Assembly (NCBI GenBank): GCA_018267475.1
Contig: JAFDYI010000024.1
Location: 1-64,000, forward strand
Length of the DNA: 64,000 nt
DNA from: Bacteroidota bacterium
GTDB lineage: Bacteria > Bacteroidota > Bacteroidia > B-17B0 > Aurantibacillaceae
Reading direction: 5' to 3'
Of this stretch, positions 1-64,000 are shown one piece after another (position 1 is the first letter of the stretch; each line of letters opens with the position of its first letter). A model generated the notes under the pieces. It was not told where the DNA came from, made no database searches, and saw nothing but the letters and a program-made list of their open reading frames with translations. The position numbers and the translations under genes were made by a program.

Positions 1-54
1 ACACACTTTGGGGGATAGTGTCATAAAAAAACAATAATGACACTTGTATAGAAC

Positions 55-1368
55 ATGAATTATTCACAAACGGTACAATACTTGTTTACCCAGTTACCGA
101 TGTTTCAGCGCGTGGGAGCGGCTGCCTACAAAACCGATTTAGATAACACACAAGCCTTATGCCGGATACTAAAACACCCCGAACAACAGTTTAAAAGCAT
201 TCATATAGCTGGAACTAACGGAAAAGGTTCTACTTCACACATGTTGGCGGCAGTATTTCAGCAAGCTGGCTACAAAACGGGCTTATACACTTCACCCCAC
301 CTAAAAGACTTTAGAGAGCGTATAAAAATTAATGGGAAAGAAATTCCTAAAAAGTACGTAATTCAATTTGTAGAAAAATATAAATCTCAATTTGAAAAAA
401 TACAACTTTCTTTTTTTGAATGGACAGTGGGAGTAGCCTTTCAGTATTTTGCCGAACAAAAAGTGGATATTGCTATTATTGAAGTGGGCTTAGGCGGCAG
501 ACTTGATTCTACTAATGTGATAAACCCTTTAGTATCCCTTATTACCAACATCAGCTTAGACCACACCAATTTATTGGGAAGTACCGTTCAAAAAATTGCA
601 AAAGAAAAAGCAGGTATCATAAAAAATAAAGTGCCCATAATAATAGGGCAAACGCAAACTGAAGTGCAATCTGTTTTTATTAAAAAGGCAAAAAAAAGCA
701 AAAGCGATATTTGCTTTGCCGATAGCTTGTGGCGGCATCAAAAAGAGCAGTACTTGCCTAAAACCATGCAAAACAAACACTATTTTTTGCATCAAAAAAA
801 AGAATTTTCATATACTACCGACTTACCCGGAACCTGTCAAAAATACAATATAGCGGCTGTTTTATCGGTGTTACAAGCGCTGCAAAATCAGTTTCCGATC
901 AGTAAAAAACAAATACAAGAAGCTTTAAAAAACACGAAAAAAAACACCGGTTTGCGTGGTAGATGGGAACTCTTAAACAACAAACCGCGTACCATTGCCG
1001 ATACGGGGCATAATGCTGACGGGATAAAACAAGTACTGCTATCGGTGCGGCGCGAGTATCAAAAAAAAAACGTGCGGGGCAACTTGCATGTAGTGTTTGG
1101 TGCTGTAAACGATAAAGATTTAGAAACCGTTTTTAGCCTTTTAAAAAAAGACACCCATTTTAAAAAAGCACATTATTACTTTTGCAAACTTAATATTCCG
1201 CGGGGTATGGATGTTTTTTTGTTGCAACAAGAAGCATCTAAGTATGGCTTGAAAGGCTCAGCTTATTCCTCGGTGAAAAAAGCCCTTGCAGCTGCTCAAA
1301 AACAAGCGAAAACCCACGAACTTGTTTTTGTAGGAGGCAGTACCTTTACCGTAGCAGAAGCTTTGTAA
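55..1368 (+). CDS. folC: Bifunctional folylpolyglutamate synthase / dihydrofolate synthase (FolC)
   Basis: Cytoplasmic Mur-ligase-family enzyme that adds glutamate to dihydropteroate or to tetrahydrofolate using ATP. The 437 residues have the family's normal length. The P-loop GTNGKGST lies at residues 53-60, followed by the folate-binding region SPHLKDFRERI (about 80-90), the EVGLGGRLDSTN motif (about 143-154) and SLDHTNLLG (about 167). The C-terminal glutamate-ligase domain carries IADTGHNADG. The ATG at 55 is the first good start. Only the last few codons of an unidentified upstream gene could precede it. It converges on the aminotransferase at 1403. Whether it has both activities or only one cannot be told from sequence. 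Confidence 0.93.
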   Translation: MNYSQTVQYLFTQLPMFQRVGAAAYKTDLDNTQALCRILKHPEQQFKSIHIAGTNGKGSTSHMLAAVFQQAGYKTGLYTSPHLKDFRERIKINGKEIPKKYVIQFVEKYKSQFEKIQLSFFEWTVGVAFQYFAEQKVDIAIIEVGLGGRLDSTNVINPLVSLITNISLDHTNLLGSTVQKIAKEKAGIIKNKVPIIIGQTQTEVQSVFIKKAKKSKSDICFADSLWRHQKEQYLPKTMQNKHYFLHQKKEFSYTTDLPGTCQKYNIAAVLSVLQALQNQFPISKKQIQEALKNTKKNTGLRGRWELLNNKPRTIADTGHNADGIKQVLLSVRREYQKKNVRGNLHVVFGAVNDKDLETVFSLLKKDTHFKKAHYYFCKLNIPRGMDVFLLQQEASKYGLKGSAYSSVKKALAAAQKQAKTHELVFVGGSTFTVAEAL

Positions 1369-1402
1369 TAAATGCAGCTTTTTTAAAAAAATAAAAAAGT
1401 GC

Positions 1403-2560
1403 TTATATCTTCATCAATATCTCGGCTGCTTTTTCTAAAGTTTCTTCTTTTTTAGCAAAGCAAAAACGAAGTATTTTATTGTCTGTTTTTTCGTGATAAA
1501 ATGCCGATAAAGGTATAGCTGCTATCTTTTTTTCTTGAGTAAGGCGTATGGCAAAATCGGTATCTTTTTCGCTGCTGATAGCATTGTATCTTAGTAATTG
1601 AAAATAGGTACCACTGCTTTTTTGAATATGAAAACGAGAACCTTTTATGAGCTTTAAAAAATAATTGCGCTTTTGAGCATAAAAATCTTTTACCTCTAAG
1701 TAATTATCTTTTTCCTTCAAAAAATCGGATAAAGCCAGTTGCACCGGGTGGTTTACCGAAAACACTAAAAACTGATGCACCTTTCTAAATTCATTCATGA
1801 TATTAGTGGGGGCGCACACATAACCCACCTTCCATCCGGTTGTGTGTACAGTTTTCCCAAAAGAAGAAACCAAAATACTACGCTCTACCAAGTTTTTATA
1901 GCGCGCAACACTTTGGTGTATTTCAGGTGCAAAACAAATATGCTCATACACTTCATCGCTTAGTATCAAAAGGTCTGTTTTAGTTACTAATTTTTCTAAT
2001 TCGTCCATATCTTTTTCAGATAATGTAGAGCCACTTGGGTTGTGAGGGGTATTGATGATTATCATCTTAGTACGATGGTTTATCATTTTTTTTACCGAGC
2101 TCCAATCAATAGAAAAATCGGGTTGTTGTAGTTGCACATATATGGGCTTTCCCCCGTTTATTTCAATAGCAGGCACATAGCAATCATAAGCAGGCTCAAA
2201 TACAATTACCTCGTCTCCCTCTCTTACCAAAGCCGAAATAGCAGTATAAATAGCCTGTGTAGCCCCAGCGGTAATGGTTATTTCAGTGTCGGGGTTGTAA
2301 AAATGACCGTACAAATCGTGCACCATTTGCGATACCTGCTCGCGCAGAGGCATGGCACCGGGCATAGGCGCATATTGATTAAAACCTTTATTCATATAAT
2401 GGGTAACTAAGCCGGTAAGCTTTTCTGAGCAAGAAAAATCGGGAAACCCCTGAGAAAGATTGATAGCTTGATGCTCTTGAGCCAGCTTGCTCATAGTAGA
2501 AAAAATAGTAGTGCCTACCGAGGGCAATTTGGATTGAATAAGGTTTTGATATGTATTCAT
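1403..2560 (-). CDS. PLP-dependent class I/II aminotransferase, methionine aminotransferase type
   Basis: Fold-type I aminotransferase that transfers an amino group to a 2-oxo acid; the family (YbdL/KAT-like) favours methionine, glutamine and aromatic amino acids. Visible motifs in order are NLSQGFPDF near the N-terminus, NTPHNPSG, the aspartate motif DEVYEH, the PLP lysine in SSFGKTVHTTGWKVGY, and a C-terminal RFCFAK arginine motif. I place the start at 2560 (MNTYQNL). A longer reading to 2650 adds 30 residues without family character and would run through the -7-like element TATTTTTG (2591-2584 on the minus strand). It diverges from the ABC ATPase gene. The exact substrate is inferred. Confidence 0.88.
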   Translation of the reverse strand: MNTYQNLIQSKLPSVGTTIFSTMSKLAQEHQAINLSQGFPDFSCSEKLTGLVTHYMNKGFNQYAPMPGAMPLREQVSQMVHDLYGHFYNPDTEITITAGATQAIYTAISALVREGDEVIVFEPAYDCYVPAIEINGGKPIYVQLQQPDFSIDWSSVKKMINHRTKMIIINTPHNPSGSTLSEKDMDELEKLVTKTDLLILSDEVYEHICFAPEIHQSVARYKNLVERSILVSSFGKTVHTTGWKVGYVCAPTNIMNEFRKVHQFLVFSVNHPVQLALSDFLKEKDNYLEVKDFYAQKRNYFLKLIKGSRFHIQKSSGTYFQLLRYNAISSEKDTDFAIRLTQEKKIAAIPLSAFYHEKTDNKILRFCFAKKEETLEKAAEILMKI

Positions 2561-2682
2561 GTTGCCTGTGTGTATTTTTCGCTCAAAAATAATACAATTA
2601 CAGTTATTAACGCCCGCTTGTTTAAAGATGCTTTTAAAGTTTTTGAACAAAAAACAAAGAGCCTTTATCTTTACGAAAAAAA

Positions 2683-3357
2683 ATGAGTGCGGTTATACAT
2701 TTAAGTCAAGTAAACATTCACCAATCATCGGGTGCTGTTGTTTCTAACTTATCACTTACCATAAACCCGGGCGACTTCGTCTATCTTTTAGGAAAAACGG
2801 GCAGCGGAAAAAGTTCCGTACTAAAATGTTTGTATGGAGAATTGCCTATAAAACAAGGAACGGCACAGGTTTGCCATTTTGATTTAACCAAAATATCTAA
2901 AAAGGAAATTCCTTTTTTAAGAAGAAAATTAGGTATTGTGTTTCAAGATTTTCAACTGTTGAACGATAGAAGCGTTTTTGAAAATTTACGCTTTGTGCTA
3001 CATGCTACCGGTTGGAAAGATGAAGCCCAAATAAAAAAACAGATACTTTTGGTTTTAGAAAAAGTAGGCTTGGTTGGAAGAAGCGAAAAAATGCCCCATC
3101 AAATGTCTGGAGGTGAACAGCAACGTGTAGCGATAGCCAGGGCCTTGCTTAATAAACCCGAAGTGCTTTTAGCAGATGAGCCTACCGGCAATTTAGACCC
3201 TGAAACATCGGCTGAAATTATGCGTTTGTTTATAGAAATCAGCAAAACAGGTACCGCTGTTTTGTTTGCCACACACGATATGTTATTATACAATAAGTTT
3301 CCGGCGCGCACTTTAAAATGTGAAAACGGACAAGTAACAGAGGTTTCTTTTTCTTAA
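2683..3357 (+). CDS. FtsE-like ABC transporter ATP-binding protein
   Basis: ATPase subunit of an ABC system. All canonical motifs are present: Walker A GKTGSGKS (37-44), Q-loop VFQDFQLL (86-93), signature MSGGEQQR (121-128), Walker B VLLADEPTGNLD (141-152) and H-loop THD (187-189). Length (224 aa) and the FQDFQLL/EPTGNLD pattern fit FtsE, the cytoplasmic partner of FtsX that activates cell-wall hydrolases at division. The LolD/MacB-type ATPases are close relatives and cannot be excluded. No FtsX-like permease is adjacent. Its TAA and the stop of the minus-strand gene share bases 3354-3357 (TTAA), so the two genes converge with no spacer. A near-consensus -7 element TATCTTTA lies about 10 nt upstream of the start. 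Confidence 0.8.
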   Translation: MSAVIHLSQVNIHQSSGAVVSNLSLTINPGDFVYLLGKTGSGKSSVLKCLYGELPIKQGTAQVCHFDLTKISKKEIPFLRRKLGIVFQDFQLLNDRSVFENLRFVLHATGWKDEAQIKKQILLVLEKVGLVGRSEKMPHQMSGGEQQRVAIARALLNKPEVLLADEPTGNLDPETSAEIMRLFIEISKTGTAVLFATHDMLLYNKFPARTLKCENGQVTEVSFS

Positions 3358-5057
3358 AATTCGTTTAAACGTCTTTCTATGTTCCAGCGTATGCCAAAAG
3401 CGGTATAACTATCTTTTAAGGTGTGCATGCCCGATTGGCTGGTTTGGTTGCGTACCACCTGAGTAAGTTCAATAAAGAAATTGTGCCTTAACATAAAGGA
3501 TGCGGTAAAGTCGGCATATACTGTTTTGTTTAAATCACCTTGCCCTATGTAATTTCCATAGGCATTCACATACGTCATGTAGGTTTGCGAGGGATCGCTT
3601 CCCCAATTTTTTCCGGGTGTATTTAATCCCTGTGTGATATAAAATAATTTAGCCGTTAGGTTTAATCTATTTATGGGCTGATAACGGGCTACACCAATAA
3701 ATTCGTAAAAATTAGCCCCCAACGGATGCGCAATGGGTGTGTTGTAATTGGTATATGCTGTTATAGAAGAATCTCTTGCCGAATATACATAGGGGCGTAC
3801 TATATTAGCCTCAAATTGCAAATCTAAATTTTTTACTCCAAGGGCGTCTATATATTTTACGCCTATTTGTCCGGCTTGTTTATTACCCCACCAACCGTTT
3901 CTACTTACAATGTTAGACAGCACAAACTCGTTGATGAGTATTTGCCCGTACACTGAAAAGTGTCGTGCAAAATTAGTTTTAAAATCAAAGCCGATAATAG
4001 CCTTATCTCGCGCGCCTAATTGATTGACAATCGTTTTGTAAAAAATAATAGGATTGTAGTAATTGGCATCGGCTCGGTTGCACATAACCGATTCAAAAAT
4101 ACCGATGTTAAAATGTTTGCCTAAGTTAAGACTCAGCATGTGCGTGGCTAAAAACTTTTTAGGAAAAAGCGTGTAGGCGGCCTGCGAAGTGTTGTAAGCC
4201 ATTTGTGCATACAAAAGCGTGTAATTAAGCTTCCATACTTTGGTGGTAATTTTTCCAAAAAGGTAAGGGCTTGAAAAATTAGACAGTAACAAAGATCGGT
4301 AGCCATTTCCAATAAAATTATTGTCTTGCCCAAATTGTACGTTTATTATTTTCTTTATCACATCAAAAGAGATGTATCCTTTAGCCGTAAAAAAATCATA
4401 ACCCTGCCCTTTGAAAAGCAGGCTGTACAGTTTAGTGGAATTGCCCGCAAAGGGCTTGTAAAAATTTTGATACGGTACGGCATTAGTAGCATTTATCACA
4501 TTGTTTACATACACCGGAAACCGCGCTTGGTTATCAGCCAGCATGGAATAAAAAGCGATTCGTTTCCCTATTCTACCTCGTATTTCACCGCCGCGCGTAT
4601 TCAGCATGACCATATCGGGGTTTGAAGCTCCGTTTACAAACTCTTTTCCGGCATATACATACAATATGGGGTTTACCTGTACTTCAAAATTTTTTTCTTG
4701 ATACGAATAAAAAGAGTTTTGCTTGGTGTAAAAAAACTTCAAAAAAGGTTTTTTCCTATTTCCGGCGGCAGAGTCTATAAACTCCCAATTGTCGTTACTT
4801 AGGTATTGCAGGTTAAACTGATCTCTTTTAGATATTTTTATGGTAGTATCTTTTTCTATTCCTTGCACAAAAGAGGCAATATCTTGCCTTTGATAAGGGT
4901 GGTAAGCGCTATAAAATTGCTTAGCTAAATGGTTTGATTTTATTTCGTACCTATCCAACAGGTAGTAATAATCGTTGTTGTACGGCGCAAAGGCCGATTG
5001 TGAAAAAGCGTTAAACAAAGAGGTGCATAAAAAGCACAAGCTAAAGATGTATTTCAT
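3354..5057 (-). CDS. Outer-membrane/surface protein, Wzi- or RemB-like
   Basis: A 567-residue exported protein. It has an N-terminal signal peptide ending near FNAFSQS, then a YNNDYYYLLDRYEIKS segment like the opening of Bacteroidetes gliding protein RemB and Wzi-family capsule-assembly proteins. The rest alternates short aromatic and polar stretches (for example NLGKHFNIGIFESVM and FDFKTNFARHFSVYGQI), as in an outer-membrane beta-barrel. In the family such proteins sit in the outer membrane and hold surface polysaccharide or support gliding; the role here is inferred. It is a single gene with its own -7 element, TATATTTG at 5095-5088, about 30 nt before the start. Confidence 0.6.
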   Translation of the reverse strand: MKYIFSLCFLCTSLFNAFSQSAFAPYNNDYYYLLDRYEIKSNHLAKQFYSAYHPYQRQDIASFVQGIEKDTTIKISKRDQFNLQYLSNDNWEFIDSAAGNRKKPFLKFFYTKQNSFYSYQEKNFEVQVNPILYVYAGKEFVNGASNPDMVMLNTRGGEIRGRIGKRIAFYSMLADNQARFPVYVNNVINATNAVPYQNFYKPFAGNSTKLYSLLFKGQGYDFFTAKGYISFDVIKKIINVQFGQDNNFIGNGYRSLLLSNFSSPYLFGKITTKVWKLNYTLLYAQMAYNTSQAAYTLFPKKFLATHMLSLNLGKHFNIGIFESVMCNRADANYYNPIIFYKTIVNQLGARDKAIIGFDFKTNFARHFSVYGQILINEFVLSNIVSRNGWWGNKQAGQIGVKYIDALGVKNLDLQFEANIVRPYVYSARDSSITAYTNYNTPIAHPLGANFYEFIGVARYQPINRLNLTAKLFYITQGLNTPGKNWGSDPSQTYMTYVNAYGNYIGQGDLNKTVYADFTASFMLRHNFFIELTQVVRNQTSQSGMHTLKDSYTAFGIRWNIERRLNEF

Positions 5058-5087
5058 AATAGAGGCAAGGTATATTTATTTTGTGCT

Positions 5088-5095
5088 CAAATATA
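5088..5095 (-). promoter_or_regulatory. -7 promoter element TATATTTG
   Basis: Minus-strand match to the Bacteroidetes TAnnTTTG -7 consensus, with about 30 nt between it and the start of the Wzi/RemB-like gene. No clear -33 TTG was seen. Confidence 0.5.
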
Positions 5096-5161
5096 GAAAA
5101 AAAGGCTAAGTACTTTAAAAGTGAGGTAAGGTGTTGTATAGCGAAACAAGGTGCTTTGCTT

Positions 5162-8100
5162 TTACCCTTTATTTATATTCTTTTTTCGGCCATAAATGCT
5201 TTCGCAAATGAGCGGGAATATAAGCAACGTAGAAATAGTAGCCATAGATAAACCGCCTATAACTACAATAGCTAAGGGTTTACTCGACTCAGAGCCTATA
5301 CCGGTAGAGGTGGCGGCAGGCAATAAGCCTATTATAGCAATCATAGCCGTCATAACCACAGGCCGAACCCTTGTATCTACTCCGGTTTTTATAGCCTCGG
5401 GCAAGGTATATTTTTCGTGTAGCAGTTTTTTAAACACCGACATTAAAATAACCCCGTTTTGAATACAAACGCCCATTAAAGCAATAAAACCAATACCTGC
5501 CGAAATAGAAAAATTAGTATGTGTAATCAATAAGGCTAAGATACCCCCTACTATACCGAAAGGGATATTCAGTAGCAGTAAGGCTGCGTCGCCTATATTA
5601 CCAAACAGCATGAATAGGATAGCAAAAACCAACAAGATGGTTATAGGTACTACTTGCGCCAAGCGTTTTTGGGCACGCTGTTGGTTTTCAAAATCGCCAC
5701 ACCAAAGTATAGATTGTCCTTTGGGTAATTTTTTTATAGCATCATTTACTTTTTGCTGCCCTTCGGCAATAGTGCTTCCCATATCACGCCCGCGTACCGA
5801 AAATTTCACAGCACAAAAACGCTTGTTATCATCTCTAAAAATAAGCAATGGGCCTGTAATACAATGTATTTTAGAAATTTCTTTTAACGGAATTTTGGCA
5901 CCATTAGCCGTAGGCACCATAATTTGTGCTATTTCATTTTCTGATTTTCGGTACTCTTTGCTAAAGCGAATACGTACGCCAAATTTTTTGAAACCTTCAT
6001 AAAACTGCGTTACCGCTTTACCTCCAATAGCCATTTCTATTACGGCATTAGCATCGGCTGTGTTTACCCCAAACTGGGCCATTTTTATCTCATCTAGCTC
6101 AATACGCAACTCGGGTTGCCCTATGTTTTTTATCACTCCTAAATCTTCAATACCATCAACTGTTTTTAGTATTTCGTGTATTTGATTCGCTTTTGCTTCA
6201 ATGCTTGGCATATCATCGCCATACACTTTTACGGCAATAGAACCTTTTACCCCCGAAACGGCTTCTTCTACGTTATCCATAATGGGTTGCGAGAAGTTAA
6301 AGTTGATTCCGGAGTACACGCTGAGGCTGTCTTGCATTTCTGAAATTAGCTCTTGCTTGGTTATTTTTCGCAACCACTCGTCTTTAGGTAATAAATCTAC
6401 ATGAAATTCTACGTTGTAAAAACCGGTTGGGTCGGTACCATCGTTGGGCCGCCCTGATTGAGACATAACCTGACGAACTTCCGGAAACTTCATAAACACA
6501 TGGCGCATTTTATTGCTTAACCTTACCGACTCTTCCAAAGAAATACTTAAAGGCATGTTGGCACGCACGTATATAGAGCCTTCATTTAATTGCGGTAAAA
6601 ACTCGGAGCCTAAAAATTTAAATAAATACAAGCCCACCACCATAAAAACAGCAGCTATACCGATAGAAAGATTGCGTTTTTTATGTAATTTATTAAAAGT
6701 TTTAACGGCCGTTTTATGAATAAACCTTACAATAGGGTTTTCTTTTTCGCGCACATCTTTATTAAGCAGCAAGCGAATTAAAACAGGTACTAAAAAAATG
6801 GTGAAAAACAGAGCTCCTAATAAGGCAAAACCCAGGGTGTATGCCAAAGGAGAAAACATTTTGCCTTCTACTTTTTCAAAAGAGAAGATGGGAATTAAAC
6901 AACTGATGATGATAAGCTGCGAAAAGAAAATAGCTTTACCGTTTTCTGAAGCATTTTGGCGAATAAGCCCTAATTTGCTTAATCGATTGTATTTTTCCAT
7001 GCCCACTTTTTCGGCTTTGTGATTGAGTACCACAAAGGCCCCTTCTACCATTACCACGGCACCATCTATAATAATTCCAAAATCTACTGCGCCCATAGAC
7101 AATAGGTTGGCCGTCATTCCTTTCAATCGCAAACAGATAAAGGCAAATAAAAGCGATAGCGGAATAATGACCGAAACGATAACGGTAGTGCGCCAGTCGG
7201 CCATGAAAAGGAACACAATAACTACTACAAAAATAATTCCTTCTAATAAGTTGTGTAGTACAGTATGTGTGCAAAATTTTATTAAGTCTTCGCGGTTATA
7301 GAAAGTTTTTATCTGTACGTCTCCTGTTAAAATTCGGTCGTTCAATTCGGCTATTTTATCGTTTAGTTTACTAATAACCACCGCCGGGTTCTCGCCTTTT
7401 CTCATTACCACAATGCCTTCCACCACATCGTTGCAAGTATCACGCCCGCACTGTCCAAGCCGCGGCATGGCGCTTTCTTTTACGGTAGCTATGTTTTTTA
7501 CTAATACGGGCACGCCGTTATCGTATGAAACGATTAGGTTTTCTATATCGCTTATAGAGGTTAAAAGGCCGATCCCTCTAACCACATAAGCTTGGTTGTT
7601 TTTTTGAATAATATCTCCGCCTACGTTTACATTGCTTTTGGATAACGCATCGTATATATCCAAGGGAGTTAAATCGTATTTGGTAAGTAAGGTAGGGCTT
7701 ATGATTACTTCATAGGTTTTCACTTCGCCGCCAAAGCTTACTACATCGGCAATGCCCGGTACCGATTTTAAGTTTCGCTCAATAACCCAATCTTGAATGG
7801 TTTTTAATTGCCTAACACCCAAGGTTTTGCTGGTAACAGTATAACGAAATATCTCTCCGGTAGGGCCATAAGGAGGCTCTATATCTGAGCTCACGCCTTC
7901 GGGCAAATCAATATCTCTAAGCAAGTTGTTTACCTGCTGTCGGGCGAAAGCATCATCCACTTCGTCTTCAAAAATAACGCGCACTACCGATAAGCCAAAG
8001 AGGGTGGTAGAGCGTAGGGATATTTTTTTTTGCGCCGGGTTTAGTGCTATTTCAATAGGAATGGTTACAAATTTTTCAATTTCTTCGGCACTGCGCCCAG

Positions 8101-8269
8101 GCCACTGACTAATGATAATGATTTGGGTATTGGTTACATCAGGAAAAGCCTCAATAGGTGTTTTGTTGTAGGCAACAAGCCCGGCTATAATAGCGATAAC
8201 GGTTGTTATAAGAACAAAAACTTTGTTTTTGAGTGAAAAGGATACGATATTTTCTACCAGTTTATGCAT
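5162..8269 (-). CDS. czcA: Heavy-metal efflux RND pump, CzcA type
   Basis: Inner-membrane proton-driven RND pump that extrudes divalent metal cations as a trimer with an adaptor and an outer-membrane channel. The 1035 residues are full length. There is one N-terminal transmembrane helix (about 13-33), a large periplasmic domain, helices from about 340, a second periplasmic half and a C-terminal helix bundle. TM4 carries DFGIIIDGAVVMVEG, with D396, D402 and E409 matching the proton-relay acids of CzcA, so Co/Zn/Cd or Ni is more likely than Cu/Ag. It is the last gene of an operon and lies 16 nt after the adaptor gene. Substrate choice is inference from the motif. Confidence 0.92.
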   Translation of the reverse strand: MHKLVENIVSFSLKNKVFVLITTVIAIIAGLVAYNKTPIEAFPDVTNTQIIIISQWPGRSAEEIEKFVTIPIEIALNPAQKKISLRSTTLFGLSVVRVIFEDEVDDAFARQQVNNLLRDIDLPEGVSSDIEPPYGPTGEIFRYTVTSKTLGVRQLKTIQDWVIERNLKSVPGIADVVSFGGEVKTYEVIISPTLLTKYDLTPLDIYDALSKSNVNVGGDIIQKNNQAYVVRGIGLLTSISDIENLIVSYDNGVPVLVKNIATVKESAMPRLGQCGRDTCNDVVEGIVVMRKGENPAVVISKLNDKIAELNDRILTGDVQIKTFYNREDLIKFCTHTVLHNLLEGIIFVVVIVFLFMADWRTTVIVSVIIPLSLLFAFICLRLKGMTANLLSMGAVDFGIIIDGAVVMVEGAFVVLNHKAEKVGMEKYNRLSKLGLIRQNASENGKAIFFSQLIIISCLIPIFSFEKVEGKMFSPLAYTLGFALLGALFFTIFLVPVLIRLLLNKDVREKENPIVRFIHKTAVKTFNKLHKKRNLSIGIAAVFMVVGLYLFKFLGSEFLPQLNEGSIYVRANMPLSISLEESVRLSNKMRHVFMKFPEVRQVMSQSGRPNDGTDPTGFYNVEFHVDLLPKDEWLRKITKQELISEMQDSLSVYSGINFNFSQPIMDNVEEAVSGVKGSIAVKVYGDDMPSIEAKANQIHEILKTVDGIEDLGVIKNIGQPELRIELDEIKMAQFGVNTADANAVIEMAIGGKAVTQFYEGFKKFGVRIRFSKEYRKSENEIAQIMVPTANGAKIPLKEISKIHCITGPLLIFRDDNKRFCAVKFSVRGRDMGSTIAEGQQKVNDAIKKLPKGQSILWCGDFENQQRAQKRLAQVVPITILLVFAILFMLFGNIGDAALLLLNIPFGIVGGILALLITHTNFSISAGIGFIALMGVCIQNGVILMSVFKKLLHEKYTLPEAIKTGVDTRVRPVVMTAMIAIIGLLPAATSTGIGSESSKPLAIVVIGGLSMATISTLLIFPLICESIYGRKKNINKG

Positions 8270-8285
8270 TATTTCCTTTTACTAA

Positions 8286-9374
8286 TTAGTTATTGGTAAG
8301 TGCGTTATATATTAGTAATTGGTTTACTGTTACCACTTTATCACCTTCTTTTAAACCCGATAAAATATAGGCTTTGGCCCCAATAGTTTTATGCAATTCT
8401 ACTTTTTGAACGGTAAACTTTTTATCGCCTCCGTATATCAGCACATAGTTGTTAGAGTTGTCAAAAACAATAGCGCTTGCCGGAATCATAATCATGGTTT
8501 TGGGTTCGGTGTAGGTAATCACTACGCGCGCATACATTTCGGGTTTTAGTGCATAATCGGGGTTTTCTAATTTCACTCTAACTTTCATCACCCTGGTTAA
8601 TGGATCTAGCACGTTATACACCTTGTCAATAGATCCTTCATATACCTTATCCGGATAAGCCACGGTAGTAATAAGAGCTGTATCTTTTTCTTTTACTTTG
8701 TCAATATCGGTTTCGTACACATTTGCCAACACCCACACATCATTTAATTGTGATATGGTAAATACATTTTGAGCATTGTCGCTTCGTATTTGTGTGTTTT
8801 TGGTAATGTTTTTTTCGGTTATAAATCCGGATAAAGGGGCTTTTATTACATATAAATTACCATTTTGCACGCTGTATATTTTTTGTAAGTCTTGTGCTTT
8901 CAGCAAAGCAGCTTGAGCTTTGTTTAAATTTTGTTGGGCCTCTAAATAATCTTGCTCGCTCATTAATTTGGAGGCGTGCATATCTTCTGCCACCTGCATG
9001 TTTTTCTTAGCCAGTTCGTAATCAGACTGTGCTTCGGTGTATTGTTTAGCGTAGTCGGCTGCATCGGCACTGTTTACAATGGCTAATACTTGGTCTTTTT
9101 CTACATAATCGCCCAACTCTACGTTTACCGAATTAACAACCCCGCTTACTAAGGCAAACACGTTTACTTCTTTACTTTGGTCGGCCACCACTTTTCCGGT
9201 AAGTTTTAGTTCGCTTTCTACTTTATCTATATGGGCTGTCCCTACTGACATGTGTTTTATCAGCGTATCGGATATTTCAATGGTGTCTTCCTTCTTCACT
9301 TTTTTATCTGAACAAGAAGTGAAAGTAAAGCACATAAGGAGCGCCAACAGCGCTATACTATTTTTTAAATACAT
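8286..9374 (-). CDS. czcB: RND efflux periplasmic adaptor (CzcB-like membrane-fusion lipoprotein)
   Basis: Periplasmic adaptor linking the pump to the outer-membrane channel. The 362-residue protein starts with a lipoprotein signal (lipobox FTSC, Cys about residue 21). It continues with a barrel-sandwich half (VFALVSGVVNSVNVELGDYV), a coiled-coil hairpin rich in A, Q and K (about 105-165), the second sandwich half (VIKAPLSGFI), a beta-barrel, and a membrane-proximal end GLKEGDKVV. It overlaps the channel gene by 17 nt and precedes the pump gene, the usual CBA order. There is no long His-rich metal-binding N-terminus, so it is a short Bacteroidetes-type CzcB. Confidence 0.88.
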   Translation of the reverse strand: MYLKNSIALLALLMCFTFTSCSDKKVKKEDTIEISDTLIKHMSVGTAHIDKVESELKLTGKVVADQSKEVNVFALVSGVVNSVNVELGDYVEKDQVLAIVNSADAADYAKQYTEAQSDYELAKKNMQVAEDMHASKLMSEQDYLEAQQNLNKAQAALLKAQDLQKIYSVQNGNLYVIKAPLSGFITEKNITKNTQIRSDNAQNVFTISQLNDVWVLANVYETDIDKVKEKDTALITTVAYPDKVYEGSIDKVYNVLDPLTRVMKVRVKLENPDYALKPEMYARVVITYTEPKTMIMIPASAIVFDNSNNYVLIYGGDKKFTVQKVELHKTIGAKAYILSGLKEGDKVVTVNQLLIYNALTNN

Positions 9375-10671
9375 CTTTTCCTACGTTAAAATTAAGTTCT
9401 TCAAAAGCTTGCAAAAGTTGCGATTTTACGGCATTGTATTGGGTCATGCTTTCTTTATAGCTTTCAAACATATCTACAAACTCTAATAGGGATAAATTCT
9501 TTTTTTCAAAGTTGGATTGTGCCCCTTTCAACAAGGAGTTAAAATCAGTAGAAAATTTATTGCTCAGAGAGGTGTTTATCTTCTCGGTTTCTATAATTTT
9601 TTGATAGGAGGCAAACACATCGTTTTGCACCTCTACTTGTTTTTGTTGTAGCTGTTGGTTGGCCGCGCTTGATACTAATTTGGCGGAGCCTATATTTCCC
9701 TGATTTCTATCAAAAATGGGTATGGGTATGGAAATAGCCGCCCCATTATAGTTTGGGATATAACTGCCGTTTCTATCATATACGTATTGAGCGGTAACAT
9801 CGGGCACCCCCGTAGCTTGTTGTAACTTTAAATTGGCTTCGGCCGAAGTTACCTGCGCTTGTGCCGCTTTTACATCGGGGCGGTTGGTAACGGCTTGTTG
9901 CAACAAATCAGATAACACCAGTTGTGAGGAATTGCGGCTGCTTTCTGCCTGACTTTCATCTAATATGGGTTTGTACCAAATAGGTTTGGGGTTATTTAAT
10001 AATCCCGCAAATTCGCTTAGTGTTTCGCGTAAATCGGTGGCTAAGGCCAGTCTATCGTTTTGCAATGAAAACAGTAAGGCGCGCACACGGGTAATATCGC
10101 GTAAAGAAGCGTTTCCTTTTTGATACTGAGTTTCAAAACCGTTTACAATTTCTTGCAGCGTTTTTATTTCTCCGTCAAATAAAGCCAATGATTTTAAACC
10201 ATAATGCAACTGATAAAAATCGCTACGAAGCGAAAACAAAAGAGTGCGCACCAAATCATCAAATTGATATTGTGCTATGTCGGCATTGGCTTTGGCTACT
10301 TTTATGGTTTTATTTCGTTTTCCGGCAACAGAAAAAAGCCAGTTGGCTTGTATTACTATTTCCCCTTGCGACGCCATGTCGCCGGCCTCACCTACTGCCG
10401 TAGGAAACCATTTTCTGCCGGAACCTTTGTACTTATTATACACACTTTGCTCGTAATACACATTGGGGTTGTTAAATAAACGGGCTTGCCTAATAAGGGC
10501 CCTGGTAGCATCGGCGTTGTATTTAGCTGCTAATAAGGCGTAGTTATTTTTAACAAACTGCTCTTCTGCATCGTTAAGCGAAATAGAAACGGTATCTATA
10601 AGCGCCGGCGATTGCGCCAAAGAAGTTACCCCAAAAGCGGCAAACAATATGTGAAAAATCCATTTCTGCAT
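9358..10671 (-). CDS. czcC: TolC-family outer-membrane efflux channel (CzcC-like)
   Basis: Outer-membrane factor forming the exit duct of the tripartite pump. It has a signal peptide ending near FGVTSLAQ, then two long helical repeats (about 30-210 and 240-430) typical of the OEP family, with the conserved turn IPIPIFDRNQGNIGSA. I choose the ATG at 10671 over a TTG at 10686, because that TTG lies inside the putative -7 element TAATTTTG (10691-10684). First gene of the czcCBA operon. A single-copy channel encoded here contrasts with the second pump of the window, where channel and pump are one polypeptide. Confidence 0.87.
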   Translation of the reverse strand: MQKWIFHILFAAFGVTSLAQSPALIDTVSISLNDAEEQFVKNNYALLAAKYNADATRALIRQARLFNNPNVYYEQSVYNKYKGSGRKWFPTAVGEAGDMASQGEIVIQANWLFSVAGKRNKTIKVAKANADIAQYQFDDLVRTLLFSLRSDFYQLHYGLKSLALFDGEIKTLQEIVNGFETQYQKGNASLRDITRVRALLFSLQNDRLALATDLRETLSEFAGLLNNPKPIWYKPILDESQAESSRNSSQLVLSDLLQQAVTNRPDVKAAQAQVTSAEANLKLQQATGVPDVTAQYVYDRNGSYIPNYNGAAISIPIPIFDRNQGNIGSAKLVSSAANQQLQQKQVEVQNDVFASYQKIIETEKINTSLSNKFSTDFNSLLKGAQSNFEKKNLSLLEFVDMFESYKESMTQYNAVKSQLLQAFEELNFNVGKDVFKK

Positions 10672-10683
10672 GAGCAGGGGGGG

Positions 10684-10691
10684 CAAAATTA
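10684..10691 (-). promoter_or_regulatory. -7 promoter element TAATTTTG of the efflux operon
   Basis: Minus-strand TAnnTTTG match ending 12 nt before the ATG at 10671. It supports that start and a single promoter for the three-gene operon. Confidence 0.45.
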
Positions 10692-10740
10692 AATTTTATC
10701 TAAAAAAGGAGCGAAAATACAAACATCGTGCCAAAACTCA

Positions 10741-10759
10741 TTTTAACAAATTGTTAAAA
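10741..10759. terminator. Inverted repeat downstream of guaB, weak terminator candidate
   Basis: Two perfect 9-base arms, TTTTAACAA and TTGTTAAAA, separated by one base, just past the guaB stop. Such a tight AT-rich palindrome is a poor hairpin, so it could instead be a protein-binding site between guaB and the efflux operon promoter. Confidence 0.3.
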
Positions 10760-10770
10760 AAGATTAAATT

Positions 10771-12249
10771 TTACTTTCTGCTGTAGTTGGGCGCTTCGCG
10801 GGTAATAAACACATCGTGCGGGTGGCTTTCGGTAATACCCGACTGGGTGATGCGTGTAAACTTAGCCTGTTGCAAGGCTTTTATATTTTTAGCTCCGCAA
10901 TAGCCCATGCCGGCACGCAAACCGCCTATTAACTGATAAAAAATTTCCGAAACAGTACCTTTATAGGGTACGCGCCCCGAAATACCTTCGGGTACTAATT
11001 TTTTTATATCATCTTCTACATCTTGAAAATAGCGGTCTTTACTACCCATTTGCATAGCCTCTATAGAGCCCATACCACGATACGATTTAAACCTGCGCCC
11101 CTCGTATATAATGGTTTCTCCGGGAGATTCGTCCATACCCGCAAACAAGGAGCCTAGCATAACCGAGCCTGCGCCTGCAGCAACGGCTTTTACAATATCG
11201 CCACTAAAGCGAATGCCTCCATCAGCTATAAGGGGTACACCGGTTCCTTTTAAAGCCTGCGCTACTTCCAGCACCGCCGAAAGTTGGGGAACCCCTACCC
11301 CGGCAATAACACGTGTAGTACAGATAGAGCCCGGCCCTATGCCCACTTTTACCCCGTCGGCTCCTGATTTTACAAGAGCTATAGCCCCTTCGGCGGTAGC
11401 TATGTTGCCCGCAATAATTTGAGTATGTTTAAAATGTTTTTTTACCATACGCACCATATCCATCACTCCTTTGGAGTGCCCATGAGCCGTATCTATAATA
11501 AGCGCATCAACCCCCGCTTTTACAAGGGCTTCGGCGCGCAACATGGTATCGGCGGTTACGCCTAAAGCGGCTGCCACACGCAAGCGCCCCATCTCGTCTT
11601 TGCAAGCGTTGGGTTTTACTTTTATTTTTAAAATATCTTTGTAGGTGATAAGTCCTACTAGTTTATTGTGCTTATCTACAATAGGTAGTTTTTCTATTTT
11701 ATGCTCTTGTAAAATATCTTCGGCTTTTTTTAGGTTGATGCCATGCGGTGCTACTACTGTTTTTTTACGAGGAGTCATGACCTCGCGAATGGGGCGGCGG
11801 TGGTTTTTCTCAAAGCGCAAATCGCGGTTGCTTACAATACCGGCCAACTCGCCATTGCTTAGCACTACCGGTATGCCTCCTATTTTGTTTTCGGTCATTA
11901 AACGCAAAGCATCGGCAATGGTAGCTTGTTCGGGTAGGGTTATAGGGTCCATAATCATACCGCTTTCTGAACGTTTTACGCGGCGCACCTCTTGGGCTTG
12001 CGCTTCTATGCTCATGTTTTTGTGCAGCACGCCTATGCCGCCCTCTTGCGCTATGGCTATGGCCATGCGGTGTTCAGTAACGGTATCCATAGCTGCTGAA
12101 ACAATAGGGGCATTGAGAACAATCTCTTTGGTAAGCTGCGACTTTATTTCTACTTCGCGGGGCAATACTTCCGAATAGGCAGGTACTAACAATACGTCAT
12201 CGTAGGTAAGACCTTCGTACACAAATTTTTGAGCGTAAGAACTGTTCAT
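10771..12249 (-). CDS. guaB: Inosine-5'-monophosphate dehydrogenase (GuaB)
   Basis: Cytoplasmic enzyme oxidising IMP to XMP with NAD+, the first committed step of GMP synthesis. A TIM-barrel core is interrupted by two CBS domains (about residues 95-205; [11 protein letters not shown] marks the linker). The catalytic loop [17 protein letters not shown] contains the active-site cysteine. [17 protein letters not shown] and the flap region GYCGAKNI follow. The start at 12249 gives 492 aa, the usual size. An upstream ATG at 12267 falls inside the -7 element and is rejected. It is single, and the promoter matches both consensus boxes. Confidence 0.96.
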
Positions 12250-12264
12250 AAGAAAAAAATTTGC

Positions 12265-12293
12265 CAAAGGTACACTTAAAAACGGAATAACAA
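12265..12293 (-). promoter_or_regulatory. guaB promoter, -33 TTG and -7 TACCTTTG
   Basis: On the minus strand TTG (12293-12291) is followed after 18 nt by TACCTTTG (12272-12265), matching the Bacteroidetes vegetative promoter, and ends 15 nt before the ATG at 12249. This decides the guaB start. Confidence 0.65.
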
Positions 12294-12343
12294 ATAAAGG
12301 GATAGCGCCGAATTTACCTCTGTTTTAGTTGGAAAAAGATAGA

Positions 12344-13279
12344 TTATTGGTATTGGAGCCAATAACGATAAAACAAACTGTTTTCAAAGCCTTCTGCGGC
12401 TTCACATTCTTTGCCTGAAGCTGTGTTATTTCCTCTATATTTAAGACGGCATGACTCAAAAAGTACTTGGACTATTTTCCATGTTGCCTCATACCTAGAA
12501 GATAAAAAAAGCGATTTAAAATCCATTGTCATTGCATTTTTATTAGAAAACCGAGTTTCTCCTTTTTTTAAAAAATCAAAACTGCCACCAGACTTTATTC
12601 TTATCTGATTGGATATAAAATCGCGATCGTGGTATGTTTTTCCTATAACAAGAAGGTTAACTTGATTCTTTTTTAAATTATTTTCTTTTAGAATAGAAAA
12701 AAAGTTTTCAATTTCTGTATCAAGAGCACCTCTTGTTCTTGTTGTAGGGCAGGTTATTATCAATATTTTAGAAATATGAGTCGCTTCTATTAAATTTATT
12801 AAATACTTTAATGTAGAAATTGATATTTCCCTATTTGTAAGAAAGTAAGGATCGTACAGCAAAATTTCGTTTGATATTTCCCCAAAAACCCTTGATAAAC
12901 CAATTTTCTTTTCATACCCGCCTTTCTTAATTAATAGCTCTTTTTCAAACAAAAGGCCTTTAATATCGGGAATATCAAACAGTGTTTCGTATTCTTCATC
13001 TAAAATCATTTTAAAAGGATTACATTCCACTCCCGAAGTATCATTAGCAAAAGCTACATTTCCATTGGCTAACCACATGAAGTAATCCTTTCCCATCTCT
13101 TCAATTTTAGACACAGTAGCGGCCTTATCTTCATTATTACAAACAATAAAAAAACGACATTCTTTTAATAAAGTATCAACAGAATCTTCGCTATCGGTTC
13201 GTATAAATTGTGCTGCTAAGCTTTTTTTTCGTTCAAGAGTTTTTATTAATTGCTCTTTATTTACTACAATTGTAAACAT
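12344..13279 (-). CDS. MIT C-terminal (PLD-fold)-like protein, partner of the AAA ATPase; candidate defence effector
   Basis: A 311-residue protein of unknown function. The part from about 137 to 245 strikingly resembles the MIT_C domain of eukaryotic MITD1, a phospholipase D-like fold. It has a strand plus DPYFLTNRE (143-151), a helix, KILIITCPTT (171-180), a helix, YHDRDFISN (216-224) and GGSFDFLKKG (231-240). The His-Asp-Arg motif replaces the HxKxxxxD of active PLD enzymes, so catalysis is uncertain. The N-terminal 110 residues look like a separate alpha/beta region. The last ~70 residues are Cys-containing and unlike anything I recognise. Its start overlaps the ATPase stop by one base (TAATG), showing translational coupling. 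Function as a sensor or effector in phage defence is inference. Confidence 0.6.
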   Translation of the reverse strand: MFTIVVNKEQLIKTLERKKSLAAQFIRTDSEDSVDTLLKECRFFIVCNNEDKAATVSKIEEMGKDYFMWLANGNVAFANDTSGVECNPFKMILDEEYETLFDIPDIKGLLFEKELLIKKGGYEKKIGLSRVFGEISNEILLYDPYFLTNREISISTLKYLINLIEATHISKILIITCPTTRTRGALDTEIENFFSILKENNLKKNQVNLLVIGKTYHDRDFISNQIRIKSGGSFDFLKKGETRFSNKNAMTMDFKSLFLSSRYEATWKIVQVLFESCRLKYRGNNTASGKECEAAEGFENSLFYRYWLQYQ

Positions 13280-14943
13280 TAGTTGTGCTTTACTTTAAAA
13301 AAATTTTCAATTGCTTTTTGTGATTCGTCTAAAAAGCCCGAACCAAATTTATCTTCAAAAAAACCGTTACTATCTACCCTTATTGTTTTAATATTAGTTG
13401 TGCCTTTATTATTTTCAAAAAAATAAATTTTACAATTTTGGTGTGATATCTTTTTTTCAGCAATTTGCAACTGAAGATTTCTAATTATATATTCTGAATG
13501 AGTTTCAACAATAAAGTTAATGTTAATCTTCTTTAAACTGGTAATATTGACTAGAAATTTGCAAAATTCAGATTGTAAATTAGGATGAAGATACGCCTCC
13601 GGTTCTGTCAAAATAATATTAGTGTTGGTAGTTGCATACTTTTTTTGGTAAATAAACAAAATGAGTTTAATTAAATAATAATGCCCTGATCCCAAGGTTC
13701 CGATATTGATTTTGGCCTTGTTTTTTATTACGTATATCATATAGGCACTTCCATGAAGATGCTCTTCAAAAAAAATTTTATTTCCAATTTTAAAGTAGCT
13801 TATCGCTTCATTTAAAGCTTTTTGTTCGTCATTTAAAGCTTTTTGTTCGTCAGTATTTTTAAATAATTTTGCCGCTTCAAAAAAATAAGAATTATCTGTA
13901 ACCAGGTGAAACATTTTTTGCTCCAATACTCTTTCTGTTTCAAAATAAAATTCTTTTACAACATTCAACTGCTTATTTATTCTTTCGCTAAATAAGTTTA
14001 AAAAAATCAAATGCAGTTTGTAAATAAATGAAGATGAAGACAATTCAGAATGTGGTTCAGTTATTAGCTCCTCCGGATCATCTAGATCATCAACCTTAGC
14101 ATCATATTCAGTATAGCCTTCTGCTTCTTTTAAGTATTCCATCTCTTCTTCATTAGGATTTAAATCAGACAATTTTTGAGCTAAACCGTTTAGTAATGCG
14201 CTATTGTCGTGTTCCCAAATACTGGTGTAACTTCTTTCATCAAATAACTCATGAGAGAAAATTAAATTTTGAAGATTAGAAACAAAATGGCAGTGTTCAA
14301 AAAGTTTCCATTTTTTAGCAATAGCCTTATGTATCCCTTTATTTTTATAAAAATCTAAAAAATCTTTTTGTTTAGGTGGTGTTGGGAATTGGTCTTCTAT
14401 AGATTTTTTTAATTTTCCAAAGATTTCTTTATGAGTATGAACCTTTCCTTGCTTATCACCCAATAAAGATAATATAGCCTTTTCAAAAGCATCATTGATA
14501 CGCGGATCTATGTTTCCCAAAAGTAGTGTGATAGCGCGCGAATGATGCTCGCTTTCTTTTTGACTAACTATTACAGGGTTGCCGGATTGTAAGTAATGTA
14601 TGGCATCTAATTCGTACCAATCGTTTCTGGGTGCATATATTAATTTTAATTCATCGTTTAATTCATCGCTTATCGAAATAGTATAAGATAACGTTTTTCT
14701 ACGCAAGGAAAGGTTTTCCATTTTAAAATTGGGATTCAACAAAGAAGGATCAAGATTTATATCGAATAATTTTTGCATAGTTAAATTTTGATGCTTTGCA
14801 AGATTCAAGGTTAAAAGCTTTAACCCAAGAGTATAAGATGTTTTTCCTGAAGAATTTTGCCCCGTTATGACAGTCATTTTATCTATACTAATGGGTTGTG
14901 TTTTCGCGCCCAAAGACCGAATGCCTTCTATTTTTATTCGCAT
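13279..14943 (-). CDS. AAA (ABC/OLD-like) ATPase without TOPRIM, candidate defence ATPase
   Basis: A 554-residue SMC/ABC-type ATPase of the AAA_15/AAA_21 kind. Walker A is GQNSSGKT (28-35). An insert of about 300 residues, partly acidic and probably helical, separates it from a degenerate signature GTLGSGHYYL (415-424), Walker B NIILTEPEAYLHP (442-454) and the H-loop VETHSEYII (479-487). It ends soon after, about 70 residues beyond the H-loop, with no obvious TOPRIM nuclease domain. This suggests that the nuclease or effector role lies in the partner gene downstream, as in Septu-type and other ATPase-plus-effector systems. It lies between housekeeping genes, and by eye its DNA looks more AT-rich than guaB. 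No TAnnTTTG element was found in front of it, consistent with acquisition. Confidence 0.75.
   Translation of the reverse strand: MRIKIEGIRSLGAKTQPISIDKMTVITGQNSSGKTSYTLGLKLLTLNLAKHQNLTMQKLFDINLDPSLLNPNFKMENLSLRRKTLSYTISISDELNDELKLIYAPRNDWYELDAIHYLQSGNPVIVSQKESEHHSRAITLLLGNIDPRINDAFEKAILSLLGDKQGKVHTHKEIFGKLKKSIEDQFPTPPKQKDFLDFYKNKGIHKAIAKKWKLFEHCHFVSNLQNLIFSHELFDERSYTSIWEHDNSALLNGLAQKLSDLNPNEEEMEYLKEAEGYTEYDAKVDDLDDPEELITEPHSELSSSSFIYKLHLIFLNLFSERINKQLNVVKEFYFETERVLEQKMFHLVTDNSYFFEAAKLFKNTDEQKALNDEQKALNEAISYFKIGNKIFFEEHLHGSAYMIYVIKNKAKINIGTLGSGHYYLIKLILFIYQKKYATTNTNIILTEPEAYLHPNLQSEFCKFLVNITSLKKININFIVETHSEYIIRNLQLQIAEKKISHQNCKIYFFENNKGTTNIKTIRVDSNGFFEDKFGSGFLDESQKAIENFFKVKHN
13808..13849. repeat. 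21-bp perfect tandem duplication inside the ATPase gene
   Basis: The 21-bp unit at 13808-13828 is repeated exactly at 13829-13849. It encodes DEQKALN twice in the ATPase (about residues 365-378) and keeps the frame. Confidence 0.95.
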
Positions 14944-15006
14944 ATTAATTTATTTTATGAATTTGGTTTAAATATATACCGGATTTTGTGTTGCAAACAT
15001 ACAAAA

Positions 15007-15046
15007 TTATCAAGTAGTTTTTTATTTATAAAAAATCACTTGATAA
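15007..15046. terminator. Long AT-rich hairpin downstream of the GSCFA gene
   Basis: Inverted repeat with 19-base arms (15007-15025 and 15028-15046, 17 of 19 positions complementary) around a 2-base centre. On the minus strand it follows the GSCFA stop and is followed by TTTT, so it can act as an intrinsic terminator insulating the ATPase cassette. It is also at the upstream edge of that cassette. Confidence 0.5.
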
Positions 15047-15083
15047 AGCCGATTTCAGCATCCAACACACTTGCAGTTTCTGT

Positions 15084-16019
15084 TCAAAAAAACGGGTACT
15101 TCTTTTTTAGCCGTGCTTCTTGTTGCGCTACTTGTGTTAAAAAAGCTTGAGCCGAGGGCGTATGCAGGTGCAAAAGTTTGTGCTGTTTGTTTTTTAACAA
15201 AGATTCGTACTCACGCAAGAACTGCTGGGTTTCCTCATCAAAACAGGCTTCCATCCATTTTTTCCATACGTAATTTAGAGCTAACTCGTTGGGATGCAAG
15301 CCGTCTTCTTTAAAGAAACGATAATCGCGTAGTTCGTCTATCACTATTTCGTATGAAGGAAAGTAAAAACAAAACGGGTTTTGTTCTATCAAACTATGTA
15401 CCGCGTCTATTAAAATACCTTTGCTGCGGTTGTTTTCGGCAAGCCCATCTCGCAAGTAGCGTACCGGGCTTACCGTAAAAAGTACTTTTATATTAGGAAG
15501 CTGCTGTTGCAGCAACCCCAATTGTTGTTGCCAAACGCTTACTATTTCTTCTTTGCTTAATAGTTTTTTTATAAATTGTCGCGAGGGTATTTTATGGCAG
15601 TTGGCCACTACCCTACCCTGATGGGTGTAAGCAAAAGCCGAACCAAAAGTAACAACAAGCCATTCCGCGCTTTGCAGGTGTTGGTGTGCTTGAAAAATAG
15701 AATGATTTATGTGTTGCAGGCAATCTGCTTGCCGAGGGTGCGAAAATTGACCATGATGCGAAAAACTACACCATAAATCTTCTTGTAAAAAAACGTCCGA
15801 CTGTTGGTACTCCTTCCTAAAAAGCACTTCGTGCAACGAATGAGCTATGCTGACGGGGTTGTACAAAATGCCGTGGGGGTTGCATAGCGCTTTGAATTGG
15901 TGGAGCCTTAGTCTTGCCCCTATTTCTTCGGCAAAGCAAGAGCCCAAAAGCAATAAAGGTTGCCTTACGCTGATGGTCTGCGGCATTTTTTTTACTGTAA
16001 AAGGCAAAACAAAGTTCAT
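15084..16019 (-). CDS. GSCFA domain-containing protein
   Basis: 311-residue protein with the family-naming motif LLLLGSCFAEEIGARL (about 22-37). The downstream features are NPHGILYNP, WLVVTFGSAFAY and HPNELALNYVWKKW. This resembles an SGNH-hydrolase-like fold in which GSC and the late DGLHPNE supply catalytic positions (Ser/Asp/His). GSCFA proteins are common in Bacteroidetes and are thought to act on acylated or polysaccharide substrates; no specific reaction is established here. There is no signal peptide. The -7 element TACCTTTG ends 4 nt before the ATG, implying a leaderless mRNA. It overlaps nothing and reads in the same direction as HMG-CoA lyase. Confidence 0.8.
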   Translation of the reverse strand: MNFVLPFTVKKMPQTISVRQPLLLLGSCFAEEIGARLRLHQFKALCNPHGILYNPVSIAHSLHEVLFRKEYQQSDVFLQEDLWCSFSHHGQFSHPRQADCLQHINHSIFQAHQHLQSAEWLVVTFGSAFAYTHQGRVVANCHKIPSRQFIKKLLSKEEIVSVWQQQLGLLQQQLPNIKVLFTVSPVRYLRDGLAENNRSKGILIDAVHSLIEQNPFCFYFPSYEIVIDELRDYRFFKEDGLHPNELALNYVWKKWMEACFDEETQQFLREYESLLKNKQHKLLHLHTPSAQAFLTQVAQQEARLKKKYPFF

Positions 16020-16023
16020 GTTA

Positions 16024-16031
16024 CAAAGGTA
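16024..16031 (-). promoter_or_regulatory. -7 element TACCTTTG, 4 nt before the GSCFA start
   Basis: Minus-strand consensus -7 box. The spacing places the expected transcription start at or next to the ATG. Confidence 0.6.
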
Positions 16032-16072
16032 TCAATTGCAGCCTTACGACAGCATCACGCGCTCTCATTTTC

Positions 16073-16945
16073 TTAATGATAGGTACTAAAAATAGCCGTG
16101 CTTTGCTCGATAATATCCGAGCTAAGTGTGTTGTGATACAGGCCGGTGGCGATATTTTTTGAATGAAAATAACGCACCACCACTTCGGTTGCGATATTGC
16201 CCGTAAGGCTATCGGCTGCCATAGGGCAGCCTCCAAAGCCCAATATAGCGCTATCAAAACGTCGGCAGCCGCTTACATAGGCCGCTTCTATTTTTTCTGT
16301 ACTTTTTTCGGGGGTGGAATGTAGGTGCGCTCCAAACTCTACATCGCTAAACTCAGGTATAAGGTGCGAAAATAAATACTGTATGGTTTGGGGGGTAGAG
16401 CTGCCTATTGTATCGCTGGGAGCAATCATTTTTACACCTAAGTTGTGTATTTTTTTTGCCCAGTTGATGCAAATATCGCTGTTCCATACATCGCCATAGG
16501 GGTTGCCAAAAGCCATAGATAAGTATATAACCAACTGCTTTTTATGCTTTATGCACAGGTTTTGAATTTCTTCTACCGTTTTTAGCGATTGCTCTATGCT
16601 TGAGTTGGTGTTGCGCTGCTGAAACGTTTCGGATATAGAAAAAGGAAAACCCAAATACGATATTTCTTCAAAAAGGCAAGCATCTTGCGCCCCTCGTGTG
16701 TTAGCTACAATAGCCAACAACCGGGTTTTAGTATTAGCTAAAGCTAGGCCTTTGAGCACCTGCGCCGTATCTTGCAATTGGGGTATGGCCTTGGGCGACA
16801 CAAAGCTACCAAAGTCAAGCGTATCAAAACCTGCTTTTAACAAGTGATTAAGGTACTCCGTTTTTGTAGCGGTGGGTATAAATTGCTTAATGCCCTGCAT
16901 GGCATCGCGCGGACATTCTACTATTTTTACAGACGACGTATTCAT
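16073..16945 (-). CDS. mvaB: Hydroxymethylglutaryl-CoA lyase
   Basis: Cleaves HMG-CoA to acetyl-CoA and acetoacetate, the end of leucine degradation and the source of ketone bodies. It is a 290-residue TIM-barrel protein of the HMGL-like family. ECPRDAMQG carries the catalytic arginine and metal-binding aspartate, followed by FGSFVSPKAIPQ, GAHLHSTPE (two metal-ligand histidines) and the cysteine loop GFGGCPMA. The TACCTTTG element ends 4 nt before the ATG. Its product is the substrate of the 3-hydroxybutyrate dehydrogenase at 23344. A cytoplasmic role is expected, since there is no signal peptide. Confidence 0.92.
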   Translation of the reverse strand: MNTSSVKIVECPRDAMQGIKQFIPTATKTEYLNHLLKAGFDTLDFGSFVSPKAIPQLQDTAQVLKGLALANTKTRLLAIVANTRGAQDACLFEEISYLGFPFSISETFQQRNTNSSIEQSLKTVEEIQNLCIKHKKQLVIYLSMAFGNPYGDVWNSDICINWAKKIHNLGVKMIAPSDTIGSSTPQTIQYLFSHLIPEFSDVEFGAHLHSTPEKSTEKIEAAYVSGCRRFDSAILGFGGCPMAADSLTGNIATEVVVRYFHSKNIATGLYHNTLSSDIIEQSTAIFSTYH

Positions 16946-16949
16946 AGCG

Positions 16950-16957
16950 CAAAGGTA
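16950..16957 (-). promoter_or_regulatory. -7 element TACCTTTG, 4 nt before mvaB
   Basis: Minus-strand consensus -7 box directly before the HMG-CoA lyase ATG. Suggests a leaderless transcript. Confidence 0.6.
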
Positions 16958-16988
16958 CTATTAAAAGTAGTTTGAATTGTTTTTTGTG

Positions 16989-17492
16989 CTAATTTATATC
17001 CAACAAACCATCGGGGGCTTGGTAATGTATTATTTTTTGGGTGTGGTCTATTTTTTTTACAAAAGCATCGGCATAGGGCAACAAAAAATCTTTGCCCTCT
17101 CCTACTATAGAAAGTAATTTTTGCTGCGGCATGACTATCAGCTCTTGCACCTTGCCTATGGCTCCTCTTTGCTCATCTATAAGCAGGTATCCCTCTATGC
17201 CCACTGTTGTGTTTTTTTTTCGTATGATGTTGTTTTCATCGCTCCACACTTCTTTACCTATCATTTTTTTTGCCTGCTCAATGGTTTGCACCCCTTCCAA
17301 AAGCAATTTTATTTTTTTACCCATTGCTTGCTGCTCGCTTACAAAAAAAGGCGTGGGAACCCCGTTTATATCCAAAAACACAAAACCTTCTTTTTTTATT
17401 TTAAGGCTATCCAATTGGTTGCCACTAAGTATGAGCGCCCCGTTTAAGCCATGTAGGCGAACAATTTTTCCTATTTTTATTAAATCACTCAC
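16989..17492 (-). CDS. rimM: Ribosome maturation factor RimM
   Basis: Binds ribosomal protein S19 and helps assemble the 30S head. The 167 residues have the two-domain RimM layout: an N-terminal barrel opening with IGKIVRLHGLNGAL and a C-terminal PRC barrel with GYLLIDEQRGAIGKVQELI and FLLPYADAFV. The start is GTG at 17492, chosen because the family motif begins at residue 6 and no ATG is nearby. It diverges from lpxH at a shared palindromic promoter. The usual rpsP and trmD neighbours are absent here. Confidence 0.93.
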   Translation of the reverse strand: MSDLIKIGKIVRLHGLNGALILSGNQLDSLKIKKEGFVFLDINGVPTPFFVSEQQAMGKKIKLLLEGVQTIEQAKKMIGKEVWSDENNIIRKKNTTVGIEGYLLIDEQRGAIGKVQELIVMPQQKLLSIVGEGKDFLLPYADAFVKKIDHTQKIIHYQAPDGLLDIN

Positions 17493-17500
17493 AAAAAACG

Positions 17501-17522
17501 TACTTTTGAGTGCTCAAAAGTA
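17501..17522. promoter_or_regulatory. Divergent palindromic promoter of rimM and lpxH
   Basis: Two perfect 10-base inverted arms, TACTTTTGAG and CTCAAAAGTA, around a 2-base centre. Each arm begins with a -7 box TACTTTTG reading outward: plus strand 17501-17508 (14 nt before the lpxH ATG) and minus strand 17522-17515 (22 nt before the rimM GTG). Polymerase binding on the two strands should exclude each other. Confidence 0.7.
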
Positions 17523-18275
17523 ATGAGTTTTAAACAAAAAATATATTTCGCCAGCGATTTTCATTTGGGAGTACCTACCTACGAGGCTAGTTTGGCGCGC
17601 GAAAAAAGGATTGTAGCTTGGCTTGACGAGATAAAAAAAGAGGCTGCCGAAATTTTTTTGGTAGGCGATGTCTTTGATTTTTGGTTTGAATATCGCTACA
17701 CAGCCCCAAAAGGTTTTGTGCGTTTGTTAGGGAAAATAGCTGAAATTACAGACGGTGGTACCCCCGTACACTTGTTTACCGGCAATCATGATATGTGGTT
17801 GCGCAATTACCTTCCAAAAGAAATTGGCATCACGCTTCACACCCAGCCCATAGAACGCACCTTTGGCAAAAAAACCTTTTTTATTGGGCATGGCGATGGG
17901 CTTGGCCCCGGAGATAAGCAGTATAAATTCATAAAAAAGTTATTTGCCAACTCGTTTTTGCAATGGTGCTTTGCGCGTTTACACCCCAACTTGGCCTTTG
18001 CCACGGCTCATTATTTTAGCAGCAAAAGCCGTATTGCTACCGGCAATGCAGACGCAACCTACTTGGGCGACGATAAAGAGTGGTTGGTTGCTTTTTGTAA
18101 AGAAAAATTAACAGAAAAACAGTACGATTATTTTATTTTTGGACACAGACACCTGCCCCTTGAAATAAAATTGACCGAACAATCAAAATACATTAACTTA
18201 GGCGAGTGGATTAACTACTACACTTATGCCGAATTTGATGGTAAGGATATTCGTTTGAAGTACTATAAATTGTAG
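17523..18275 (+). CDS. lpxH: UDP-2,3-diacylglucosamine diphosphatase (LpxH)
   Basis: Hydrolyses UDP-2,3-diacylglucosamine to lipid X in lipid A synthesis at the inner face of the inner membrane. A calcineurin-like metallophosphatase of 250 residues with the full metal set: SDFHLG (Asp, His), GDVFDFWFE, TGNHDMW, GHGDGLG and FGHRH near the C-terminus. The FDFW and TGNHD context is specific to the LpxH/YbbF group. ATG at 17523, preceded by the palindromic promoter. Convergent with the toxin gene. Confidence 0.92.
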   Translation: MSFKQKIYFASDFHLGVPTYEASLAREKRIVAWLDEIKKEAAEIFLVGDVFDFWFEYRYTAPKGFVRLLGKIAEITDGGTPVHLFTGNHDMWLRNYLPKEIGITLHTQPIERTFGKKTFFIGHGDGLGPGDKQYKFIKKLFANSFLQWCFARLHPNLAFATAHYFSSKSRIATGNADATYLGDDKEWLVAFCKEKLTEKQYDYFIFGHRHLPLEIKLTEQSKYINLGEWINYYTYAEFDGKDIRLKYYKL

Positions 18276-18307
18276 TATTTAGCATTCTCTAACTTCCCTC
18301 GAAATTT

Positions 18308-18574
18308 CTATGGAAACGTTTCGTAAATTTCTTTTCGGTGCCCAAAAATCACGAAATAAACAATATCTTTTTCTATTTTGACGCCAATTCTATAATCACC
18401 TATACGAATACGGTAATAGGCATCATACCCTACAAGTTTTTTTAAATTTTTAATTTGCGTGATGTTTTCTGCACTTTCAACTTGAACGATGCAAGAAGCG
18501 ATATTATCTTTTAAACTTTTACTACGTATTTTTTTTAACTCTTTAAAAAAGGGTTTTTTAAATTCAATTTTCAT
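18308..18574 (-). CDS. RelE/ParE-family toxin
   Basis: 88-residue basic protein with the RelE fold: a two-helix N-terminal half (FKKPFFKELKKIRSKSLKD) and C-terminal strands with YYRIRIGDYRIGVKIEKD and VIFGHRKEIYETFP. RelE-type toxins usually cut mRNA on the ribosome, and the YRIRIGDYRI plus late GHR pattern fits this branch rather than ParE. Its ATG overlaps the antitoxin stop by 4 nt (ATGA), so the two are translated together with antitoxin first. The target is inferred. Confidence 0.85.
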   Translation of the reverse strand: MKIEFKKPFFKELKKIRSKSLKDNIASCIVQVESAENITQIKNLKKLVGYDAYYRIRIGDYRIGVKIEKDIVYFVIFGHRKEIYETFP

Positions 18575-18768
18575 TGATTTAAAACCTTCATCACTTCAGC
18601 GCGACTAACGCTTGAATCTTTCATTCCATTTTCAATTTTTTGAGCAAATTTCCAATCCTTTACCTCTTTGTGTGTAAGTGCTTTAGCGCTCATGCCCAGT
18701 TTTTTTGCCAAATTGATAAGAAAACCTATATCGGATTTTTTATCTACGTTTATTACAACAGTCTCCAT
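18571..18768 (-). CDS. Antitoxin of the RelE-type pair
   Basis: 65-residue protein (METVVINV start) with a short beta start, DKKSDIGFLINLAKKLGMSAK, and a charged C-terminal half ending in SRAEVMKVLNQ. Length, position before a RelE-type toxin and the 4-nt overlap identify it as antitoxin; the DNA-binding family is not recognised. I choose ATG 18768. A TTG at 18792 lies inside the -7 element TACTTTTG (18797-18790). The pair should repress its own promoter, as is usual for type II systems. Confidence 0.78.
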   Translation of the reverse strand: METVVINVDKKSDIGFLINLAKKLGMSAKALTHKEVKDWKFAQKIENGMKDSSVSRAEVMKVLNQ

Positions 18769-18789
18769 AAAACAGTTTCTTATTTCAGA

Positions 18790-18797
18790 CAAAAGTA
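18790..18797 (-). promoter_or_regulatory. -7 element TACTTTTG of the toxin-antitoxin operon
   Basis: Minus-strand -7 match 21 nt before the antitoxin ATG. Rules out the upstream TTG start. Confidence 0.5.
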
Positions 18798-18930
18798 AGA
18801 AATATTTTTGAATTATGAATTAAGTAAAATGGTATTTAGTTTCATTATTTAATTTTCAACAATTCGCTTATTTAGTGTATTTTTGTTCTGACTTCTAGAA
18901 AGCGATAATAACTTCAAAACATAAAAAAAC

Positions 18931-19980
18931 ATGGAACACAATTTATTGCAAGAAATGGTAGAGGCGCAAGCCAAATTGATGAAAGGTTTTGAAACCTTAG
19001 AAAAATTGCCCGAAGTAGAGATTGGGCAAACTCCAAAAACAGAGGTGTATGCAGAAGATAAGATGCGCCTGTATCGCTACAACCGCGATAACGCCGCCCC
19101 CGTAAAAACCCCGGTACTTATTGTGTATGCGCTTGTAAATACATACAAGATGCTGGATTTGCAGCCCGACAGAAGCTACATAAAAAACCTGCTGAACTTA
19201 GGTTTAGACGTATATTTAATTGATTGGGGCTTTCCAACAAAAGTCGACCGTTTTTTAACCATTGATGATTACGTAAACGGATATATCAATACCTGCGTAG
19301 ATGTGATTCGTAAAAAACATAAAACAGACAAAATAAACATCATCAGCATTTGCCAAGGAGGTACCTTTAGCCTTATATATACCGCCTTACACCAAGATAA
19401 AGTAAAAAATTTAGTAACACAAGTTACCCCGGTTGATTTTTCTACTAATGACGGCTTGCTTTTTAGATGGAGTAAGGATATGGACTTTGATAAACTTGTA
19501 GAAGGGTTTGATGGCATCATACCCGGCTCCTTTTTAAACGAAGGTTTTAACAGCCTAAAACCTACGCAACAGTTTATAAAACAACAAGCTTTGGTAAATA
19601 TGCTTGATGACGAAGATAAAATGATGAACTTTTTGCGAATGGAAAAATGGATTGCCGAAAGTCCCGACCAATCGGGCGAATGCTACCGCCAGTTTATGAA
19701 AGATTTGTATCAAAAAAACCTTTTGGTAAAAAACGAATTAGTTGTGGGAGGCAAAAAAGTAAATTTAAAAAATATTAGTTGCCCGGTACTAAACGTGTAC
19801 GCCACACAAGACCACTTAGTACCACCTGCTGCCAGCATACCGTTATGCGACCACATTGCCAGCACCGATAAAGAAACATACAGTTTCTCCGGCGGACATA
19901 TAGGAGTATTTGTTGGCTCTAAATCGCAGAAAGAATTAGCACCTGCCGTAGCCGACTTTTTGAAAAAAAGAGACAAATAG
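18931..19980 (+). CDS. phaC: Polyhydroxyalkanoate synthase, class III-like PhaC
   Basis: Alpha/beta-hydrolase that polymerises 3-hydroxyacyl-CoA into storage polyester. 349 residues is the class III size (class I and II are near 560 or more). The nucleophile elbow SICQGGTFSL carries the catalytic Cys, with Ser where Gly is usual. The acid is in ATQDHLVPP and the His in SGGHIGVF. The N-terminal AYxxDKMRLYRY segment is typical. Class III enzymes need PhaE, but no PhaE-like gene adjoins it. A -7 element TATTTTTG (18878-18885) lies 45 nt upstream. It ends exactly where the convergent TPR gene ends. Confidence 0.85.
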   Translation: MEHNLLQEMVEAQAKLMKGFETLEKLPEVEIGQTPKTEVYAEDKMRLYRYNRDNAAPVKTPVLIVYALVNTYKMLDLQPDRSYIKNLLNLGLDVYLIDWGFPTKVDRFLTIDDYVNGYINTCVDVIRKKHKTDKINIISICQGGTFSLIYTALHQDKVKNLVTQVTPVDFSTNDGLLFRWSKDMDFDKLVEGFDGIIPGSFLNEGFNSLKPTQQFIKQQALVNMLDDEDKMMNFLRMEKWIAESPDQSGECYRQFMKDLYQKNLLVKNELVVGGKKVNLKNISCPVLNVYATQDHLVPPAASIPLCDHIASTDKETYSFSGGHIGVFVGSKSQKELAPAVADFLKKRDK

Positions 19981-19997
19981 CTATTTGTTTTTTTTCA
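19963..19997. terminator. Bidirectional terminator at the phaC/TPR junction
   Basis: A perfect 16-base palindrome, ACAAATAG/CTATTTGT (19973-19988), contains both stop codons back to back. An A-run lies to its left and a T-run to its right. Either strand therefore reads stem plus U-tract. Confidence 0.5.
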
Positions 19998-20652
19998 ATT
20001 GCTTTGCTTTTCCAAAATCAGCTTGAGCCTGTTCTTTTTTTTCTGTTTTTTGGTAAGCCATACCCCTATTATGATAAGCTTCTGTAAAGCTAGCGTCTAT
20101 TTGTATTGCTTTAGTAAAATCGGCAATGGCTACTTGGTATTTTTGTTGATTCATCTCAAGCAAACCACGATTGTAATAAGCCACCTCAAAAGTGGGTGCA
20201 AGCTGAATAGATTTAGTAAAATCGGCATAAGCACCTTCGTTGTCGTTCAGTTTTGCCTTTGCTAAACCTCGCATGGTGTAAGCCTTTGCATTATGCGCGT
20301 GTAGCTTAATGCTTTGCGAAAAATCGGCCACAGCACCTTGCAAATCGCTTATTTTCAGCTTCGTCATACCTCTATTAAAATAAGTTTGAAACGCTTTGGA
20401 ATAAGTAGGGTTTATGCTAATAGACTGATCAAAATCAGCAATAGCGCCTTGATAATTTTTCATATCGTATTTTACAATACCGCTTTTATATAAGGCGTCG
20501 GCTTCTCCATCGTATTTCGATTGAGCGAAAAAAACATGAACATTAAAAAAAAAGAACACGAGTAATACACTTTTTCTAAAACACAAAGAAAACAAAGCCT
20601 CCGCAGTGCCCACACGACTATTTCCTAGTATTATCAAGTAAAGATGTTTCAT
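19981..20652 (-). CDS. Exported tetratricopeptide-repeat protein
   Basis: 223-residue protein with a hydrophobic N-terminus ending in FAQ (about residue 45), a likely signal peptide, and about five TPR units. Repeated patterns include YKSGIVKYDMKNYQGAIADF, YFNRGMTKLKISDLQGAVADF, YTMRGLAKAKLNDNEGAYADF and YYNRGLLEMNQQKYQVAIADF. TPRs mediate protein-protein contact; no enzyme domain is present. The first ~25 residues before the hydrophobic stretch are odd for a signal peptide, and a later start such as GTG in front of LLVFFFFNVHVFFAQ is possible. Confidence 0.78.
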   Translation of the reverse strand: MKHLYLIILGNSRVGTAEALFSLCFRKSVLLVFFFFNVHVFFAQSKYDGEADALYKSGIVKYDMKNYQGAIADFDQSISINPTYSKAFQTYFNRGMTKLKISDLQGAVADFSQSIKLHAHNAKAYTMRGLAKAKLNDNEGAYADFTKSIQLAPTFEVAYYNRGLLEMNQQKYQVAIADFTKAIQIDASFTEAYHNRGMAYQKTEKKEQAQADFGKAKQLKKNK

Positions 20653-20663
20653 GTAACTGTTTT

Positions 20664-20756
20664 TTAATATTTGTCTAACAACGATTTACAGCGCATTATA
20701 TTCTTTTCTTTTACTTTTAATAATCTCTTATACGAGCTTTTGCTGCCTTTTGCCAT
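20664..20756 (-). CDS. Possible small basic peptide (30 aa)
   Basis: Short frame beginning MAKGSKSSYKRLLK and ending LLDKY, with nine lysines. It lies 31 nt after a consensus -7 box (20795-20788) and 11 nt before the TPR start, so it could be a leader peptide or chance. Not recognised as any family. Confidence 0.2.
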   Translation of the reverse strand: MAKGSKSSYKRLLKVKEKNIMRCKSLLDKY

Positions 20757-21032
20757 AAAGTACCCTTTTCTATTTATTGTTGTCCGACAAAAGTACAAAA
20801 CAAGTTCAAAATCTTTAAAAAGGGTTGATTTTATTTATGCGCTCGTCTTCGCAAAAAAGAGGAAGAACTATCATCGCGAATATCAAACCATTATAAGGGA
20901 GTACATGGAGCCTTTTCTTTTGTTTGGTAACAAATAAAGCAAGCCTTTCGCTTATCTTTCAAGCCACCCCTAAAAAGAACGCTTTTTTGTGTAATAATGA
21001 CCATCTTACATCTACTTACCAATAAAAAACAG

Positions 21033-21040
21033 TACCTTTG
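21033..21040 (+). promoter_or_regulatory. -7 element TACCTTTG of clpX
   Basis: Consensus -7 box 34 nt before the clpX ATG. No -33 TTG at the usual distance. Confidence 0.55.
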
Positions 21041-21074
21041 CGTAGTATTTAAAATTTTTTAAAAAAAATAATTC

Positions 21075-22319
21075 ATGGCGAAGAATACGATTGTATGCTC
21101 TTTTTGCGGGCAAGATAAACGAAATGCTAAAATGCTGATAGCCGGACACAGTGCGCACATTTGTGATGTATGTGTAGCCGAAGCCTACAAAATTGTAACC
21201 GTTGAAAGCAACACTACCATCAAAGAAGAAGCAAAAGCGGCTTTATCTGTACTAAAACCGGAAGCCATAAAAAAGTATTTAGATGAGTACATTATAGGGC
21301 AAGATCAAGCAAAAAAAATAATGAGCGTAGCGGTGTACAATCATTTTAAACGCATATCAAACCCCAAACACATTCTAGAAAAAGAAGAAATAGAAATAGA
21401 AAAATCAAACATTATTTTAGTAGGAGAAACCGGAACCGGAAAAACATTGATGGCTCGCACTATTGCTAAGCTGCTAAACGTGCCCTTTTGTATTGCCGAT
21501 GCTACCGTGCTTACCGAAGCCGGCTATGTGGGCGAAGATGTTGAAAGCGTGCTTAGCCGCTTATTGCAAGCTGCTGATTTTGATGTGCCCTCGGCAGAGC
21601 GCGGCATCGTTTTTATAGATGAAATAGATAAAATTGCCCGCAAGGGAGATAACGCCTCTATTACCCGCGATGTATCGGGCGAAGGAGTTCAACAGGGTTT
21701 ACTAAAGTTATTAGAAGGATCGGCTGTAAACGTGCCGCCGCAAGGAGGGCGCAAGCACCCCGAACAAAAAATGATTCAGGTAAACACCAAAAATATTTTA
21801 TTTATTTGCGGAGGCGCTTTTGATGGGATTGAAAAAATTATTGCGCGCCGTATGAACACACAAGCCATTGGCTTTAGCGCATCGGTTAATGCCCAAGAGG
21901 TGGATCGAGCTAATTTATTGCAATACATTATTCCTCAAGATTTAAAAAACTTTGGCTTAATACCCGAACTTATTGGCCGTCTGCCCATTACCACCTACAT
22001 GAATTCTTTAAATGAAAAAACACTGCGCCGCATTTTAGTAGAGCCTAAAAATGCCTTGATAAAACAGTATCAAAGCTTGTTTAAAATAGATGGTATTGAC
22101 TTAAAATTTGAAGATCCCGTGTATGACCTTATTGTAAAAAAAGCCATTGAACATAAGCTGGGGGCTCGTGGTTTGCGTGGTATATGCGAAGCCATCATGC
22201 TGGATTTAATGTACGAAATTCCTTCACAAAAAAACCCACCCAAAACCTTTACCGTTACTTTAGAGTATGCCCAACAAAAATTATCTAAAGCTAATTTAGG
22301 ATCGTTGATGGCAGCTTAA
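21075..22319 (+). CDS. clpX: ATP-dependent Clp protease ATP-binding subunit ClpX
   Basis: Hexameric AAA+ unfoldase feeding substrates to ClpP. The 414 residues have an N-terminal zinc-binding domain with Cys 8, 11, 30 and 33. Walker A is GETGTGKT (near 119), the pore loop GYVGED, Walker [12 protein letters not shown], the ClpX-specific RKH loop (GGRKHPEQ) and a C-terminal small domain with [10 protein letters not shown]. Full length. Unusually for the phylum, no clpP or tig lies upstream; murQ follows after 19 nt and probably shares its transcript. Confidence 0.97.
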
Positions 22320-22338
22320 TCCTTTTTTCACCCTTTTT

Positions 22339-23145
22339 ATGAGTAAAAGTACAGAAAGCCCCTCTAAGTACAAGCATTTAGAAAAGATGCCTGTGTCTAA
22401 AATTCTGGCAGGCATCAATAAAGAAGACGATACGGTAGCCCAATCCGTAAAAAAAGCAATTCCTCAAATAGAAAAAGCCGTACAAATGATAGCCTCTAAA
22501 ATGAAAAAAGGAGGTCGGATTTTCTACGTAGGAGCCGGTACCAGCGGTCGTTTAGGCATTGTAGATGCCAGCGAGTGCCCTCCCACCTACGGCATAGAGC
22601 AAGGAAAAGTAATAGGCTTAATAGCAGGGGGCGACAGCGCCATACGCAAAGCCGTTGAATTTGCAGAAGATGATGAAACACAAGCCTGGATTGATTTGCA
22701 GCCGTACAAAATAAATAAAAACGATGTGCTGGTAGGTATTGCCGCCTCCGGAAAAACACCTTATGTACTGGGTGCCGTAAAAAAATGCAACGAAAAAAAA
22801 ATTACAACAGTTTGTATTGTATGCAACACCAACAGCGCTTTAGCTAAAGCCGTTCAATATCCGATAGAAGTAAGTACAGGGGCCGAGTTTGTAACCGGCA
22901 GCACCCGCATGAAAGCCGGTACCGCGCAAAAAATGGTGCTAAACATGATTTCTACTTCGGTAATGATAAAAATGGGACGCGTAAAAGGAAATAAAATGGT
23001 AGATATGCAATTAAGCAACAATAAATTAGTAGAGCGAGGCACCCTAATGCTCATGAACGAGCTAAACATACCTTTTGATGCAGCTCAAAAACTTCTTCTA
23101 AAAAAAGGCAGCGTACGCAAAGCCTTAGAAAAGAAAAAAAAGTAA
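22339..23145 (+). CDS. murQ: N-acetylmuramic acid 6-phosphate etherase (MurQ)
   Basis: Cleaves the lactyl ether of MurNAc-6-P to give GlcNAc-6-P and D-lactate in cell-wall recycling. It is a SIS-domain protein of 268 residues with GAGTSGRLGIVDASECPPTYG-type active site, ASGKTPYVLGA sugar-phosphate loop, and the family signature TGAEFVTGSTRMKAGTA. The C-terminal helical tail is slightly short compared with ~300-residue homologues, as is common in Bacteroidetes. Likely co-transcribed with clpX. It connects with the NamZ-like enzyme at 35305, which would release MurNAc outside the cytoplasm. Confidence 0.93.
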   Translation: MSKSTESPSKYKHLEKMPVSKILAGINKEDDTVAQSVKKAIPQIEKAVQMIASKMKKGGRIFYVGAGTSGRLGIVDASECPPTYGIEQGKVIGLIAGGDSAIRKAVEFAEDDETQAWIDLQPYKINKNDVLVGIAASGKTPYVLGAVKKCNEKKITTVCIVCNTNSALAKAVQYPIEVSTGAEFVTGSTRMKAGTAQKMVLNMISTSVMIKMGRVKGNKMVDMQLSNNKLVERGTLMLMNELNIPFDAAQKLLLKKGSVRKALEKKKK

Positions 23146-23317
23146 CACTCCTATTACAACGGTTTACAATTCCAATCCATTGGTTTTTATGCGCTTGTTT
23201 AGCTATAAAAAAGCCCATACCATTATGATAACAAGAAATGCTTGTTAAACTTTACTAAAAAAACCGAGTATAGCCAAATAGTTCTCGTTTAAAACCCAAG
23301 CGATGGTTTTATTTTTT

Positions 23318-23325
23318 TACTTTTG
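23318..23325 (+). promoter_or_regulatory. -7 element TACTTTTG before the hydroxybutyrate dehydrogenase
   Basis: Ends 18 nt before ATG 23344. A TTG start at 23323 would overlap this box, so the ATG is preferred. Confidence 0.55.
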
Positions 23326-23343
23326 AGGCCAAAACGAATACGT

Positions 23344-24111
23344 ATGAAAACTGTTTTAATAACCGGAAGCACCAGCGGCATAGGCCTTGGTATAGCCAAA
23401 GAATTTGCTAAAGAAAAATACAATATTATTTTTAATGGTTTAGAAACCAACGGGCCACAAATAGCAGAAAGCATAGGAAAAGAATACGGCATCAAAACCC
23501 TATACTCACCCGCCAACATGCTAAAACCCGAAGAAATAAAAGCCATGATTGATTTAGGCATCAACACCTTTGGCTCTATTGATGTGTTGGTAAACAATGC
23601 GGGTATTCAGTTTGTAGCAGCAGTAGAAGATTTTCCGGAAGACAAATGGAATGCTATCATAGCCATAAACCTTACTTCGGCCTTTCATACCACCAAGCAT
23701 GTGTGGAAAAAAATGAAAGAGAATAAATTTGGGCGCATTATCAATATCGCTTCGGCACATGGCTTAGTAGCCAGCGAGTTTAAAAGCGCTTATGTATCGG
23801 CCAAACACGGCTTAGTAGGCTTTACCAAAACCGTTGCTTTAGAAGGAGCCCCCTTTAACATTACTGCTAATGCTATTTGTCCGGGTTATGTAAAAACCCC
23901 TTTAGTAGAAAAACAAATTGCCGACCAAGCCAAAACACACGGCATACCCGAAAGCGAAGTGGTAAGCAAAATTATGCTTGAAAAGCAGGCTGTAAAAGAA
24001 TTTGTATCGATAGAGTTGTTAGGAAAAACGGCTGTTTTTTTAGCCTCAGAGCAAGCCTCAACCCTTACGGGAACGGCTCTTCCGGTAGATGGTGGTTGGA
24101 ACGCACAATAA
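23344..24111 (+). CDS. 3-hydroxybutyrate dehydrogenase (short-chain dehydrogenase)
   Basis: NAD-dependent SDR of 255 residues interconverting 3-hydroxybutyrate and acetoacetate. It shows the cofactor motif TGSTSGIGLGIA, NNAGIQ, catalytic Ser in INIASAHGLVAS and YVSAKHG (Tyr and Lys). The family-typical segment GYVKTPLVEKQIADQAKTHG and the end GTALPVDGGWNAQ match bacterial D-beta-hydroxybutyrate dehydrogenases better than general FabG. It links HMG-CoA lyase (acetoacetate) with PhaC-type polyester metabolism. Starts at ATG 23344 because the -7 box overlaps the earlier TTG. Confidence 0.87.
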   Translation: MKTVLITGSTSGIGLGIAKEFAKEKYNIIFNGLETNGPQIAESIGKEYGIKTLYSPANMLKPEEIKAMIDLGINTFGSIDVLVNNAGIQFVAAVEDFPEDKWNAIIAINLTSAFHTTKHVWKKMKENKFGRIINIASAHGLVASEFKSAYVSAKHGLVGFTKTVALEGAPFNITANAICPGYVKTPLVEKQIADQAKTHGIPESEVVSKIMLEKQAVKEFVSIELLGKTAVFLASEQASTLTGTALPVDGGWNAQ

Positions 24112-24162
24112 ACGTATATTTACCGCAATAAATAGATAAAAATTGCGTTTTATACGTATAAT

Positions 24163-25005
24163 ATGATGAAAAAGACATACTATTTCCTACCTATTGCTTT
24201 TTTTTTATGGGCTTGCAAGGCCGAGCAGGTAGTTGTGCCCTCTTATGTAAATGTAGGTACTTACAATGTGGTTACCTCTTACGCCGCACAAGGTACTAAC
24301 AATCAAAGTTTTTCGGATATGGCTATAAACGCCAACGGCAACTCGTATGGAACGTTCCCCATAGGAATCAATATGCCGGTAATAGCATCGGGCCCCACCT
24401 CCCTTTTAATACAACCTTTGATAGAGATAAACGGAGTGGGGCTGATACGTTCGGTATATGAACTAATGAATGCCTGTGATACTACCATCACCATCACACA
24501 AGGAAAAGTTACGCAAATAATCCCAGAATTTCAATATTATCCTAATGTTAAGTTTAGAATTATGGACGATTTTAATTTTGGCACCCCCAACCTTTTTACC
24601 CAAAATGACACTTGCTCTTCTCTTAGTCCAAATGGTTTTGGAGGGGGCGTTGGCAATAAATGCCTAAAAATGAGCCCTTGGAATGGGGTGCAGTACTGCT
24701 CGGTTACCACCAACTCTTCCTACTTTTTGCCTGCCGGAGGCGTAGGCGTATATATAGAATACAACTACCTAAGCAATATAGATATAGGTTTTACTCTTAC
24801 CGGAGCCAGCAACGGAAACAGTGCCGGCTTAGGAGGCTCGCACCCATCGGCCAACTGGAATAAATCGTACCTATATATTACCCAACAAGTATCCACCATT
24901 AACGACCCGGTAGGATATTACCTAAAAATTTACTGTAACTATACCGATAGCGTAGGCACCAACGCCGCTTACCTTGATAATTTAAAAGTGATAAGTCGTC
25001 AATAA
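24163..25005 (+). CDS. Lipoprotein of unknown function
   Basis: 280-residue secreted protein. The N-terminus MMKKTYYFLPIAFFLWAC is a lipoprotein signal (lipobox LWAC, Cys about 18). The mature part is Asn, Ser, Gly and Thr rich (NGNSYGTFPIG, GFGGGVGNKC, GASNGNSAGLGGS) with predicted beta character and several scattered cysteines. I do not recognise a domain. Five bases separate it from the polyprenyl glycosylphosphotransferase gene, so both probably belong to one transcript. Periplasm or outer-membrane location is expected. Confidence 0.7.
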   Translation: MMKKTYYFLPIAFFLWACKAEQVVVPSYVNVGTYNVVTSYAAQGTNNQSFSDMAINANGNSYGTFPIGINMPVIASGPTSLLIQPLIEINGVGLIRSVYELMNACDTTITITQGKVTQIIPEFQYYPNVKFRIMDDFNFGTPNLFTQNDTCSSLSPNGFGGGVGNKCLKMSPWNGVQYCSVTTNSSYFLPAGGVGVYIEYNYLSNIDIGFTLTGASNGNSAGLGGSHPSANWNKSYLYITQQVSTINDPVGYYLKIYCNYTDSVGTNAAYLDNLKVISRQ

Positions 25006-25010
25006 ATTAC

Positions 25011-26429
25011 GTGAACAAAAAACAACAAGCCATACGCTACTTTGTGTGCGATTTTTTAGCTGCTATGCTGGCTTGGTTTTTATTTTTTATATACAGAAAA
25101 ATATATATAGAGCGCGAATGGCTTTGGTACGAGCATCTATGGGAAAACCCCACGCTGTATATAGGGCTTATAGCAATACCCGCCTGCTGGACTATTTTAT
25201 ACTACATACAAGGAGTATATCACAACCCCTTTAGGCGCTCGCGCATCAACGAAATGCTGCAAACGCTATACACCACGGCTATTGGTGTGCTCGTACTGTT
25301 TTTTGTGCTTTTACTTGATGATGAAGTTATTTCCTACAAAAATTATTACAAAACCATAGGCACGCTGTTTGGCTTGCATTTTTTTCTTACCGCTATTCCA
25401 AGATTTGTACTATCCAGCCGCACTAACAAAAAAATACAAAAACGAAAAATAGGCTTTAAAACCCTGCTAATAGGAAGCAACGAAAAAGCATGGAGCATCT
25501 ACAACGAAATTCAATCGCAGGAAAAAGGAAACGGCAATCTTTTTATTGGGTTTGTACATATAGACGAACGAAATGGGTTTTCAGAAAAATTAAAACAACA
25601 ACTCCCGCATATAGGTGAACTAAACGAACTGCCTGCTATCATAAAAAAACAAGAAGCCGAAGAACTTATCATTGCCTTAGAAAGCAGCGAACACGCCTAT
25701 ATTCAACAGATATTAAATAGTATTGTAGATGTAGATGTGCACATAAAACTAATCCCCGACGTTTATGATATTTTAGCCGGTTCGGTAAAATCAACCGCCT
25801 TAGTGCAAGCCCCTTTAATGGAGCTAAACCGAGAGGTAGCCCCCCGCTGGCAGCTTAATGCCAAACGTATTTTCGATGTGCTTTTTTCGCTATTTGTACT
25901 TCTTACATTTAGTTGGCTGTACCTATTACTAGCTCTTTTGGTAAAATGGACCTCAAAAGGGCCTGTTATTTTTTCGCAAGAGCGTTTAGGTTTGCACGGT
26001 CAGCCTTTTAAAATTTATAAATTTAGAAGCATGTATGTAGATGCCGAAAAAATGGGGCCTGCCCTATCTTCAGAAAACGACCCCCGCATTACCACTATTG
26101 GGCTTTTTTTACGAAAATCGCGCTTAGATGAATTTCCTCAATTTTTTAATGTATTAGTAGGTACCATGAGTATTGTAGGCCCACGCCCCGAACGAAAGTT
26201 TTATGTAGAACAAATAATCCCTAAAGCCCCTTATTACAGGCATTTGCACCGAGTGCGCCCGGGTATTACCTCGTGGGGACAAGTAAAATACGGTTACGCG
26301 CAAAATGTAGATGAAATGATAAAACGCCTAAAGTACGACCTGCTTTATACCGAAAACATAAGCCTGCTGGTAGATGTAAAAATTATTCTTTATACCATTA
26401 TGATTGTTTTTCAAGGAAGGGGTAAGTAA
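25011..26429 (+). CDS. Polyprenyl glycosylphosphotransferase (WcaJ/WbaP-like initiating enzyme)
   Basis: Transfers a sugar-1-phosphate from a nucleotide sugar to undecaprenyl phosphate, the first step of exopolysaccharide or O-antigen synthesis. The 472 residues have about four N-terminal membrane helices, a Rossmann-like middle (KTLLIGSNEKAWSIY) and a C-terminal sugar-transferase domain. That domain begins KRIFDVLFS with a re-entrant helix, then KGPVIFSQERLG, KIYKFRSM, RKSRLDEFPQFFNVL and SIVGPRPER. The start is GTG (25011), since the protein begins 5 nt after the lipoprotein gene. No polysaccharide cluster surrounds it. Confidence 0.92.
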   Translation: MNKKQQAIRYFVCDFLAAMLAWFLFFIYRKIYIEREWLWYEHLWENPTLYIGLIAIPACWTILYYIQGVYHNPFRRSRINEMLQTLYTTAIGVLVLFFVLLLDDEVISYKNYYKTIGTLFGLHFFLTAIPRFVLSSRTNKKIQKRKIGFKTLLIGSNEKAWSIYNEIQSQEKGNGNLFIGFVHIDERNGFSEKLKQQLPHIGELNELPAIIKKQEAEELIIALESSEHAYIQQILNSIVDVDVHIKLIPDVYDILAGSVKSTALVQAPLMELNREVAPRWQLNAKRIFDVLFSLFVLLTFSWLYLLLALLVKWTSKGPVIFSQERLGLHGQPFKIYKFRSMYVDAEKMGPALSSENDPRITTIGLFLRKSRLDEFPQFFNVLVGTMSIVGPRPERKFYVEQIIPKAPYYRHLHRVRPGITSWGQVKYGYAQNVDEMIKRLKYDLLYTENISLLVDVKIILYTIMIVFQGRGK

Positions 26430-26467
26430 TTTTTTAACATTTTTTAGTATTTTAAAAAGAATTTTTA

Positions 26468-26475
26468 TACCTTTG
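26468..26475 (+). promoter_or_regulatory. -7 element TACCTTTG, 4 nt before the DUF6660 gene
   Basis: Consensus box immediately before the ATG of the metal-resistance operon. Suggests a leaderless mRNA. Confidence 0.6.
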
Positions 26476-26479
26476 TCGC

Positions 26480-26791
26480 ATGAGATGGTTGGCTATCTTT
26501 TTTAGTGTTTATTTACTTGGCTTGTCGGTATTGCCTTGCCGAGATAAAGAAGATTGTAACGAAAAACAACAAGCCACCATCACAGCCAATCACCTGCACC
26601 ATAATAATGAACCGGAACGCTGCTCGCCTTTTTGCATGTGCTCTTGTTGCGACCAATCTATTACTCATATTTTTTACCCTACGGTCTTGCATACGATAAC
26701 TTTTGCTTCTGCGTACCAATTTCTTTCATACACCTACTCTTCCACCCCCGAAGTTTATTTTTCTATTTGGCAACCGCCAAAAATCGCTTAG
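26480..26791 (+). CDS. DUF6660-like small Cys/His-rich exported protein
   Basis: 103-residue protein with a signal-peptide-like N-terminus (MRWLAIFFSVYLLGLSVLPC) and a metal-binding look: HLHHNN (42-47) and CSPFCMCSCC (53-62). Small proteins of this pattern commonly precede CusA/CzcA genes in Bacteroidetes and are probably periplasmic metal binders or sensors. First gene of the second efflux operon, 92 nt before the pump. The function is inferred from context; no enzyme motif is present. Confidence 0.7.
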   Translation: MRWLAIFFSVYLLGLSVLPCRDKEDCNEKQQATITANHLHHNNEPERCSPFCMCSCCDQSITHIFYPTVLHTITFASAYQFLSYTYSSTPEVYFSIWQPPKIA

Positions 26792-26883
26792 TGATTTTAT
26801 TATTTCTGTAATCAGAAAGTAAAAAGTGCTGCGCTTAAACAAAGCGTGTTGTGCTTATGTATTCATCTCACTAATAAAAAAAC

Positions 26884-29800
26884 ATGTTAGAAAAAATCAT
26901 TGCGTTTAGCATAAAAAACAAGCTTATTATTTTGCTTGCAACGGCCGCCCTTATTGTATGGGGAATATGGAGTGCTACTAAATTACCTATTGATGCCGTT
27001 CCGGATATTACCAGCAATCAAGTACAAATTATAACCACCTGCCCTACCCTTGCCGGGCAAGAAGTAGAACAACTGGTAAGCTACCCAATAGAGCAAGGCA
27101 TGGCTAACCTTCCTGATTTAGAAGAGTTGCGAAGTGTGTCGCGCTTTGGACTATCGGTTATTACTCTTGTCTTTAACGACAAAACCGACATTTATTTTGC
27201 CCGACAACTTATCAACGAAAAGCTAAAAGAAGTAGAAAAAAAAATACCGGCCAATATAGGAACGCCGGAGCTGGCCCCTGTAAGCACCGGGCTGGGTGAA
27301 GTATATCAATATCTTTTGCGCGCTAAAAAAGGCAGCGAAAAAAAATATACGGCAATGGATTTGCGCACCTTGCAAGATTGGATAGTAGCACGCCAATTAT
27401 ATGGAACACCGGGCGTTGCCGAAGTGAACAGTTTTGGAGGGGCACTGAAGCAGTACGAAGTATCTATCAACCCCAACAAACTACAAGCCATGAATGTAAG
27501 CATAGCCGAAATTTTTTCTGCTTTAGAAAAAAACAACGAAAATACCGGCGGAGCTTACATCGATAAAAAGCCAAATGCTTATTTCATAAGAAGTCTTGGG
27601 CTTATTCACTCGTTTGAAGATATAAAAAACATAGCCGTAAAAAACAACCCAAATGGCATTCCTATACTTATAAAGGATGTTGCCCAAGTAGGCCTGGGTA
27701 AAGCTACCCCGTATGGAGCTATGACCTACGAAGGAAACGAAGAAGTGGTGGGCGGCATTGTAATGATGCTAAAAGGTGCTAACGGAGCAGAGGTAGTAAA
27801 CCGTATTAAAGAAAAAATGCAACAAATAAAAACATCACTCCCTAAAGATGTTGTGATAGAACCCTTTTTAGATAGAACCGATTTAATAAAAAGAGCCATA
27901 TCAACCGTAGAAAAAAATTTAATAGAAGGAGCCCTTATTGTTTTATTTGTACTGGTTTTGTTTTTGGGCAGCATACGCTCCGGCCTTATTGTAGCCTCTG
28001 TAATACCTCTATCTATGCTTTTTGCTTTAGGCCTTATGAACGTGTTTCAGGTGTCGGCCAATCTTATGAGCTTAGGGGCTATAGATTTTGGCTTATTGGT
28101 GGACGGAACCATCATCATAGTAGAGGCAACCATGCATCATTTAGGGTTAAGAAAAACAAGTTTTATTCTATCTCAAAAGGAAATAGATGCCGAAGTGCTG
28201 CAATCGGCTTCTAAGATACGAAAGAGCGCTGCCTTTGGAGAAATTATTATTTTATTGGTGTATATCCCTATCCTTACGCTAGTTGGTATAGAGGGGAAAA
28301 TGTTTCGCCCTATGGCTCAAACGGTAGGCTTTGCCATAGTGGGGGCTTTAATTTTATCGCTTACCTACGTACCGATTGCGTGCGCTTTATTTTTGCAAAA
28401 AAAGCCCTCAATCAAAAAAAACAAAAGTGAAGCTTTTATTCTTTTTTTACAGAAAACATATACCCCTCTTTTAGAAAAAGCCATTCAGTTAAAAAAAGAA
28501 GTGCTGGCTGCAACCTTCCTTTTGCTTATAACCGCTGTGCTTATTTTTTCAAAAATAGGAGGCGAATTTATGCCCGTTTTGCAAGAAGGCGATTTTGCTT
28601 TTCATTGCATTCTCCCACAAGGTACTTCTATTTCGCAAAGTGTAGAAACCTCTATGCAAGCCATGCGGTTAATAAAAGAATTTGATGAAGTAAAAATGGT
28701 AGTAGGGAAAACAGGAAGTGCCGAAATACCTACTGACCCCATGCCTCCTGAAGCTACCGATATGATTATTGTACTAAAACCTGTTGATGAATGGAAACGA
28801 AAAATATCTTACAATGAGCTGGCCGACGAAATACTACAAAAAATATCGGTTATTCCCGGCGTGTTTTTTGAAAAAAGCCAACCGATACAAATGCGTTTTA
28901 ACGAACTAATGACCGGCGTAAAACAAGATGTGGCTATAAAAATATTTGGAGAAAACTTAGACACACTATACGCTTATGCAAAAAAAACACACCATACTAT
29001 TAAAAATATACAAGGAGTAAGCGAAGCCAATATAGAACGGGTAGAAGGGCTTCCTCAAATTGTCATAAAATACCACCGAAATCAAATAGCTAACTATGGG
29101 CTAAACATTGAATACATAAACAACTTGGTGCGCACCGCTTTTGCAGGAAAAAAAGCAGGAGTTGTTTTTGAAAACGAGAGAAGGTTTGACTTGGTGTTGC
29201 GCCTAGATAGCAACTACAGAAACAGCATAGAGCATGTAAACCAATTATATGTTTCCTTAGCCGATGGAACGCAAATACCTTTATCGCAATTAGCCGAAAT
29301 AAGCACAGAAATAGGGCCGGCTCAAATAAGTAGAGAGCAGGGAAAAAGAAGAATTGTAATTGGCTTGAATGTAAAAGGAAATGATGTTACGAATGTAGTG
29401 CAAGCTATTCAAGAAAAACTAAATCAATCGGTTACTCTTCCGGAGGGCTATTACTACACCTATGGAGGTACTTTTAAAAATATGCAAGAAGCCAACAAAA
29501 GATTAAGCGTTGCTTTACCCATAGCTTTAATTCTTATTTTTATTTTATTGTATTTTACCTTTCATTCAGCCGGTCAAGCTTTTTTAGTTTTTACAGCAGT
29601 GCCTATGAGTGCCATAGGGGGTATTTTTGCGTTAAGCCTGCGCAGTATGTCGTTCAGTATTTCGGCTGGCATTGGCTTTATTGCCTTATTTGGTGTAGCT
29701 GTACTAAACGGTATTGTGTTGATAAGCACTTTTAATCAATTAGAAAAAGAAGGCATGGCCGATGCTGTTGAACGCATAAAAGAAGGAACAAAAATCAGGC

Positions 29801-31230
29801 TGCGCCCGGTACTAATGACGGCAACCGTAGCTTCTTTAGGCTTTTTGCCCATGGCTTTATCTAGCGGTGCCGGAGCAGAGGTTCAAAAGCCACTAGCAAC
29901 CGTAGTAATAGGAGGGCTGCTTAGTGCTACTTGTCTTACGTTGTTCGTGTTGCCTTTGCTGTATCTCCTTTTTTCAAAAAAAGAAAAAATAAAAACACCT
30001 GCTTCCTCTCTTGTTATTTTAGCATTTTTTTTGTTTGCTGTCAATACTTCGCATGCTCAAACAAAGAGTATATCTGTTGAAGAAGCTATTAAAACAGCTC
30101 AACAAAATAATTTAAGAATAAAAGCACAAGACCTAAACGTGCAGGCCGCAAAAGTCATAAAAAAGACTGCATTTGAATTGCCTAAAACTGCTTTTAATAC
30201 GCAATTAGGACAATACAACAGCATCAATCAAGACAAGGGTTTTTCTATCATACAAAACATTCCGTTTCCTTCTTATTTTTCAGAAAAGGCTCTTTTATAC
30301 AAAGAAGAAATAAAAAAAAGTGATTTAGAAAAACGAGTGGTAGAAAACGAAATACGGAGCCAGGTTCGGTATCTTTTTTATCAACTGCAATACCTGCAAC
30401 AGGTAAAAAAAACATTACAATCGTTAGACAGTTTATACTCTAATCTTGAAAAAGCAGCCGGCTTGCGTTACCAATTAGGCGAAACCAACTTGTTAGAAAA
30501 AGCTACCGCAGACGCAAAACGAGGTCAGTTTTCTATTTTATGGCAAAAAAACGAAACCGATATTTTTAATTTTTATGCTTCTCTAAAAAACATGATGAAT
30601 ACAAAAGATGATTTTGATTTAGATACAAATTATAGTCCTGTTTTTGTTACAGATTCCTTAGCCCTATCTCTTGCCGAAAACAATGTTTCTCTAAAAGTAT
30701 TGCAGCAACAAGCCTTTCTTATAGGGCAAGCCAAAAGAGTAGAAACCGCTTCTGCCCTACCCGATTTTACCATTGGATATTTTAACCAATCGCTTATTGG
30801 CACACAAATAATTAACGGCTCCGATATCTATTTTGATGGAAGCAAGCGATTTCAGGGGCTTAACGTGGGTGTAAATATCCCGGTTTCTTTTTTTAGCAAT
30901 ATAGCAAAAGTAAAATCATTAGACTACAAAAAACAATCGGCAATAAAAGAAATTGAAAATGAAAAAAACACCTTGCAAACACAGATACAAAACGCATACA
31001 AGCAATATAAACAAGCTCTAAGCCAATACCAGTACTATAAAACGCACGGATTGACTTATGCTAAAACGATTATGCAAACCGCCTCTTTATCTCTAAAAAC
31101 AGGAAACATCCATTACATAGAATATTTACAAGCACTGCAAACGGCTACGGATATACAAATGGCTTATTTGCAAAGCATCAATCAAATCAACCAATCTACT
31201 GTTCAAATTAATTTTTTAATAAACAATTAA
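26884..31230 (+). CDS. CzcA-type RND metal pump fused to a C-terminal TolC/CzcC-like domain
   Basis: A 1448-residue fusion. Residues 1 to about 1030 are a complete heavy-metal RND pump with N-terminal helix, DFGLLVDGTIIIVEA in TM4 (D401, D407, E414 relay acids) and a full second half. A segment SSLVILAFFLFAVNTSHAQ (about 1040-1058) then looks like an intact signal peptide, followed by about 390 residues of outer-membrane efflux protein with helical repeats (EEAIKTAQQNNLRIKAQDL). Such fusions are known in Bacteroidetes. A pump anchored in the inner membrane cannot itself span the outer membrane unless the tail is cleaved or the linker is used differently. The motif favours Co/Zn/Cd/Ni. Confidence 0.9.
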   Translation: MLEKIIAFSIKNKLIILLATAALIVWGIWSATKLPIDAVPDITSNQVQIITTCPTLAGQEVEQLVSYPIEQGMANLPDLEELRSVSRFGLSVITLVFNDKTDIYFARQLINEKLKEVEKKIPANIGTPELAPVSTGLGEVYQYLLRAKKGSEKKYTAMDLRTLQDWIVARQLYGTPGVAEVNSFGGALKQYEVSINPNKLQAMNVSIAEIFSALEKNNENTGGAYIDKKPNAYFIRSLGLIHSFEDIKNIAVKNNPNGIPILIKDVAQVGLGKATPYGAMTYEGNEEVVGGIVMMLKGANGAEVVNRIKEKMQQIKTSLPKDVVIEPFLDRTDLIKRAISTVEKNLIEGALIVLFVLVLFLGSIRSGLIVASVIPLSMLFALGLMNVFQVSANLMSLGAIDFGLLVDGTIIIVEATMHHLGLRKTSFILSQKEIDAEVLQSASKIRKSAAFGEIIILLVYIPILTLVGIEGKMFRPMAQTVGFAIVGALILSLTYVPIACALFLQKKPSIKKNKSEAFILFLQKTYTPLLEKAIQLKKEVLAATFLLLITAVLIFSKIGGEFMPVLQEGDFAFHCILPQGTSISQSVETSMQAMRLIKEFDEVKMVVGKTGSAEIPTDPMPPEATDMIIVLKPVDEWKRKISYNELADEILQKISVIPGVFFEKSQPIQMRFNELMTGVKQDVAIKIFGENLDTLYAYAKKTHHTIKNIQGVSEANIERVEGLPQIVIKYHRNQIANYGLNIEYINNLVRTAFAGKKAGVVFENERRFDLVLRLDSNYRNSIEHVNQLYVSLADGTQIPLSQLAEISTEIGPAQISREQGKRRIVIGLNVKGNDVTNVVQAIQEKLNQSVTLPEGYYYTYGGTFKNMQEANKRLSVALPIALILIFILLYFTFHSAGQAFLVFTAVPMSAIGGIFALSLRSMSFSISAGIGFIALFGVAVLNGIVLISTFNQLEKEGMADAVERIKEGTKIRLRPVLMTATVASLGFLPMALSSGAGAEVQKPLATVVIGGLLSATCLTLFVLPLLYLLFSKKEKIKTPASSLVILAFFLFAVNTSHAQTKSISVEEAIKTAQQNNLRIKAQDLNVQAAKVIKKTAFELPKTAFNTQLGQYNSINQDKGFSIIQNIPFPSYFSEKALLYKEEIKKSDLEKRVVENEIRSQVRYLFYQLQYLQQVKKTLQSLDSLYSNLEKAAGLRYQLGETNLLEKATADAKRGQFSILWQKNETDIFNFYASLKNMMNTKDDFDLDTNYSPVFVTDSLALSLAENNVSLKVLQQQAFLIGQAKRVETASALPDFTIGYFNQSLIGTQIINGSDIYFDGSKRFQGLNVGVNIPVSFFSNIAKVKSLDYKKQSAIKEIENEKNTLQTQIQNAYKQYKQALSQYQYYKTHGLTYAKTIMQTASLSLKTGNIHYIEYLQALQTATDIQMAYLQSINQINQSTVQINFLINN

Positions 31231-31242
31231 AATACATCAAAA

Positions 31243-32406
31243 ATGAAAAATCACTTTTTTTTAATAAGCAGCGTAATCCTTTTATATTCATGCCACAGCA
31301 ACAAAAGCACAGAAAGCACTCTACTATCTACTCCGATTAGTGAAAACACCAGCACCTATCTTACAGAGGAGCAAATGAAATCCATACAAATAGAGCTAAG
31401 TAGTATAGAAAAAAAACAGTTAGGCGCTTCGATAAAAGCAAACGGCATATTAAAAGTACCCAATCAAAACAAGGCAAGCGTTACTACACTAATAGGAGGA
31501 GTTGTAAATTCTTTATTAGTTCAAAGCGGAAGCACGATAAAACAAGGGCAGCTGCTTGCCACTATAGCAAACCCTTCTTTTGTAACTATGCAAGAAGATT
31601 TTTTAAACACCAATACGAAAATAGAATTAGCTCAAACGGAGCTTACGCGCCAAAAAAATATGCAACAAGGGAACGCCGGTTCCTTAAAAAATGTTCAAAT
31701 AGCCGAAACAGAACTAAAACTGTTGCAAATAAAAAAAATGAGTTTAAAAAAACAATTAGAGTTAATTGGAATCAATACTCAAAACATCTCCGCAAATAAC
31801 ATTCAATCCAACCTCAGTATTGTTAGCCCTATTGGCGGTTCTGTAAACAAAGTGCTTGTAAATATCGGCTCTTACGTTGATGCCAACAGCCCTATTGCGG
31901 AAATAGTAGATAACAACCAGTTGCATCTGTATTTATATGTATATGAAAAAGATTTCTTACAGTTAAAAGAAAACCAAACCGTTCATTTTACTCTTACCAA
32001 CAACCCGGTAAAGGAGTATGATGCTACCATTTTCAATATATCCAATACATTTGAAGACAATACCAAATCTATTGCCATACACGCCGCCATACAGGGAGAT
32101 AAAAAGGGCTTAATAGACGGTATGAGCGCTACGGCCGTAATTAGCTTAGCAAAAAACACCATCGATGCGGTACCCTCAAGCGCTATTATAAATCAAGATG
32201 GAAAAGAATACATTTTTGTGGTGAGCAAAAAAGAAAACCATAATACTTTTTTTGAAAAAATACCCATACGGAAAGGGGTGAGCGAAGTAGGATACAGCGA
32301 AATTACGTTATTACAAGAAATACCTCCAAAAAGCCAAATAGTAAGCAAGGGAGCTTTTTTTATTTTTTCGAAAATGAACGAAAATAACCACGAACACAAC
32401 CCCTAA
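31243..32406 (+). CDS. RND efflux adaptor lipoprotein (CusB/CzcB-like)
   Basis: 387-residue periplasmic adaptor. Lipoprotein signal with lipobox LYSC (Cys about residue 17), first sandwich half VTTLIGGVVNSLLVQSGSTI, a helical hairpin (about 110-190), second half SIVSPIGGSVNKVLVNIGSY, beta-barrel with LYVYEKDFLQL, and a membrane-proximal C-terminus. It follows the fused pump by 12 nt and completes a pump plus adaptor pair, with the channel supplied by the fusion. No downstream metal-binding domain is present. Confidence 0.88.
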   Translation: MKNHFFLISSVILLYSCHSNKSTESTLLSTPISENTSTYLTEEQMKSIQIELSSIEKKQLGASIKANGILKVPNQNKASVTTLIGGVVNSLLVQSGSTIKQGQLLATIANPSFVTMQEDFLNTNTKIELAQTELTRQKNMQQGNAGSLKNVQIAETELKLLQIKKMSLKKQLELIGINTQNISANNIQSNLSIVSPIGGSVNKVLVNIGSYVDANSPIAEIVDNNQLHLYLYVYEKDFLQLKENQTVHFTLTNNPVKEYDATIFNISNTFEDNTKSIAIHAAIQGDKKGLIDGMSATAVISLAKNTIDAVPSSAIINQDGKEYIFVVSKKENHNTFFEKIPIRKGVSEVGYSEITLLQEIPPKSQIVSKGAFFIFSKMNENNHEHNP

Positions 32407-32429
32407 AACAAAAAAAACTACTTAGCACA

Positions 32430-33032
32430 CTACACCAATTTAGCCCTGCTTAGCACTTCCGCAATGTTAGAGTAGGTGTTGTGCATCATACTGTGTATTT
32501 GCGTTTTATTTTTCCAGCTTACTTCAGTAATTCCTTCTTCTTTTTGGGGTACTAAGTTCATCTCGTTGCAAAGCATGTGGTACCAGTATGTTTTTTTTAA
32601 AACCCACTTATCGCCCAATAAATAAACGTGATAACTGTTCGTTAAAAAATTCTGAAGTTTAATATCCTGCAAACCACATTCTTCTTGACATTCGCGTACG
32701 GCAGCTTGTTCGGGCTTCTCGCCTTTATCCAGTTTCCCTTTGGGCAAATCCCATTTGTTATGCCTAAAAATAAAAAGGTATTGATTTTGCTCATTTTTTA
32801 TTAAGCCTCCGGCAGCCTCAATTACCGTGAATTGTGCAGCAAAAGTTTCAAAATCATTGGATATATTATTACAGCACACATATATATCTTCTTCTAGTTT
32901 TTTTATTTTTTCAAATAAAAAAGCAGCATCAAAAAGAATTATTTTTTTGTTTTCATAGCTGCTTTTCGCGCTTTTATCTATAAAAATAAGAGCGTAATTG
33001 TTAAAATGCACCGTAACGTTTCTTTTGTTCAT
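32430..33032 (-). CDS. Nudix hydrolase with N-terminal extension
   Basis: 200-residue protein from the ATG at 33032 (MNKRNVTVHFN). The Nudix box G-x5-E-x7-REx2EE-x-G is complete in GKLDKGEKPEQAAVRECQEE plus CGLQ. An N-terminal domain of about 70 residues precedes it. Members hydrolyse nucleoside diphosphate derivatives; the substrate here is unknown. A longer reading from 33131 would run through the divergent pyrE promoter and coding start and is rejected. The gene diverges from pyrE. Confidence 0.85.
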   Translation of the reverse strand: MNKRNVTVHFNNYALIFIDKSAKSSYENKKIILFDAAFLFEKIKKLEEDIYVCCNNISNDFETFAAQFTVIEAAGGLIKNEQNQYLFIFRHNKWDLPKGKLDKGEKPEQAAVRECQEECGLQDIKLQNFLTNSYHVYLLGDKWVLKKTYWYHMLCNEMNLVPQKEEGITEVSWKNKTQIHSMMHNTYSNIAEVLSRAKLV

Positions 33033-33063
33033 AATTTCGTTTTTTAATCGTTGTAAGTCGTTG

Positions 33064-33071
33064 TATCTTTG
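33064..33071 (+). promoter_or_regulatory. -7 element TATCTTTG, 4 nt before pyrE
   Basis: Consensus -7 box whose end lies 4 nt before the pyrE ATG. It decides the start at 33076 over an in-frame upstream ATG at 32998. Confidence 0.6.
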
Positions 33072-33075
33072 CCGC

Positions 33076-33735
33076 ATGACAAAGCATACTGATTCCGCGT
33101 TTAAAGTTGCGGAATATTTATTACAAATCAAAGCCGTAAAATTACAACCTCAAACCCCTTACACTTGGGCCAGCGGTTGGAAGTCGCCTATTTATTGCGA
33201 CAACAGATTAACCCTTTCGTTTCCAAAAATTCGTACTTATATACGCCAACAGTTTTGCGAAACTATTTTAGAAAAATTTGGCAAACCCGATGTCATCGCC
33301 GGGGTAGCTACAGGAGGCATCGCCATAGGCGCGTTGGTAGCCCAAGACTTAGGCTTGCCTTTTGTATATGTACGCAGCGATGCTAAAAAGCACGGACTTA
33401 CCAATCAGATAGAAGGATATGCGGAGAAAGGGCAAAGCGTTATAGTAATAGAAGACCTTATTAGCACCGGAGGCAGCAGTCTAAAAGCGGTAGAAGCCTT
33501 ACGTCAAGCAGGTTTGCAAGTAAAAGGGCTTATATCCATTTTTACCTACGATTTTGAAACTGCCGAAAAAGCATTCAAAAATGCAAAGTGCATCGCTCAT
33601 TCCCTGTGCAACTACCACTCTCTTATAGAGCAGGCATTGAAAGAAAATTACATTGATGAGTTGGCGGTGGCCTCTTTAAAAAAGTGGCGCGAAGACCCCG
33701 AACATTGGCAGCCCACCGAAAATGCTTCCCTTTAA
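33076..33735 (+). CDS. pyrE: Orotate phosphoribosyltransferase (PyrE)
   Basis: Joins orotate and PRPP to make orotidine monophosphate in pyrimidine synthesis. 219 residues with the phosphoribosyltransferase core: the substrate segment WASGWKSPIYCDNRLTLS, GVATGGIAIGALVAQ, and the PRPP-binding motif VIVIEDLISTGGSSLKAVEA. The ATG at 33076 follows a -7 box by 4 nt. It overlaps the arginase-family gene by 14 nt. pyrF, which acts next in the pathway, is 2.8 kb downstream on the same strand. Confidence 0.95.
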   Translation: MTKHTDSAFKVAEYLLQIKAVKLQPQTPYTWASGWKSPIYCDNRLTLSFPKIRTYIRQQFCETILEKFGKPDVIAGVATGGIAIGALVAQDLGLPFVYVRSDAKKHGLTNQIEGYAEKGQSVIVIEDLISTGGSSLKAVEALRQAGLQVKGLISIFTYDFETAEKAFKNAKCIAHSLCNYHSLIEQALKENYIDELAVASLKKWREDPEHWQPTENASL

Positions 33736-34780
33736 GTACTACACACTAAAAGATATAAAGGAACGAACTAGAAGCCGCTATGGAGAATGTAAGGTGGGCG
33801 ACGTGATAGCTTGCCCTCCCTCAGCCGGCGAAGCCGAATCTTTTTTACAGCAAGCAACAGCGCCTTTTGTACTCATCGGCATCCCGGAAGATATTGGAGT
33901 GCGTGCCAACCTGGGGCGTCCGGGCGCACATACCGCATGGAAACCGGCTGTAGAAAACATCTTAAATCTGCAAAGCAACGATTTTTTAAATGCGAAAAAC
34001 CTACTGGTACTGGGCGAAGTAGAGCTAAGCGATTTAATGCAACAAGCACAGGCTTTTTCATCTAATAAAAACAAACACGAAGTAAGCAGTTTAAGAAAAT
34101 TAGTAGAATTGATAGATGCCCGTGTAGCAGCCATCATCGAAAAAATTGTAGCTGCAAAAAAAATACCCATTGTTGTGGGAGGCGGACACAACAACGCCTA
34201 CCCCATCATAAAAGCCACAAATGAAACCCTGCGAAAAGAAAACAAAACGCATGCAAGAGGCATTAACGTGCTTAACTGCGATGCCCACGCCGATTTTCGT
34301 GCCTTGGAGGGAAGGCATAGCGGCAATGGCTTTAGCTACGCATTTGAAGAAGGCGCTTTAGCTAAATATGCCGTGCTGGGCTTGCACGAACAGTACAATG
34401 CCCATAGCATTTTACAAAAATTTAATACCAACAAAAATCAACTATTGTACAAAAGTTACGAAGATATTTTTTTGCGAGAAAAAGAAACCTTTGCACAAGC
34501 ATTAGATGCTTGCATTGATTTTTGTAAAGATACTTTTTGTGGTGTAGAAATTGATTTAGACGCCATTACCAATGTGCCCAGTAGCGCACGTACCTCCTGC
34601 GGTATTTCTCCATTACAAGCACGACAATACGTATATAACTGCGCAAAAAAACTGCCCGCCGCCTATCTGCACATACCCGAAGGAGCCCCCGTGTTGGCTC
34701 ACCTAAAAGCCGATAACAAAACAGGTAAGCTAATAGCGTATCTGGTAAGTGATTTTATAAAAGGGTTTTTGGAAAAATAG
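33722..34780 (+). CDS. Arginase/ureohydrolase-family enzyme, formimidoylglutamase-like
   Basis: 352-residue binuclear manganese hydrolase. Metal motifs are GGGHNNAYP (His), NCDAHADFRALEGRHSG (Asp-x-His-x-Asp) and GVEIDLDAI (Asp-x-Asp). The N-terminal extension and the HSGNGFSYA insert resemble HutG-type formimidoylglutamases of Bacteroidetes more than arginase, but no other hut gene is nearby, so the substrate is unsure (agmatine or another guanidino compound is possible). It overlaps pyrE by 14 nt and shares its transcript. Confidence 0.82.
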   Translation: MLPFKYYTLKDIKERTRSRYGECKVGDVIACPPSAGEAESFLQQATAPFVLIGIPEDIGVRANLGRPGAHTAWKPAVENILNLQSNDFLNAKNLLVLGEVELSDLMQQAQAFSSNKNKHEVSSLRKLVELIDARVAAIIEKIVAAKKIPIVVGGGHNNAYPIIKATNETLRKENKTHARGINVLNCDAHADFRALEGRHSGNGFSYAFEEGALAKYAVLGLHEQYNAHSILQKFNTNKNQLLYKSYEDIFLREKETFAQALDACIDFCKDTFCGVEIDLDAITNVPSSARTSCGISPLQARQYVYNCAKKLPAAYLHIPEGAPVLAHLKADNKTGKLIAYLVSDFIKGFLEK

Positions 34781-34819
34781 CTGCTTAAAATCAACACTCC
34801 ACTTCTGTTTCCCCTATTC

Positions 34820-35209
34820 TTACGGCTTTAGCACCACCCCTTTAAATCGTATTTTTTGCGGGATAGGTGATGCATTGCTATACACTTCTACTATCCTATC
34901 TTGGCGGTCGTAGGTAGGCGCTGTGTCAAAAATAACCTCTATGGTTCCGTTTTTTTGTGGGGCGATAGGCTCTTTAGGAAAAACAACCGAGGTACAACTG
35001 CACTCTGCTTTTGCTTGTGTAATAATAAGCGCTTGATTTCCTTTGTTTGTAAAGGCGTAACGAAGATGCACCAACTCTCCTTTTTTTACAAAACCAAAAC
35101 TTTGTTTTGTTTTTTCAAATTTTAATTGAGGTTGCGCCAATGACGCATACATACAAAAAAAGAAAAAATATAAAAACAACACCTTGTTCACGCTTACGAA
35201 TTTACGCAT
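34820..35209 (-). CDS. DUF1573 protein, exported
   Basis: 129-residue protein with a signal peptide (ends near YASLAQPQ) followed by one Ig-like DUF1573 domain: FEKTKQSFGFVKKGELVHLRY, FTNKGNQALIITQAKAECSC, IAPQKNGTIEVIF and the closing RIVEVYSNASPIPQKIRFKG. Such domains are common in Bacteroidetes envelopes; role unknown. It converges on the pyrE-hutG unit and is divergent from the NamZ-like gene. Confidence 0.85.
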   Translation of the reverse strand: MRKFVSVNKVLFLYFFFFCMYASLAQPQLKFEKTKQSFGFVKKGELVHLRYAFTNKGNQALIITQAKAECSCTSVVFPKEPIAPQKNGTIEVIFDTAPTYDRQDRIVEVYSNASPIPQKIRFKGVVLKP

Positions 35210-35291
35210 TTTATACTTCTAAATACCGCTTCCTTTTTTAGAACTGTAAAAAAAACACATGCCTGATTAAAACTATGTGCTAAAGGACTAT

Positions 35292-35299
35292 TATATTTG
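35292..35299 (+). promoter_or_regulatory. -7 element TATATTTG, 5 nt before the NamZ-like gene
   Basis: Consensus -7 box ending 5 nt before the ATG. Suggests a leaderless start for the NamZ-pyrF transcript. Confidence 0.55.
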
Positions 35300-35304
35300 C
35301 GGAT

Positions 35305-36504
35305 ATGTTTAAAAAAGCCATCTTCTTTTTTATCTTGTGTGCGAGCGCCGGCCGAGGCCGGGCGCAGCCCTATCCCGAAAGTCGTATTTTATACGAAAAA
35401 GACATTAAAACCGGTGCCAGCCAAATAGACGCTTACCTGCCTTTATTAAAAGGAAAAAAAGTGGCTATCATAGCCAACCCCACTTCTCTTATTAACACTA
35501 CTCATTTGTTGGACACGCTGCTTTCTTTAAAAATTAATGTGAAAAAAATTTTTAGTCCCGAGCATGGTTTTAGAGGCCTTGCCGATGCCGGCGAGAGCGT
35601 ACGCAGCGATAAAGATAAAAAAACGGGTATCAACATCGTATCTTTATATGGCAAACACAACAAACCCAGCCCCGAAGATATGGCCGACATAGAGATACTT
35701 ATATACGATATTCAAGATGTGGGCGTGCGTTTTTATACTTACATCTCTACGATGAGCTATTGCATGGAGGCCGCTGCCGAATCAAAAAAAATGTTTTTGA
35801 TTTTAGACCGCCCCAACCCCAACGGTTATTTTATTGATGGCCCCGTATTAACTCCTCCTTTCAATTCTTTTTTGGGTATGCACCCGGTACCCCTTGTGTA
35901 TGGCATGACATACGGCGAGTACGCCCAGATGGTAAACGAAGAAGGTTGGTTGGCAAAGGGGCAAAAATGCAATTTAAAAGTAATTCCGGTAAAAAATTAT
36001 ACCCATTTTGATTTGTACCAACTTCCGGTAAAGCCCTCGCCCAACCTGCCTACTATGGAGGCGGTGTACTTATACCCTTCCTTAGGTTTGTTTGAAGGAA
36101 CCCTTGTTAGCGTGGGGCGCGGCACCGATAGTCCGTTTCAAGTTATAGGGCATCCCGATTTTAAATCGCAAGGTTTTAGCTTTATTCCGAAACCCAACCT
36201 AGGAGCCAAAAACCCCAAGTACAACGGACAAACCTGTTATGGGTTTGATTTAAAAAACTTTGCCAAGGTATATATAAAAGATTCTAAAAAAGTATATTTG
36301 TTATGGCTGAGCGGCATGTACAGAGAATTAAAACGCGATGATTTTTTCGATGAAAATTTTAATTTTCATGCCGGCAACGATGCTTTACAAAATCAAATTA
36401 AAAAAAACACACCGGAAAGTGCTATTAGAAAAAGCTGGGAACCCGGCCTCATTGCATTTAAAAAAATTAGAAAAAGATATTTACTATACCCCGATTTTGA
36501 ATAA
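35305..36504 (+). CDS. DUF1343 protein, NamZ-like exo-beta-N-acetylmuramidase
   Basis: 399-residue exported hydrolase. It has a signal peptide (cleavage after GRAQP), then the DUF1343 core: IANPTSLINTTHLLD, KIFSPEHGFRG, DAGESVRSDKDKKTG, IYDIQDVGVRFYTYISTM, LDRPNPNGYFIDGP, NLPTMEAVYLYPSLGLFEGT and SVGRGTDSPFQVIG. Characterised NamZ enzymes of this family remove MurNAc from the non-reducing end of peptidoglycan fragments. A pairing with cytoplasmic MurQ in this window fits MurNAc salvage. Three bases separate it from pyrF. Confidence 0.88.
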   Translation: MFKKAIFFFILCASAGRGRAQPYPESRILYEKDIKTGASQIDAYLPLLKGKKVAIIANPTSLINTTHLLDTLLSLKINVKKIFSPEHGFRGLADAGESVRSDKDKKTGINIVSLYGKHNKPSPEDMADIEILIYDIQDVGVRFYTYISTMSYCMEAAAESKKMFLILDRPNPNGYFIDGPVLTPPFNSFLGMHPVPLVYGMTYGEYAQMVNEEGWLAKGQKCNLKVIPVKNYTHFDLYQLPVKPSPNLPTMEAVYLYPSLGLFEGTLVSVGRGTDSPFQVIGHPDFKSQGFSFIPKPNLGAKNPKYNGQTCYGFDLKNFAKVYIKDSKKVYLLWLSGMYRELKRDDFFDENFNFHAGNDALQNQIKKNTPESAIRKSWEPGLIAFKKIRKRYLLYPDFE

Positions 36505-36507
36505 GCC

Positions 36508-37338
36508 ATGAACCGACAAGAACTCATTAACCAGATAAAAACAAAAAAAACTTTTTTATGCGTAGGCTTAGATCCTGATGTAGAAAAAATACCCGCGCAC
36601 CTGCTTCATCAAGAAGATGCCCTTTTTGAATTTAATAAGGCTATTATAGATGCTACGCATACCTACTGCGTATCATACAAACCCAATACGGCTTTTTATG
36701 AAGCGCATGGGGTAGCGGGTTTTCAAAGTTTAATAAAAACCATAGCCTATATTAAAGAAAAATACCCTCATCATTTTATTATTGCCGATGCTAAACGAGG
36801 AGATATAGGCAACACATCAGGAATGTATGCGCGTGCTTTTTTTAAAGAGATGCAAGCCGATGCGCTTACGGTGGCGCCGTATATGGGCAGCGACTCGGTA
36901 AAACCTTTTTTAACTTATGAAAATAAATGGGTGGTGTTGTTGGCTTTAACCAGCAACCAAGGTGCTTTTGATTTTCAAACGCAACGCATAGAGCATGTAA
37001 ATAAACGTCAAGAAATTCATGTATATGAAGAAGTGCTGAAAACTTCGCAGCAGTGGGGCAACGAACATAATATGATGTATGTAGTAGGTGCCACTAAAGC
37101 ACAATGGTTGGAGCAAATACGGAGTATCGTGCCGAACCATTTTTTATTGATACCCGGCGTAGGCGCCCAAGGGGGCAGTTTGCAAGAAGTGTGTAAATAC
37201 GGATTAAACAAAGATATTGGACTGCTCATTAACTCATCGCGTCAAATTATATACGCATCAAACAAAGAAGATTTTGCACAAGCGGCTGCCACACAAGCGC
37301 AGGCACTTCAACAAGAAATGGCTATATTTGTAAAATAA
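36508..37338 (+). CDS. pyrF: Orotidine 5'-phosphate decarboxylase (PyrF)
   Basis: Decarboxylates OMP to UMP. 276 residues, the long Bacteroidetes/actinobacterial type. It contains [18 protein letters not shown], the catalytic lysine in [33 protein letters not shown], and [12 protein letters not shown] with a final phosphate-binding region NSSRQIIYA. The last 64 nt are duplicated at 38648-38711, with four differences; this tail copy adjoins island DNA rather than native sequence, so this C-terminus was probably supplied by the integrated element. Protein function should be intact, as the tail changes only two residues. Confidence 0.94.
37275..37338. repeat. pyrF tail copy 1 (proximal att-like border)
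   Basis: 64 nt covering the last codons of pyrF, identical at 60 of 64 positions to 38648-38711. It marks the left edge of a 1.37-kb island. Confidence 0.9.
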
Positions 37339-37343
37339 GAAAA

Positions 37344-37538
37344 AATGAATTAGAAGCATTGACCGAGAAATACTTTTTAGCAAAACAAACTGCTTTAGAC
37401 GACTACCCTATTTTTATGACAATAGCCGAAGATATTGGCTATGGTGCCACAGGCAGGAGCACAGGAAATAACGAATTGATTGAAATAGGAAAAGAACTTG
37501 CCAAATTTATTGCTCACATTAATAAGACAGAGAAGTAA
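37344..37538 (+). pseudogene. C-terminal remnant of a type I restriction-modification methylase (HsdM)
   Basis: Open frame of 64 codons with no start, reading EALTEKYFLAKQ, DDYPIFMTIAEDIGYGATGR and NELIEIGKELAKFI. The PIFMxIAExIGYxATGR block is characteristic of the extreme C-terminus of N-6 DNA methylase subunits, and nothing of the catalytic NPPF domain remains. It sits 5 nt after pyrF and 2 nt before rhuM, where an intact RM locus would have carried hsdM. The pyrF stop is in another frame, so it is not a fusion. I am fairly sure of identity, from recollection of the motif only. Confidence 0.7.
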
Positions 37539-37540
37539 AA

Positions 37541-38539
37541 ATGGAAACTACAAAAATAATTATTTACCAAACCGAAGACGGAAATACAAAAATTGAAACC
37601 CGTTTGGAAGATGAAACCGTTTGGCTAACCATTGACCAAATGGCTGAACTTTTTCAAAAATCCCGTTCTACCGTTAATGAGCATATTTTACATATTTACG
37701 AAGAAAAAGAGCTTGATAATGAGCATAGTATGAGAAAAATCGGAAATTCCGATTTTTCTACCAAACCCACCAATTACTATAATCTTGACGTAATAATTTC
37801 GGTAGGCTACCGTGTAAAAAGCCATCAGGGTACCAAGTTTCGCCAATGGGCAACAGCCCGATTAAGAGAATACATTGTAAAGGGTTTTACAATGAATGAT
37901 GATTTTTTGAAACAAGCGGGTAGCGGTAATTATTTTGAAGAATTATTGGCACGTATTCGAGATATACGTTCGTCCGAAAAAGTATTTTGGAGAAAGATAT
38001 TAGATATATACGCTACCAGTATTGACTACGATGCCAAGTTAGAAATATCCATACAGTTTTTTCAAACGGTGCAAAATAAAATGCACTGGGCAGCACATGG
38101 ACATACAGCGTCCGAAATTATTTACCAACGCATTGATGCTAAAAAACCAAACCTTGGCTTAACCCATATAAAAGGAAGCAAGCCAACAAAACAGGAAGTC
38201 GAAATAGCTAAAAACTATTTGAACGAAAACGAACTGAATGTATTGAATAGAATGGTAACGGCTTACTTAGAGTTAGCCGAATTACAAGCACTAAACCGCC
38301 AACCAATGTATATGAAAGATTGGGTTGAACGCTTAGATGATTTTGTGAAAATGACAGGCAATAATATTTTGCAAAATGCAGGAACAGTAAGCCACACACA
38401 AGCATTAAAAAAAGCAAATGCCGAGTATGAAAAATACAAAGAGCAAACAAAAAACGAATTATCGGAAGGCGAAAAACACTTTGTAAAACAAATAGAAAAT
38501 ACTGCAAAAAAACTAAACCCAAAGAAACCTAAAAAATAG
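37541..38539 (+). CDS. rhuM: RhuM family protein
   Basis: 332 residues of the RhuM ('virulence RhuM') family, intact. Key segments are IIYQTEDGNTKIETRLEDET, VWLTIDQMAELFQKSRSTVNEHI (a DNA-binding-like helix-turn-helix), YYNLDVIISVGYRV and FRQWATARLREYIVKGF. RhuM genes often sit inside type I RM loci, and here one follows an HsdM remnant with only 2 nt between. Biochemical function is unknown. It is the only complete gene in the pyrF island. Confidence 0.9.
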   Translation: METTKIIIYQTEDGNTKIETRLEDETVWLTIDQMAELFQKSRSTVNEHILHIYEEKELDNEHSMRKIGNSDFSTKPTNYYNLDVIISVGYRVKSHQGTKFRQWATARLREYIVKGFTMNDDFLKQAGSGNYFEELLARIRDIRSSEKVFWRKILDIYATSIDYDAKLEISIQFFQTVQNKMHWAAHGHTASEIIYQRIDAKKPNLGLTHIKGSKPTKQEVEIAKNYLNENELNVLNRMVTAYLELAELQALNRQPMYMKDWVERLDDFVKMTGNNILQNAGTVSHTQALKKANAEYEKYKEQTKNELSEGEKHFVKQIENTAKKLNPKKPKK

Positions 38540-38576
38540 TCCGAACTGTAATTTTTTACTGATTAATTTGATTTAT

Positions 38577-38711
38577 ATGATAAAGGAACAATATAAATAT
38601 TCGGGGCTGGCTACTAAAATTATTAAATGTACCATGACCGTTCATAGTGCGCAAGCGGCTGCCACACAAGCGCAGGCGCTTCAACAAGAAATGGCTCTAT
38701 TTGTACAATAA
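38577..38711 (+). pseudogene. GxxExxY-protein N-terminal remnant fused in frame to the pyrF tail
   Basis: 44-codon frame. The first 24 codons read MIKEQYKYSGLATKIIKC plus TMTVHS, matching the start of GxxExxY-family proteins (ELxxKIIGCAxxVH). The rest, [15 protein letters not shown] plus ALFVQ, is the pyrF C-terminus. The family's catalytic-looking middle is missing. The join at about 38647 lies exactly where the pyrF repeat begins, so it records the recombination junction. In-frame fusion may be chance. No evidence of expression. Confidence 0.65.
38648..38711. repeat. pyrF tail copy 2 (distal att-like border)
   Basis: 60 of 64 positions match the pyrF 3' end, including its stop. The copy lies 3 nt before the ansA stop, the expected native context after pyrF, so this is probably the displaced original tail. 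Confidence 0.9.
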
Positions 38712-38714
38712 AAG

Positions 38715-39737
38715 CTATACCGAAATTTCTCCGCGTAGATTTTTAGATAACAACTTTTTTATTTGGGCCTGCGATTTATTTTCGCCTAACAAAAACATCA
38801 GTTTAGTTACGGCAGCTTCCAATGTGCTGTCTTCCCCGCTTAAAACGCCTATTTTTTTCAAGGCGGCACTGGTTTGATACTTTCCTTGTATTACGCGCCC
38901 CACAAGGCATTGCGTAACATTATATACAATCACGTTTTGCTTAATAAGATGCTCTAACAACGAAAGAAACCAAGGTTCGGTAGGGGCATTTCCGGCGCCA
39001 AAACTATATAAAATTAAAGCTTTAAGTCCTTTTATTTGTAAATACGATTCGGTTATTTTTTTAGATATGCCCGGAAATAAAGGAAGCACCGCTATATCGT
39101 TATCTAAATGTTTGTGTACTCGTAATTTTTTTGTGCTACACTTTGCTATGTAGTTATCGTTGTAGGTAATATCTACCCCGGCCTCGGCAAGCACTGGGTA
39201 ATTCGGCGATTTAAATGCGTCAAAATGTTCTGAGTTGTATTTTAAAGTACGATTTCCTCTATATAGTTCATATTCAAAATAAACGGCTACTTCGGGTACC
39301 AGTGCTTTGCCTCTTTTATTTTTAGCAGCAGCAATTTCTATAGCCGTAATTAAATTTTCTTTGCCATCGGTTCTAATAATTCCAATGGGCAACTGCGAGC
39401 CGGTAAGAATAACGGGTTTGCTTAGGTTTTCTAACATAAAGCTAAGAGCCGATGCCGTATAAGCCATGGTATCGCTGCCGTGTAAAATAACAAAGCCGTC
39501 GTATAGGGTATAATTTTTCTCAATAATTTGCGCCAAATGTACCCACACCTGTGGGTTCATGTTGCTGCTATCAATGGGTTTTTTAAAAGAAACCGAATGC
39601 AACTCTAACTGAAAGCGATGCAATTCAGGCACTTGCTTGGTAAGCTGCTTGAAATTAAAAGGACGCAGAGTACCCGTTTTAGCATCTTGTACCATGCCTA
39701 TCGTTCCTCCGGTATAAATAAGCAAGATTTTAGTCAT
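38715..39737 (-). CDS. ansA: L-asparaginase type I
   Basis: Cytoplasmic enzyme hydrolysing asparagine to aspartate and ammonia. 340 residues with the two threonine signatures: ILLIYTGGTIGMVQD at the N-terminus and FVILHGSDTMAYTASALSFM (about 86-105, Thr-Asp pair). A lysine of the active site falls in the PEVAVYFEYELYRGNRTLK region. No signal peptide, so the housekeeping AnsA form rather than periplasmic AnsB. Converges on the pyrF island. Confidence 0.94.
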   Translation of the reverse strand: MTKILLIYTGGTIGMVQDAKTGTLRPFNFKQLTKQVPELHRFQLELHSVSFKKPIDSSNMNPQVWVHLAQIIEKNYTLYDGFVILHGSDTMAYTASALSFMLENLSKPVILTGSQLPIGIIRTDGKENLITAIEIAAAKNKRGKALVPEVAVYFEYELYRGNRTLKYNSEHFDAFKSPNYPVLAEAGVDITYNDNYIAKCSTKKLRVHKHLDNDIAVLPLFPGISKKITESYLQIKGLKALILYSFGAGNAPTEPWFLSLLEHLIKQNVIVYNVTQCLVGRVIQGKYQTSAALKKIGVLSGEDSTLEAAVTKLMFLLGENKSQAQIKKLLSKNLRGEISV

Positions 39738-39769
39738 ACAGCGCCGTGCCGTTAGCCTGTTTTTTATTA

Positions 39770-40162
39770 TTAAAAAGGCAAATCGTCTGTTACAGTCGTA
39801 GTATTTGTAAAAGGAGGCGTTTCTTGGGTATTGGTATTGGCTGATTTAGTTGCAGCCGAGCCGCTGTGCGCCGGTGCATTTCCGGTTGCTTTTTCAATGC
39901 GCCATGCCTCAATAGTGTTGAAGTATTTGGTTTCGCCTTGAGGCGATAGCCACTCCCTGCCTCTAAGGTTAAAAAGTACTTTTATCTCGTCGCCTACATT
40001 AAAATGATCCAGTTCGGATACCTTGTTTTGAGTTATTTGAAAAGTTACGTGTTGTGGGTAGGGGGAAGTGGGATCGATTGTAAGTACAAAATCGCGTTTT
40101 TTAAAACGATCGTTTACTGTAACAACGTCAGATTTTAGTTTAAGAATTCCTATTGCTTCCAT
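39770..40162 (-). CDS. DUF3127 domain protein
   Basis: 130 residues. The N-terminal ~95 residues form the DUF3127 domain (GILKLKSDVVTVNDRFKKRDF, HVTFQITQNKVSELDHFNVG, KVLFNLRGREWLSPQGE, KYFNTIEAWRIEK). An Asn/Thr-rich tail follows, with ending TVTDDLPF resembling the acidic C-terminus of single-strand DNA-binding proteins. An OB-fold is likely; a role in DNA metabolism is inference. Probably in the same transcription unit as, or adjacent to, ansA. Confidence 0.8.
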   Translation of the reverse strand: MEAIGILKLKSDVVTVNDRFKKRDFVLTIDPTSPYPQHVTFQITQNKVSELDHFNVGDEIKVLFNLRGREWLSPQGETKYFNTIEAWRIEKATGNAPAHSGSAATKSANTNTQETPPFTNTTTVTDDLPF

Positions 40163-40223
40163 GTTTTTTATTTTTTTAAAATACTGTTTTTATTAAGACC
40201 TAAAGGTACGGCTTATTTTGTTT

Positions 40224-41081
40224 TTAGCCTAATAAAATTTTCCACGCTTCGCACACTTTATTAACATCTAACAGCGTTTTTGCATAGCGATGCTTATCCT
40301 CTTCTGAAGAAAAAACAAGATTTTGTTCTTTTTTGAACAAGGCTATTTCTTCTTGAGTGGGCAGGTGCTCTATGTTGCCTAATTGCCCTAAGTTATTGGC
40401 CGATAACACATGGCTGTTGCGTATATTTTTGGGCATGGCATCAATACCTACCCCTAAGGTAGTCAGGGGTTTTTCTATCTCAAAAAGGGCGTCGCCACTG
40501 GCGCGGCAATACCAGTTGCCACCCATACGGGCTACCAAATCTATTTTTTGTTGGTCTATCTTGCCTTCTGCATTTAACACTTCTTCTTTTATATGTATAA
40601 GCAGTACCTCACATACAATAAGGTTTCCGGCGCCGCCGCCTGTTCCTAGCTCTATCACTTGGTTTACCTTACACTCTAAGGTTACGGGAGCTTCGGCTAC
40701 CCTAAAAGGCTTTACCAATGCTGATTTTATTTTAGTGAAACCCGCTTTATCAAACTCATCTACCCCTTTGGCATAAGGGCTGCTGGCTAAACTTACTTGC
40801 TGCACCATGCTGTAATTGACCACGTTTAACACCACTTCGGGCACTTCTTTTACATTATCATGGGTGTGCTTAGTAATGCCGGTGCGGCCGCTACGAGCGG
40901 GAGAGAAAATAGCAATAGGAGGGTTGGAAGAAAACACGTTGTAAAAACTAAACGGAGCTAAATTAGGCTGTCCGTTGGCGCTGATAGTGCTGGCAAAAGC
41001 AATGGGGCGCGGGCCTACTGCTCCTAACAAATAGCCGTGAAATTGTGGTTGTGGGGTATTTTTGGGGTCCATGGTTATCAT
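40224..41081 (-). CDS. Flavin reductase-like (FMN-binding split-barrel) protein
   Basis: 285-residue flavoprotein of the flavin_reduct/flavoredoxin family. GYLLGAVGPRPIAFASTIS and NLAPFSFYNVFSSNPP in the N-terminal third form the FMN-binding split barrel, and RSGRTGITKHTHDN follows. It probably reduces FMN with NADH or acts as an electron carrier; the partner is unknown. A TACCTTTG box (41106-41099) lies inside the 3' end of the upstream membrane-protein gene. An internal ATG at 41072 is an alternative start. Confidence 0.82.
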   Translation of the reverse strand: MITMDPKNTPQPQFHGYLLGAVGPRPIAFASTISANGQPNLAPFSFYNVFSSNPPIAIFSPARSGRTGITKHTHDNVKEVPEVVLNVVNYSMVQQVSLASSPYAKGVDEFDKAGFTKIKSALVKPFRVAEAPVTLECKVNQVIELGTGGGAGNLIVCEVLLIHIKEEVLNAEGKIDQQKIDLVARMGGNWYCRASGDALFEIEKPLTTLGVGIDAMPKNIRNSHVLSANNLGQLGNIEHLPTQEEIALFKKEQNLVFSSEEDKHRYAKTLLDVNKVCEAWKILLG

Positions 41082-41095
41082 ACGTCTTTTTTAGG

Positions 41096-42430
41096 TTACA
41101 AAGGTACTTCATTTGCTTTAACCTGGTTTACTTTCTGCGCAAGAAAAACAAAAGCAAAAAAAGGTAGGAGCCATATCATTTTACAACCCAGCCTATCAAT
41201 GGCATTAGCAAAAGTACCGCAATCCCACGCATTAAAAACAATAGCTATAAAAAATAAGACACCGATAGACCAGATAGGGTATTCTTTTCTACTCTTTGCA
41301 AAAAAATAAAACACAACCAACACACTCAGCAACAGCGTAGCCGTAAAAAGAGTATTAAAAAAAGATACAAAACCAAGTTGCGATTTATTTTGTTTTGACA
41401 ACGCGTAACCTTTTGCATCATTAGGCACGTATTTCTGTATCCGTTTATACAAGAGAGTGCCCTCTGTAAAACAGCCGTTTCCATCGCCTATGGCAAAGAG
41501 GCTTAGCTGTTGTATCGTTGCCTTCAGCGATTCTTGAATATGAAGAAATAGATACTTGGGATTCATAAACGTGGCTAAAATAATTTCGTTAAACTCTTTT
41601 TTTGTTTCTTTCCAAGCGCCCATTTTATAAAAAGGGCTTTTTTCGTCCCATATAAACTGGTATGCCTTTTGAGGCAACGAATCTTTATACCTGCATAAAC
41701 GATACGATTGGGTAGCACATGTTTCGTCTAAATAGGTTTTTAAAATTCCGTGTTCTACCATAGCGCCCATAAAAAATACGTGTTTAGATTTAGAAAGGGC
41801 TGAGCCCATAGTAATAAGAGATAAAGCCATAAGAAGTACAGCAACAAGCACTTTCATACGAGCGCCTGAATGTTCTTTTTTTGGGAACCATTTTGTTTTA
41901 AAAAAGAAAACCGTTGCGCCAATAAGAAAAAATAACAGCAGGTGTGAAATGTGCATGGCAACCGATATAAAGAATAACAAATAAAGAATAATTTGTGTTT
42001 TTCTATCATGCGTTCCAAACAAAATAACAACAAAACAAAGCAATGCCATAGATGTAAAAATATCGGGCATAATTTGACTGACGGTCCAAGATACACCGGT
42101 AAAAAGAGATAAAAACAAGATAGTGTAAAGACCTATTTTTAAATACCTTTCGTTATTTACCAATATCTTCACTACTTGAAAAACAAGAAAAGAAAGCATG
42201 AAAGCCTGCGCAAACACAACCAGCCAAAGCGACACGCCATTAAGGCTAAAAAGCCTGACAAATAAGCCATAGGTAATAGGCCGGTCAAAGGGTGTTTCTA
42301 AATCAAAGCCCGACGCCAGGTAAGTTGATGTATCTGAATACACAATAGGGTATCCATTTATAAACGCATCTAGCATAAAAAAAAGAGCCCCAAAGAAAAC
42401 ATATAAAAAAAGGCGGTGCTTATTTTCCAT
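41096..42430 (-). CDS. Polytopic membrane protein of unknown function
   Basis: 444 residues with roughly ten hydrophobic segments. The first periplasmic loop contains NGYPIVYSDTSTYLASGFDL with acidic residues after the first helix, as in GT-C type lipid-linked sugar transferases, but the similarity is weak. A large loop around residues 225-300 (LDETCATQSYRLCRYKDSLP) carries four cysteines. I do not recognise the family. It ends with its stop inside the promoter box of the flavin reductase gene and probably belongs to the same minus-strand unit. Confidence 0.7.
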   Translation of the reverse strand: MENKHRLFLYVFFGALFFMLDAFINGYPIVYSDTSTYLASGFDLETPFDRPITYGLFVRLFSLNGVSLWLVVFAQAFMLSFLVFQVVKILVNNERYLKIGLYTILFLSLFTGVSWTVSQIMPDIFTSMALLCFVVILFGTHDRKTQIILYLLFFISVAMHISHLLLFFLIGATVFFFKTKWFPKKEHSGARMKVLVAVLLMALSLITMGSALSKSKHVFFMGAMVEHGILKTYLDETCATQSYRLCRYKDSLPQKAYQFIWDEKSPFYKMGAWKETKKEFNEIILATFMNPKYLFLHIQESLKATIQQLSLFAIGDGNGCFTEGTLLYKRIQKYVPNDAKGYALSKQNKSQLGFVSFFNTLFTATLLLSVLVVFYFFAKSRKEYPIWSIGVLFFIAIVFNAWDCGTFANAIDRLGCKMIWLLPFFAFVFLAQKVNQVKANEVPL

Positions 42431-42472
42431 TTCAGCTCAAATGTAGAATAATTTTTTGAGTAAAATAATGCG

Positions 42473-42480
42473 TACTTTTG
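42473..42480 (+). promoter_or_regulatory. -7 element TACTTTTG before the CoA-binding gene
   Basis: Ends 15 nt before the ATG at 42496. An apparent TTG start at 42478 overlaps this box and is rejected. Confidence 0.5.
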
Positions 42481-42495
42481 TGCAAACATACGGTT

Positions 42496-42924
42496 ATGTT
42501 TCATATCAACCCATCGGATAAAGAATTATACCAAATACTGACTCAAAGCAAGGTCATTGCCATGGTAGGCGCATCGGCCAACCCTGATAAAACGTCGCAT
42601 GGCATTATGAAAAAACTGCAATCGGTAGGATATAAAGTGATACCCATAAACCCAAACGAAAAAGAGATATTGGGCGAGCCCTGCTACGCCTCTCTTTTAG
42701 ATGTAAAAGAAAAGGTGGGTATTGTAAATGTTTTTCGCAAACCCGAAACGATAGTACCCATCGCAAAAGATGCGGTATCCATAAAAGCACAAACGCTTTG
42801 GCTGCAAAGCGGCATCATCAACGAAGAAGCGGCTAAAATAGCTTTGCAGGGAGGACTACATGTAGTGATGGATGCCTGCATAGGAGTAATGCACGCTTTT
42901 TTAAATGTGCCCAACCATGACTAA
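42496..42924 (+). CDS. CoA-binding (YccU-like) protein
   Basis: 142 residues of the small CoA-binding/Rossmann family. IAMVGASANPDKTSHGIMK carries the dinucleotide-type loop, then GYKVIPINPNEKEILGEPCY and the late WLQSGIINEEAAKIA and VMDACIGV, as in E. coli YccU. Likely binds CoA or a nucleotide; no reaction is known. It is the first gene of a five-gene unit with overlapping ends (next gene overlaps by 8-20 nt). Confidence 0.88.
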   Translation: MFHINPSDKELYQILTQSKVIAMVGASANPDKTSHGIMKKLQSVGYKVIPINPNEKEILGEPCYASLLDVKEKVGIVNVFRKPETIVPIAKDAVSIKAQTLWLQSGIINEEAAKIALQGGLHVVMDACIGVMHAFLNVPNHD

Positions 42925-43711
42925 AACTCCAAAAAAAACTTTTTTTAATGTAGTACTTATAGGAGCAGGAAATGTAGCCACACACTTGGCTATGCAATTA
43001 ATAAAAAGAAAACACCACATTCTACAAATTGTATCGCGCTCAAAAAAAAGCGGAAGCACTTTATCAAAAAAAACAAAAACCGCTTTTACTACGGATATAA
43101 AAAAAATAAATAAGACCGCCGATATTTACATTATATGCTCGCCCGACGATGCTATTGAAAAAATAGCCAATCAACTATCCTTATCAAAAAAAATAATACT
43201 TCATACATCAGGCAGCACCTCTATAGACATTTTAAAAGAAAGCAGCGCAAATGTAGGTGTATTATATCCTTTGCAAAGTTTTTCTAAAGAGATAAAAACT
43301 GATTTTTCATCAGTACCTATTTTGATAGAAGCTAACAACAACCACACCTTACAAGCTATAAATACATTAGCATCTACTTTGAGTACACACGTAATAAAAA
43401 GCGATTTTGAACATCGTATAAAATTACACCTGGCTGCTACTATGGTAAATAATTTTGGCAACTACTTGCTCGCCCTTACCTATCATTTTTTAGAAGAAGA
43501 TAAAGCTGATTTTTCGTTACTTTTTCCTTTAATAAAGCAAACATCAAAAAAAATAGAAAAACAAACTCCTTTTAAAGTACAAACCGGCGCAGCGCGACGC
43601 GGCGATAAAAAAACCATTACGAAACACCTGAATTTATTAAAAAAATACCCAGAACAAAAAAAGATATATACTCTTTTTACTCAGTTAATTAAACAACATT
43701 ATGAGCGCTAA
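42917..43711 (+). CDS. Rossmann-like and DUF2520 domain protein
   Basis: About 264 residues. The N-terminal NAD(P)-binding fold is VVLIGAGNVATHLAMQL with IYIICSPDDAIEKIA. The C-terminal DUF2520 helical domain has HLAATMVNNFGNYLLALTYH. It resembles ketopantoate- or F420-dependent reductases in layout, but the substrate is unknown. The start could be ATG 42917 (MTKTPKK) or 42905; either overlaps the upstream gene. Overlaps the phosphatase gene by 11 nt. Confidence 0.8.
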   Translation: MTKTPKKTFFNVVLIGAGNVATHLAMQLIKRKHHILQIVSRSKKSGSTLSKKTKTAFTTDIKKINKTADIYIICSPDDAIEKIANQLSLSKKIILHTSGSTSIDILKESSANVGVLYPLQSFSKEIKTDFSSVPILIEANNNHTLQAINTLASTLSTHVIKSDFEHRIKLHLAATMVNNFGNYLLALTYHFLEEDKADFSLLFPLIKQTSKKIEKQTPFKVQTGAARRGDKKTITKHLNLLKKYPEQKKIYTLFTQLIKQHYER

Positions 43712-44216
43712 TTTTAAACAACGACTAACTAAAATAACCACCTTGATTTTTGATGTAGATGGCGTACTAAGCGATGGTAAAGTATTTTTTATGCCGGACG
43801 GGACCCCTGTGCGAAACCTAAATATGAAAGACAGCTACGCCTTACAACTTGCTGTAAAAAAAGGTTTTAGAGTGCTTATTATTACGGGAGGCAATTCGGA
43901 AGTACTCAAAAAATCGTTACACACTTTAGGTATTGAGCATGTATTTTTAAAACAACACGACAAACTCAGCTGCTATAAAGATTGCATGGCCGAATTTGAA
44001 TTTACCGATGAACAAGCTCTATATATGGGCGACGACCTGCCCGATTATGAAACGATGCAGCGCGTACATATAGCTTGTTGTCCAAACGATGCCGTTTCTG
44101 AAATAAAAAAAATATGCATCTATATATCCGACAAAAAAGGAGGAGATGGCTGTGTACGCGACATTATAGAACAAGTATTGCGGTCTCAACAAAAATGGGA
44201 AATTACCCATTGGTAA
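43701..44216 (+). CDS. kdsC: KdsC-like HAD phosphatase
   Basis: 171-residue HAD enzyme of the KdsC type: IFDVDGVLSDGKVFF (nucleophile Asp and second Asp), VLIITGGNSEVLKK, and YMGDDLPDYETMQ (late metal-binding Asp). No cap domain, as in tetrameric Kdo-8-phosphate phosphatases that release Kdo for lipopolysaccharide. The neighbouring kdsA and kdsB are absent, so another phospho-sugar is possible. Confidence 0.82.
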   Translation: MSANFKQRLTKITTLIFDVDGVLSDGKVFFMPDGTPVRNLNMKDSYALQLAVKKGFRVLIITGGNSEVLKKSLHTLGIEHVFLKQHDKLSCYKDCMAEFEFTDEQALYMGDDLPDYETMQRVHIACCPNDAVSEIKKICIYISDKKGGDGCVRDIIEQVLRSQQKWEITHW

Positions 44217-44246
44217 AACCACAAAAAACATCTATTTTTGATGTAC

Positions 44247-45197
44247 ATGAATCTAAAAAATTTCATACATTTAATTCGATACAAAAATTTATTAATTATA
44301 GCACTCACCATGCTGACCATGCAATTAGGAGTAGTAAACCCCTTGCTTCTAAAAAATGAAACGCAGCCTTTTTGTTCCATGCACTTAATCTTGCTTGTTG
44401 CCAGTACCCTTTTAATAGCGGCTTCCGGTTACATCATCAATGATTATTTTGACGTAAAAACAGATAAAATAAACAAGCCCGACAAAACCTACATAGATAA
44501 AGGAGTGAAACGCCGCGTAGCTATTATTATGCATGTTTTTTTTAATAGTTTAGGCATCCTTATATCTGCCTATTTATCCTACAAAAAACAAAATATATGG
44601 CTGCTTCTATTTTCTGTTTTAGCAGTAGTTTTATTATGGTTTTATTCTACCCATTTAAAAAAACAATTGGCTATTGGCAATGTAGTAGTAGCCCTCCTCA
44701 CAGCCCTCATACCGCTTCAAGTGCTTTGTTTAAATATATATCCTTTTATACAAAAAAACGGATATCCTATTCCCGGTACTTATTTGCCTTCCATAATAGC
44801 AAGCGTTTGTTTTTCTATTTTTGCATTTTTACTATCTATGGTAAGAGAAATAATAAAAGACATAGAAGATTACGAAGGAGATTACGCCACGGGCTGCAAA
44901 ACCATACCTATTGTTTGGGGTATAAAAGCCTCAAAAGCATTGATAGCAGGCCTTATCAGCAATACGGTGTTGTTGCTGTTGTTTTCTTTTTACAAACTAT
45001 ATCAATTGCACTTTAATATGCTTTCATTGTATTTATTTTTTTGTGTACTTAGTCCTTTATTTTATTTATTTTTTAAACTCTATAAAGCACAAAACAAACA
45101 ACATTACGGGAGTATTAGTAAATGGCTAAAATTTATTATGATTTCAGGTATTTTATCAACAGTACTTATTTATCTTTCTTGTTATGGATATATGTAA
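44247..45197 (+). CDS. UbiA-family prenyltransferase
   Basis: About 316 residues with eight or nine transmembrane helices. Two aspartate-rich Mg-prenyl-diphosphate motifs are visible: NDYFDVKTDKINKPDK (near residue 65) and DIEDYEGDYATGCKT (near 210). These fit UbiA enzymes such as geranylgeranylglycerol-phosphate transferase-type proteins of Bacteroidetes. The acceptor is unknown. ATG 44247 is preferred over 44241 because a -7-like TATTTTTG (44233-44240) touches the latter. Confidence 0.85.
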   Translation: MNLKNFIHLIRYKNLLIIALTMLTMQLGVVNPLLLKNETQPFCSMHLILLVASTLLIAASGYIINDYFDVKTDKINKPDKTYIDKGVKRRVAIIMHVFFNSLGILISAYLSYKKQNIWLLLFSVLAVVLLWFYSTHLKKQLAIGNVVVALLTALIPLQVLCLNIYPFIQKNGYPIPGTYLPSIIASVCFSIFAFLLSMVREIIKDIEDYEGDYATGCKTIPIVWGIKASKALIAGLISNTVLLLLFSFYKLYQLHFNMLSLYLFFCVLSPLFYLFFKLYKAQNKQHYGSISKWLKFIMISGILSTVLIYLSCYGYM

Positions 45198-45756
45198 ACA
45201 CAATCTTATTCTAGGCTCGGCTTCGCCTCGCCGAAAACAACTACTAGAAGATGCCGGTTTTTTGTGCAAAACAACCCCTATCAACGCCGAAGAGAGCTTT
45301 CCTGCTCACCTGCAAGCGCAAGAAATACCTTTATATTTAGCTCATAAAAAGGCAAGCAACTACCCTTTTCCGCTAAAAGAAAACGATGTATTGATTACTG
45401 CTGATACCGTAGTTTGGGTTAAAAATACCGTGCTAAACAAACCTGAAAACGAGCTGGAGGCCAAGCAAATGTTGCAGATTCTATCCGGAAAAAAGCATCA
45501 AGTTTTTACGGGAGTTTGCCTCACTTCTAGCAAAAAACAAGTTTCTTTTTACGATGAAACCACTGTTTTTTTTAAAACCTTAACCGAACAAGAAATTATT
45601 TTTTACATTCGAAAATACCAACCTTTTGACAAAGCCGGAAGCTATGGAGCGCAAGACTGGATGGGGCTTACAAGCATTACGCGCCTGGAAGGAAGTTATT
45701 TTAACGTGATGGGATTGCCAACGCATAAACTGTACGAGCATCTGCAGCAATTTTAG
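45184..45756 (+). CDS. maf: Maf-family nucleotide pyrophosphatase
   Basis: 190-residue house-cleaning enzyme. It begins CKHNLILGSASPRRKQLLEDA with the SxSPRR motif, followed by AEESFP, LITADTVVW and the KAGSYGAQDWMG loop. Members hydrolyse non-canonical or modified NTPs and inhibit septum formation. It overlaps the prenyltransferase gene by 14 nt, so it is translated from the same mRNA. Confidence 0.92.
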   Translation: MDICKHNLILGSASPRRKQLLEDAGFLCKTTPINAEESFPAHLQAQEIPLYLAHKKASNYPFPLKENDVLITADTVVWVKNTVLNKPENELEAKQMLQILSGKKHQVFTGVCLTSSKKQVSFYDETTVFFKTLTEQEIIFYIRKYQPFDKAGSYGAQDWMGLTSITRLEGSYFNVMGLPTHKLYEHLQQF

Positions 45757-45791
45757 CGTCAAACGGCAGCACTATATTAGTAGTTTATTTC

Positions 45792-45799
45792 TACTTTTG
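45792..45799 (+). promoter_or_regulatory. -7 element TACTTTTG before ubiD
   Basis: Ends 8 nt before the ubiD ATG. The leader is very short. Confidence 0.5.
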
Positions 45800-45807
45800 C
45801 AGCTACT

Positions 45808-47628
45808 ATGGTTTATACCACTTTGCACGACTGCATACTTGATTTAGAAAAAAAAGGAGATCTTATTCGTATAAAGGAAGAGGTAGATCCTCATTTGGAA
45901 ATGGCCTCTATTCATCTAAGAATACACGAGGCTAAAGGGAAAGCCATACTTTTTGAAAAAATAAAAGAGTGCTCCTACCCTGCCGTTTCCAATTTATTTG
46001 GAACGCTTGATAGAAGTAAATTTATTTTCAGAAATCATTTTTCAGATATAAAAAAACTAATTGATATAAAAAACAACCCTGCTTCTTTTTTTAAAAATGC
46101 AAAATCCTTGTCCCTGCTAAAATCGGCTTATTGTTCACTTCCAAAAAAAATAAACGCTCCGGTATCTCGTTATTTCAAAGAAATAAACATTGACCAATTA
46201 CCCTTAATAAAACACTGGCCTTTAGATGGAGGCGCTTTTATTACCCTGCCTCAAGTTTATAGCGAAGATGTAGAACGTCAGGGAATAAAACATTCTAACT
46301 TGGGCATGTACCGCATTCAGTTGTCGGGCAATCAATACGAACTTAATAAAGAAGTAGGCCTGCACTACCAGTTGCATCGAGGGATAGGGGTGCACCAAAC
46401 GAATGCTAACAAAAAAAATATCCCTTTAAAAGTTTCTGTTTTTGTGGGAGGCCCTCCTTCACATACCTTAGCCGCGGTAATGCCTCTTCCGGAAGGAATG
46501 AGCGAACTTAATTTTGCCGGAGCGCTTGGTGGGCGCAGGTTTAGATACACATATCATGAAGGGTATTGCATTTCATTAGATGCCGATTTTGTTATTACGG
46601 GAGAGGTATATCCAAATGAAAATAAACCCGAAGGCCCTTTTGGCGATCACTTAGGCTACTACAGTCTTACTCACCTTTTTCCGGTGATGCGTATCCATAA
46701 AGTATTTGCAAAAAAAGAAAAAGCCATTTGGCCTTTTACGGTAGTAGGGCGCCCTCCACAAGAAGATACCGCCTTCGGAAACCTTATTCATGAGCTTAGC
46801 GGCAACGCACTTGCTAATGAAATACACGGACTAAAATCATTACACGCAGTAGATGCCGCCGGGGTACACCCTTTGCTGTTAGCCGTTGGTAGCGAACGTT
46901 ACACGCCCTACATAGCAGAAAAAAAGCCCAGCGAAATTCTTACTATTGCTAATAAAATTTTAGGAACAGGACAACTAAGCCTAGCCAAATATCTTTTTAT
47001 TACCGCTGATGAACAAACAACAGTTGCAACCCAAAAGCAACTATCTGCCCACAATATAGAGGCCTTTTTGATACATTGCTTAGAACGTCTTGATTTCTCA
47101 AGAGATATTCACTTTTATACTAAAACCAGTATAGACACCTTAGATTATTCCGGTACTGACCTAAACAGCGGAAGTAAAGTAGTTTTAGCCGCCTACGGCA
47201 AACCCATACGTAAACTATGTACAGCGGTACCTGCTTTTTTAAAAAATAAAAAAACACGTTTGGTTATGCCCGGCGTAATTGCTATGCAAGAATCTTGTTT
47301 TACTTCCTACCAAGAAGCCAAAGAAGAAATAAAAAAAATATGCGCGCAATTAGAGGAGGAAAAAAGAGAAGATATAGCTCTTGTGGTATTATGTGACGAC
47401 GAGGGTTTTGTAGCGCAAAATTTAAATAATTTTTTGTGGGTTACTTTTACCCGAAGCAACCCATCGCATGATATATACGGCGTTAATGCCGGCACAGATC
47501 ATAAACACTGGACCTGTGAAGCTCCTTTAATTATTGATGCCCGAAAAAAACCGCATCACGCCCCTGAGTTAGAAAAAGATGTTTTTATAGAAAAACGAAC
47601 AGATGCTATCCTCTCCAATATTATTTAG
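45808..47628 (+). CDS. UbiD-family decarboxylase
   Basis: 606 residues, the long UbiD form. These enzymes use prenylated FMN to remove or add CO2 on aromatic or alpha,beta-unsaturated acids, including a menaquinone/ubiquinone precursor. Typical segments are HYQLHRGIGVHQTNANKKN, VFVGGPPSHTLAAVMPLPEG, ENKPEGPFGDHLGYYS and FTVVGRPPQEDTAFGNLIH. The acidic residues needed for decarboxylation lie in PEGPFGDH. No UbiX was seen. It has its own promoter but follows the UbiA-family gene by 0.6 kb. Confidence 0.9.
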   Translation: MVYTTLHDCILDLEKKGDLIRIKEEVDPHLEMASIHLRIHEAKGKAILFEKIKECSYPAVSNLFGTLDRSKFIFRNHFSDIKKLIDIKNNPASFFKNAKSLSLLKSAYCSLPKKINAPVSRYFKEINIDQLPLIKHWPLDGGAFITLPQVYSEDVERQGIKHSNLGMYRIQLSGNQYELNKEVGLHYQLHRGIGVHQTNANKKNIPLKVSVFVGGPPSHTLAAVMPLPEGMSELNFAGALGGRRFRYTYHEGYCISLDADFVITGEVYPNENKPEGPFGDHLGYYSLTHLFPVMRIHKVFAKKEKAIWPFTVVGRPPQEDTAFGNLIHELSGNALANEIHGLKSLHAVDAAGVHPLLLAVGSERYTPYIAEKKPSEILTIANKILGTGQLSLAKYLFITADEQTTVATQKQLSAHNIEAFLIHCLERLDFSRDIHFYTKTSIDTLDYSGTDLNSGSKVVLAAYGKPIRKLCTAVPAFLKNKKTRLVMPGVIAMQESCFTSYQEAKEEIKKICAQLEEEKREDIALVVLCDDEGFVAQNLNNFLWVTFTRSNPSHDIYGVNAGTDHKHWTCEAPLIIDARKKPHHAPELEKDVFIEKRTDAILSNII

Positions 47629-47636
47629 GAGACAAA

Positions 47637-49622
47637 TTACTTAGGCAACATCGCATATTGGTCGCGGTAATAAAGAGCTCGGGTGCTGTCCTTTACTTCT
47701 AGTAATTTACCAAACAAGTATTGTGCTAATTCTTTGTTAGGCGAAAGAGTAAAGGCCTGTTCCAAGTGTTTTATTCCTTGCAGTGTATCGCCCGTTAGCA
47801 TTAAACAATTTCCGTATTGAGCGGTAAATAAATAATTATCGGGCATGTTTGCGTAAGCCTCTTTTGCTAAAGGAAGTGCGAGGGCATAATTTTTTTGTTC
47901 AAACAACATCTCTATCAAGGCTTTGTACGAATTGTATTGTTGTGGGTTTTGAAAAGTAGCTATTCTATAATTAATGTAGGCATCTTTAAAATTACGAATA
48001 TATCTATAATAGTTAGCTAAATTTTCGTGGGCTTGGGGGTATGGGCGCGGGCTGTGCCTTAAAGCTAATTTAAAGTATTTTTCAGCTAGTTGATACTGCC
48101 CTTTGTAGGAATATATTAAAGCGCCGGCGTTATTAAACGCTGAAAAAATAGTAGAATCGTTGCTCAAAGCATATTGGTAACAATTTAATATATTATCTAC
48201 CAAAAATTGCTTGGTATATTGTGGCCCCCCACCTATCCCTGTATTTAGTATTTCATAATATTTATTGCCTAACATATTACTGGCTCCTACCGATTTGGGT
48301 TCGTATTGCTGATCGTTTTCGTATAAAGAAAGTTCGCTTTTCCAATTGCTGTTTCGTTGCCAATCGCGCAACAAAAAAAGAAACAGAACGATTGTTAAAT
48401 ACACCATCGGTTTTTGAAAAAAATCAGAAAGGGCTATTTTTGATGGAACCGTTTTATACAAAGAAAACAAAACCGACACAATAAACATGACAAAGCCTGC
48501 CGAAGCTATAAAACAAAGTCGTTCGCCTACGATACCCGCCAGTGGTTTAAACAAATTAACAATAGCTGCCATGGATAACAAAAAGAAAAGCAGGCTAAAT
48601 AAAGATATTTTGCTTTTCTTTTTGTAGCAAAACCAAATAGAAAAAAACAAAAAAGCAATTCCTATTAAAACATCAACATCAAACAAATTTTGATGAAGTG
48701 TTTGTAAGGGATAACCGTAATAATAGCGCAACGGGTGCGGAAAAAAGAGCAGTTTGGTGTAAATGCCAAACGATTTTAAGGCAAAAGGTATTTTTTCTAT
48801 AAAAGGCAGATGCGCCCCATACAACGGGTTTTCAAAATGATAATCAAAACGTATCTCTTCTTCGCCTGAAGTCATGTATTTTCTTACTTGTAAGTAAGAA
48901 ACGTACACAAGCGCTAAGGCTCCCAACACATAAGCTATTTGCTTTTTGCTTATTTTAGTATAAAAAACAGCTATAAGCGGTATTAAAACTAAAGCTAAAA
49001 TGGCCGAAACTTTACTAAAAAAACCCAGTAAAATAAACAACGCGCACCATAGCGCGTATTGCCCTTTTTTTTCTTCAACAAAACGCAAAAAATGCAAAAA
49101 AGACAAAAAAACAAAAAGGGCTACCAACAACTCGTCTCTACATTTAATATTGTTTACTACCTCGGTATGAATGGGATGAGCTAAAAACAAAATACCACAA
49201 ACCAAAGCAAACACTTGAGCATAGGGATTCTCGCCCATTATTTTTTTAATAAAAAGAAACAGACAAAAAACAACCAAAGCATATACTAATAAGTTAATAA
49301 AGTGATCTATGCGCGGCGATTGCCCCCATATAGAATACTCAATAGCAAACATAGTAACAGTAAGAGGCCGGTAGTCGTAGTTAGTGCCCTTGCCGTGCCC
49401 ATAGTGGGTACGCCATATCTTAGGTATGGCTTTTACACCTTGCGAAACCAATTCATTATTAGGTTTGTAATTTTTTTCATTTCCTTTTACTGGGTAATTC
49501 GTTACGGTAACATACATATCATCTAAGCTATAACCGTTAACTAAGCTATTTCCATAAAAGAGCAAGGTTAGCGCTAAAAAAAAGTGAAATACATTGATAT
49601 TAGAAGATAGTATTTTTTTCAT
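47637..49622 (-). CDS. Membrane glycosyltransferase-like protein with C-terminal TPRs (TMTC-like)
   Basis: 661 residues. The N-terminal ~420 residues contain about ten helices. The first loop YSLDDMYVTV carries the paired Asp typical of GT-C mannosyltransferases, and the motif LAHPIHTEVVNNIKCRDELL is like the HPIHTExV...GRxELL block of TMTC proteins. TPR repeats follow (AEKYFKLALRHSPRPYPQAH, DAYINYRIATFQNP and others). Periplasmic O-mannosylation is the family model; the substrate is unknown. It converges on ubiD with 8 nt between the stops. Confidence 0.75.
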   Translation of the reverse strand: MKKILSSNINVFHFFLALTLLFYGNSLVNGYSLDDMYVTVTNYPVKGNEKNYKPNNELVSQGVKAIPKIWRTHYGHGKGTNYDYRPLTVTMFAIEYSIWGQSPRIDHFINLLVYALVVFCLFLFIKKIMGENPYAQVFALVCGILFLAHPIHTEVVNNIKCRDELLVALFVFLSFLHFLRFVEEKKGQYALWCALFILLGFFSKVSAILALVLIPLIAVFYTKISKKQIAYVLGALALVYVSYLQVRKYMTSGEEEIRFDYHFENPLYGAHLPFIEKIPFALKSFGIYTKLLFFPHPLRYYYGYPLQTLHQNLFDVDVLIGIAFLFFSIWFCYKKKSKISLFSLLFFLLSMAAIVNLFKPLAGIVGERLCFIASAGFVMFIVSVLFSLYKTVPSKIALSDFFQKPMVYLTIVLFLFLLRDWQRNSNWKSELSLYENDQQYEPKSVGASNMLGNKYYEILNTGIGGGPQYTKQFLVDNILNCYQYALSNDSTIFSAFNNAGALIYSYKGQYQLAEKYFKLALRHSPRPYPQAHENLANYYRYIRNFKDAYINYRIATFQNPQQYNSYKALIEMLFEQKNYALALPLAKEAYANMPDNYLFTAQYGNCLMLTGDTLQGIKHLEQAFTLSPNKELAQYLFGKLLEVKDSTRALYYRDQYAMLPK

Positions 49623-49688
49623 AAAAGATAACCTTGCTAAGGTAAAAATAATTTTTGTTACAAAGTGCTACTAAGCACAAAACTTTAG

Positions 49689-49696
49689 TATATTTG
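49689..49696 (+). promoter_or_regulatory. -7 element TATATTTG, 5 nt before the KAS III cluster
   Basis: Consensus -7 box directly before the ATG at 49702. A GTG at 49696 overlaps it and is rejected. Confidence 0.6.
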
Positions 49697-49701
49697 TGCT
49701 A

Positions 49702-50682
49702 ATGTCGGTTTTTATACAAGATATTGCAGTTTATTACCCTGAAAAAGTCCTCACCAACAAGGAACTAGCCCTTGCTTTCAATACCGAAGAAGATCTTATT
49801 CTCAAAAATACGGGCATCAAGAAGCGCTACATATCTGCTCCATACGAGATAGCCTCTGATATGGCGGTAAAGGCAGCCGAAAAATTATTTGAATCAAAGA
49901 ATATCAACAAAAACGATATAGATTTTCTTATTTTTTGTTCTGAATGTCTTGATTATATCGCGCCGGCCAGCAGTTGTATTATACAAGATCGGTTACAACT
50001 AAGCAAAAACATAGGATGTATTGATATTCCGTATGGTTGTTCCGGTTATATATATGGCTTAGGCATGGCTCACGCATTGCTTGAATCGGGTATGGCAAAA
50101 ACCATTTTGTTTCTAACATCAGAAACATCTACTAAAGTCATTGCTGCCTCTAACTTTGAATTACGTAGTATTTTTAGCGATATAGCTACCGCCAACCTGT
50201 TGCTAACAAAAGACAGCAAACAACATTTTGTTTTTGGTACCGATGGTTCTGGGCATAAAAACCTATTGGCAAATTATAGCGGTTTTAGAAATGCGGCCGA
50301 CTGCAACAGAACCACTAAGTCTGAACTACTAAACGGAGAGATGAAAATGAACGGGACTGAAATTTTTTTGTTTGCCGCAAAAACAGTTCCAAAATTGGTG
50401 CAAGACGTGCTTAGCAAACACCATTGCACGCTAGATGAGGTGGATTTATTTGTGTTTCATCAAGCCAGTTATTTTTTGTTAGAAATACTTCGGAAAAAAA
50501 TAAAAATACCTAAAGAGAAATTTTTTTGTAATATTGAGCAAGTAGGAAACTCTGTATCTTCAACCATTCCGGTAGCTTTGCATCAGGCCGAACAACAAGG
50601 CGTGCTAAAACGAGGTATGAAAGTGCTATTAGCCGGGTTTGGCATAGGATACAGCTGGGGAGGAACCATAATAACGTACTAA
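49702..50682 (+). CDS. 3-oxoacyl-ACP synthase III-like condensing enzyme, first copy
   Basis: 326-residue thiolase-fold protein of the FabH type. Catalytic Cys in DIPYGCSGYIYGLGMAHALL, His in FVFHQASYFLLEILRKK and Asn in NIEQVGNSVSSTIPVAL, so the Cys-His-Asn triad is complete. FabH proteins start fatty acid chains; duplicated copies beside a dedicated ACP usually serve special acyl chains rather than housekeeping. First gene of the accessory cluster; ACP follows after 5 nt. Confidence 0.88.
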   Translation: MSVFIQDIAVYYPEKVLTNKELALAFNTEEDLILKNTGIKKRYISAPYEIASDMAVKAAEKLFESKNINKNDIDFLIFCSECLDYIAPASSCIIQDRLQLSKNIGCIDIPYGCSGYIYGLGMAHALLESGMAKTILFLTSETSTKVIAASNFELRSIFSDIATANLLLTKDSKQHFVFGTDGSGHKNLLANYSGFRNAADCNRTTKSELLNGEMKMNGTEIFLFAAKTVPKLVQDVLSKHHCTLDEVDLFVFHQASYFLLEILRKKIKIPKEKFFCNIEQVGNSVSSTIPVALHQAEQQGVLKRGMKVLLAGFGIGYSWGGTIITY

Positions 50683-50687
50683 AATAT

Positions 50688-50927
50688 ATGATAACCGTAG
50701 AAGAATTTACCAAAAACCTAGAAGCTGAGTTTGAAGAGATAAAAACCGGCACGCTTACACCCACTATGCACTACCGCCAGATACCCGGTTGGAGCAGTAT
50801 GTATGCTTTAATTATTATTGCTTTTGTGGATACGCATTTTGAAGTGCAACTAAATGCCACCGATTTAAAAAATGCGCAAACCATACAAGATTTATATACC
50901 ATTGTACTATCTAAGCAGCAAGCATAA
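50688..50927 (+). CDS. Dedicated acyl carrier protein
   Basis: 79 residues with the ACP helical layout. The pantetheine attachment site reads GWSSM (residues 34-38) where most ACPs have DSL, leaving Ser37 as the likely carrier. IIIAFVDTHFEVQL and the end TIQDLYTIVLSK are typical. It lies 5 nt after one KAS III gene and 2 nt before the next, so it is the shared carrier for both. Confidence 0.85.
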   Translation: MITVEEFTKNLEAEFEEIKTGTLTPTMHYRQIPGWSSMYALIIIAFVDTHFEVQLNATDLKNAQTIQDLYTIVLSKQQA

Positions 50928-50929
50928 AA

Positions 50930-51988
50930 ATGGCTTTGTTTAATACCCATAACGTTTCTATAAAAGGTATAGCAGCTTGCGTGCCAAAAGAAAAAATACG
51001 TACTGCAGACTATCCTTATTTTTCGGAAGCAGAAAAAGATTTGTTCATAAAAAATGTAGGTATTAAAGAAAGGCGAGTAGCACCAAGCAACATAGCTACC
51101 TCTGATATGTGCTTTTTTGCCGCAGAAAAATTGATACAAAAATTACAGTGGAACAAAGACGAAATTAGCTGCTTGGTATTTGTATCGCAATCGCCTGATT
51201 ATTTTTTGCCGGCTACCTCCATTCTGCTACAACACCGCCTGGCTCTAAATAAAAACACCATGGCTTTTGATGTAAATTTAGGTTGCTCCGGTTACATATA
51301 CGGCTTGCAGCTTCTTTCAACATTGGTAGCTACGGGGCAAATAAAAAAAGCACTGCTCTTAGTAGGAGATAAATCCACCCTATCTACACATATAGAAGAT
51401 AAAAGCACCTACCCTTTGTTTGGCGATGCGGGCAGCGCTACCGCCATTGAGTTTGACGAAAAAGCACACCCCATATATTTTAATTTGCAAAGCGATGGAA
51501 GCGGCGAAGATGCTATAAAAATACTAGATGGAGGCGCAAGAAACTCCGTACGCCCAGATACCTTTAATATACAAGAAATAGAACCCGGCATAAAACGCAG
51601 CCGAAGACATCTGCAACTGCAAGGCGTTGACGTTTTTAACTTTGCGCTGCGCGAAGTTGCCCCTAACATAAATCAGCTATTACCATTTTCTCATGTAGAA
51701 AAAGAAAAAATAGATTTTTTTGTTTTCCATCAAGCCAACAAATTGATGAATGAAAGCGTTCGTAAAAAGTTAAAAATTGAATTAGAAAAAACGCCTTATT
51801 CTATTGATGAATTTGGCAATACAAGCTCCGCGTCTATTCCGCTAACTATGATAACTCGCTTGAAAAACCAATTAGAAAATAAAAAAAACACCATGCTGTT
51901 GTCGGGCTTTGGAGTGGGTTATTCTTGGGCATCGTGCATACTTACCGTCAACAACCCTATTTGCTGCGATTTAATAGAAATAGAATGA
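50930..51988 (+). CDS. 3-oxoacyl-ACP synthase III-like condensing enzyme, second copy
   Basis: 352 residues, also with Cys-His-Asn: DVNLGCSGYIYGLQLLST, FVFHQANKLMNESVRKK and IDEFGNTSSASIPLTM. The sequence clearly differs from the first copy and is slightly longer. It begins 2 nt after the ACP gene and its stop overlaps the SDR start by 4 nt (ATGA). Two different condensing enzymes with one ACP suggest priming plus extension, or two alternative acyl products. Confidence 0.88.
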   Translation: MALFNTHNVSIKGIAACVPKEKIRTADYPYFSEAEKDLFIKNVGIKERRVAPSNIATSDMCFFAAEKLIQKLQWNKDEISCLVFVSQSPDYFLPATSILLQHRLALNKNTMAFDVNLGCSGYIYGLQLLSTLVATGQIKKALLLVGDKSTLSTHIEDKSTYPLFGDAGSATAIEFDEKAHPIYFNLQSDGSGEDAIKILDGGARNSVRPDTFNIQEIEPGIKRSRRHLQLQGVDVFNFALREVAPNINQLLPFSHVEKEKIDFFVFHQANKLMNESVRKKLKIELEKTPYSIDEFGNTSSASIPLTMITRLKNQLENKKNTMLLSGFGVGYSWASCILTVNNPICCDLIEIE

Positions 51989-52734
51989 ACCTGCAAGGAA
52001 AACATATTTTAATAACAGGTGCCTCGGCCGGTATAGGCAGGCAAACAGCCATAGACGCCTCTTTACAAGGAGCACAGCTTACCATTACCGGTCGTAATGA
52101 AAAAGAATTGCAGCACACGCTGCAACAATTATCAGGAAAAGGACACAGCCTTTTGGTTGCTGATTTAAAAAAAGAAGCAGAAATAAAACATATAAGTAAT
52201 CAAATAAAGCCTTTAGACGGCATAGTACATGGTGCAGGCATTGTAAAACCGGTTCCGGTAAAATTCATACAAGCTGCGCAAATAGAAGATGTTTTTTCTA
52301 TAAACTTTATTTCGGTGGTACTTTTAAATGCACAACTACTGCAACAAAAAAAAATAAACAACGGAGCATCAGTAGTATTGCTATCCACCATCTCTACCTT
52401 ACACCCATACTTTGGAGGCGGCATTTATATTGCCTCAAAAGCAGCTTTAGAAGGCTATGGAAAAACATTAGCTTTAGAGTTATTGCAAAAAAAAATACGA
52501 GTAAACATATTACAACCGGCTATGGTAAAAACAGCCATCTACCAATCAACTATAGAAACCGCTTTTAATGAAGAAGAAATGAAAAAGTACGAAAATCAAT
52601 ACCCTTTAGGCATTGGCAACCCAAACGATGTATCTGAAGCCATTTGCTATTTGTTATCCGAAAAATCAAAATGGATTACCGGCACCTCTATTCCTATGGA
52701 TGGAGGCTTGCTTTTAGGTTCTTTAAAATCATAA
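51985..52734 (+). CDS. Short-chain dehydrogenase/reductase (FabG-like)
   Basis: 249 residues with the NAD(P) loop TGASAGIGRQTA and the active-site Ser/Tyr/Lys in LLSTISTLHPYFGGGIYIAS, where YIASK is the Tyr-xxx-Lys. The usual NNAG is replaced by HGAG. C-terminal GTSIPMDGGLLLG is normal for the family. In this setting it probably reduces the 3-oxoacyl-ACP made by the KAS III pair. The start (ATG 51985) overlaps the KAS stop. It ends 2 nt before the glycosyltransferase start. Confidence 0.85.
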   Translation: MNLQGKHILITGASAGIGRQTAIDASLQGAQLTITGRNEKELQHTLQQLSGKGHSLLVADLKKEAEIKHISNQIKPLDGIVHGAGIVKPVPVKFIQAAQIEDVFSINFISVVLLNAQLLQQKKINNGASVVLLSTISTLHPYFGGGIYIASKAALEGYGKTLALELLQKKIRVNILQPAMVKTAIYQSTIETAFNEEEMKKYENQYPLGIGNPNDVSEAICYLLSEKSKWITGTSIPMDGGLLLGSLKS

Positions 52735-52736
52735 AA

Positions 52737-53648
52737 ATGAATTGTTTTTCTATTATTATACCCGTTTATAATTCAGCTCCTTTTCTTGCTGAAACCGTGC
52801 AAGAAGTAACTACTTCTATAGAAAAAATAAACCCTTTGTATGAGCTTATTTTAATAAATGACGGAAGCACCGATGATTCTTGGAACGTAATAAAAGAATT
52901 GAAAAGCAAAAACAAACAAATTACCGGTGTTAATTTCAATAAAAATTACGGGCAACATAATGCCTTGCTTTGTGGGATTAATTTATGCAACTCCGATTAT
53001 ATCATAACCCTTGATGACGATTTAGAGCAAAACCCGAAAGACATTACCACCCTATATAAAAAAATAACAGAAGGTGGTTTTGATTTGGTTTATGGAATGC
53101 CTAAAAAATCAACTAAAAACATCTTTAGAAAAATAACTCGATTTGTTTACAAAACAGTTTCGCGCAATGAGTATAAAAAAGCAGGGGAAGGAAGCAGTTT
53201 CAGAATTTTTACCAACGACCTGAAGAACAAGCTGGTAAAACACCAGGGTTCTTTGTTTTTTATGGATGAAATAGCGCTTTGGCACAGCGACAATATTACC
53301 TTTGTACCCGTTCATTTTAATCCATCAAAAAGAAAAAAATCAACATACGGATACGGTAGTTTATTTACCCTTTCGTTACGAGTTTTATCATTAAGTTCTA
53401 CCATGCCTTTGCGTTTAGTGCGCGTGTTTGGCTTTTATATTTCCGGATTTAGCGTAGCTTTAGGTATTTACTTTGCTGTCAGAAAATTTTTTAACAACGT
53501 ACCTATGGGCTATACCTCTCTAATGGTTACCATACTCTTTAGCACGGGTATTGTTATGGCCTCTTTAGGAATTATAGGGGAATATCTGGGAAATCTTATT
53601 GCTTTATCAAACAACAAACCGGCATACTCTATAAAAGAAAAAATATGA
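52737..53648 (+). CDS. Family 2 membrane glycosyltransferase (ArnC/GtrB-like)
   Basis: 303 residues. Catalytic N-terminal GT-A fold with FSIIIPVYNSAPFLAETVQE, LILINDGSTDDSW and the acidic ITLDDDLEQNPKDI. Two C-terminal transmembrane helices (about 235-300) resemble dolichyl/undecaprenyl-phosphate sugar synthases. It would attach a sugar to a lipid carrier or to the acyl product of the cluster. The start is ATG 52737 (MNCFSIII). Its stop overlaps the next start (ATGA). Confidence 0.88.
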   Translation: MNCFSIIIPVYNSAPFLAETVQEVTTSIEKINPLYELILINDGSTDDSWNVIKELKSKNKQITGVNFNKNYGQHNALLCGINLCNSDYIITLDDDLEQNPKDITTLYKKITEGGFDLVYGMPKKSTKNIFRKITRFVYKTVSRNEYKKAGEGSSFRIFTNDLKNKLVKHQGSLFFMDEIALWHSDNITFVPVHFNPSKRKKSTYGYGSLFTLSLRVLSLSSTMPLRLVRVFGFYISGFSVALGIYFAVRKFFNNVPMGYTSLMVTILFSTGIVMASLGIIGEYLGNLIALSNNKPAYSIKEKI

Positions 53649-54283
53649 CGGTAGAACAATACGGAGTAACATACACGCGCATAACAGAGCATGATATTGA
53701 GTTGATACGATATTGGCGCAACCAACCTTTTATAAGAGATACCATGCAATTTACAGAATACATTACAGCAGAAATGCAGCAAGCATGGTTCAAAAAAATA
53801 AACAACAAACACAACTATTATTTTTTAATAGAAACAAATAACACAAAAATAGGATTAGTGAATTGCAAAGACGCAGAGCCTAACACAGGAATTGCCGAAG
53901 GCGGTATTTTTTTATGGGATAAAAGCTATTGGGGCTCGCCTATCGCCGGCTTTGCTGCCCTAACAACCCTTGAGTGCGTTTTTGAGGTTCTAAAATCGGG
54001 AGAGGCTTCTATGGCTACTGTATTAAAAAAAAACACGCATGCCTTAGCCTTCAATAAAAAATTAGGTTACGAAATTATAGGCGAAACAGCTAACAAAAAT
54101 TTCTACAAATTGCTTTTAACCAAAGAAACTTATTTCAAAAAAACGCTTGTATTAAAAAACGCGGCTCGTACTTTTTATGAAGGAGCGCCTGATATAAAAA
54201 TAAAAATAGATGAAGCCGAATACCCTTTGGTTATTGATGAGATAATAAACTACGCTTTGCTCCAAAAAAAAATTACGGGTTAA
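53645..54283 (+). CDS. GNAT acyltransferase, PseH/RimJ-like
   Basis: 212 residues. The N-terminal half follows the GNAT pattern of amino-sugar N-acetyltransferases: LIRYWRNQPFIRDTMQF, WFKKINNKHNYYFLI, KIGLVNCKDAEPN, and an acyl-CoA-binding ATVLKKNTHALAFNKKLGYE. It could add an acetyl or longer acyl group (even from the cluster's ACP) to an amino sugar. A C-terminal tail of about 55 residues is not recognised. It overlaps the dioxygenase gene by 11 nt, tail to tail. Confidence 0.78.
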   Translation: MTVEQYGVTYTRITEHDIELIRYWRNQPFIRDTMQFTEYITAEMQQAWFKKINNKHNYYFLIETNNTKIGLVNCKDAEPNTGIAEGGIFLWDKSYWGSPIAGFAALTTLECVFEVLKSGEASMATVLKKNTHALAFNKKLGYEIIGETANKNFYKLLLTKETYFKKTLVLKNAARTFYEGAPDIKIKIDEAEYPLVIDEIINYALLQKKITG

Positions 54284-54938
54284 GAGAAGGGAACTCGCCT
54301 TTTTCAAAAAAAGAAAGCCACTGCTCTTTACTGAACATATTAAGCATAAAGGTGTCTTCCATGTTTTCTATTTTATATTTATTTATCTCATGGGCGCTAT
54401 ATCCCCACAAGGGGTTTGCAATATCCAGCATAAGTACAAAGCGGTCTTGGTTGCTATTATTCCAGGCCTCGTGCTCAAAAGAATCGTCAAAAACAAGCAA
54501 CTTACCTTCTTCCCATTTTTTTGTATCGCTTCCTACACGGATACCGCAATTATCAGGAATAATGAGTCCTAAATGAACACGCAACACCATACGTGTAAAG
54601 CCCTTATGCGGCTTTATTTGTGTATGAGCCGGCAAATATGAAAAATCGGCTGATACTAAATTAGGTATCTTATTTAAAACACCTGCGGTTTTAGGGCACA
54701 AATTACAATTATCAGGGTGCTTAATGCCAAAAAAAAGAAAAGAAAATACCTGCCACTTGTTTTTACTTTCAGGCTTTAAATAATGCGGAAACGATTCAAA
54801 CCAATTTTTGCCTTTAACCTGCTTCCTTAAGGTGTTTAGCTCTTCTAAAACAACAGAAAAATGCTCCTCCAGCACACGCAACTGAGGGTGCTCGTCAAGC
54901 GAATAAAAATATTTCGGATTTTTTTTTGTGAATTCCAT
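54273..54938 (-). CDS. Aspartyl/asparaginyl beta-hydroxylase-family (LpxO-like) dioxygenase, first copy
   Basis: 221 residues of the Fe(II)/2-oxoglutarate AspH/LpxO fold. Metal ligands probably lie in IKPHKGFTRMVLRVHLGL and SFEHEAWN, with the 2-oxoglutarate-binding Arg in DRFVLMLDI. It also has a CNLC motif (GIKHPDNCNLCPKT), an unusual extra cysteine pair. Family members hydroxylate protein Asp/Asn or acyl chains of lipid A or ornithine lipid. Transcribed toward the cluster, from a -7 element TACATTTG ending 4 nt before the ATG. Confidence 0.82.
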   Translation of the reverse strand: MEFTKKNPKYFYSLDEHPQLRVLEEHFSVVLEELNTLRKQVKGKNWFESFPHYLKPESKNKWQVFSFLFFGIKHPDNCNLCPKTAGVLNKIPNLVSADFSYLPAHTQIKPHKGFTRMVLRVHLGLIIPDNCGIRVGSDTKKWEEGKLLVFDDSFEHEAWNNSNQDRFVLMLDIANPLWGYSAHEINKYKIENMEDTFMLNMFSKEQWLSFFEKGEFPSLNP

Positions 54939-54942
54939 AGTT

Positions 54943-54950
54943 CAAATGTA
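54943..54950 (-). promoter_or_regulatory. -7 element TACATTTG before the first dioxygenase
   Basis: Minus-strand consensus box 4 nt from the ATG at 54938. Leaderless start predicted. Confidence 0.55.
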
Positions 54951-54979
54951 ATAAATTTTATACTTTTAGTACCGTATTT

Positions 54980-55723
54980 ATGAAACTTTGGTTTAGCATA
55001 TTTGACAGAAACGAATATAATGGAAATGAGCCCCCGTTTTTCAACCCCACAGATTATTCTTTTTCTAAAGTCATTACAGATAATTACCCCATCATAAAAA
55101 AAGAATTAGCCGATTATCTATCTAAGTACGAACTGCAAAGTTATTTTAACAGCACTATGGTTGCTAAAGTCAATACATGGAAAACGGTTTCTTTAAAAAC
55201 ATGGAACGTTGAAATTTACGAACACCATAAATACTTCCCCGAAACCTTAAAAATAATTCAATCAATACCCGGATTGGTTTCAGCATCTTTTAATTTATTA
55301 GAGCCTCACGGACACATTGTTCCGCATTGCGGTGATACAAACGGTATTTTTCGTTGTCATTTAGGCCTTAGCATTCCGGGAACAACCCCTGCCTGCGGCT
55401 TTAGAGTAAAAAACGAATGGAGAAGCTGGGAAGAAGGGGCTTTATTGGTTTTTGTAGATGCCAACAACCATGAAGCTATAAACAACACCTCTGACAACCG
55501 ATTTATTTTTTTATTTGATGTAGTAAGAGATGAAGTTTTAGCAAAAAAGAAATGGATTTGCGCTACCGTGCTTACCTCTTTGTTCTTACAAAAATGGGCA
55601 GAGGCAATTCCTTCTTTATCTAAAGTTCCTTTATGGCTTCAAAAAGCAACAGCCCTATCTTTAGTTCCTTTTGCGTACCTTGCCATTCCGGTAAGAAATG
55701 CCATTTATTCTTTCAAAAAATAA
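54980..55723 (+). CDS. Aspartyl/asparaginyl beta-hydroxylase-family (LpxO-like) dioxygenase, second copy
   Basis: 247 residues of the same family. Ligands lie in HIVPHCGDTNGIFRCHLGL and NNHEAINNTSDNRFIFLFDV. A C-terminal ~45-residue extension ends in a hydrophobic segment (ATALSLVPFAYLAIPV), possibly membrane-associated, unlike the first copy. It diverges from that copy with 41 nt between the starts. Paired paralogues suggest two hydroxylation sites or two acyl substrates. Near-consensus TACTTTTA precedes the start. Confidence 0.82.
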   Translation: MKLWFSIFDRNEYNGNEPPFFNPTDYSFSKVITDNYPIIKKELADYLSKYELQSYFNSTMVAKVNTWKTVSLKTWNVEIYEHHKYFPETLKIIQSIPGLVSASFNLLEPHGHIVPHCGDTNGIFRCHLGLSIPGTTPACGFRVKNEWRSWEEGALLVFVDANNHEAINNTSDNRFIFLFDVVRDEVLAKKKWICATVLTSLFLQKWAEAIPSLSKVPLWLQKATALSLVPFAYLAIPVRNAIYSFKK

Positions 55724-55769
55724 CTCGCCTTTCCGTAAAAAAAAGACAAACCATATTCAATTTATTTTT

Positions 55770-55777
55770 TACCTTTG
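55770..55777 (+). promoter_or_regulatory. -7 element TACCTTTG of the B12 operon
   Basis: Consensus -7 box whose expected transcription start coincides with the first base pairs of the riboswitch (55782). Confidence 0.6.
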
Positions 55778-55781
55778 CCGC

Positions 55782-55963
55782 GATATTTGGTTTTTTGTGG
55801 TTTAGCAATCACAAAAATGAAAAAGGGAATGCCGTGAAATTCGGCAACAGTGCCCGCTGCTGTAACCTTGTTTGTTGAAAAACAAATAAACACACTCCGC
55901 CACTAACTAAAAAGTTGGGAAGGCTGTTTGAAAAAAAGGAAGTCAGAATACCTGCCTCATATC
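55782..55963 (+). ncRNA. Cobalamin riboswitch
   Basis: Contains the B12-box hallmarks in order: GGGAATGCCGTGAAATTCGG (55825-55844), TGCCCGCTGCTGTAAC (55851-55866), GCCACT (55899-55904), TTGGGAAGGC (55915-55924) and AGTCAGAATACCTGCC (55941-55956). The end GATAT (55782-55786) can pair with ATATC (55959-55963) as stem P1. A 6-bp hairpin (AACCTT 55975-55980 / AAGGTT 55989-55994) lies between it and the btuB ATG and may be the expression platform. Confidence 0.92.
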
Positions 55964-56002
55964 ATAACGTAAAAAACCTTCGTGGACAAAGGTTAAAGAC
56001 GC

Positions 56003-57913
56003 ATGGTAGGTATAAAAATAAATATCCGTTTTTTAGTGTTTGCTCTTTGGGGTAGTTGCGTGTATGCACAAAAGCTAGACACCTTGCGCCTTAACGAAAT
56101 ACCCATAATAAGCAGCCGTATACAAAAATCAACCGAAAATTTTTATTCAATAAAAATAGACAGCGTACTACGAAGTCAGTTTCTTAATTACAACATGGCG
56201 CAATTGCTTTTGCAACAAAATGCGGGCTTAGTAAAAGCGTATGGGCCGGGCAACATAGCCTCATTAGGCATTAGAGGCAGCACAGCACAACAAACAGCCG
56301 TAGTTTGGAACGGCATTAATATAAACAGCCCCACACTTGGGCAAACCGATATATCGTTGCTTCCCGTTGGTTTTTTTAATAATATAAGTCTGCAAAAGGG
56401 CGCCCTAAGCAGCTACTGGGGCAGCGGCGCCATGGCCGGGGTGCTAAACATACAAAGCGCAGCACCTCCAATAAAAGGCATTATAGCACAAGCCTCTACC
56501 TCCTATTCTTCCTTTAAAAATAGCGTACAGTGGGCTTCTATACAATACGGAAGCGATAAAATATCGAGCACCACAAAACTGCTTGGTAACTTTTCTCAAA
56601 ACAGATACCCCTATTACAGCAACACCGACTCTTCTCAAATAAAAACAACGCAACAGCACGCACAAATGCAGCAGCTTGGCTTTTTAGAAGATATAAACTA
56701 TAAAATAAACACCCATCAGCAGATAGGAGCCCATATATGGTGGCAAAACACCAACCGCCAAGTGCCTTATACCACTAGTGCGCTACAACAAAATGCTACA
56801 CAAACAGACAAAACCCTTCGCACTATGATAGATTGGAATTTGCAACATCAAAAAGTTTCTGCAAACGCTAAAGCAGCTTGGTTTAACGAAGCTATTATAT
56901 ACAACAACACAACCAGCAACATATACAGCAACAACCGTTTTAATACCTTTGCCCTTGATGCTGATGCTCAGTACAAAATAAACACACAATGGGTGATAAA
57001 CCTGGCTACCAGCAACATGATGTCTTGGGCTTACTCGCCTAACTTTACCTCGCAAAAACAATTACTAAAAAATGCGTTGTTTGAAAACATAAGCCGGCAG
57101 TGCAAAAATCATTTTTTTAAAATCAATTTTTACGCCAGGCAAGAACTTTTTAATACCCAAACTTTTATGCCTACCGCCGGACTTACCACTAATATGCGCG
57201 TATTGAGCTGGCTTATATGGAGTATGAACATGGGTACGGTATATCGCTATCCTACCTTAAATGATTTGTATTGGACGCCCGGAGGAAACCCTAACTTAAA
57301 GCCGGAGCAAGGGTATAGCGGCGAAACATCGTTGCAAGTCCATAAGCAATACCGTTATTTTTCAATATCCGAAACAGCTACCCTTTTTAGCAGAAGCATA
57401 CACAACAACATTATGTGGCTACCAGGCAGAAACGGCATTTGGAGCCCTACCAACATACTGCAAGTGTGGAGCCGAGGCATGGAAACCAACACCGAATTAA
57501 AATACAAAAACAAAAACTGGCGCATACAAGTGCAAGCGCTAAGCAACTACATACTTTCTACCACATTGCCTAAAAACAATACCCAATACCTGCAAATGCC
57601 TTATGTGCCTATGTATTCCGGTTCCGCATCTTTTTGCATAGAGTATAAAAACATTTTATTTAGAAGCGCTTATACTTATACAGGATATCGTTATTTAAGC
57701 AGTGATAATTACAGCTATCTAAAACCCTACTCTCTTATAGATATTCGTTTAGCAAAAACATTTTTTATTCAAAAACTGATGCTTCATATATTTGTAGAGG
57801 TAAATAATTTATTAAATCAAAACTACCAAAGCATGATGCAATACGGTATGCCTTTACGAAATTATGGGGCAGGCCTTATTGTTCAATACCACTATCAAAG
57901 TAAAAACAAGTAA
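56003..57913 (+). CDS. btuB: TonB-dependent vitamin B12 receptor (BtuB-like)
   Basis: 636-residue outer-membrane receptor with signal peptide (ends near SCVYAQ). The plug domain begins after KLDTLRLNEIPIISSRIQ and includes PGNIASLGIRGSTAQQTAVV with NSPTLGQTDISLLP and a Gly-rich GSGAMAGVLNIQS. The C-terminal beta-barrel ends with MQYGMPLRNYGAGLIVQY. BtuB in other bacteria takes up cobalamin using TonB. The riboswitch directly upstream, 39 nt before the ATG, supports that substrate. Next gene begins 16 nt later. Confidence 0.9.
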   Translation: MVGIKINIRFLVFALWGSCVYAQKLDTLRLNEIPIISSRIQKSTENFYSIKIDSVLRSQFLNYNMAQLLLQQNAGLVKAYGPGNIASLGIRGSTAQQTAVVWNGININSPTLGQTDISLLPVGFFNNISLQKGALSSYWGSGAMAGVLNIQSAAPPIKGIIAQASTSYSSFKNSVQWASIQYGSDKISSTTKLLGNFSQNRYPYYSNTDSSQIKTTQQHAQMQQLGFLEDINYKINTHQQIGAHIWWQNTNRQVPYTTSALQQNATQTDKTLRTMIDWNLQHQKVSANAKAAWFNEAIIYNNTTSNIYSNNRFNTFALDADAQYKINTQWVINLATSNMMSWAYSPNFTSQKQLLKNALFENISRQCKNHFFKINFYARQELFNTQTFMPTAGLTTNMRVLSWLIWSMNMGTVYRYPTLNDLYWTPGGNPNLKPEQGYSGETSLQVHKQYRYFSISETATLFSRSIHNNIMWLPGRNGIWSPTNILQVWSRGMETNTELKYKNKNWRIQVQALSNYILSTTLPKNNTQYLQMPYVPMYSGSASFCIEYKNILFRSAYTYTGYRYLSSDNYSYLKPYSLIDIRLAKTFFIQKLMLHIFVEVNNLLNQNYQSMMQYGMPLRNYGAGLIVQYHYQSKNK

Positions 57914-57929
57914 ACATAAATAAAAACAA

Positions 57930-58958
57930 ATGAAAAAACAAGTAGCAACAGCCTTATTGGCAATGAGTCTTGCAGGCGCAAGCGCACAAGTACACACCGG
58001 TACTACTACCATTGTGTGCGATTTTGAACACGTAGCCCTTCCCAACCACAACCACCATGTGTATAACGACTCTACAGGTGGCGGCGGCTTCACCAGTGGA
58101 AACGCTTTCTTCCCTTGCCAATGGGATACTTCTTACGGCGGGTATTGGAGTACCGGCTGGGCTTGCAGCGCCATAAACGATACGACGCACCAAAACTACA
58201 CGAATATATACGGTTGCGCCGCTTACAAAGGCTACAACAATTCCAACCAGTATGCCATAGGTACTACCGCAGGACCGCTTACTTTTAAAATGACGGATAG
58301 CTTAATAGGAAAAACAGTTTTAGGTATGTATGTGTGCAACTCATCTTATGCTTATGGAAGCATGAAAAACGGAGATGGATTTGAGCATGCCTTTGCAGCT
58401 ACTACCCACGATTGGTTTAAACTCACCATAAAAAAATACTTTCACGGCAATTTATCTACCGACAGCAGCGAAGTATATTTAGCTGATTTTAGATACTCAG
58501 ACACTACTCAAAATTACATTCTAAAAAATTGGACATGGATTAATTTATCTACTTTAGGCAGGGTAGATAGCTTGCTGTTTACCTTGCACTCTTCGCAAAA
58601 CAGTTCCAGTGGCTTTATGAACACGCCCGCTTTTTTTTGCATAGATAACGTAACGCTAAACACCAATTACGATACCCTTGAAACAAGTATAAAAAATTAC
58701 GTTTTAGAAAACAGCGTGCAAGTATTTCCAAACCCTTCCGTAAGCGAAACAGAAATTGTATATACCACTCCCAATTCAGTACCGGTACAAATGCAAATTA
58801 TAGATGTAATGGGCAAAGAGATGGAAGAACAAAAAACACAATCTTTTAGTGGGCTCAATAAATTTAAAGTAGATGTTTCGTCTTTTTCTTCGGGTATTTA
58901 TTTTGTGCGCCTTTGTGCGGGTAATCAATATCTCACCAAAAAAATAATAAAACCATGA
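57930..58958 (+). CDS. DUF4465-like surface protein with T9SS sorting domain (BtuH-like candidate)
   Basis: 342 residues. Signal peptide ends near GASAQVH; a central domain (about 25-250) reads DFEHVALPNHNHHVYNDSTG, GGGFTSGNAFFPCQWDTSYG and WSTGWACSAINDTT, typical of DUF4465, a family found in Bacteroidetes B12 loci. A T9SS type A sorting domain ends it (VQVFPNPSVSETEIVY, GIYFVRLCAG). B12 binding is inferred from family and operon, not shown. The stop overlaps the next start (ATGA). Confidence 0.75.
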   Translation: MKKQVATALLAMSLAGASAQVHTGTTTIVCDFEHVALPNHNHHVYNDSTGGGGFTSGNAFFPCQWDTSYGGYWSTGWACSAINDTTHQNYTNIYGCAAYKGYNNSNQYAIGTTAGPLTFKMTDSLIGKTVLGMYVCNSSYAYGSMKNGDGFEHAFAATTHDWFKLTIKKYFHGNLSTDSSEVYLADFRYSDTTQNYILKNWTWINLSTLGRVDSLLFTLHSSQNSSSGFMNTPAFFCIDNVTLNTNYDTLETSIKNYVLENSVQVFPNPSVSETEIVYTTPNSVPVQMQIIDVMGKEMEEQKTQSFSGLNKFKVDVSSFSSGIYFVRLCAGNQYLTKKIIKP

Positions 58959-59938
58959 TGCGTTTTTTAATTCTTTTTATTTTCTTAAATGTAGCTGCTC
59001 TTGCCCAGTTTGCCCCGCCACAGGGGCAAGCGGGCAGCAGCGCTATGTATAAAGACAGCAGCGTCTTTGTAGCTTGGGCTAGTTCTTGCAAAATAAAAAG
59101 AGGTCTGCAAGATACAGCAAGCGCCGCTTCGGGCTACGCCAGCGTAGGCGATAGCAGCAGCGCCTTAGGAATAGCCGATGGAAGCGTGGTAAGCTTAGGC
59201 GATGGCGGGACGGCTCTTTGCACCTTTGCACACCCTATTAAAGATGGAGCCGGATACGATTTTGCTGTATTTGAAAACTCATTTGATGGAAAGTTTTTAG
59301 AATTAGGCTTTGTAGAGGTCAGCAGCGACGGCCTTCATTTTTTTAGATTTCCTGCTACCTCCAACACGCAAGACAGCGTGCAAACAGCCTCCTTTGGTGA
59401 TAGCGATGCCAGCAAGATAAACAACTTGGCAGGTAAATACGTTATATTATATGGAACTCCTTTTGATTTAAGCGAGATGCAAAACATACCCGGATTAGAC
59501 ATTAACTACATTACTCATGTAAAAATTATTGATGTAGTAGGAAGCATAAACCCCAGCTACACTACATACGACAAAAACGGAAACAAAATAAACGATCCCT
59601 ACCCCACTCCCTTCGCTTCAGGTGGTTTTGATTTAGATGCCATAGGCGTTATTCACTCACAGGCAAGCACCTCTATACAACAAATAATGGATAATGAACA
59701 AGTACTCATCTATCCCAACCCAAGCATAAACACGCTGTATATAGATACACAAATACCTAATGAAAGTACTTTACAATACGCTTTATATAACGATTTAGGC
59801 GTGAAACTGCAAAATGGCTTTTTAAACAGTGCACACCAAGCTATCAACACACGTTGCTTGAATAGTGGGTTTTACTTTCTTCAAATAAAAGGAAACGATT
59901 TTAGCCTCACAAAAAAAATATGCATAAACCATGAATAA
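58955..59938 (+). CDS. T9SS-sorted surface protein in the B12 operon
   Basis: 327 residues. Signal peptide ends near LAQFAPP. The core has DFAVFENSFDGKFLELGFVE, VSSDGLHFFRFPATSN and FASGGFDLDAIGV, a cell-surface pattern often seen beside BtuB. A T9SS type A domain closes it (VLIYPNPSINTLYID, LNSGFYFLQIKG). Exported by the type IX system and held on the cell surface. Overlaps the next gene by 8 nt. Precise function unknown; cobalamin capture is suggested by position. Confidence 0.72.
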   Translation: MMRFLILFIFLNVAALAQFAPPQGQAGSSAMYKDSSVFVAWASSCKIKRGLQDTASAASGYASVGDSSSALGIADGSVVSLGDGGTALCTFAHPIKDGAGYDFAVFENSFDGKFLELGFVEVSSDGLHFFRFPATSNTQDSVQTASFGDSDASKINNLAGKYVILYGTPFDLSEMQNIPGLDINYITHVKIIDVVGSINPSYTTYDKNGNKINDPYPTPFASGGFDLDAIGVIHSQASTSIQQIMDNEQVLIYPNPSINTLYIDTQIPNESTLQYALYNDLGVKLQNGFLNSAHQAINTRCLNSGFYFLQIKGNDFSLTKKICINHE

Positions 59939-60971
59939 AAAAATCAATCTATTTTTCTTTTTTGCTTTAATTTGCTTGGCTTCCTGCCGGAAAGACCAAC
60001 CTCCCACCCTGCCTCAAGGCATTATTTCGGCAAGTGCTACGCAACGCCTGCTGATATGCGATGAGGGAAATTTTGGGCAAAACAACGCCTCTGTTTCCAT
60101 TTACGATCCAAGCAGCAACCAAGTAAGTATAAACGCATTCTCTGTTGCCAACCCCAGCTACACACTGGGCGATGTAGCGCAATCAATAGCGGTATATAAC
60201 CAAAAATATTACGTAGTAGTAAACAACTCAGGAAAAATTGTAGTATGCAACAACAATCTTCAAAAGCAAGCTGCTGTTACCGGCTTCATATCACCTCGCT
60301 ATATCGAATTTGTAAGCAACAACAAAGCTTATGTAAGTAATTTACAACTTAATAGCGCCCAGCCTAATTACATTCAGGTTTTGGATATAAACACCAATAC
60401 CATTATTAAAAACATCCGCATAGATGGTTGGAGTGAAATGATGATTAGCTCTTACGGAAAAACCTATGTAGCCAACCAAACAAAAAAATACGTGTATGTT
60501 ATAGATGATGCCAGCGACCTTGTAAGCGATAGTATTTACATGAATACTACCAATGCCAATATGGTAAAAGATGAAAACGAAAAAATATGGGTAAGCTGCA
60601 ACCCCACTAGCACAAGCTCTAACACAGGGGCTATGCTAAAAAAAATAAACCCCATTACCAATACGGTTGAAGACTCTATTTTACTACCCAACCCCGTAAG
60701 CAGACTGTGTATAAACCAAAGTGGCACCACCTTATATCTTTTAGCAAACGATGTATATAAAATAGATATTAGCAGTAAAACAATTACGGATCTGATACCT
60801 CAAGGCGGTCATACGTTTTATGGGTTATGCGTAAACCCTAATGATGAAACACTGTATGTAAGCGATGCACTTAACTACAACTCCAACGGGTTGCTATATC
60901 ATTACAATCAAGCTACGCTGCTAGGCACTTATACCGTAGGTATAAACCCAGGATTTATGTTGGTTGATTAA
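59931..60971 (+). CDS. DUF5074/YncE-like beta-propeller lipoprotein (BtuG-like)
   Basis: 346 residues, lipoprotein signal with lipobox LASC (Cys about 19). The rest is a repeated beta pattern: VSIYDPSSNQVSINAF, SIAVYNQKYYVVVNNSGKIV, AYVSNLQ, IYVANQTKKYVYVIDDASD-like and LYHYNQATLLGTYTVG, as in seven-bladed propellers. BtuG of Bacteroides is a surface propeller that binds B12 with great affinity and caps BtuB. The last gene of the riboswitch operon, it converges on a methyltransferase. Identity as BtuG is by family and context. Confidence 0.75.
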   Translation: MNKKINLFFFFALICLASCRKDQPPTLPQGIISASATQRLLICDEGNFGQNNASVSIYDPSSNQVSINAFSVANPSYTLGDVAQSIAVYNQKYYVVVNNSGKIVVCNNNLQKQAAVTGFISPRYIEFVSNNKAYVSNLQLNSAQPNYIQVLDINTNTIIKNIRIDGWSEMMISSYGKTYVANQTKKYVYVIDDASDLVSDSIYMNTTNANMVKDENEKIWVSCNPTSTSSNTGAMLKKINPITNTVEDSILLPNPVSRLCINQSGTTLYLLANDVYKIDISSKTITDLIPQGGHTFYGLCVNPNDETLYVSDALNYNSNGLLYHYNQATLLGTYTVGINPGFMLVD

Positions 60972-60977
60972 CCGTTT

Positions 60978-61832
60978 TTATTGAATCTGCAACCAAAACG
61001 AGCCGCCGTGTTTTTCTACATTCTGTAAATGAGCATGATTCCAAAGCGGCGCGATGCTTTTTGCAAGTTCTGCATCTTCACTAATAAAATAGTTGGGCAA
61101 AATGGGTTTGTATTTTTGGGGATTAGCCAACACAAAAGCAGCTAGCACATATTGCTCGTTGTAAAAACGGTCGCACATAAACTGAGGGTAATCGTATGGG
61201 ATATAAATATCATGAATGTGCACGATAACCCCTTTTTTTAGGTACGGAAGCAACTCTAAAAAACAAATCATAGCGTCTGAATTTGGAAACACGCGATGCG
61301 AATTGTCTATAAATAAAATATCATCTTCTTTTAGCGAATCTATGATGAAGTTGTTATCTTGCAAATTTTCAAAGGGCACCCGCATTACTTTATCGGCCAA
61401 ATGATCGATGTTGGTGCGCGGAAACGGATCGATAGATGTAATTACTGTGTTTAAGTGCTGCTCTTTTATAGCCTTTCGCGCAACCTTAGTTGAATTTCCG
61501 GAGCCAATTTCAATATATGTAGCGGGCTTGTGCTTAGCAATCATTCCATAAATAGCTACCATATCCAACCCGGGTAAAAAACCGTTATTCCACACAGGGT
61601 TGTTTTCATTTGTTTCTTGCTGAGTTTGCTTGATAGATTGAAGCGTTTCTGTATGCGTTAAAAAATACTCCAAGTTTTTTTTATACAAATCTCTATTTGC
61701 ATTTATGATTTCGTACAACAAGCTGTGCGGCTTGTTGTGATGCCGTGGCTTAGGCTGTACTTTATATTCCAAAAAAACATTTTGAAATTTTGGTGAAAAG
61801 AATTTATACGCTGCTTTAATTTTATGTATCAT
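60978..61832 (-). CDS. Class I SAM-dependent methyltransferase
   Basis: 284 residues. The SAM motif is TYIEIGSGNSTKVARKAI (about 105-122), followed by VITSIDPFP, the acidic IDSLKEDDILFIDNSH and VIVHIHDIYIPYDYPQF, typical of Methyltransf_24 enzymes often near polysaccharide genes. Substrate unknown. A -7-like TATTTTTG (61853-61846) lies 13 nt before the ATG. It converges on the B12 operon with 6 nt between stops. Confidence 0.82.
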   Translation of the reverse strand: MIHKIKAAYKFFSPKFQNVFLEYKVQPKPRHHNKPHSLLYEIINANRDLYKKNLEYFLTHTETLQSIKQTQQETNENNPVWNNGFLPGLDMVAIYGMIAKHKPATYIEIGSGNSTKVARKAIKEQHLNTVITSIDPFPRTNIDHLADKVMRVPFENLQDNNFIIDSLKEDDILFIDNSHRVFPNSDAMICFLELLPYLKKGVIVHIHDIYIPYDYPQFMCDRFYNEQYVLAAFVLANPQKYKPILPNYFISEDAELAKSIAPLWNHAHLQNVEKHGGSFWLQIQ

Positions 61833-62007
61833 CGTGCTAAAAAGACAAAAATATGTTTTTTTTCAAGAACCTTCTTGGTTTCTTATTTTTATCTCAAAAT
61901 AGTTTTTTTAAAAAAATAAAAAAATTGATAATCAATTAGTTATTAAAAAAACAGTAAAATGCTGATAAAAAATAAAGGATAAATTTGTCCGCTACTAAAA
62001 AAGGAAT

Positions 62008-62015
62008 TACCTTTG
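62008..62015 (+). promoter_or_regulatory. -7 element TACCTTTG (with TTG at 61985) of the Rrf2 gene
   Basis: TTG at 61985-61987, then 20 nt, then the -7 box, which ends 20 nt before the ATG. Both boxes match the Bacteroidetes vegetative consensus. Confidence 0.65.
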
Positions 62016-62035
62016 TGGCGTAAAAGCAACGTATT

Positions 62036-62467
62036 ATGTTTTCAAAAGCCTGCGAATATGCCCTTAAAGCCAGCATCTACATTGCGCAGCAGTCTATTTT
62101 AAATAAAAGGGTAGGGCTAAAAGATATTGCTAAAGCCATCAACTCTCCTGAAGCTTTTACCGCTAAAATACTTCAACAACTAAGCAAAGATAAAATTATT
62201 GATTCGGCAAAAGGCCCCTCAGGTGGTTTTAGCATTGATAAGAAAAAAATAGAAACGATGAAACTGGGGCGCATTGTAAAATCAATAGATGGCGATAGCT
62301 TATATAGAAGTTGCTCATTGGGGTTTAACGAATGTTCGGGCAAAAACCCCTGTCCGCTACACCATAAATTTAAAGTAGTAAAAGATGAACTATGTAACAT
62401 GCTGGAGACTACTACTGTTAAAGAACTTACTGTAAACGTTGAGAAGGGATTGGCATTTTTGCAATAA
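62036..62467 (+). CDS. Rrf2-family Fe-S transcription regulator
   Basis: 143 residues. The winged helix is ACEYALKASIYIAQQS, LKDIAKAINSPEAFTAKILQ and KGPSGGFSID. Cys93, Cys100 and Cys106 (in RSCSLGFNEC and GKNPCPLH) fit the three-Cys iron-sulfur ligand set of IscR or NsrR, with spacing near both. The next genes start a respiratory oxidase or NO reductase, so an NsrR-type nitric oxide or redox sensor is plausible. Confidence 0.88.
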   Translation: MFSKACEYALKASIYIAQQSILNKRVGLKDIAKAINSPEAFTAKILQQLSKDKIIDSAKGPSGGFSIDKKKIETMKLGRIVKSIDGDSLYRSCSLGFNECSGKNPCPLHHKFKVVKDELCNMLETTTVKELTVNVEKGLAFLQ

Positions 62468-62548
62468 AAAAATTTTACTATAATAACGGATAAAAAGGTC
62501 TTAATATATTTTAATAATCATAAAAATAACTCCTAAAAAACAAAAATC

Positions 62549-62866
62549 ATGAGCACAATACACCTGCACCCCGCAACCGAAGTTGAAAAAAGCACAACCG
62601 GCTGGTTCAACAATCAAGCAAAAAAATTTGAAGCATCGCGTTTTGGCTGGATGGCCATCTTGCTAACCCTGCAAAGCTGCTGGGGCTCTATAGCCTGTAT
62701 GACTATCTTAAAAAATGATGGAAATGACGTAATGCTGGTTCTATGCTCTACCATTTCAATGGCTTGCAACGTTATTCTTATTGGGCAAGCCCCTGCTAAA
62801 TGGTGCTTAGCCTCTTTTTACGCAAGTATGATTATCAACGCTGCTTTAATCGTATTGAACGTATAA
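62549..62866 (+). CDS. Small membrane protein before the oxidase gene
   Basis: 105 residues with three hydrophobic segments (WMAILLTLQSCWGSIACMTI, VMLVLCSTISMACNVILI and LASFYASMIINAALIVLNV). Contains GQAPAKWCLASFYA. Not recognised. Position between an Rrf2 regulator and the oxidase suggests a role in that complex or in its assembly. Followed by an inverted repeat. Confidence 0.65.
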   Translation: MSTIHLHPATEVEKSTTGWFNNQAKKFEASRFGWMAILLTLQSCWGSIACMTILKNDGNDVMLVLCSTISMACNVILIGQAPAKWCLASFYASMIINAALIVLNV

Positions 62867-62881
62867 AAAACGTGCTTAAAA

Positions 62882-62916
62882 AATCGTGCTGTTCATAGAA
62901 AAAGGGCAGCACGATT
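62882..62916. terminator. 10-bp perfect hairpin before the oxidase gene
   Basis: Arms AATCGTGCTG (62882-62891) and CAGCACGATT (62907-62916) around a 15-nt loop, not followed by a U-tract. Could attenuate transcription or bind a regulator upstream of the oxidase start at 62945. Confidence 0.4.
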
Positions 62917-62944
62917 ATTAAACCAAACAAATAAATACCCTTTT

Positions 62945-64000
62945 ATGATAAAAAAACACATGCTCCTATTAGTAGGCTTTCTATTACTTTTTATAGAAAA
63001 AACGGTTGCACAACAGGCCTCAAACATCATCAGTCTGAAAAACGAAACCCCTATATTCGTTATTTTCTTTTTGTTGAGCCTGCTTGTTTATCTTGTTTAT
63101 GCGCTCAGTCAATCAGCTAAGGTAAAAGACCTAGCCAATAAACAAAACAAGTGGTTAAAAATGCCACAAAAAGAACGCTTTAAGCAGTATATAAAAGAAT
63201 TAAATGCGGAACAAATAGCTTCCTATTTTTCTTTAAAAAATAAAAATTCTAACAAAAACGCATTACTCGTTTTGCTCTCCTTGTCGCTTTGTATGCGAGC
63301 AAACGCTCAAACTAATGATGAAAGTAAAAATCTTATGGGGCAACCGGGTATCATTATTACCATTACGTTGCTGCTTATTCCTATTTTGCTGGGCACTATT
63401 TTCGCTATCAATAAAGCCATTAAAGCTTTTCACAGCTATTCTAATAAAAGCAGGCTGTCAGAAGCAGAAGCGTTAGCTCAGCATCTGTACAAACTTCAAG
63501 ACAGCGACACCGAACAAGATATGGAGAAAAGGCAAGCGGCGCTTGAATACACACTTTCCAACAGCGAGTTATCCGGTAAAGAAAAACCAGAAGATGCAAA
63601 AGGGATTATTACAAACATAAGTTCCGAGCACGATGTACATTTCACTGCCCTAAAAAAGAAGGCAACTCCGCGTCCCTCGTTGGATAAAGATATTACAAAA
63701 CTCATCATTTGGTATATAGGTTGCTCTGCTTTTTGGCTGGCTTTGGGCGGTTTAATTGGCGAGTATGTGGGCATCAAATTTGTAGCCCCCGATGCCGACC
63801 ATATAAGCTGGCTTAGCTTTGGCCGCCTGCGCCCCGTACATACCAATATGGTATTTTGGGGTTGGGCTTCTTTGGGTATTATAGGTTTGGGGTACTACGT
63901 AGTACCTACCGTTAGCAATACTAAAATATACAGCATTAAATGGGGTTGGGCTGCGTTGATACTAACCAACGCCATGGTGATATTAGGCACACTTAGTCTT
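62945..64000 (+). CDS. Haem-copper oxidase / NO reductase subunit I, N-terminal part with long extension (cut by window end)
   Basis: 352 codons to the window edge, still open. After an extension of about 240 residues comes the core: KLIIWYIGCSAFWLALGGLI, then WLSFGRLRPVHTNMVFWGW with haem-ligand His near residue 299 and YYVVPTVSNTKIYSIKWGW. This matches CcoN-type cbb3 oxidase or NO reductase-like subunits. The extension holds two signal-like stretches, ending TVAQQ (about 24) and RANAQ (about 122), each followed by a transmembrane helix and a charged helix. The two halves look like repeats of one unit. Confidence 0.78.
   Translation, partial: MIKKHMLLLVGFLLLFIEKTVAQQASNIISLKNETPIFVIFFLLSLLVYLVYALSQSAKVKDLANKQNKWLKMPQKERFKQYIKELNAEQIASYFSLKNKNSNKNALLVLLSLSLCMRANAQTNDESKNLMGQPGIIITITLLLIPILLGTIFAINKAIKAFHSYSNKSRLSEAEALAQHLYKLQDSDTEQDMEKRQAALEYTLSNSELSGKEKPEDAKGIITNISSEHDVHFTALKKKATPRPSLDKDITKLIIWYIGCSAFWLALGGLIGEYVGIKFVAPDADHISWLSFGRLRPVHTNMVFWGWASLGIIGLGYYVVPTVSNTKIYSIKWGWAALILTNAMVILGTLSL

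Follow-up and report, generated by a model that had tools for sequence, protein, structure and literature searches.

A gene cluster in the 64,000-nucleotide stretch of Bacteroidota DNA analysed here (the window) probably encodes an acyl-ACP-fed, ArnC/ArnT-style system that attaches an N-acylated amino sugar to a surface molecule, as judged from its gene content and with predicted substrates. An acyl quartet of two KAS III-type synthases, an acyl carrier protein (ACP) and a ketoreductase is combined with a GNAT N-acyltransferase, an ArnC-like GT2 and a TMTC-like GT-C, and this combination seems undescribed. We know of no description that unites a dedicated mini fatty-acid/polyketide line, a TMTC-type GT-C and a lipid-carrier step of the ArnC type. 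The eight open reading frames that the original prediction had placed at 49702-55723 were all found at those positions. The gene list was incomplete, since a ninth part, a divergent TMTC-type GT-C gene 79 bp upstream of the six-gene run, had been overlooked; this gene belongs to the system, and the coordinates 49702-55723 stop short of it. The features are as follows.

47637..49622, minus strand: 661-aa TMTC-like GT-C glycosyltransferase bearing C-terminal TPRs (PMT_2, conserved motifs, Foldseek)
49689..49696, plus strand: TAnnTTTG box (TATATTTG), candidate -7 element lying 5 nt upstream of the first start codon (ATG)
49702..50682, plus strand: KAS III no. 1, KASa (PF08541/PF08545; Cys113-His253-Asn283 in at least 95% of 31 sequences)
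50688..50927, plus strand: noncanonical ACP, 79 aa (W-x-S...D motif in homologues; Ser37 the predicted phosphopantetheine site)
50930..51988, plus strand: KAS III no. 2, KASb (PF08541/PF08545; Cys119-His267-Asn297 invariant)
51985..52734, plus strand: SDR, FabG-like 3-ketoacyl-ACP reductase (PF13561/PF00106; Ser134, Tyr148 and Lys152 conserved)
52737..53648, plus strand: GT2 polyprenyl-phosphate glycosyltransferase, ArnC/GtrB-like (PF00535; DDD93-95 conserved)
53645..54283, plus strand: PseH/SpeG-like GNAT N-acyltransferase that lacks the usual CoA-pyrophosphate loop (PF13302; PseH model 2e-15, below cut-off)
54273..54938, minus strand: 2-oxoglutarate dioxygenase A of the AspH/LpxO/OlsC family, accessory (PF05118 2e-46; OlsC 4e-34; His111/His156/Arg166 conserved)
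54980..55723, plus strand: 2-oxoglutarate dioxygenase B of the AspH/LpxO/OlsC family, accessory (PF05118 2e-38; OlsC 4e-32; His116/His164 conserved)

The six same-strand genes run in the order KAS III, ACP, KAS III, SDR, GT2 and GNAT, followed by the two dioxygenase genes. Their spacing had been described as short overlaps or gaps of no more than 5 nt, in agreement with the observed distances of 5, 2, -4, 2 and -4 nt. Of 61 distinct loci across the class Bacteroidia that carry all six genes on one strand, 60 show the window order (and with it that of the quartet), a conservation far beyond chance. Scattering of the genes in relatives, which would have spoken against the original prediction, was not observed. 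The set was split in two genomes (G050 and G008), where the quartet lacked a local GT2 and GNAT and the two latter genes still formed an adjacent pair elsewhere in the same genome. The TAnnTTTG box, previously proposed as a -7 element, is indeed present before the first ATG. It is weak evidence because the motif occurs in the window at chance frequency (104 copies versus 104 expected from shuffling), and it was rejected as evidence for a promoter; inspection by eye found no TTG or TTTG at the usual -33 spacing.

KAS III enzymes are chain initiators. Both KASa and KASb have the Cys-His-Asn triad, and in a KAS tree in which FabH was represented by four rows (rows L019 and L020, taken in error from the opposite strand, are disregarded) KASb was set apart from the housekeeping FabH. 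The window enzymes clustered with counterparts encoded at O-antigen-type loci of other Bacteroidota, the two types interleaving in one tree apart from FabH. The 79-aa protein matched no Pfam or NCBIfam model; it is identified as an ACP because the W-x-S...D motif is conserved in 38 homologues (W35, S37 and D48 do not vary among 18 aligned homologues and reach at least 95% conservation in the 38), with phosphopantetheine attachment predicted at the conserved Ser37. The ACP was present in 94 of 97 loci having GT2 and GNAT.

The GNAT belongs to the same subfamily as the PseH and SpeG N-acetyltransferases by Pfam, NCBIfam and PDB comparison, but at 57 bits it scores below the 93.1-bit cut-off of the NCBIfam PseH model and is not assigned to PseH. 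The CoA-pyrophosphate loop [RQ]xxGx[GA] was kept in none of 30 homologues, all of which have sequences such as YWGTSIP in its place, whereas the CoA-dependent SpeG relatives used for comparison retain it (QGYGYA, QGKGLA). The amino sugar is deduced from the GNAT, because the window's cluster holds no aminotransferase; the neighbourhood likewise contained no dehydratase and no PglE/PglF sugar genes. Six strong DegT aminotransferase matches were found in the window's genome, all outside the cluster, and none could be tied to it. In compact relatives, a half-length DegT-type PLP protein adjoins the GT-C.

The closest solved relatives of the GT2 were ArnC (9hwj, E 6e-37, query residues 4-301) and GtrB (5ekp, 2e-33), both aligned over nearly the full length including the C-terminal membrane part, and the acidic motif DDD93-95 was conserved. 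Against the NCBIfam ArnC model PRK10714 the GT2 scored 132.4 bits, below the 529-bit cut-off, and by sequence it is ArnC-like rather than ArnC. The GT-C resembles the TMTC proteins, the family of the animal cadherin O-mannosyltransferases, and is likely the final periplasmic transferase. Its invariant positions are DD34-35 (the acidic motif of the first periplasmic loop), YRP, R-D, K and R368 (ER motif), and among 29 homologues PMT_2 was matched in 22 and TMTC_DUF1736 in five. With the full model, Foldseek was swamped by TPR matches; the membrane domain alone matched PglB, STT3, ArnT and Pmt4 with modest E values (0.001-0.06), consistent with a GT-C membrane fold, and a sequence comparison of the GT-C domain with the PDB gave nothing meaningful.

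The proposed pathway builds on the observed gene content, gene order, co-occurrence, conserved residues and homology; from these we infer all substrates, the order of the second and third steps, the flip, the acceptor and the fifth step. The first step would be the assembly of a short beta-hydroxyacyl chain on the dedicated ACP by both KAS III enzymes and the SDR: one synthase would prime the chain from acetyl-CoA and malonyl-ACP and the SDR would reduce the keto group, after which the other synthase would extend it and the SDR would reduce again, giving something like 3,5-dihydroxyhexanoyl-ACP. The GNAT would then use the ACP rather than CoA as acyl donor and transfer the chain to the amino group of an amino-deoxy sugar, either nucleotide-linked or already lipid-linked, with the aminotransferase presumably encoded elsewhere in the genome. 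The GT2 would load the sugar onto undecaprenyl phosphate and, after flipping, the TMTC/ArnT-like GT-C may move it to an acceptor in the periplasm. A protein acceptor is favoured because of the TPR domain attached to the GT-C, with a lipid or glycan also possible. Finally, the dioxygenases may add further hydroxyl groups to the acyl chain or elsewhere on the conjugate. The earlier proposal of an acylated amino-sugar surface decoration fits and is strengthened by the conserved catalytic residues, the ArnC/GtrB-like GT2 and the gene order, except that the dioxygenases turn out to be accessory.

The distribution of the system was surveyed in 395 Bacteroidia genomes using KASb, its most widely shared marker, which was found in 67, a minority of them with an O-antigen-type version. 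TMTC-type GT-C proteins were encoded in 64 of these 67 genomes and in 146 of the 328 others (Fisher 2e-16), an association weaker than its p-value suggests because TMTC-like proteins are widespread, occurring in 210 of the 395 genomes, and one obtained with non-independent genomes and a TMTC profile built from cluster-linked copies. A GT-C lay within 12 kb at 57 of 97 distinct loci. Compact relatives have neither KASa nor SDR, and the acyl group must therefore differ among lineages. Sulfotransferases flank 34 of 97 loci.

An alternative that we consider rather unlikely is that the acylated sugar is built into a Wzx/Wzy-dependent O-antigen or capsule as one of its residues, as in Flavobacterium psychrophilum, and that the GT-C is incidental. 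In Flavobacterium and related genomes, counterparts of the quartet do lie within O-antigen clusters that also encode PglD, aminotransferases and a PglC-like transferase, and some compact loci adjoin ABC-exporter and glycosyltransferase genes. At the window locus, however, no Wzx, Wzy, PglC or further glycosyltransferase was found within several genes, and the GT2 is of the ArnC-like type, which makes the monophosphate-linked sugar used by GT-C enzymes. Moreover, TMTC tracks the GT2/GNAT version: the three KASb-positive genomes without a TMTC-type GT-C carry the O-antigen-type module, and a full-length TMTC match was absent from six named O-antigen-type genomes.

As tailoring enzymes the dioxygenases would be optional, occurring at about a third of loci (A at 31 and B at 35 of 97), with B often tandemly duplicated in relatives. 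Their best NCBIfam matches are the acyl 2-hydroxylases OlsC and LpxO, with which they share PF05118 and the conserved His pair, but the scores of 64-118 bits against these models (118 and 112 for OlsC) fall far below the cut-offs of 500 and 450 bits for LpxO and OlsC, respectively, so that membership is limited to the superfamily. For this fifth step alone, the dioxygenases might instead be Asp/Asn peptide hydroxylases acting on secreted protein targets of the GT-C, unrelated to the acyl chain, given that PF05118 also includes AspH and that the TPR domain suggests a protein acceptor. We regard this as unlikely, as their closest models are acyl hydroxylases and small-molecule tailoring is suggested by other oxygenases in the vicinity of related modules: in Flavobacterium, a Rieske enzyme is encoded between KASb and SDR, and PhyH enzymes are encoded near compact loci. 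Least probable of all is a free or membrane glycolipid, or an amino-acid or sphingoid-type lipid, in which the GNAT acylates an amino lipid, the GT2 glycosylates it and the dioxygenases hydroxylate the chain, with the relatives' sulfotransferases yielding a sulfolipid: the match to LpxO and to OlsC, which hydroxylates ornithine lipids, and the flanking sulfotransferases would suit it, but the GT2 resembles enzymes with a polyprenyl phosphate acceptor, the KAS III enzymes are initiators, and the window cluster contains no dehydratase, enoyl reductase or long-chain KAS for a lipid chain.

Returning to the amino-sugar decoration, a bolder and tentative extension is that a widespread Bacteroidia glycosylation system uses a TMTC-type GT-C to put a single amino sugar with a polyketide-like hydroxyacyl chain on secreted proteins, with the GNAT fed by the dedicated ACP. 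The cluster predicts an acyl-ACP-dependent GNAT, and it makes prokaryotic TMTC-like proteins genetically accessible and supplies a candidate for their donor sugar.

Eukaryotic TMTC1-4 are O-mannosyltransferases (PMC7801869) that share with the window protein the GT-C domain, the C-terminal TPRs and, among the seven TMTC motifs, several at least in part: M1 (the DD motif) is present, M2 (YRP of SHKSYRP), M4 (Lys) and M7 (ER) are partial, and M3 is approximate. Unlike them, the window GT-C does not have the Glu of M4 and matches PMT_2, not DUF1736. The pairing of an ArnC/GtrB-related GT2 with a GT-C is that of ArnC/ArnT and GtrB/GT-C systems, and the membrane domain of the GT-C resembles ArnT, PglB and Pmt in fold; here, in contrast, the GT2 has no ArnA, ArnB or ArnD beside it, the GT-C bears TPRs, and a dedicated acyl pathway is added.

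The original prediction knew of no described cluster of this kind. No KAS III/ACP/ArnC-like/GNAT/TMTC cluster was found in the open-licence literature beyond the wfp cluster of F. psychrophilum (PMC6519341), and the full combination appears undescribed, but the acyl quartet is known there as wfpC-wfpF. The wfp cluster differs in having a PglD-like acyltransferase where the window has a GNAT, a PglC-like phosphotransferase that loads the sugar where the window has the ArnC-like GT2, and Wzx/Wzy in place of the TMTC-like GT-C; the dioxygenases are an addition of the window cluster. By the published gene list, wfpC-wfpG likewise combine a pair of distinct 3-ketoacyl-ACP synthases with an ACP of their own and a 3-ketoacyl-ACP reductase, of which wfpC-wfpF are the proposed makers of the 3,5-dihydroxyhexanoyl group of Qui2NAc4N in the O-antigen, and an N-acyltransferase is proposed to load the short hydroxyacyl group on the amino sugar (PMC6519341). 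Half of the recipe is thus already known from the O-antigen of this fish pathogen, and the window cluster would generalise its serotype R-group chemistry from the O-antigen to another surface decoration.

All eight genes of the original prediction are present in the window, together with a TMTC-like gene that it had overlooked:

47637-49622, minus: TMTC-like GT-C (TMTC), 661 aa, GT-C membrane domain with C-terminal TPRs
49702-50682, plus: first KAS III (KASa)
50688-50927, plus: ACP
50930-51988, plus: second KAS III (KASb)
51985-52734, plus: SDR
52737-53648, plus: GT2
53645-54283, plus: GNAT
54273-54938, minus: AspH/LpxO-family 2-oxoglutarate dioxygenase (DOXa)
54980-55723, plus: AspH/LpxO-family 2-oxoglutarate dioxygenase (DOXb)

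TMTC lies directly upstream of KASa, divergent, at 79 bp. The six collinear genes are spaced by 5, 2, -4, 2 and -4 nt. DOXa is convergent with the GNAT gene (11-bp overlap at the ends), and DOXb starts 41 bp past the DOXa start on the opposite strand. The predicted box TATATTTG upstream of KASa exists but carries no weight alone, because chance predicts 104 copies of the pattern in the window and 104 are present. Elsewhere in the window, two large RND-type efflux-like genes have periplasmic and outer-membrane-type neighbours (5165-8269 and 26884-31227).

Many genomes of the window's family share the whole array, TMTC(-), KASa-ACP-KASb-SDR-GT2-GNAT(+), DOXa(-), DOXb(+). In a class-wide sample of 395 genomes, 67 were KASb-positive (match at E below 1e-70). 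GT2 and GNAT lie downstream at 97 of 147 distinct KASb loci; these 97 include ACP at 94, SDR at 77, KASa at 61 and TMTC within 12 kb at 57. That the genes belong together was borne out, the window's order being found at 60 of the 61 loci with all six on one strand. Where the KASa-ACP-KASb-SDR quartet lacks a local GT2 and GNAT, two genomes (G050, G008) keep these as an adjacent pair elsewhere, and the fragmented G052 has them on separate small contigs. TMTC occurs in 64 of 67 KASb-positive genomes versus 146 of 328 others, a comparison involving related genomes, a class in which TMTC-like proteins are common and a profile built from cluster-linked copies. In the three KASb-positive genomes without TMTC the version is instead of O-antigen type: ACP-KASb-SDR accompanied by aminotransferase genes, and in two of them also by PglD-like and PglC-like genes. 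This Bacteroidota system is also present in MAG records bearing the labels Saccharibacteria, Moraxellaceae and Alcanivoracaceae (L099, L147, L173); the labels are probably wrong, since a genome assigned to the window's genus contains the L099 contig itself.

Cisar and colleagues attributed the 3,5-dihydroxyhexanoyl group of F. psychrophilum to the gene set that makes up the quartet (PMC6519341). Two rounds of KAS and reductase starting from acetyl-CoA yield a 3,5-dihydroxyhexanoyl compound, so the window's quartet most likely makes a chain of this kind. In the KAS tree, housekeeping FabH lies apart from both KASa and KASb, whose window-type copies are intermingled with O-antigen-type ones (Flavobacterium, Mucilaginibacter and others). 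Judged from sequence, the acyl module is re-used in two delivery contexts.

Homologue comparison showed Cys-His-Asn kept in both KAS III enzymes, Ser-Tyr-Lys in the SDR, a single Ser and the Trp at its -2 position in the ACP, DDD in GT2 and the His pair in both dioxygenases. The [RQ]xxGx[GA] loop of GNATs binds the CoA pyrophosphate. This loop was found in 0 of 30 homologues of the cluster GNAT, and the solved SpeG relatives examined do have it. Together with the obligate ACP neighbour, the missing loop points to acyl-ACP as the probable acyl donor.

Dioxygenases accompany about a third of the GT2 and GNAT loci (DOXa 31, DOXb 35 of 97) and 1 of 38 loci outside this version, and on this distribution they are probably tailoring enzymes. 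Genome G000 has a third, isolated PF05118 dioxygenase of this type, flanked by GatB-like and sigma-factor-like genes (L281:9406-10200, contig 24). In O-antigen-type modules of Flavobacterium (L149:11053-12150, L262:9428-10522) a Rieske oxygenase is encoded between KASb and SDR, and PhyH enzymes lie near loci of a compact form, both suggesting that the acyl sugar is a recurrent target of oxidation. Sulfotransferase-family genes, often paired, stand beside 34 of the 97 loci (L049:13528-15695, L053:13446-15688, L103, L236, others), and many lineages may sulfate the conjugate. In L069, L072-L076, L108 and L216 the cluster is followed downstream by tandem genes for an AMP-ligase, a PP-binding ACP, an acyl-CoA dehydrogenase and a membrane-rich protein of ~800 aa that has no annotation. 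The ligase, ACP and dehydrogenase are, by analogy, like a carrier-protein set for prolyl-to-pyrrolyl conversion, which could supply a second acyl decoration. B12-binding radical SAM proteins lie upstream of ACP in Bacteroidales-type loci (L111:8296-9660 and ten others).

The compact form, found in one genus (g3), has TMTC and ACP-KASb-GT2-GNAT, without KASa, SDR or dioxygenases. Half-length (~200 aa) DegT/DnrJ-type proteins, which appear from sequence to retain the PLP lysine region, adjoin or stand near its TMTC gene:

L082:6106-6723, half-length DegT/DnrJ-type protein
L084:13685-14314, half-length DegT/DnrJ-type protein
L085:12592-13194, half-length DegT/DnrJ-type protein
L276:10811-11416, half-length DegT/DnrJ-type protein

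This proximity persists in G016, where TMTC and the KASb locus are no longer together, and supports an amino-sugar link. NAD-binding-type, HAD phosphatase-like, UbiA-like and Maf-like genes flank the system in the window (42905-45753), and counterparts precede the compact system in L082 (3182-6101). Since these agree in length and N-terminal sequence, the chromosomal site appears to be common to both.

Among 29 TMTC homologues, 22 matched PMT_2 and 5 TMTC_DUF1736. Their invariant DD (first periplasmic loop), YRP, one Lys and one Arg correspond to published TMTC motifs (PMC7801869). The membrane domain, modelled alone (pLDDT 86), matches the GT-C enzymes PglB, STT3, ArnT and Pmt4 with probability 1.00 and modest E-values (0.001 to 0.06). 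A second TMTC-like GT-C in G000 lies near a large 1545-aa secreted-type protein (L275:9605-11578, contig 14).

Enzymes of the ArnC type make monophosphate-linked sugars, which ArnT and other GT-C enzymes use as donors. The cluster GT2 matches solved ArnC (9hwj, 6e-37) and GtrB (5ekp, 2e-33), and given such donors GT-C transfer of the sugar in the periplasm would be the natural end step. The TPR domain of TMTC favours a protein acceptor. The quartet, a putatively ACP-fed GNAT, an ArnC-like GT2 and a TMTC-like GT-C were not found together in the searched literature; the acyl quartet itself is already known. Near the acyl module, the O-antigen context has a PglD-like transferase and a PglC-like phosphotransferase, whereas the window version has a GNAT and an ArnC/GtrB-like GT2 with the GT-C alongside.
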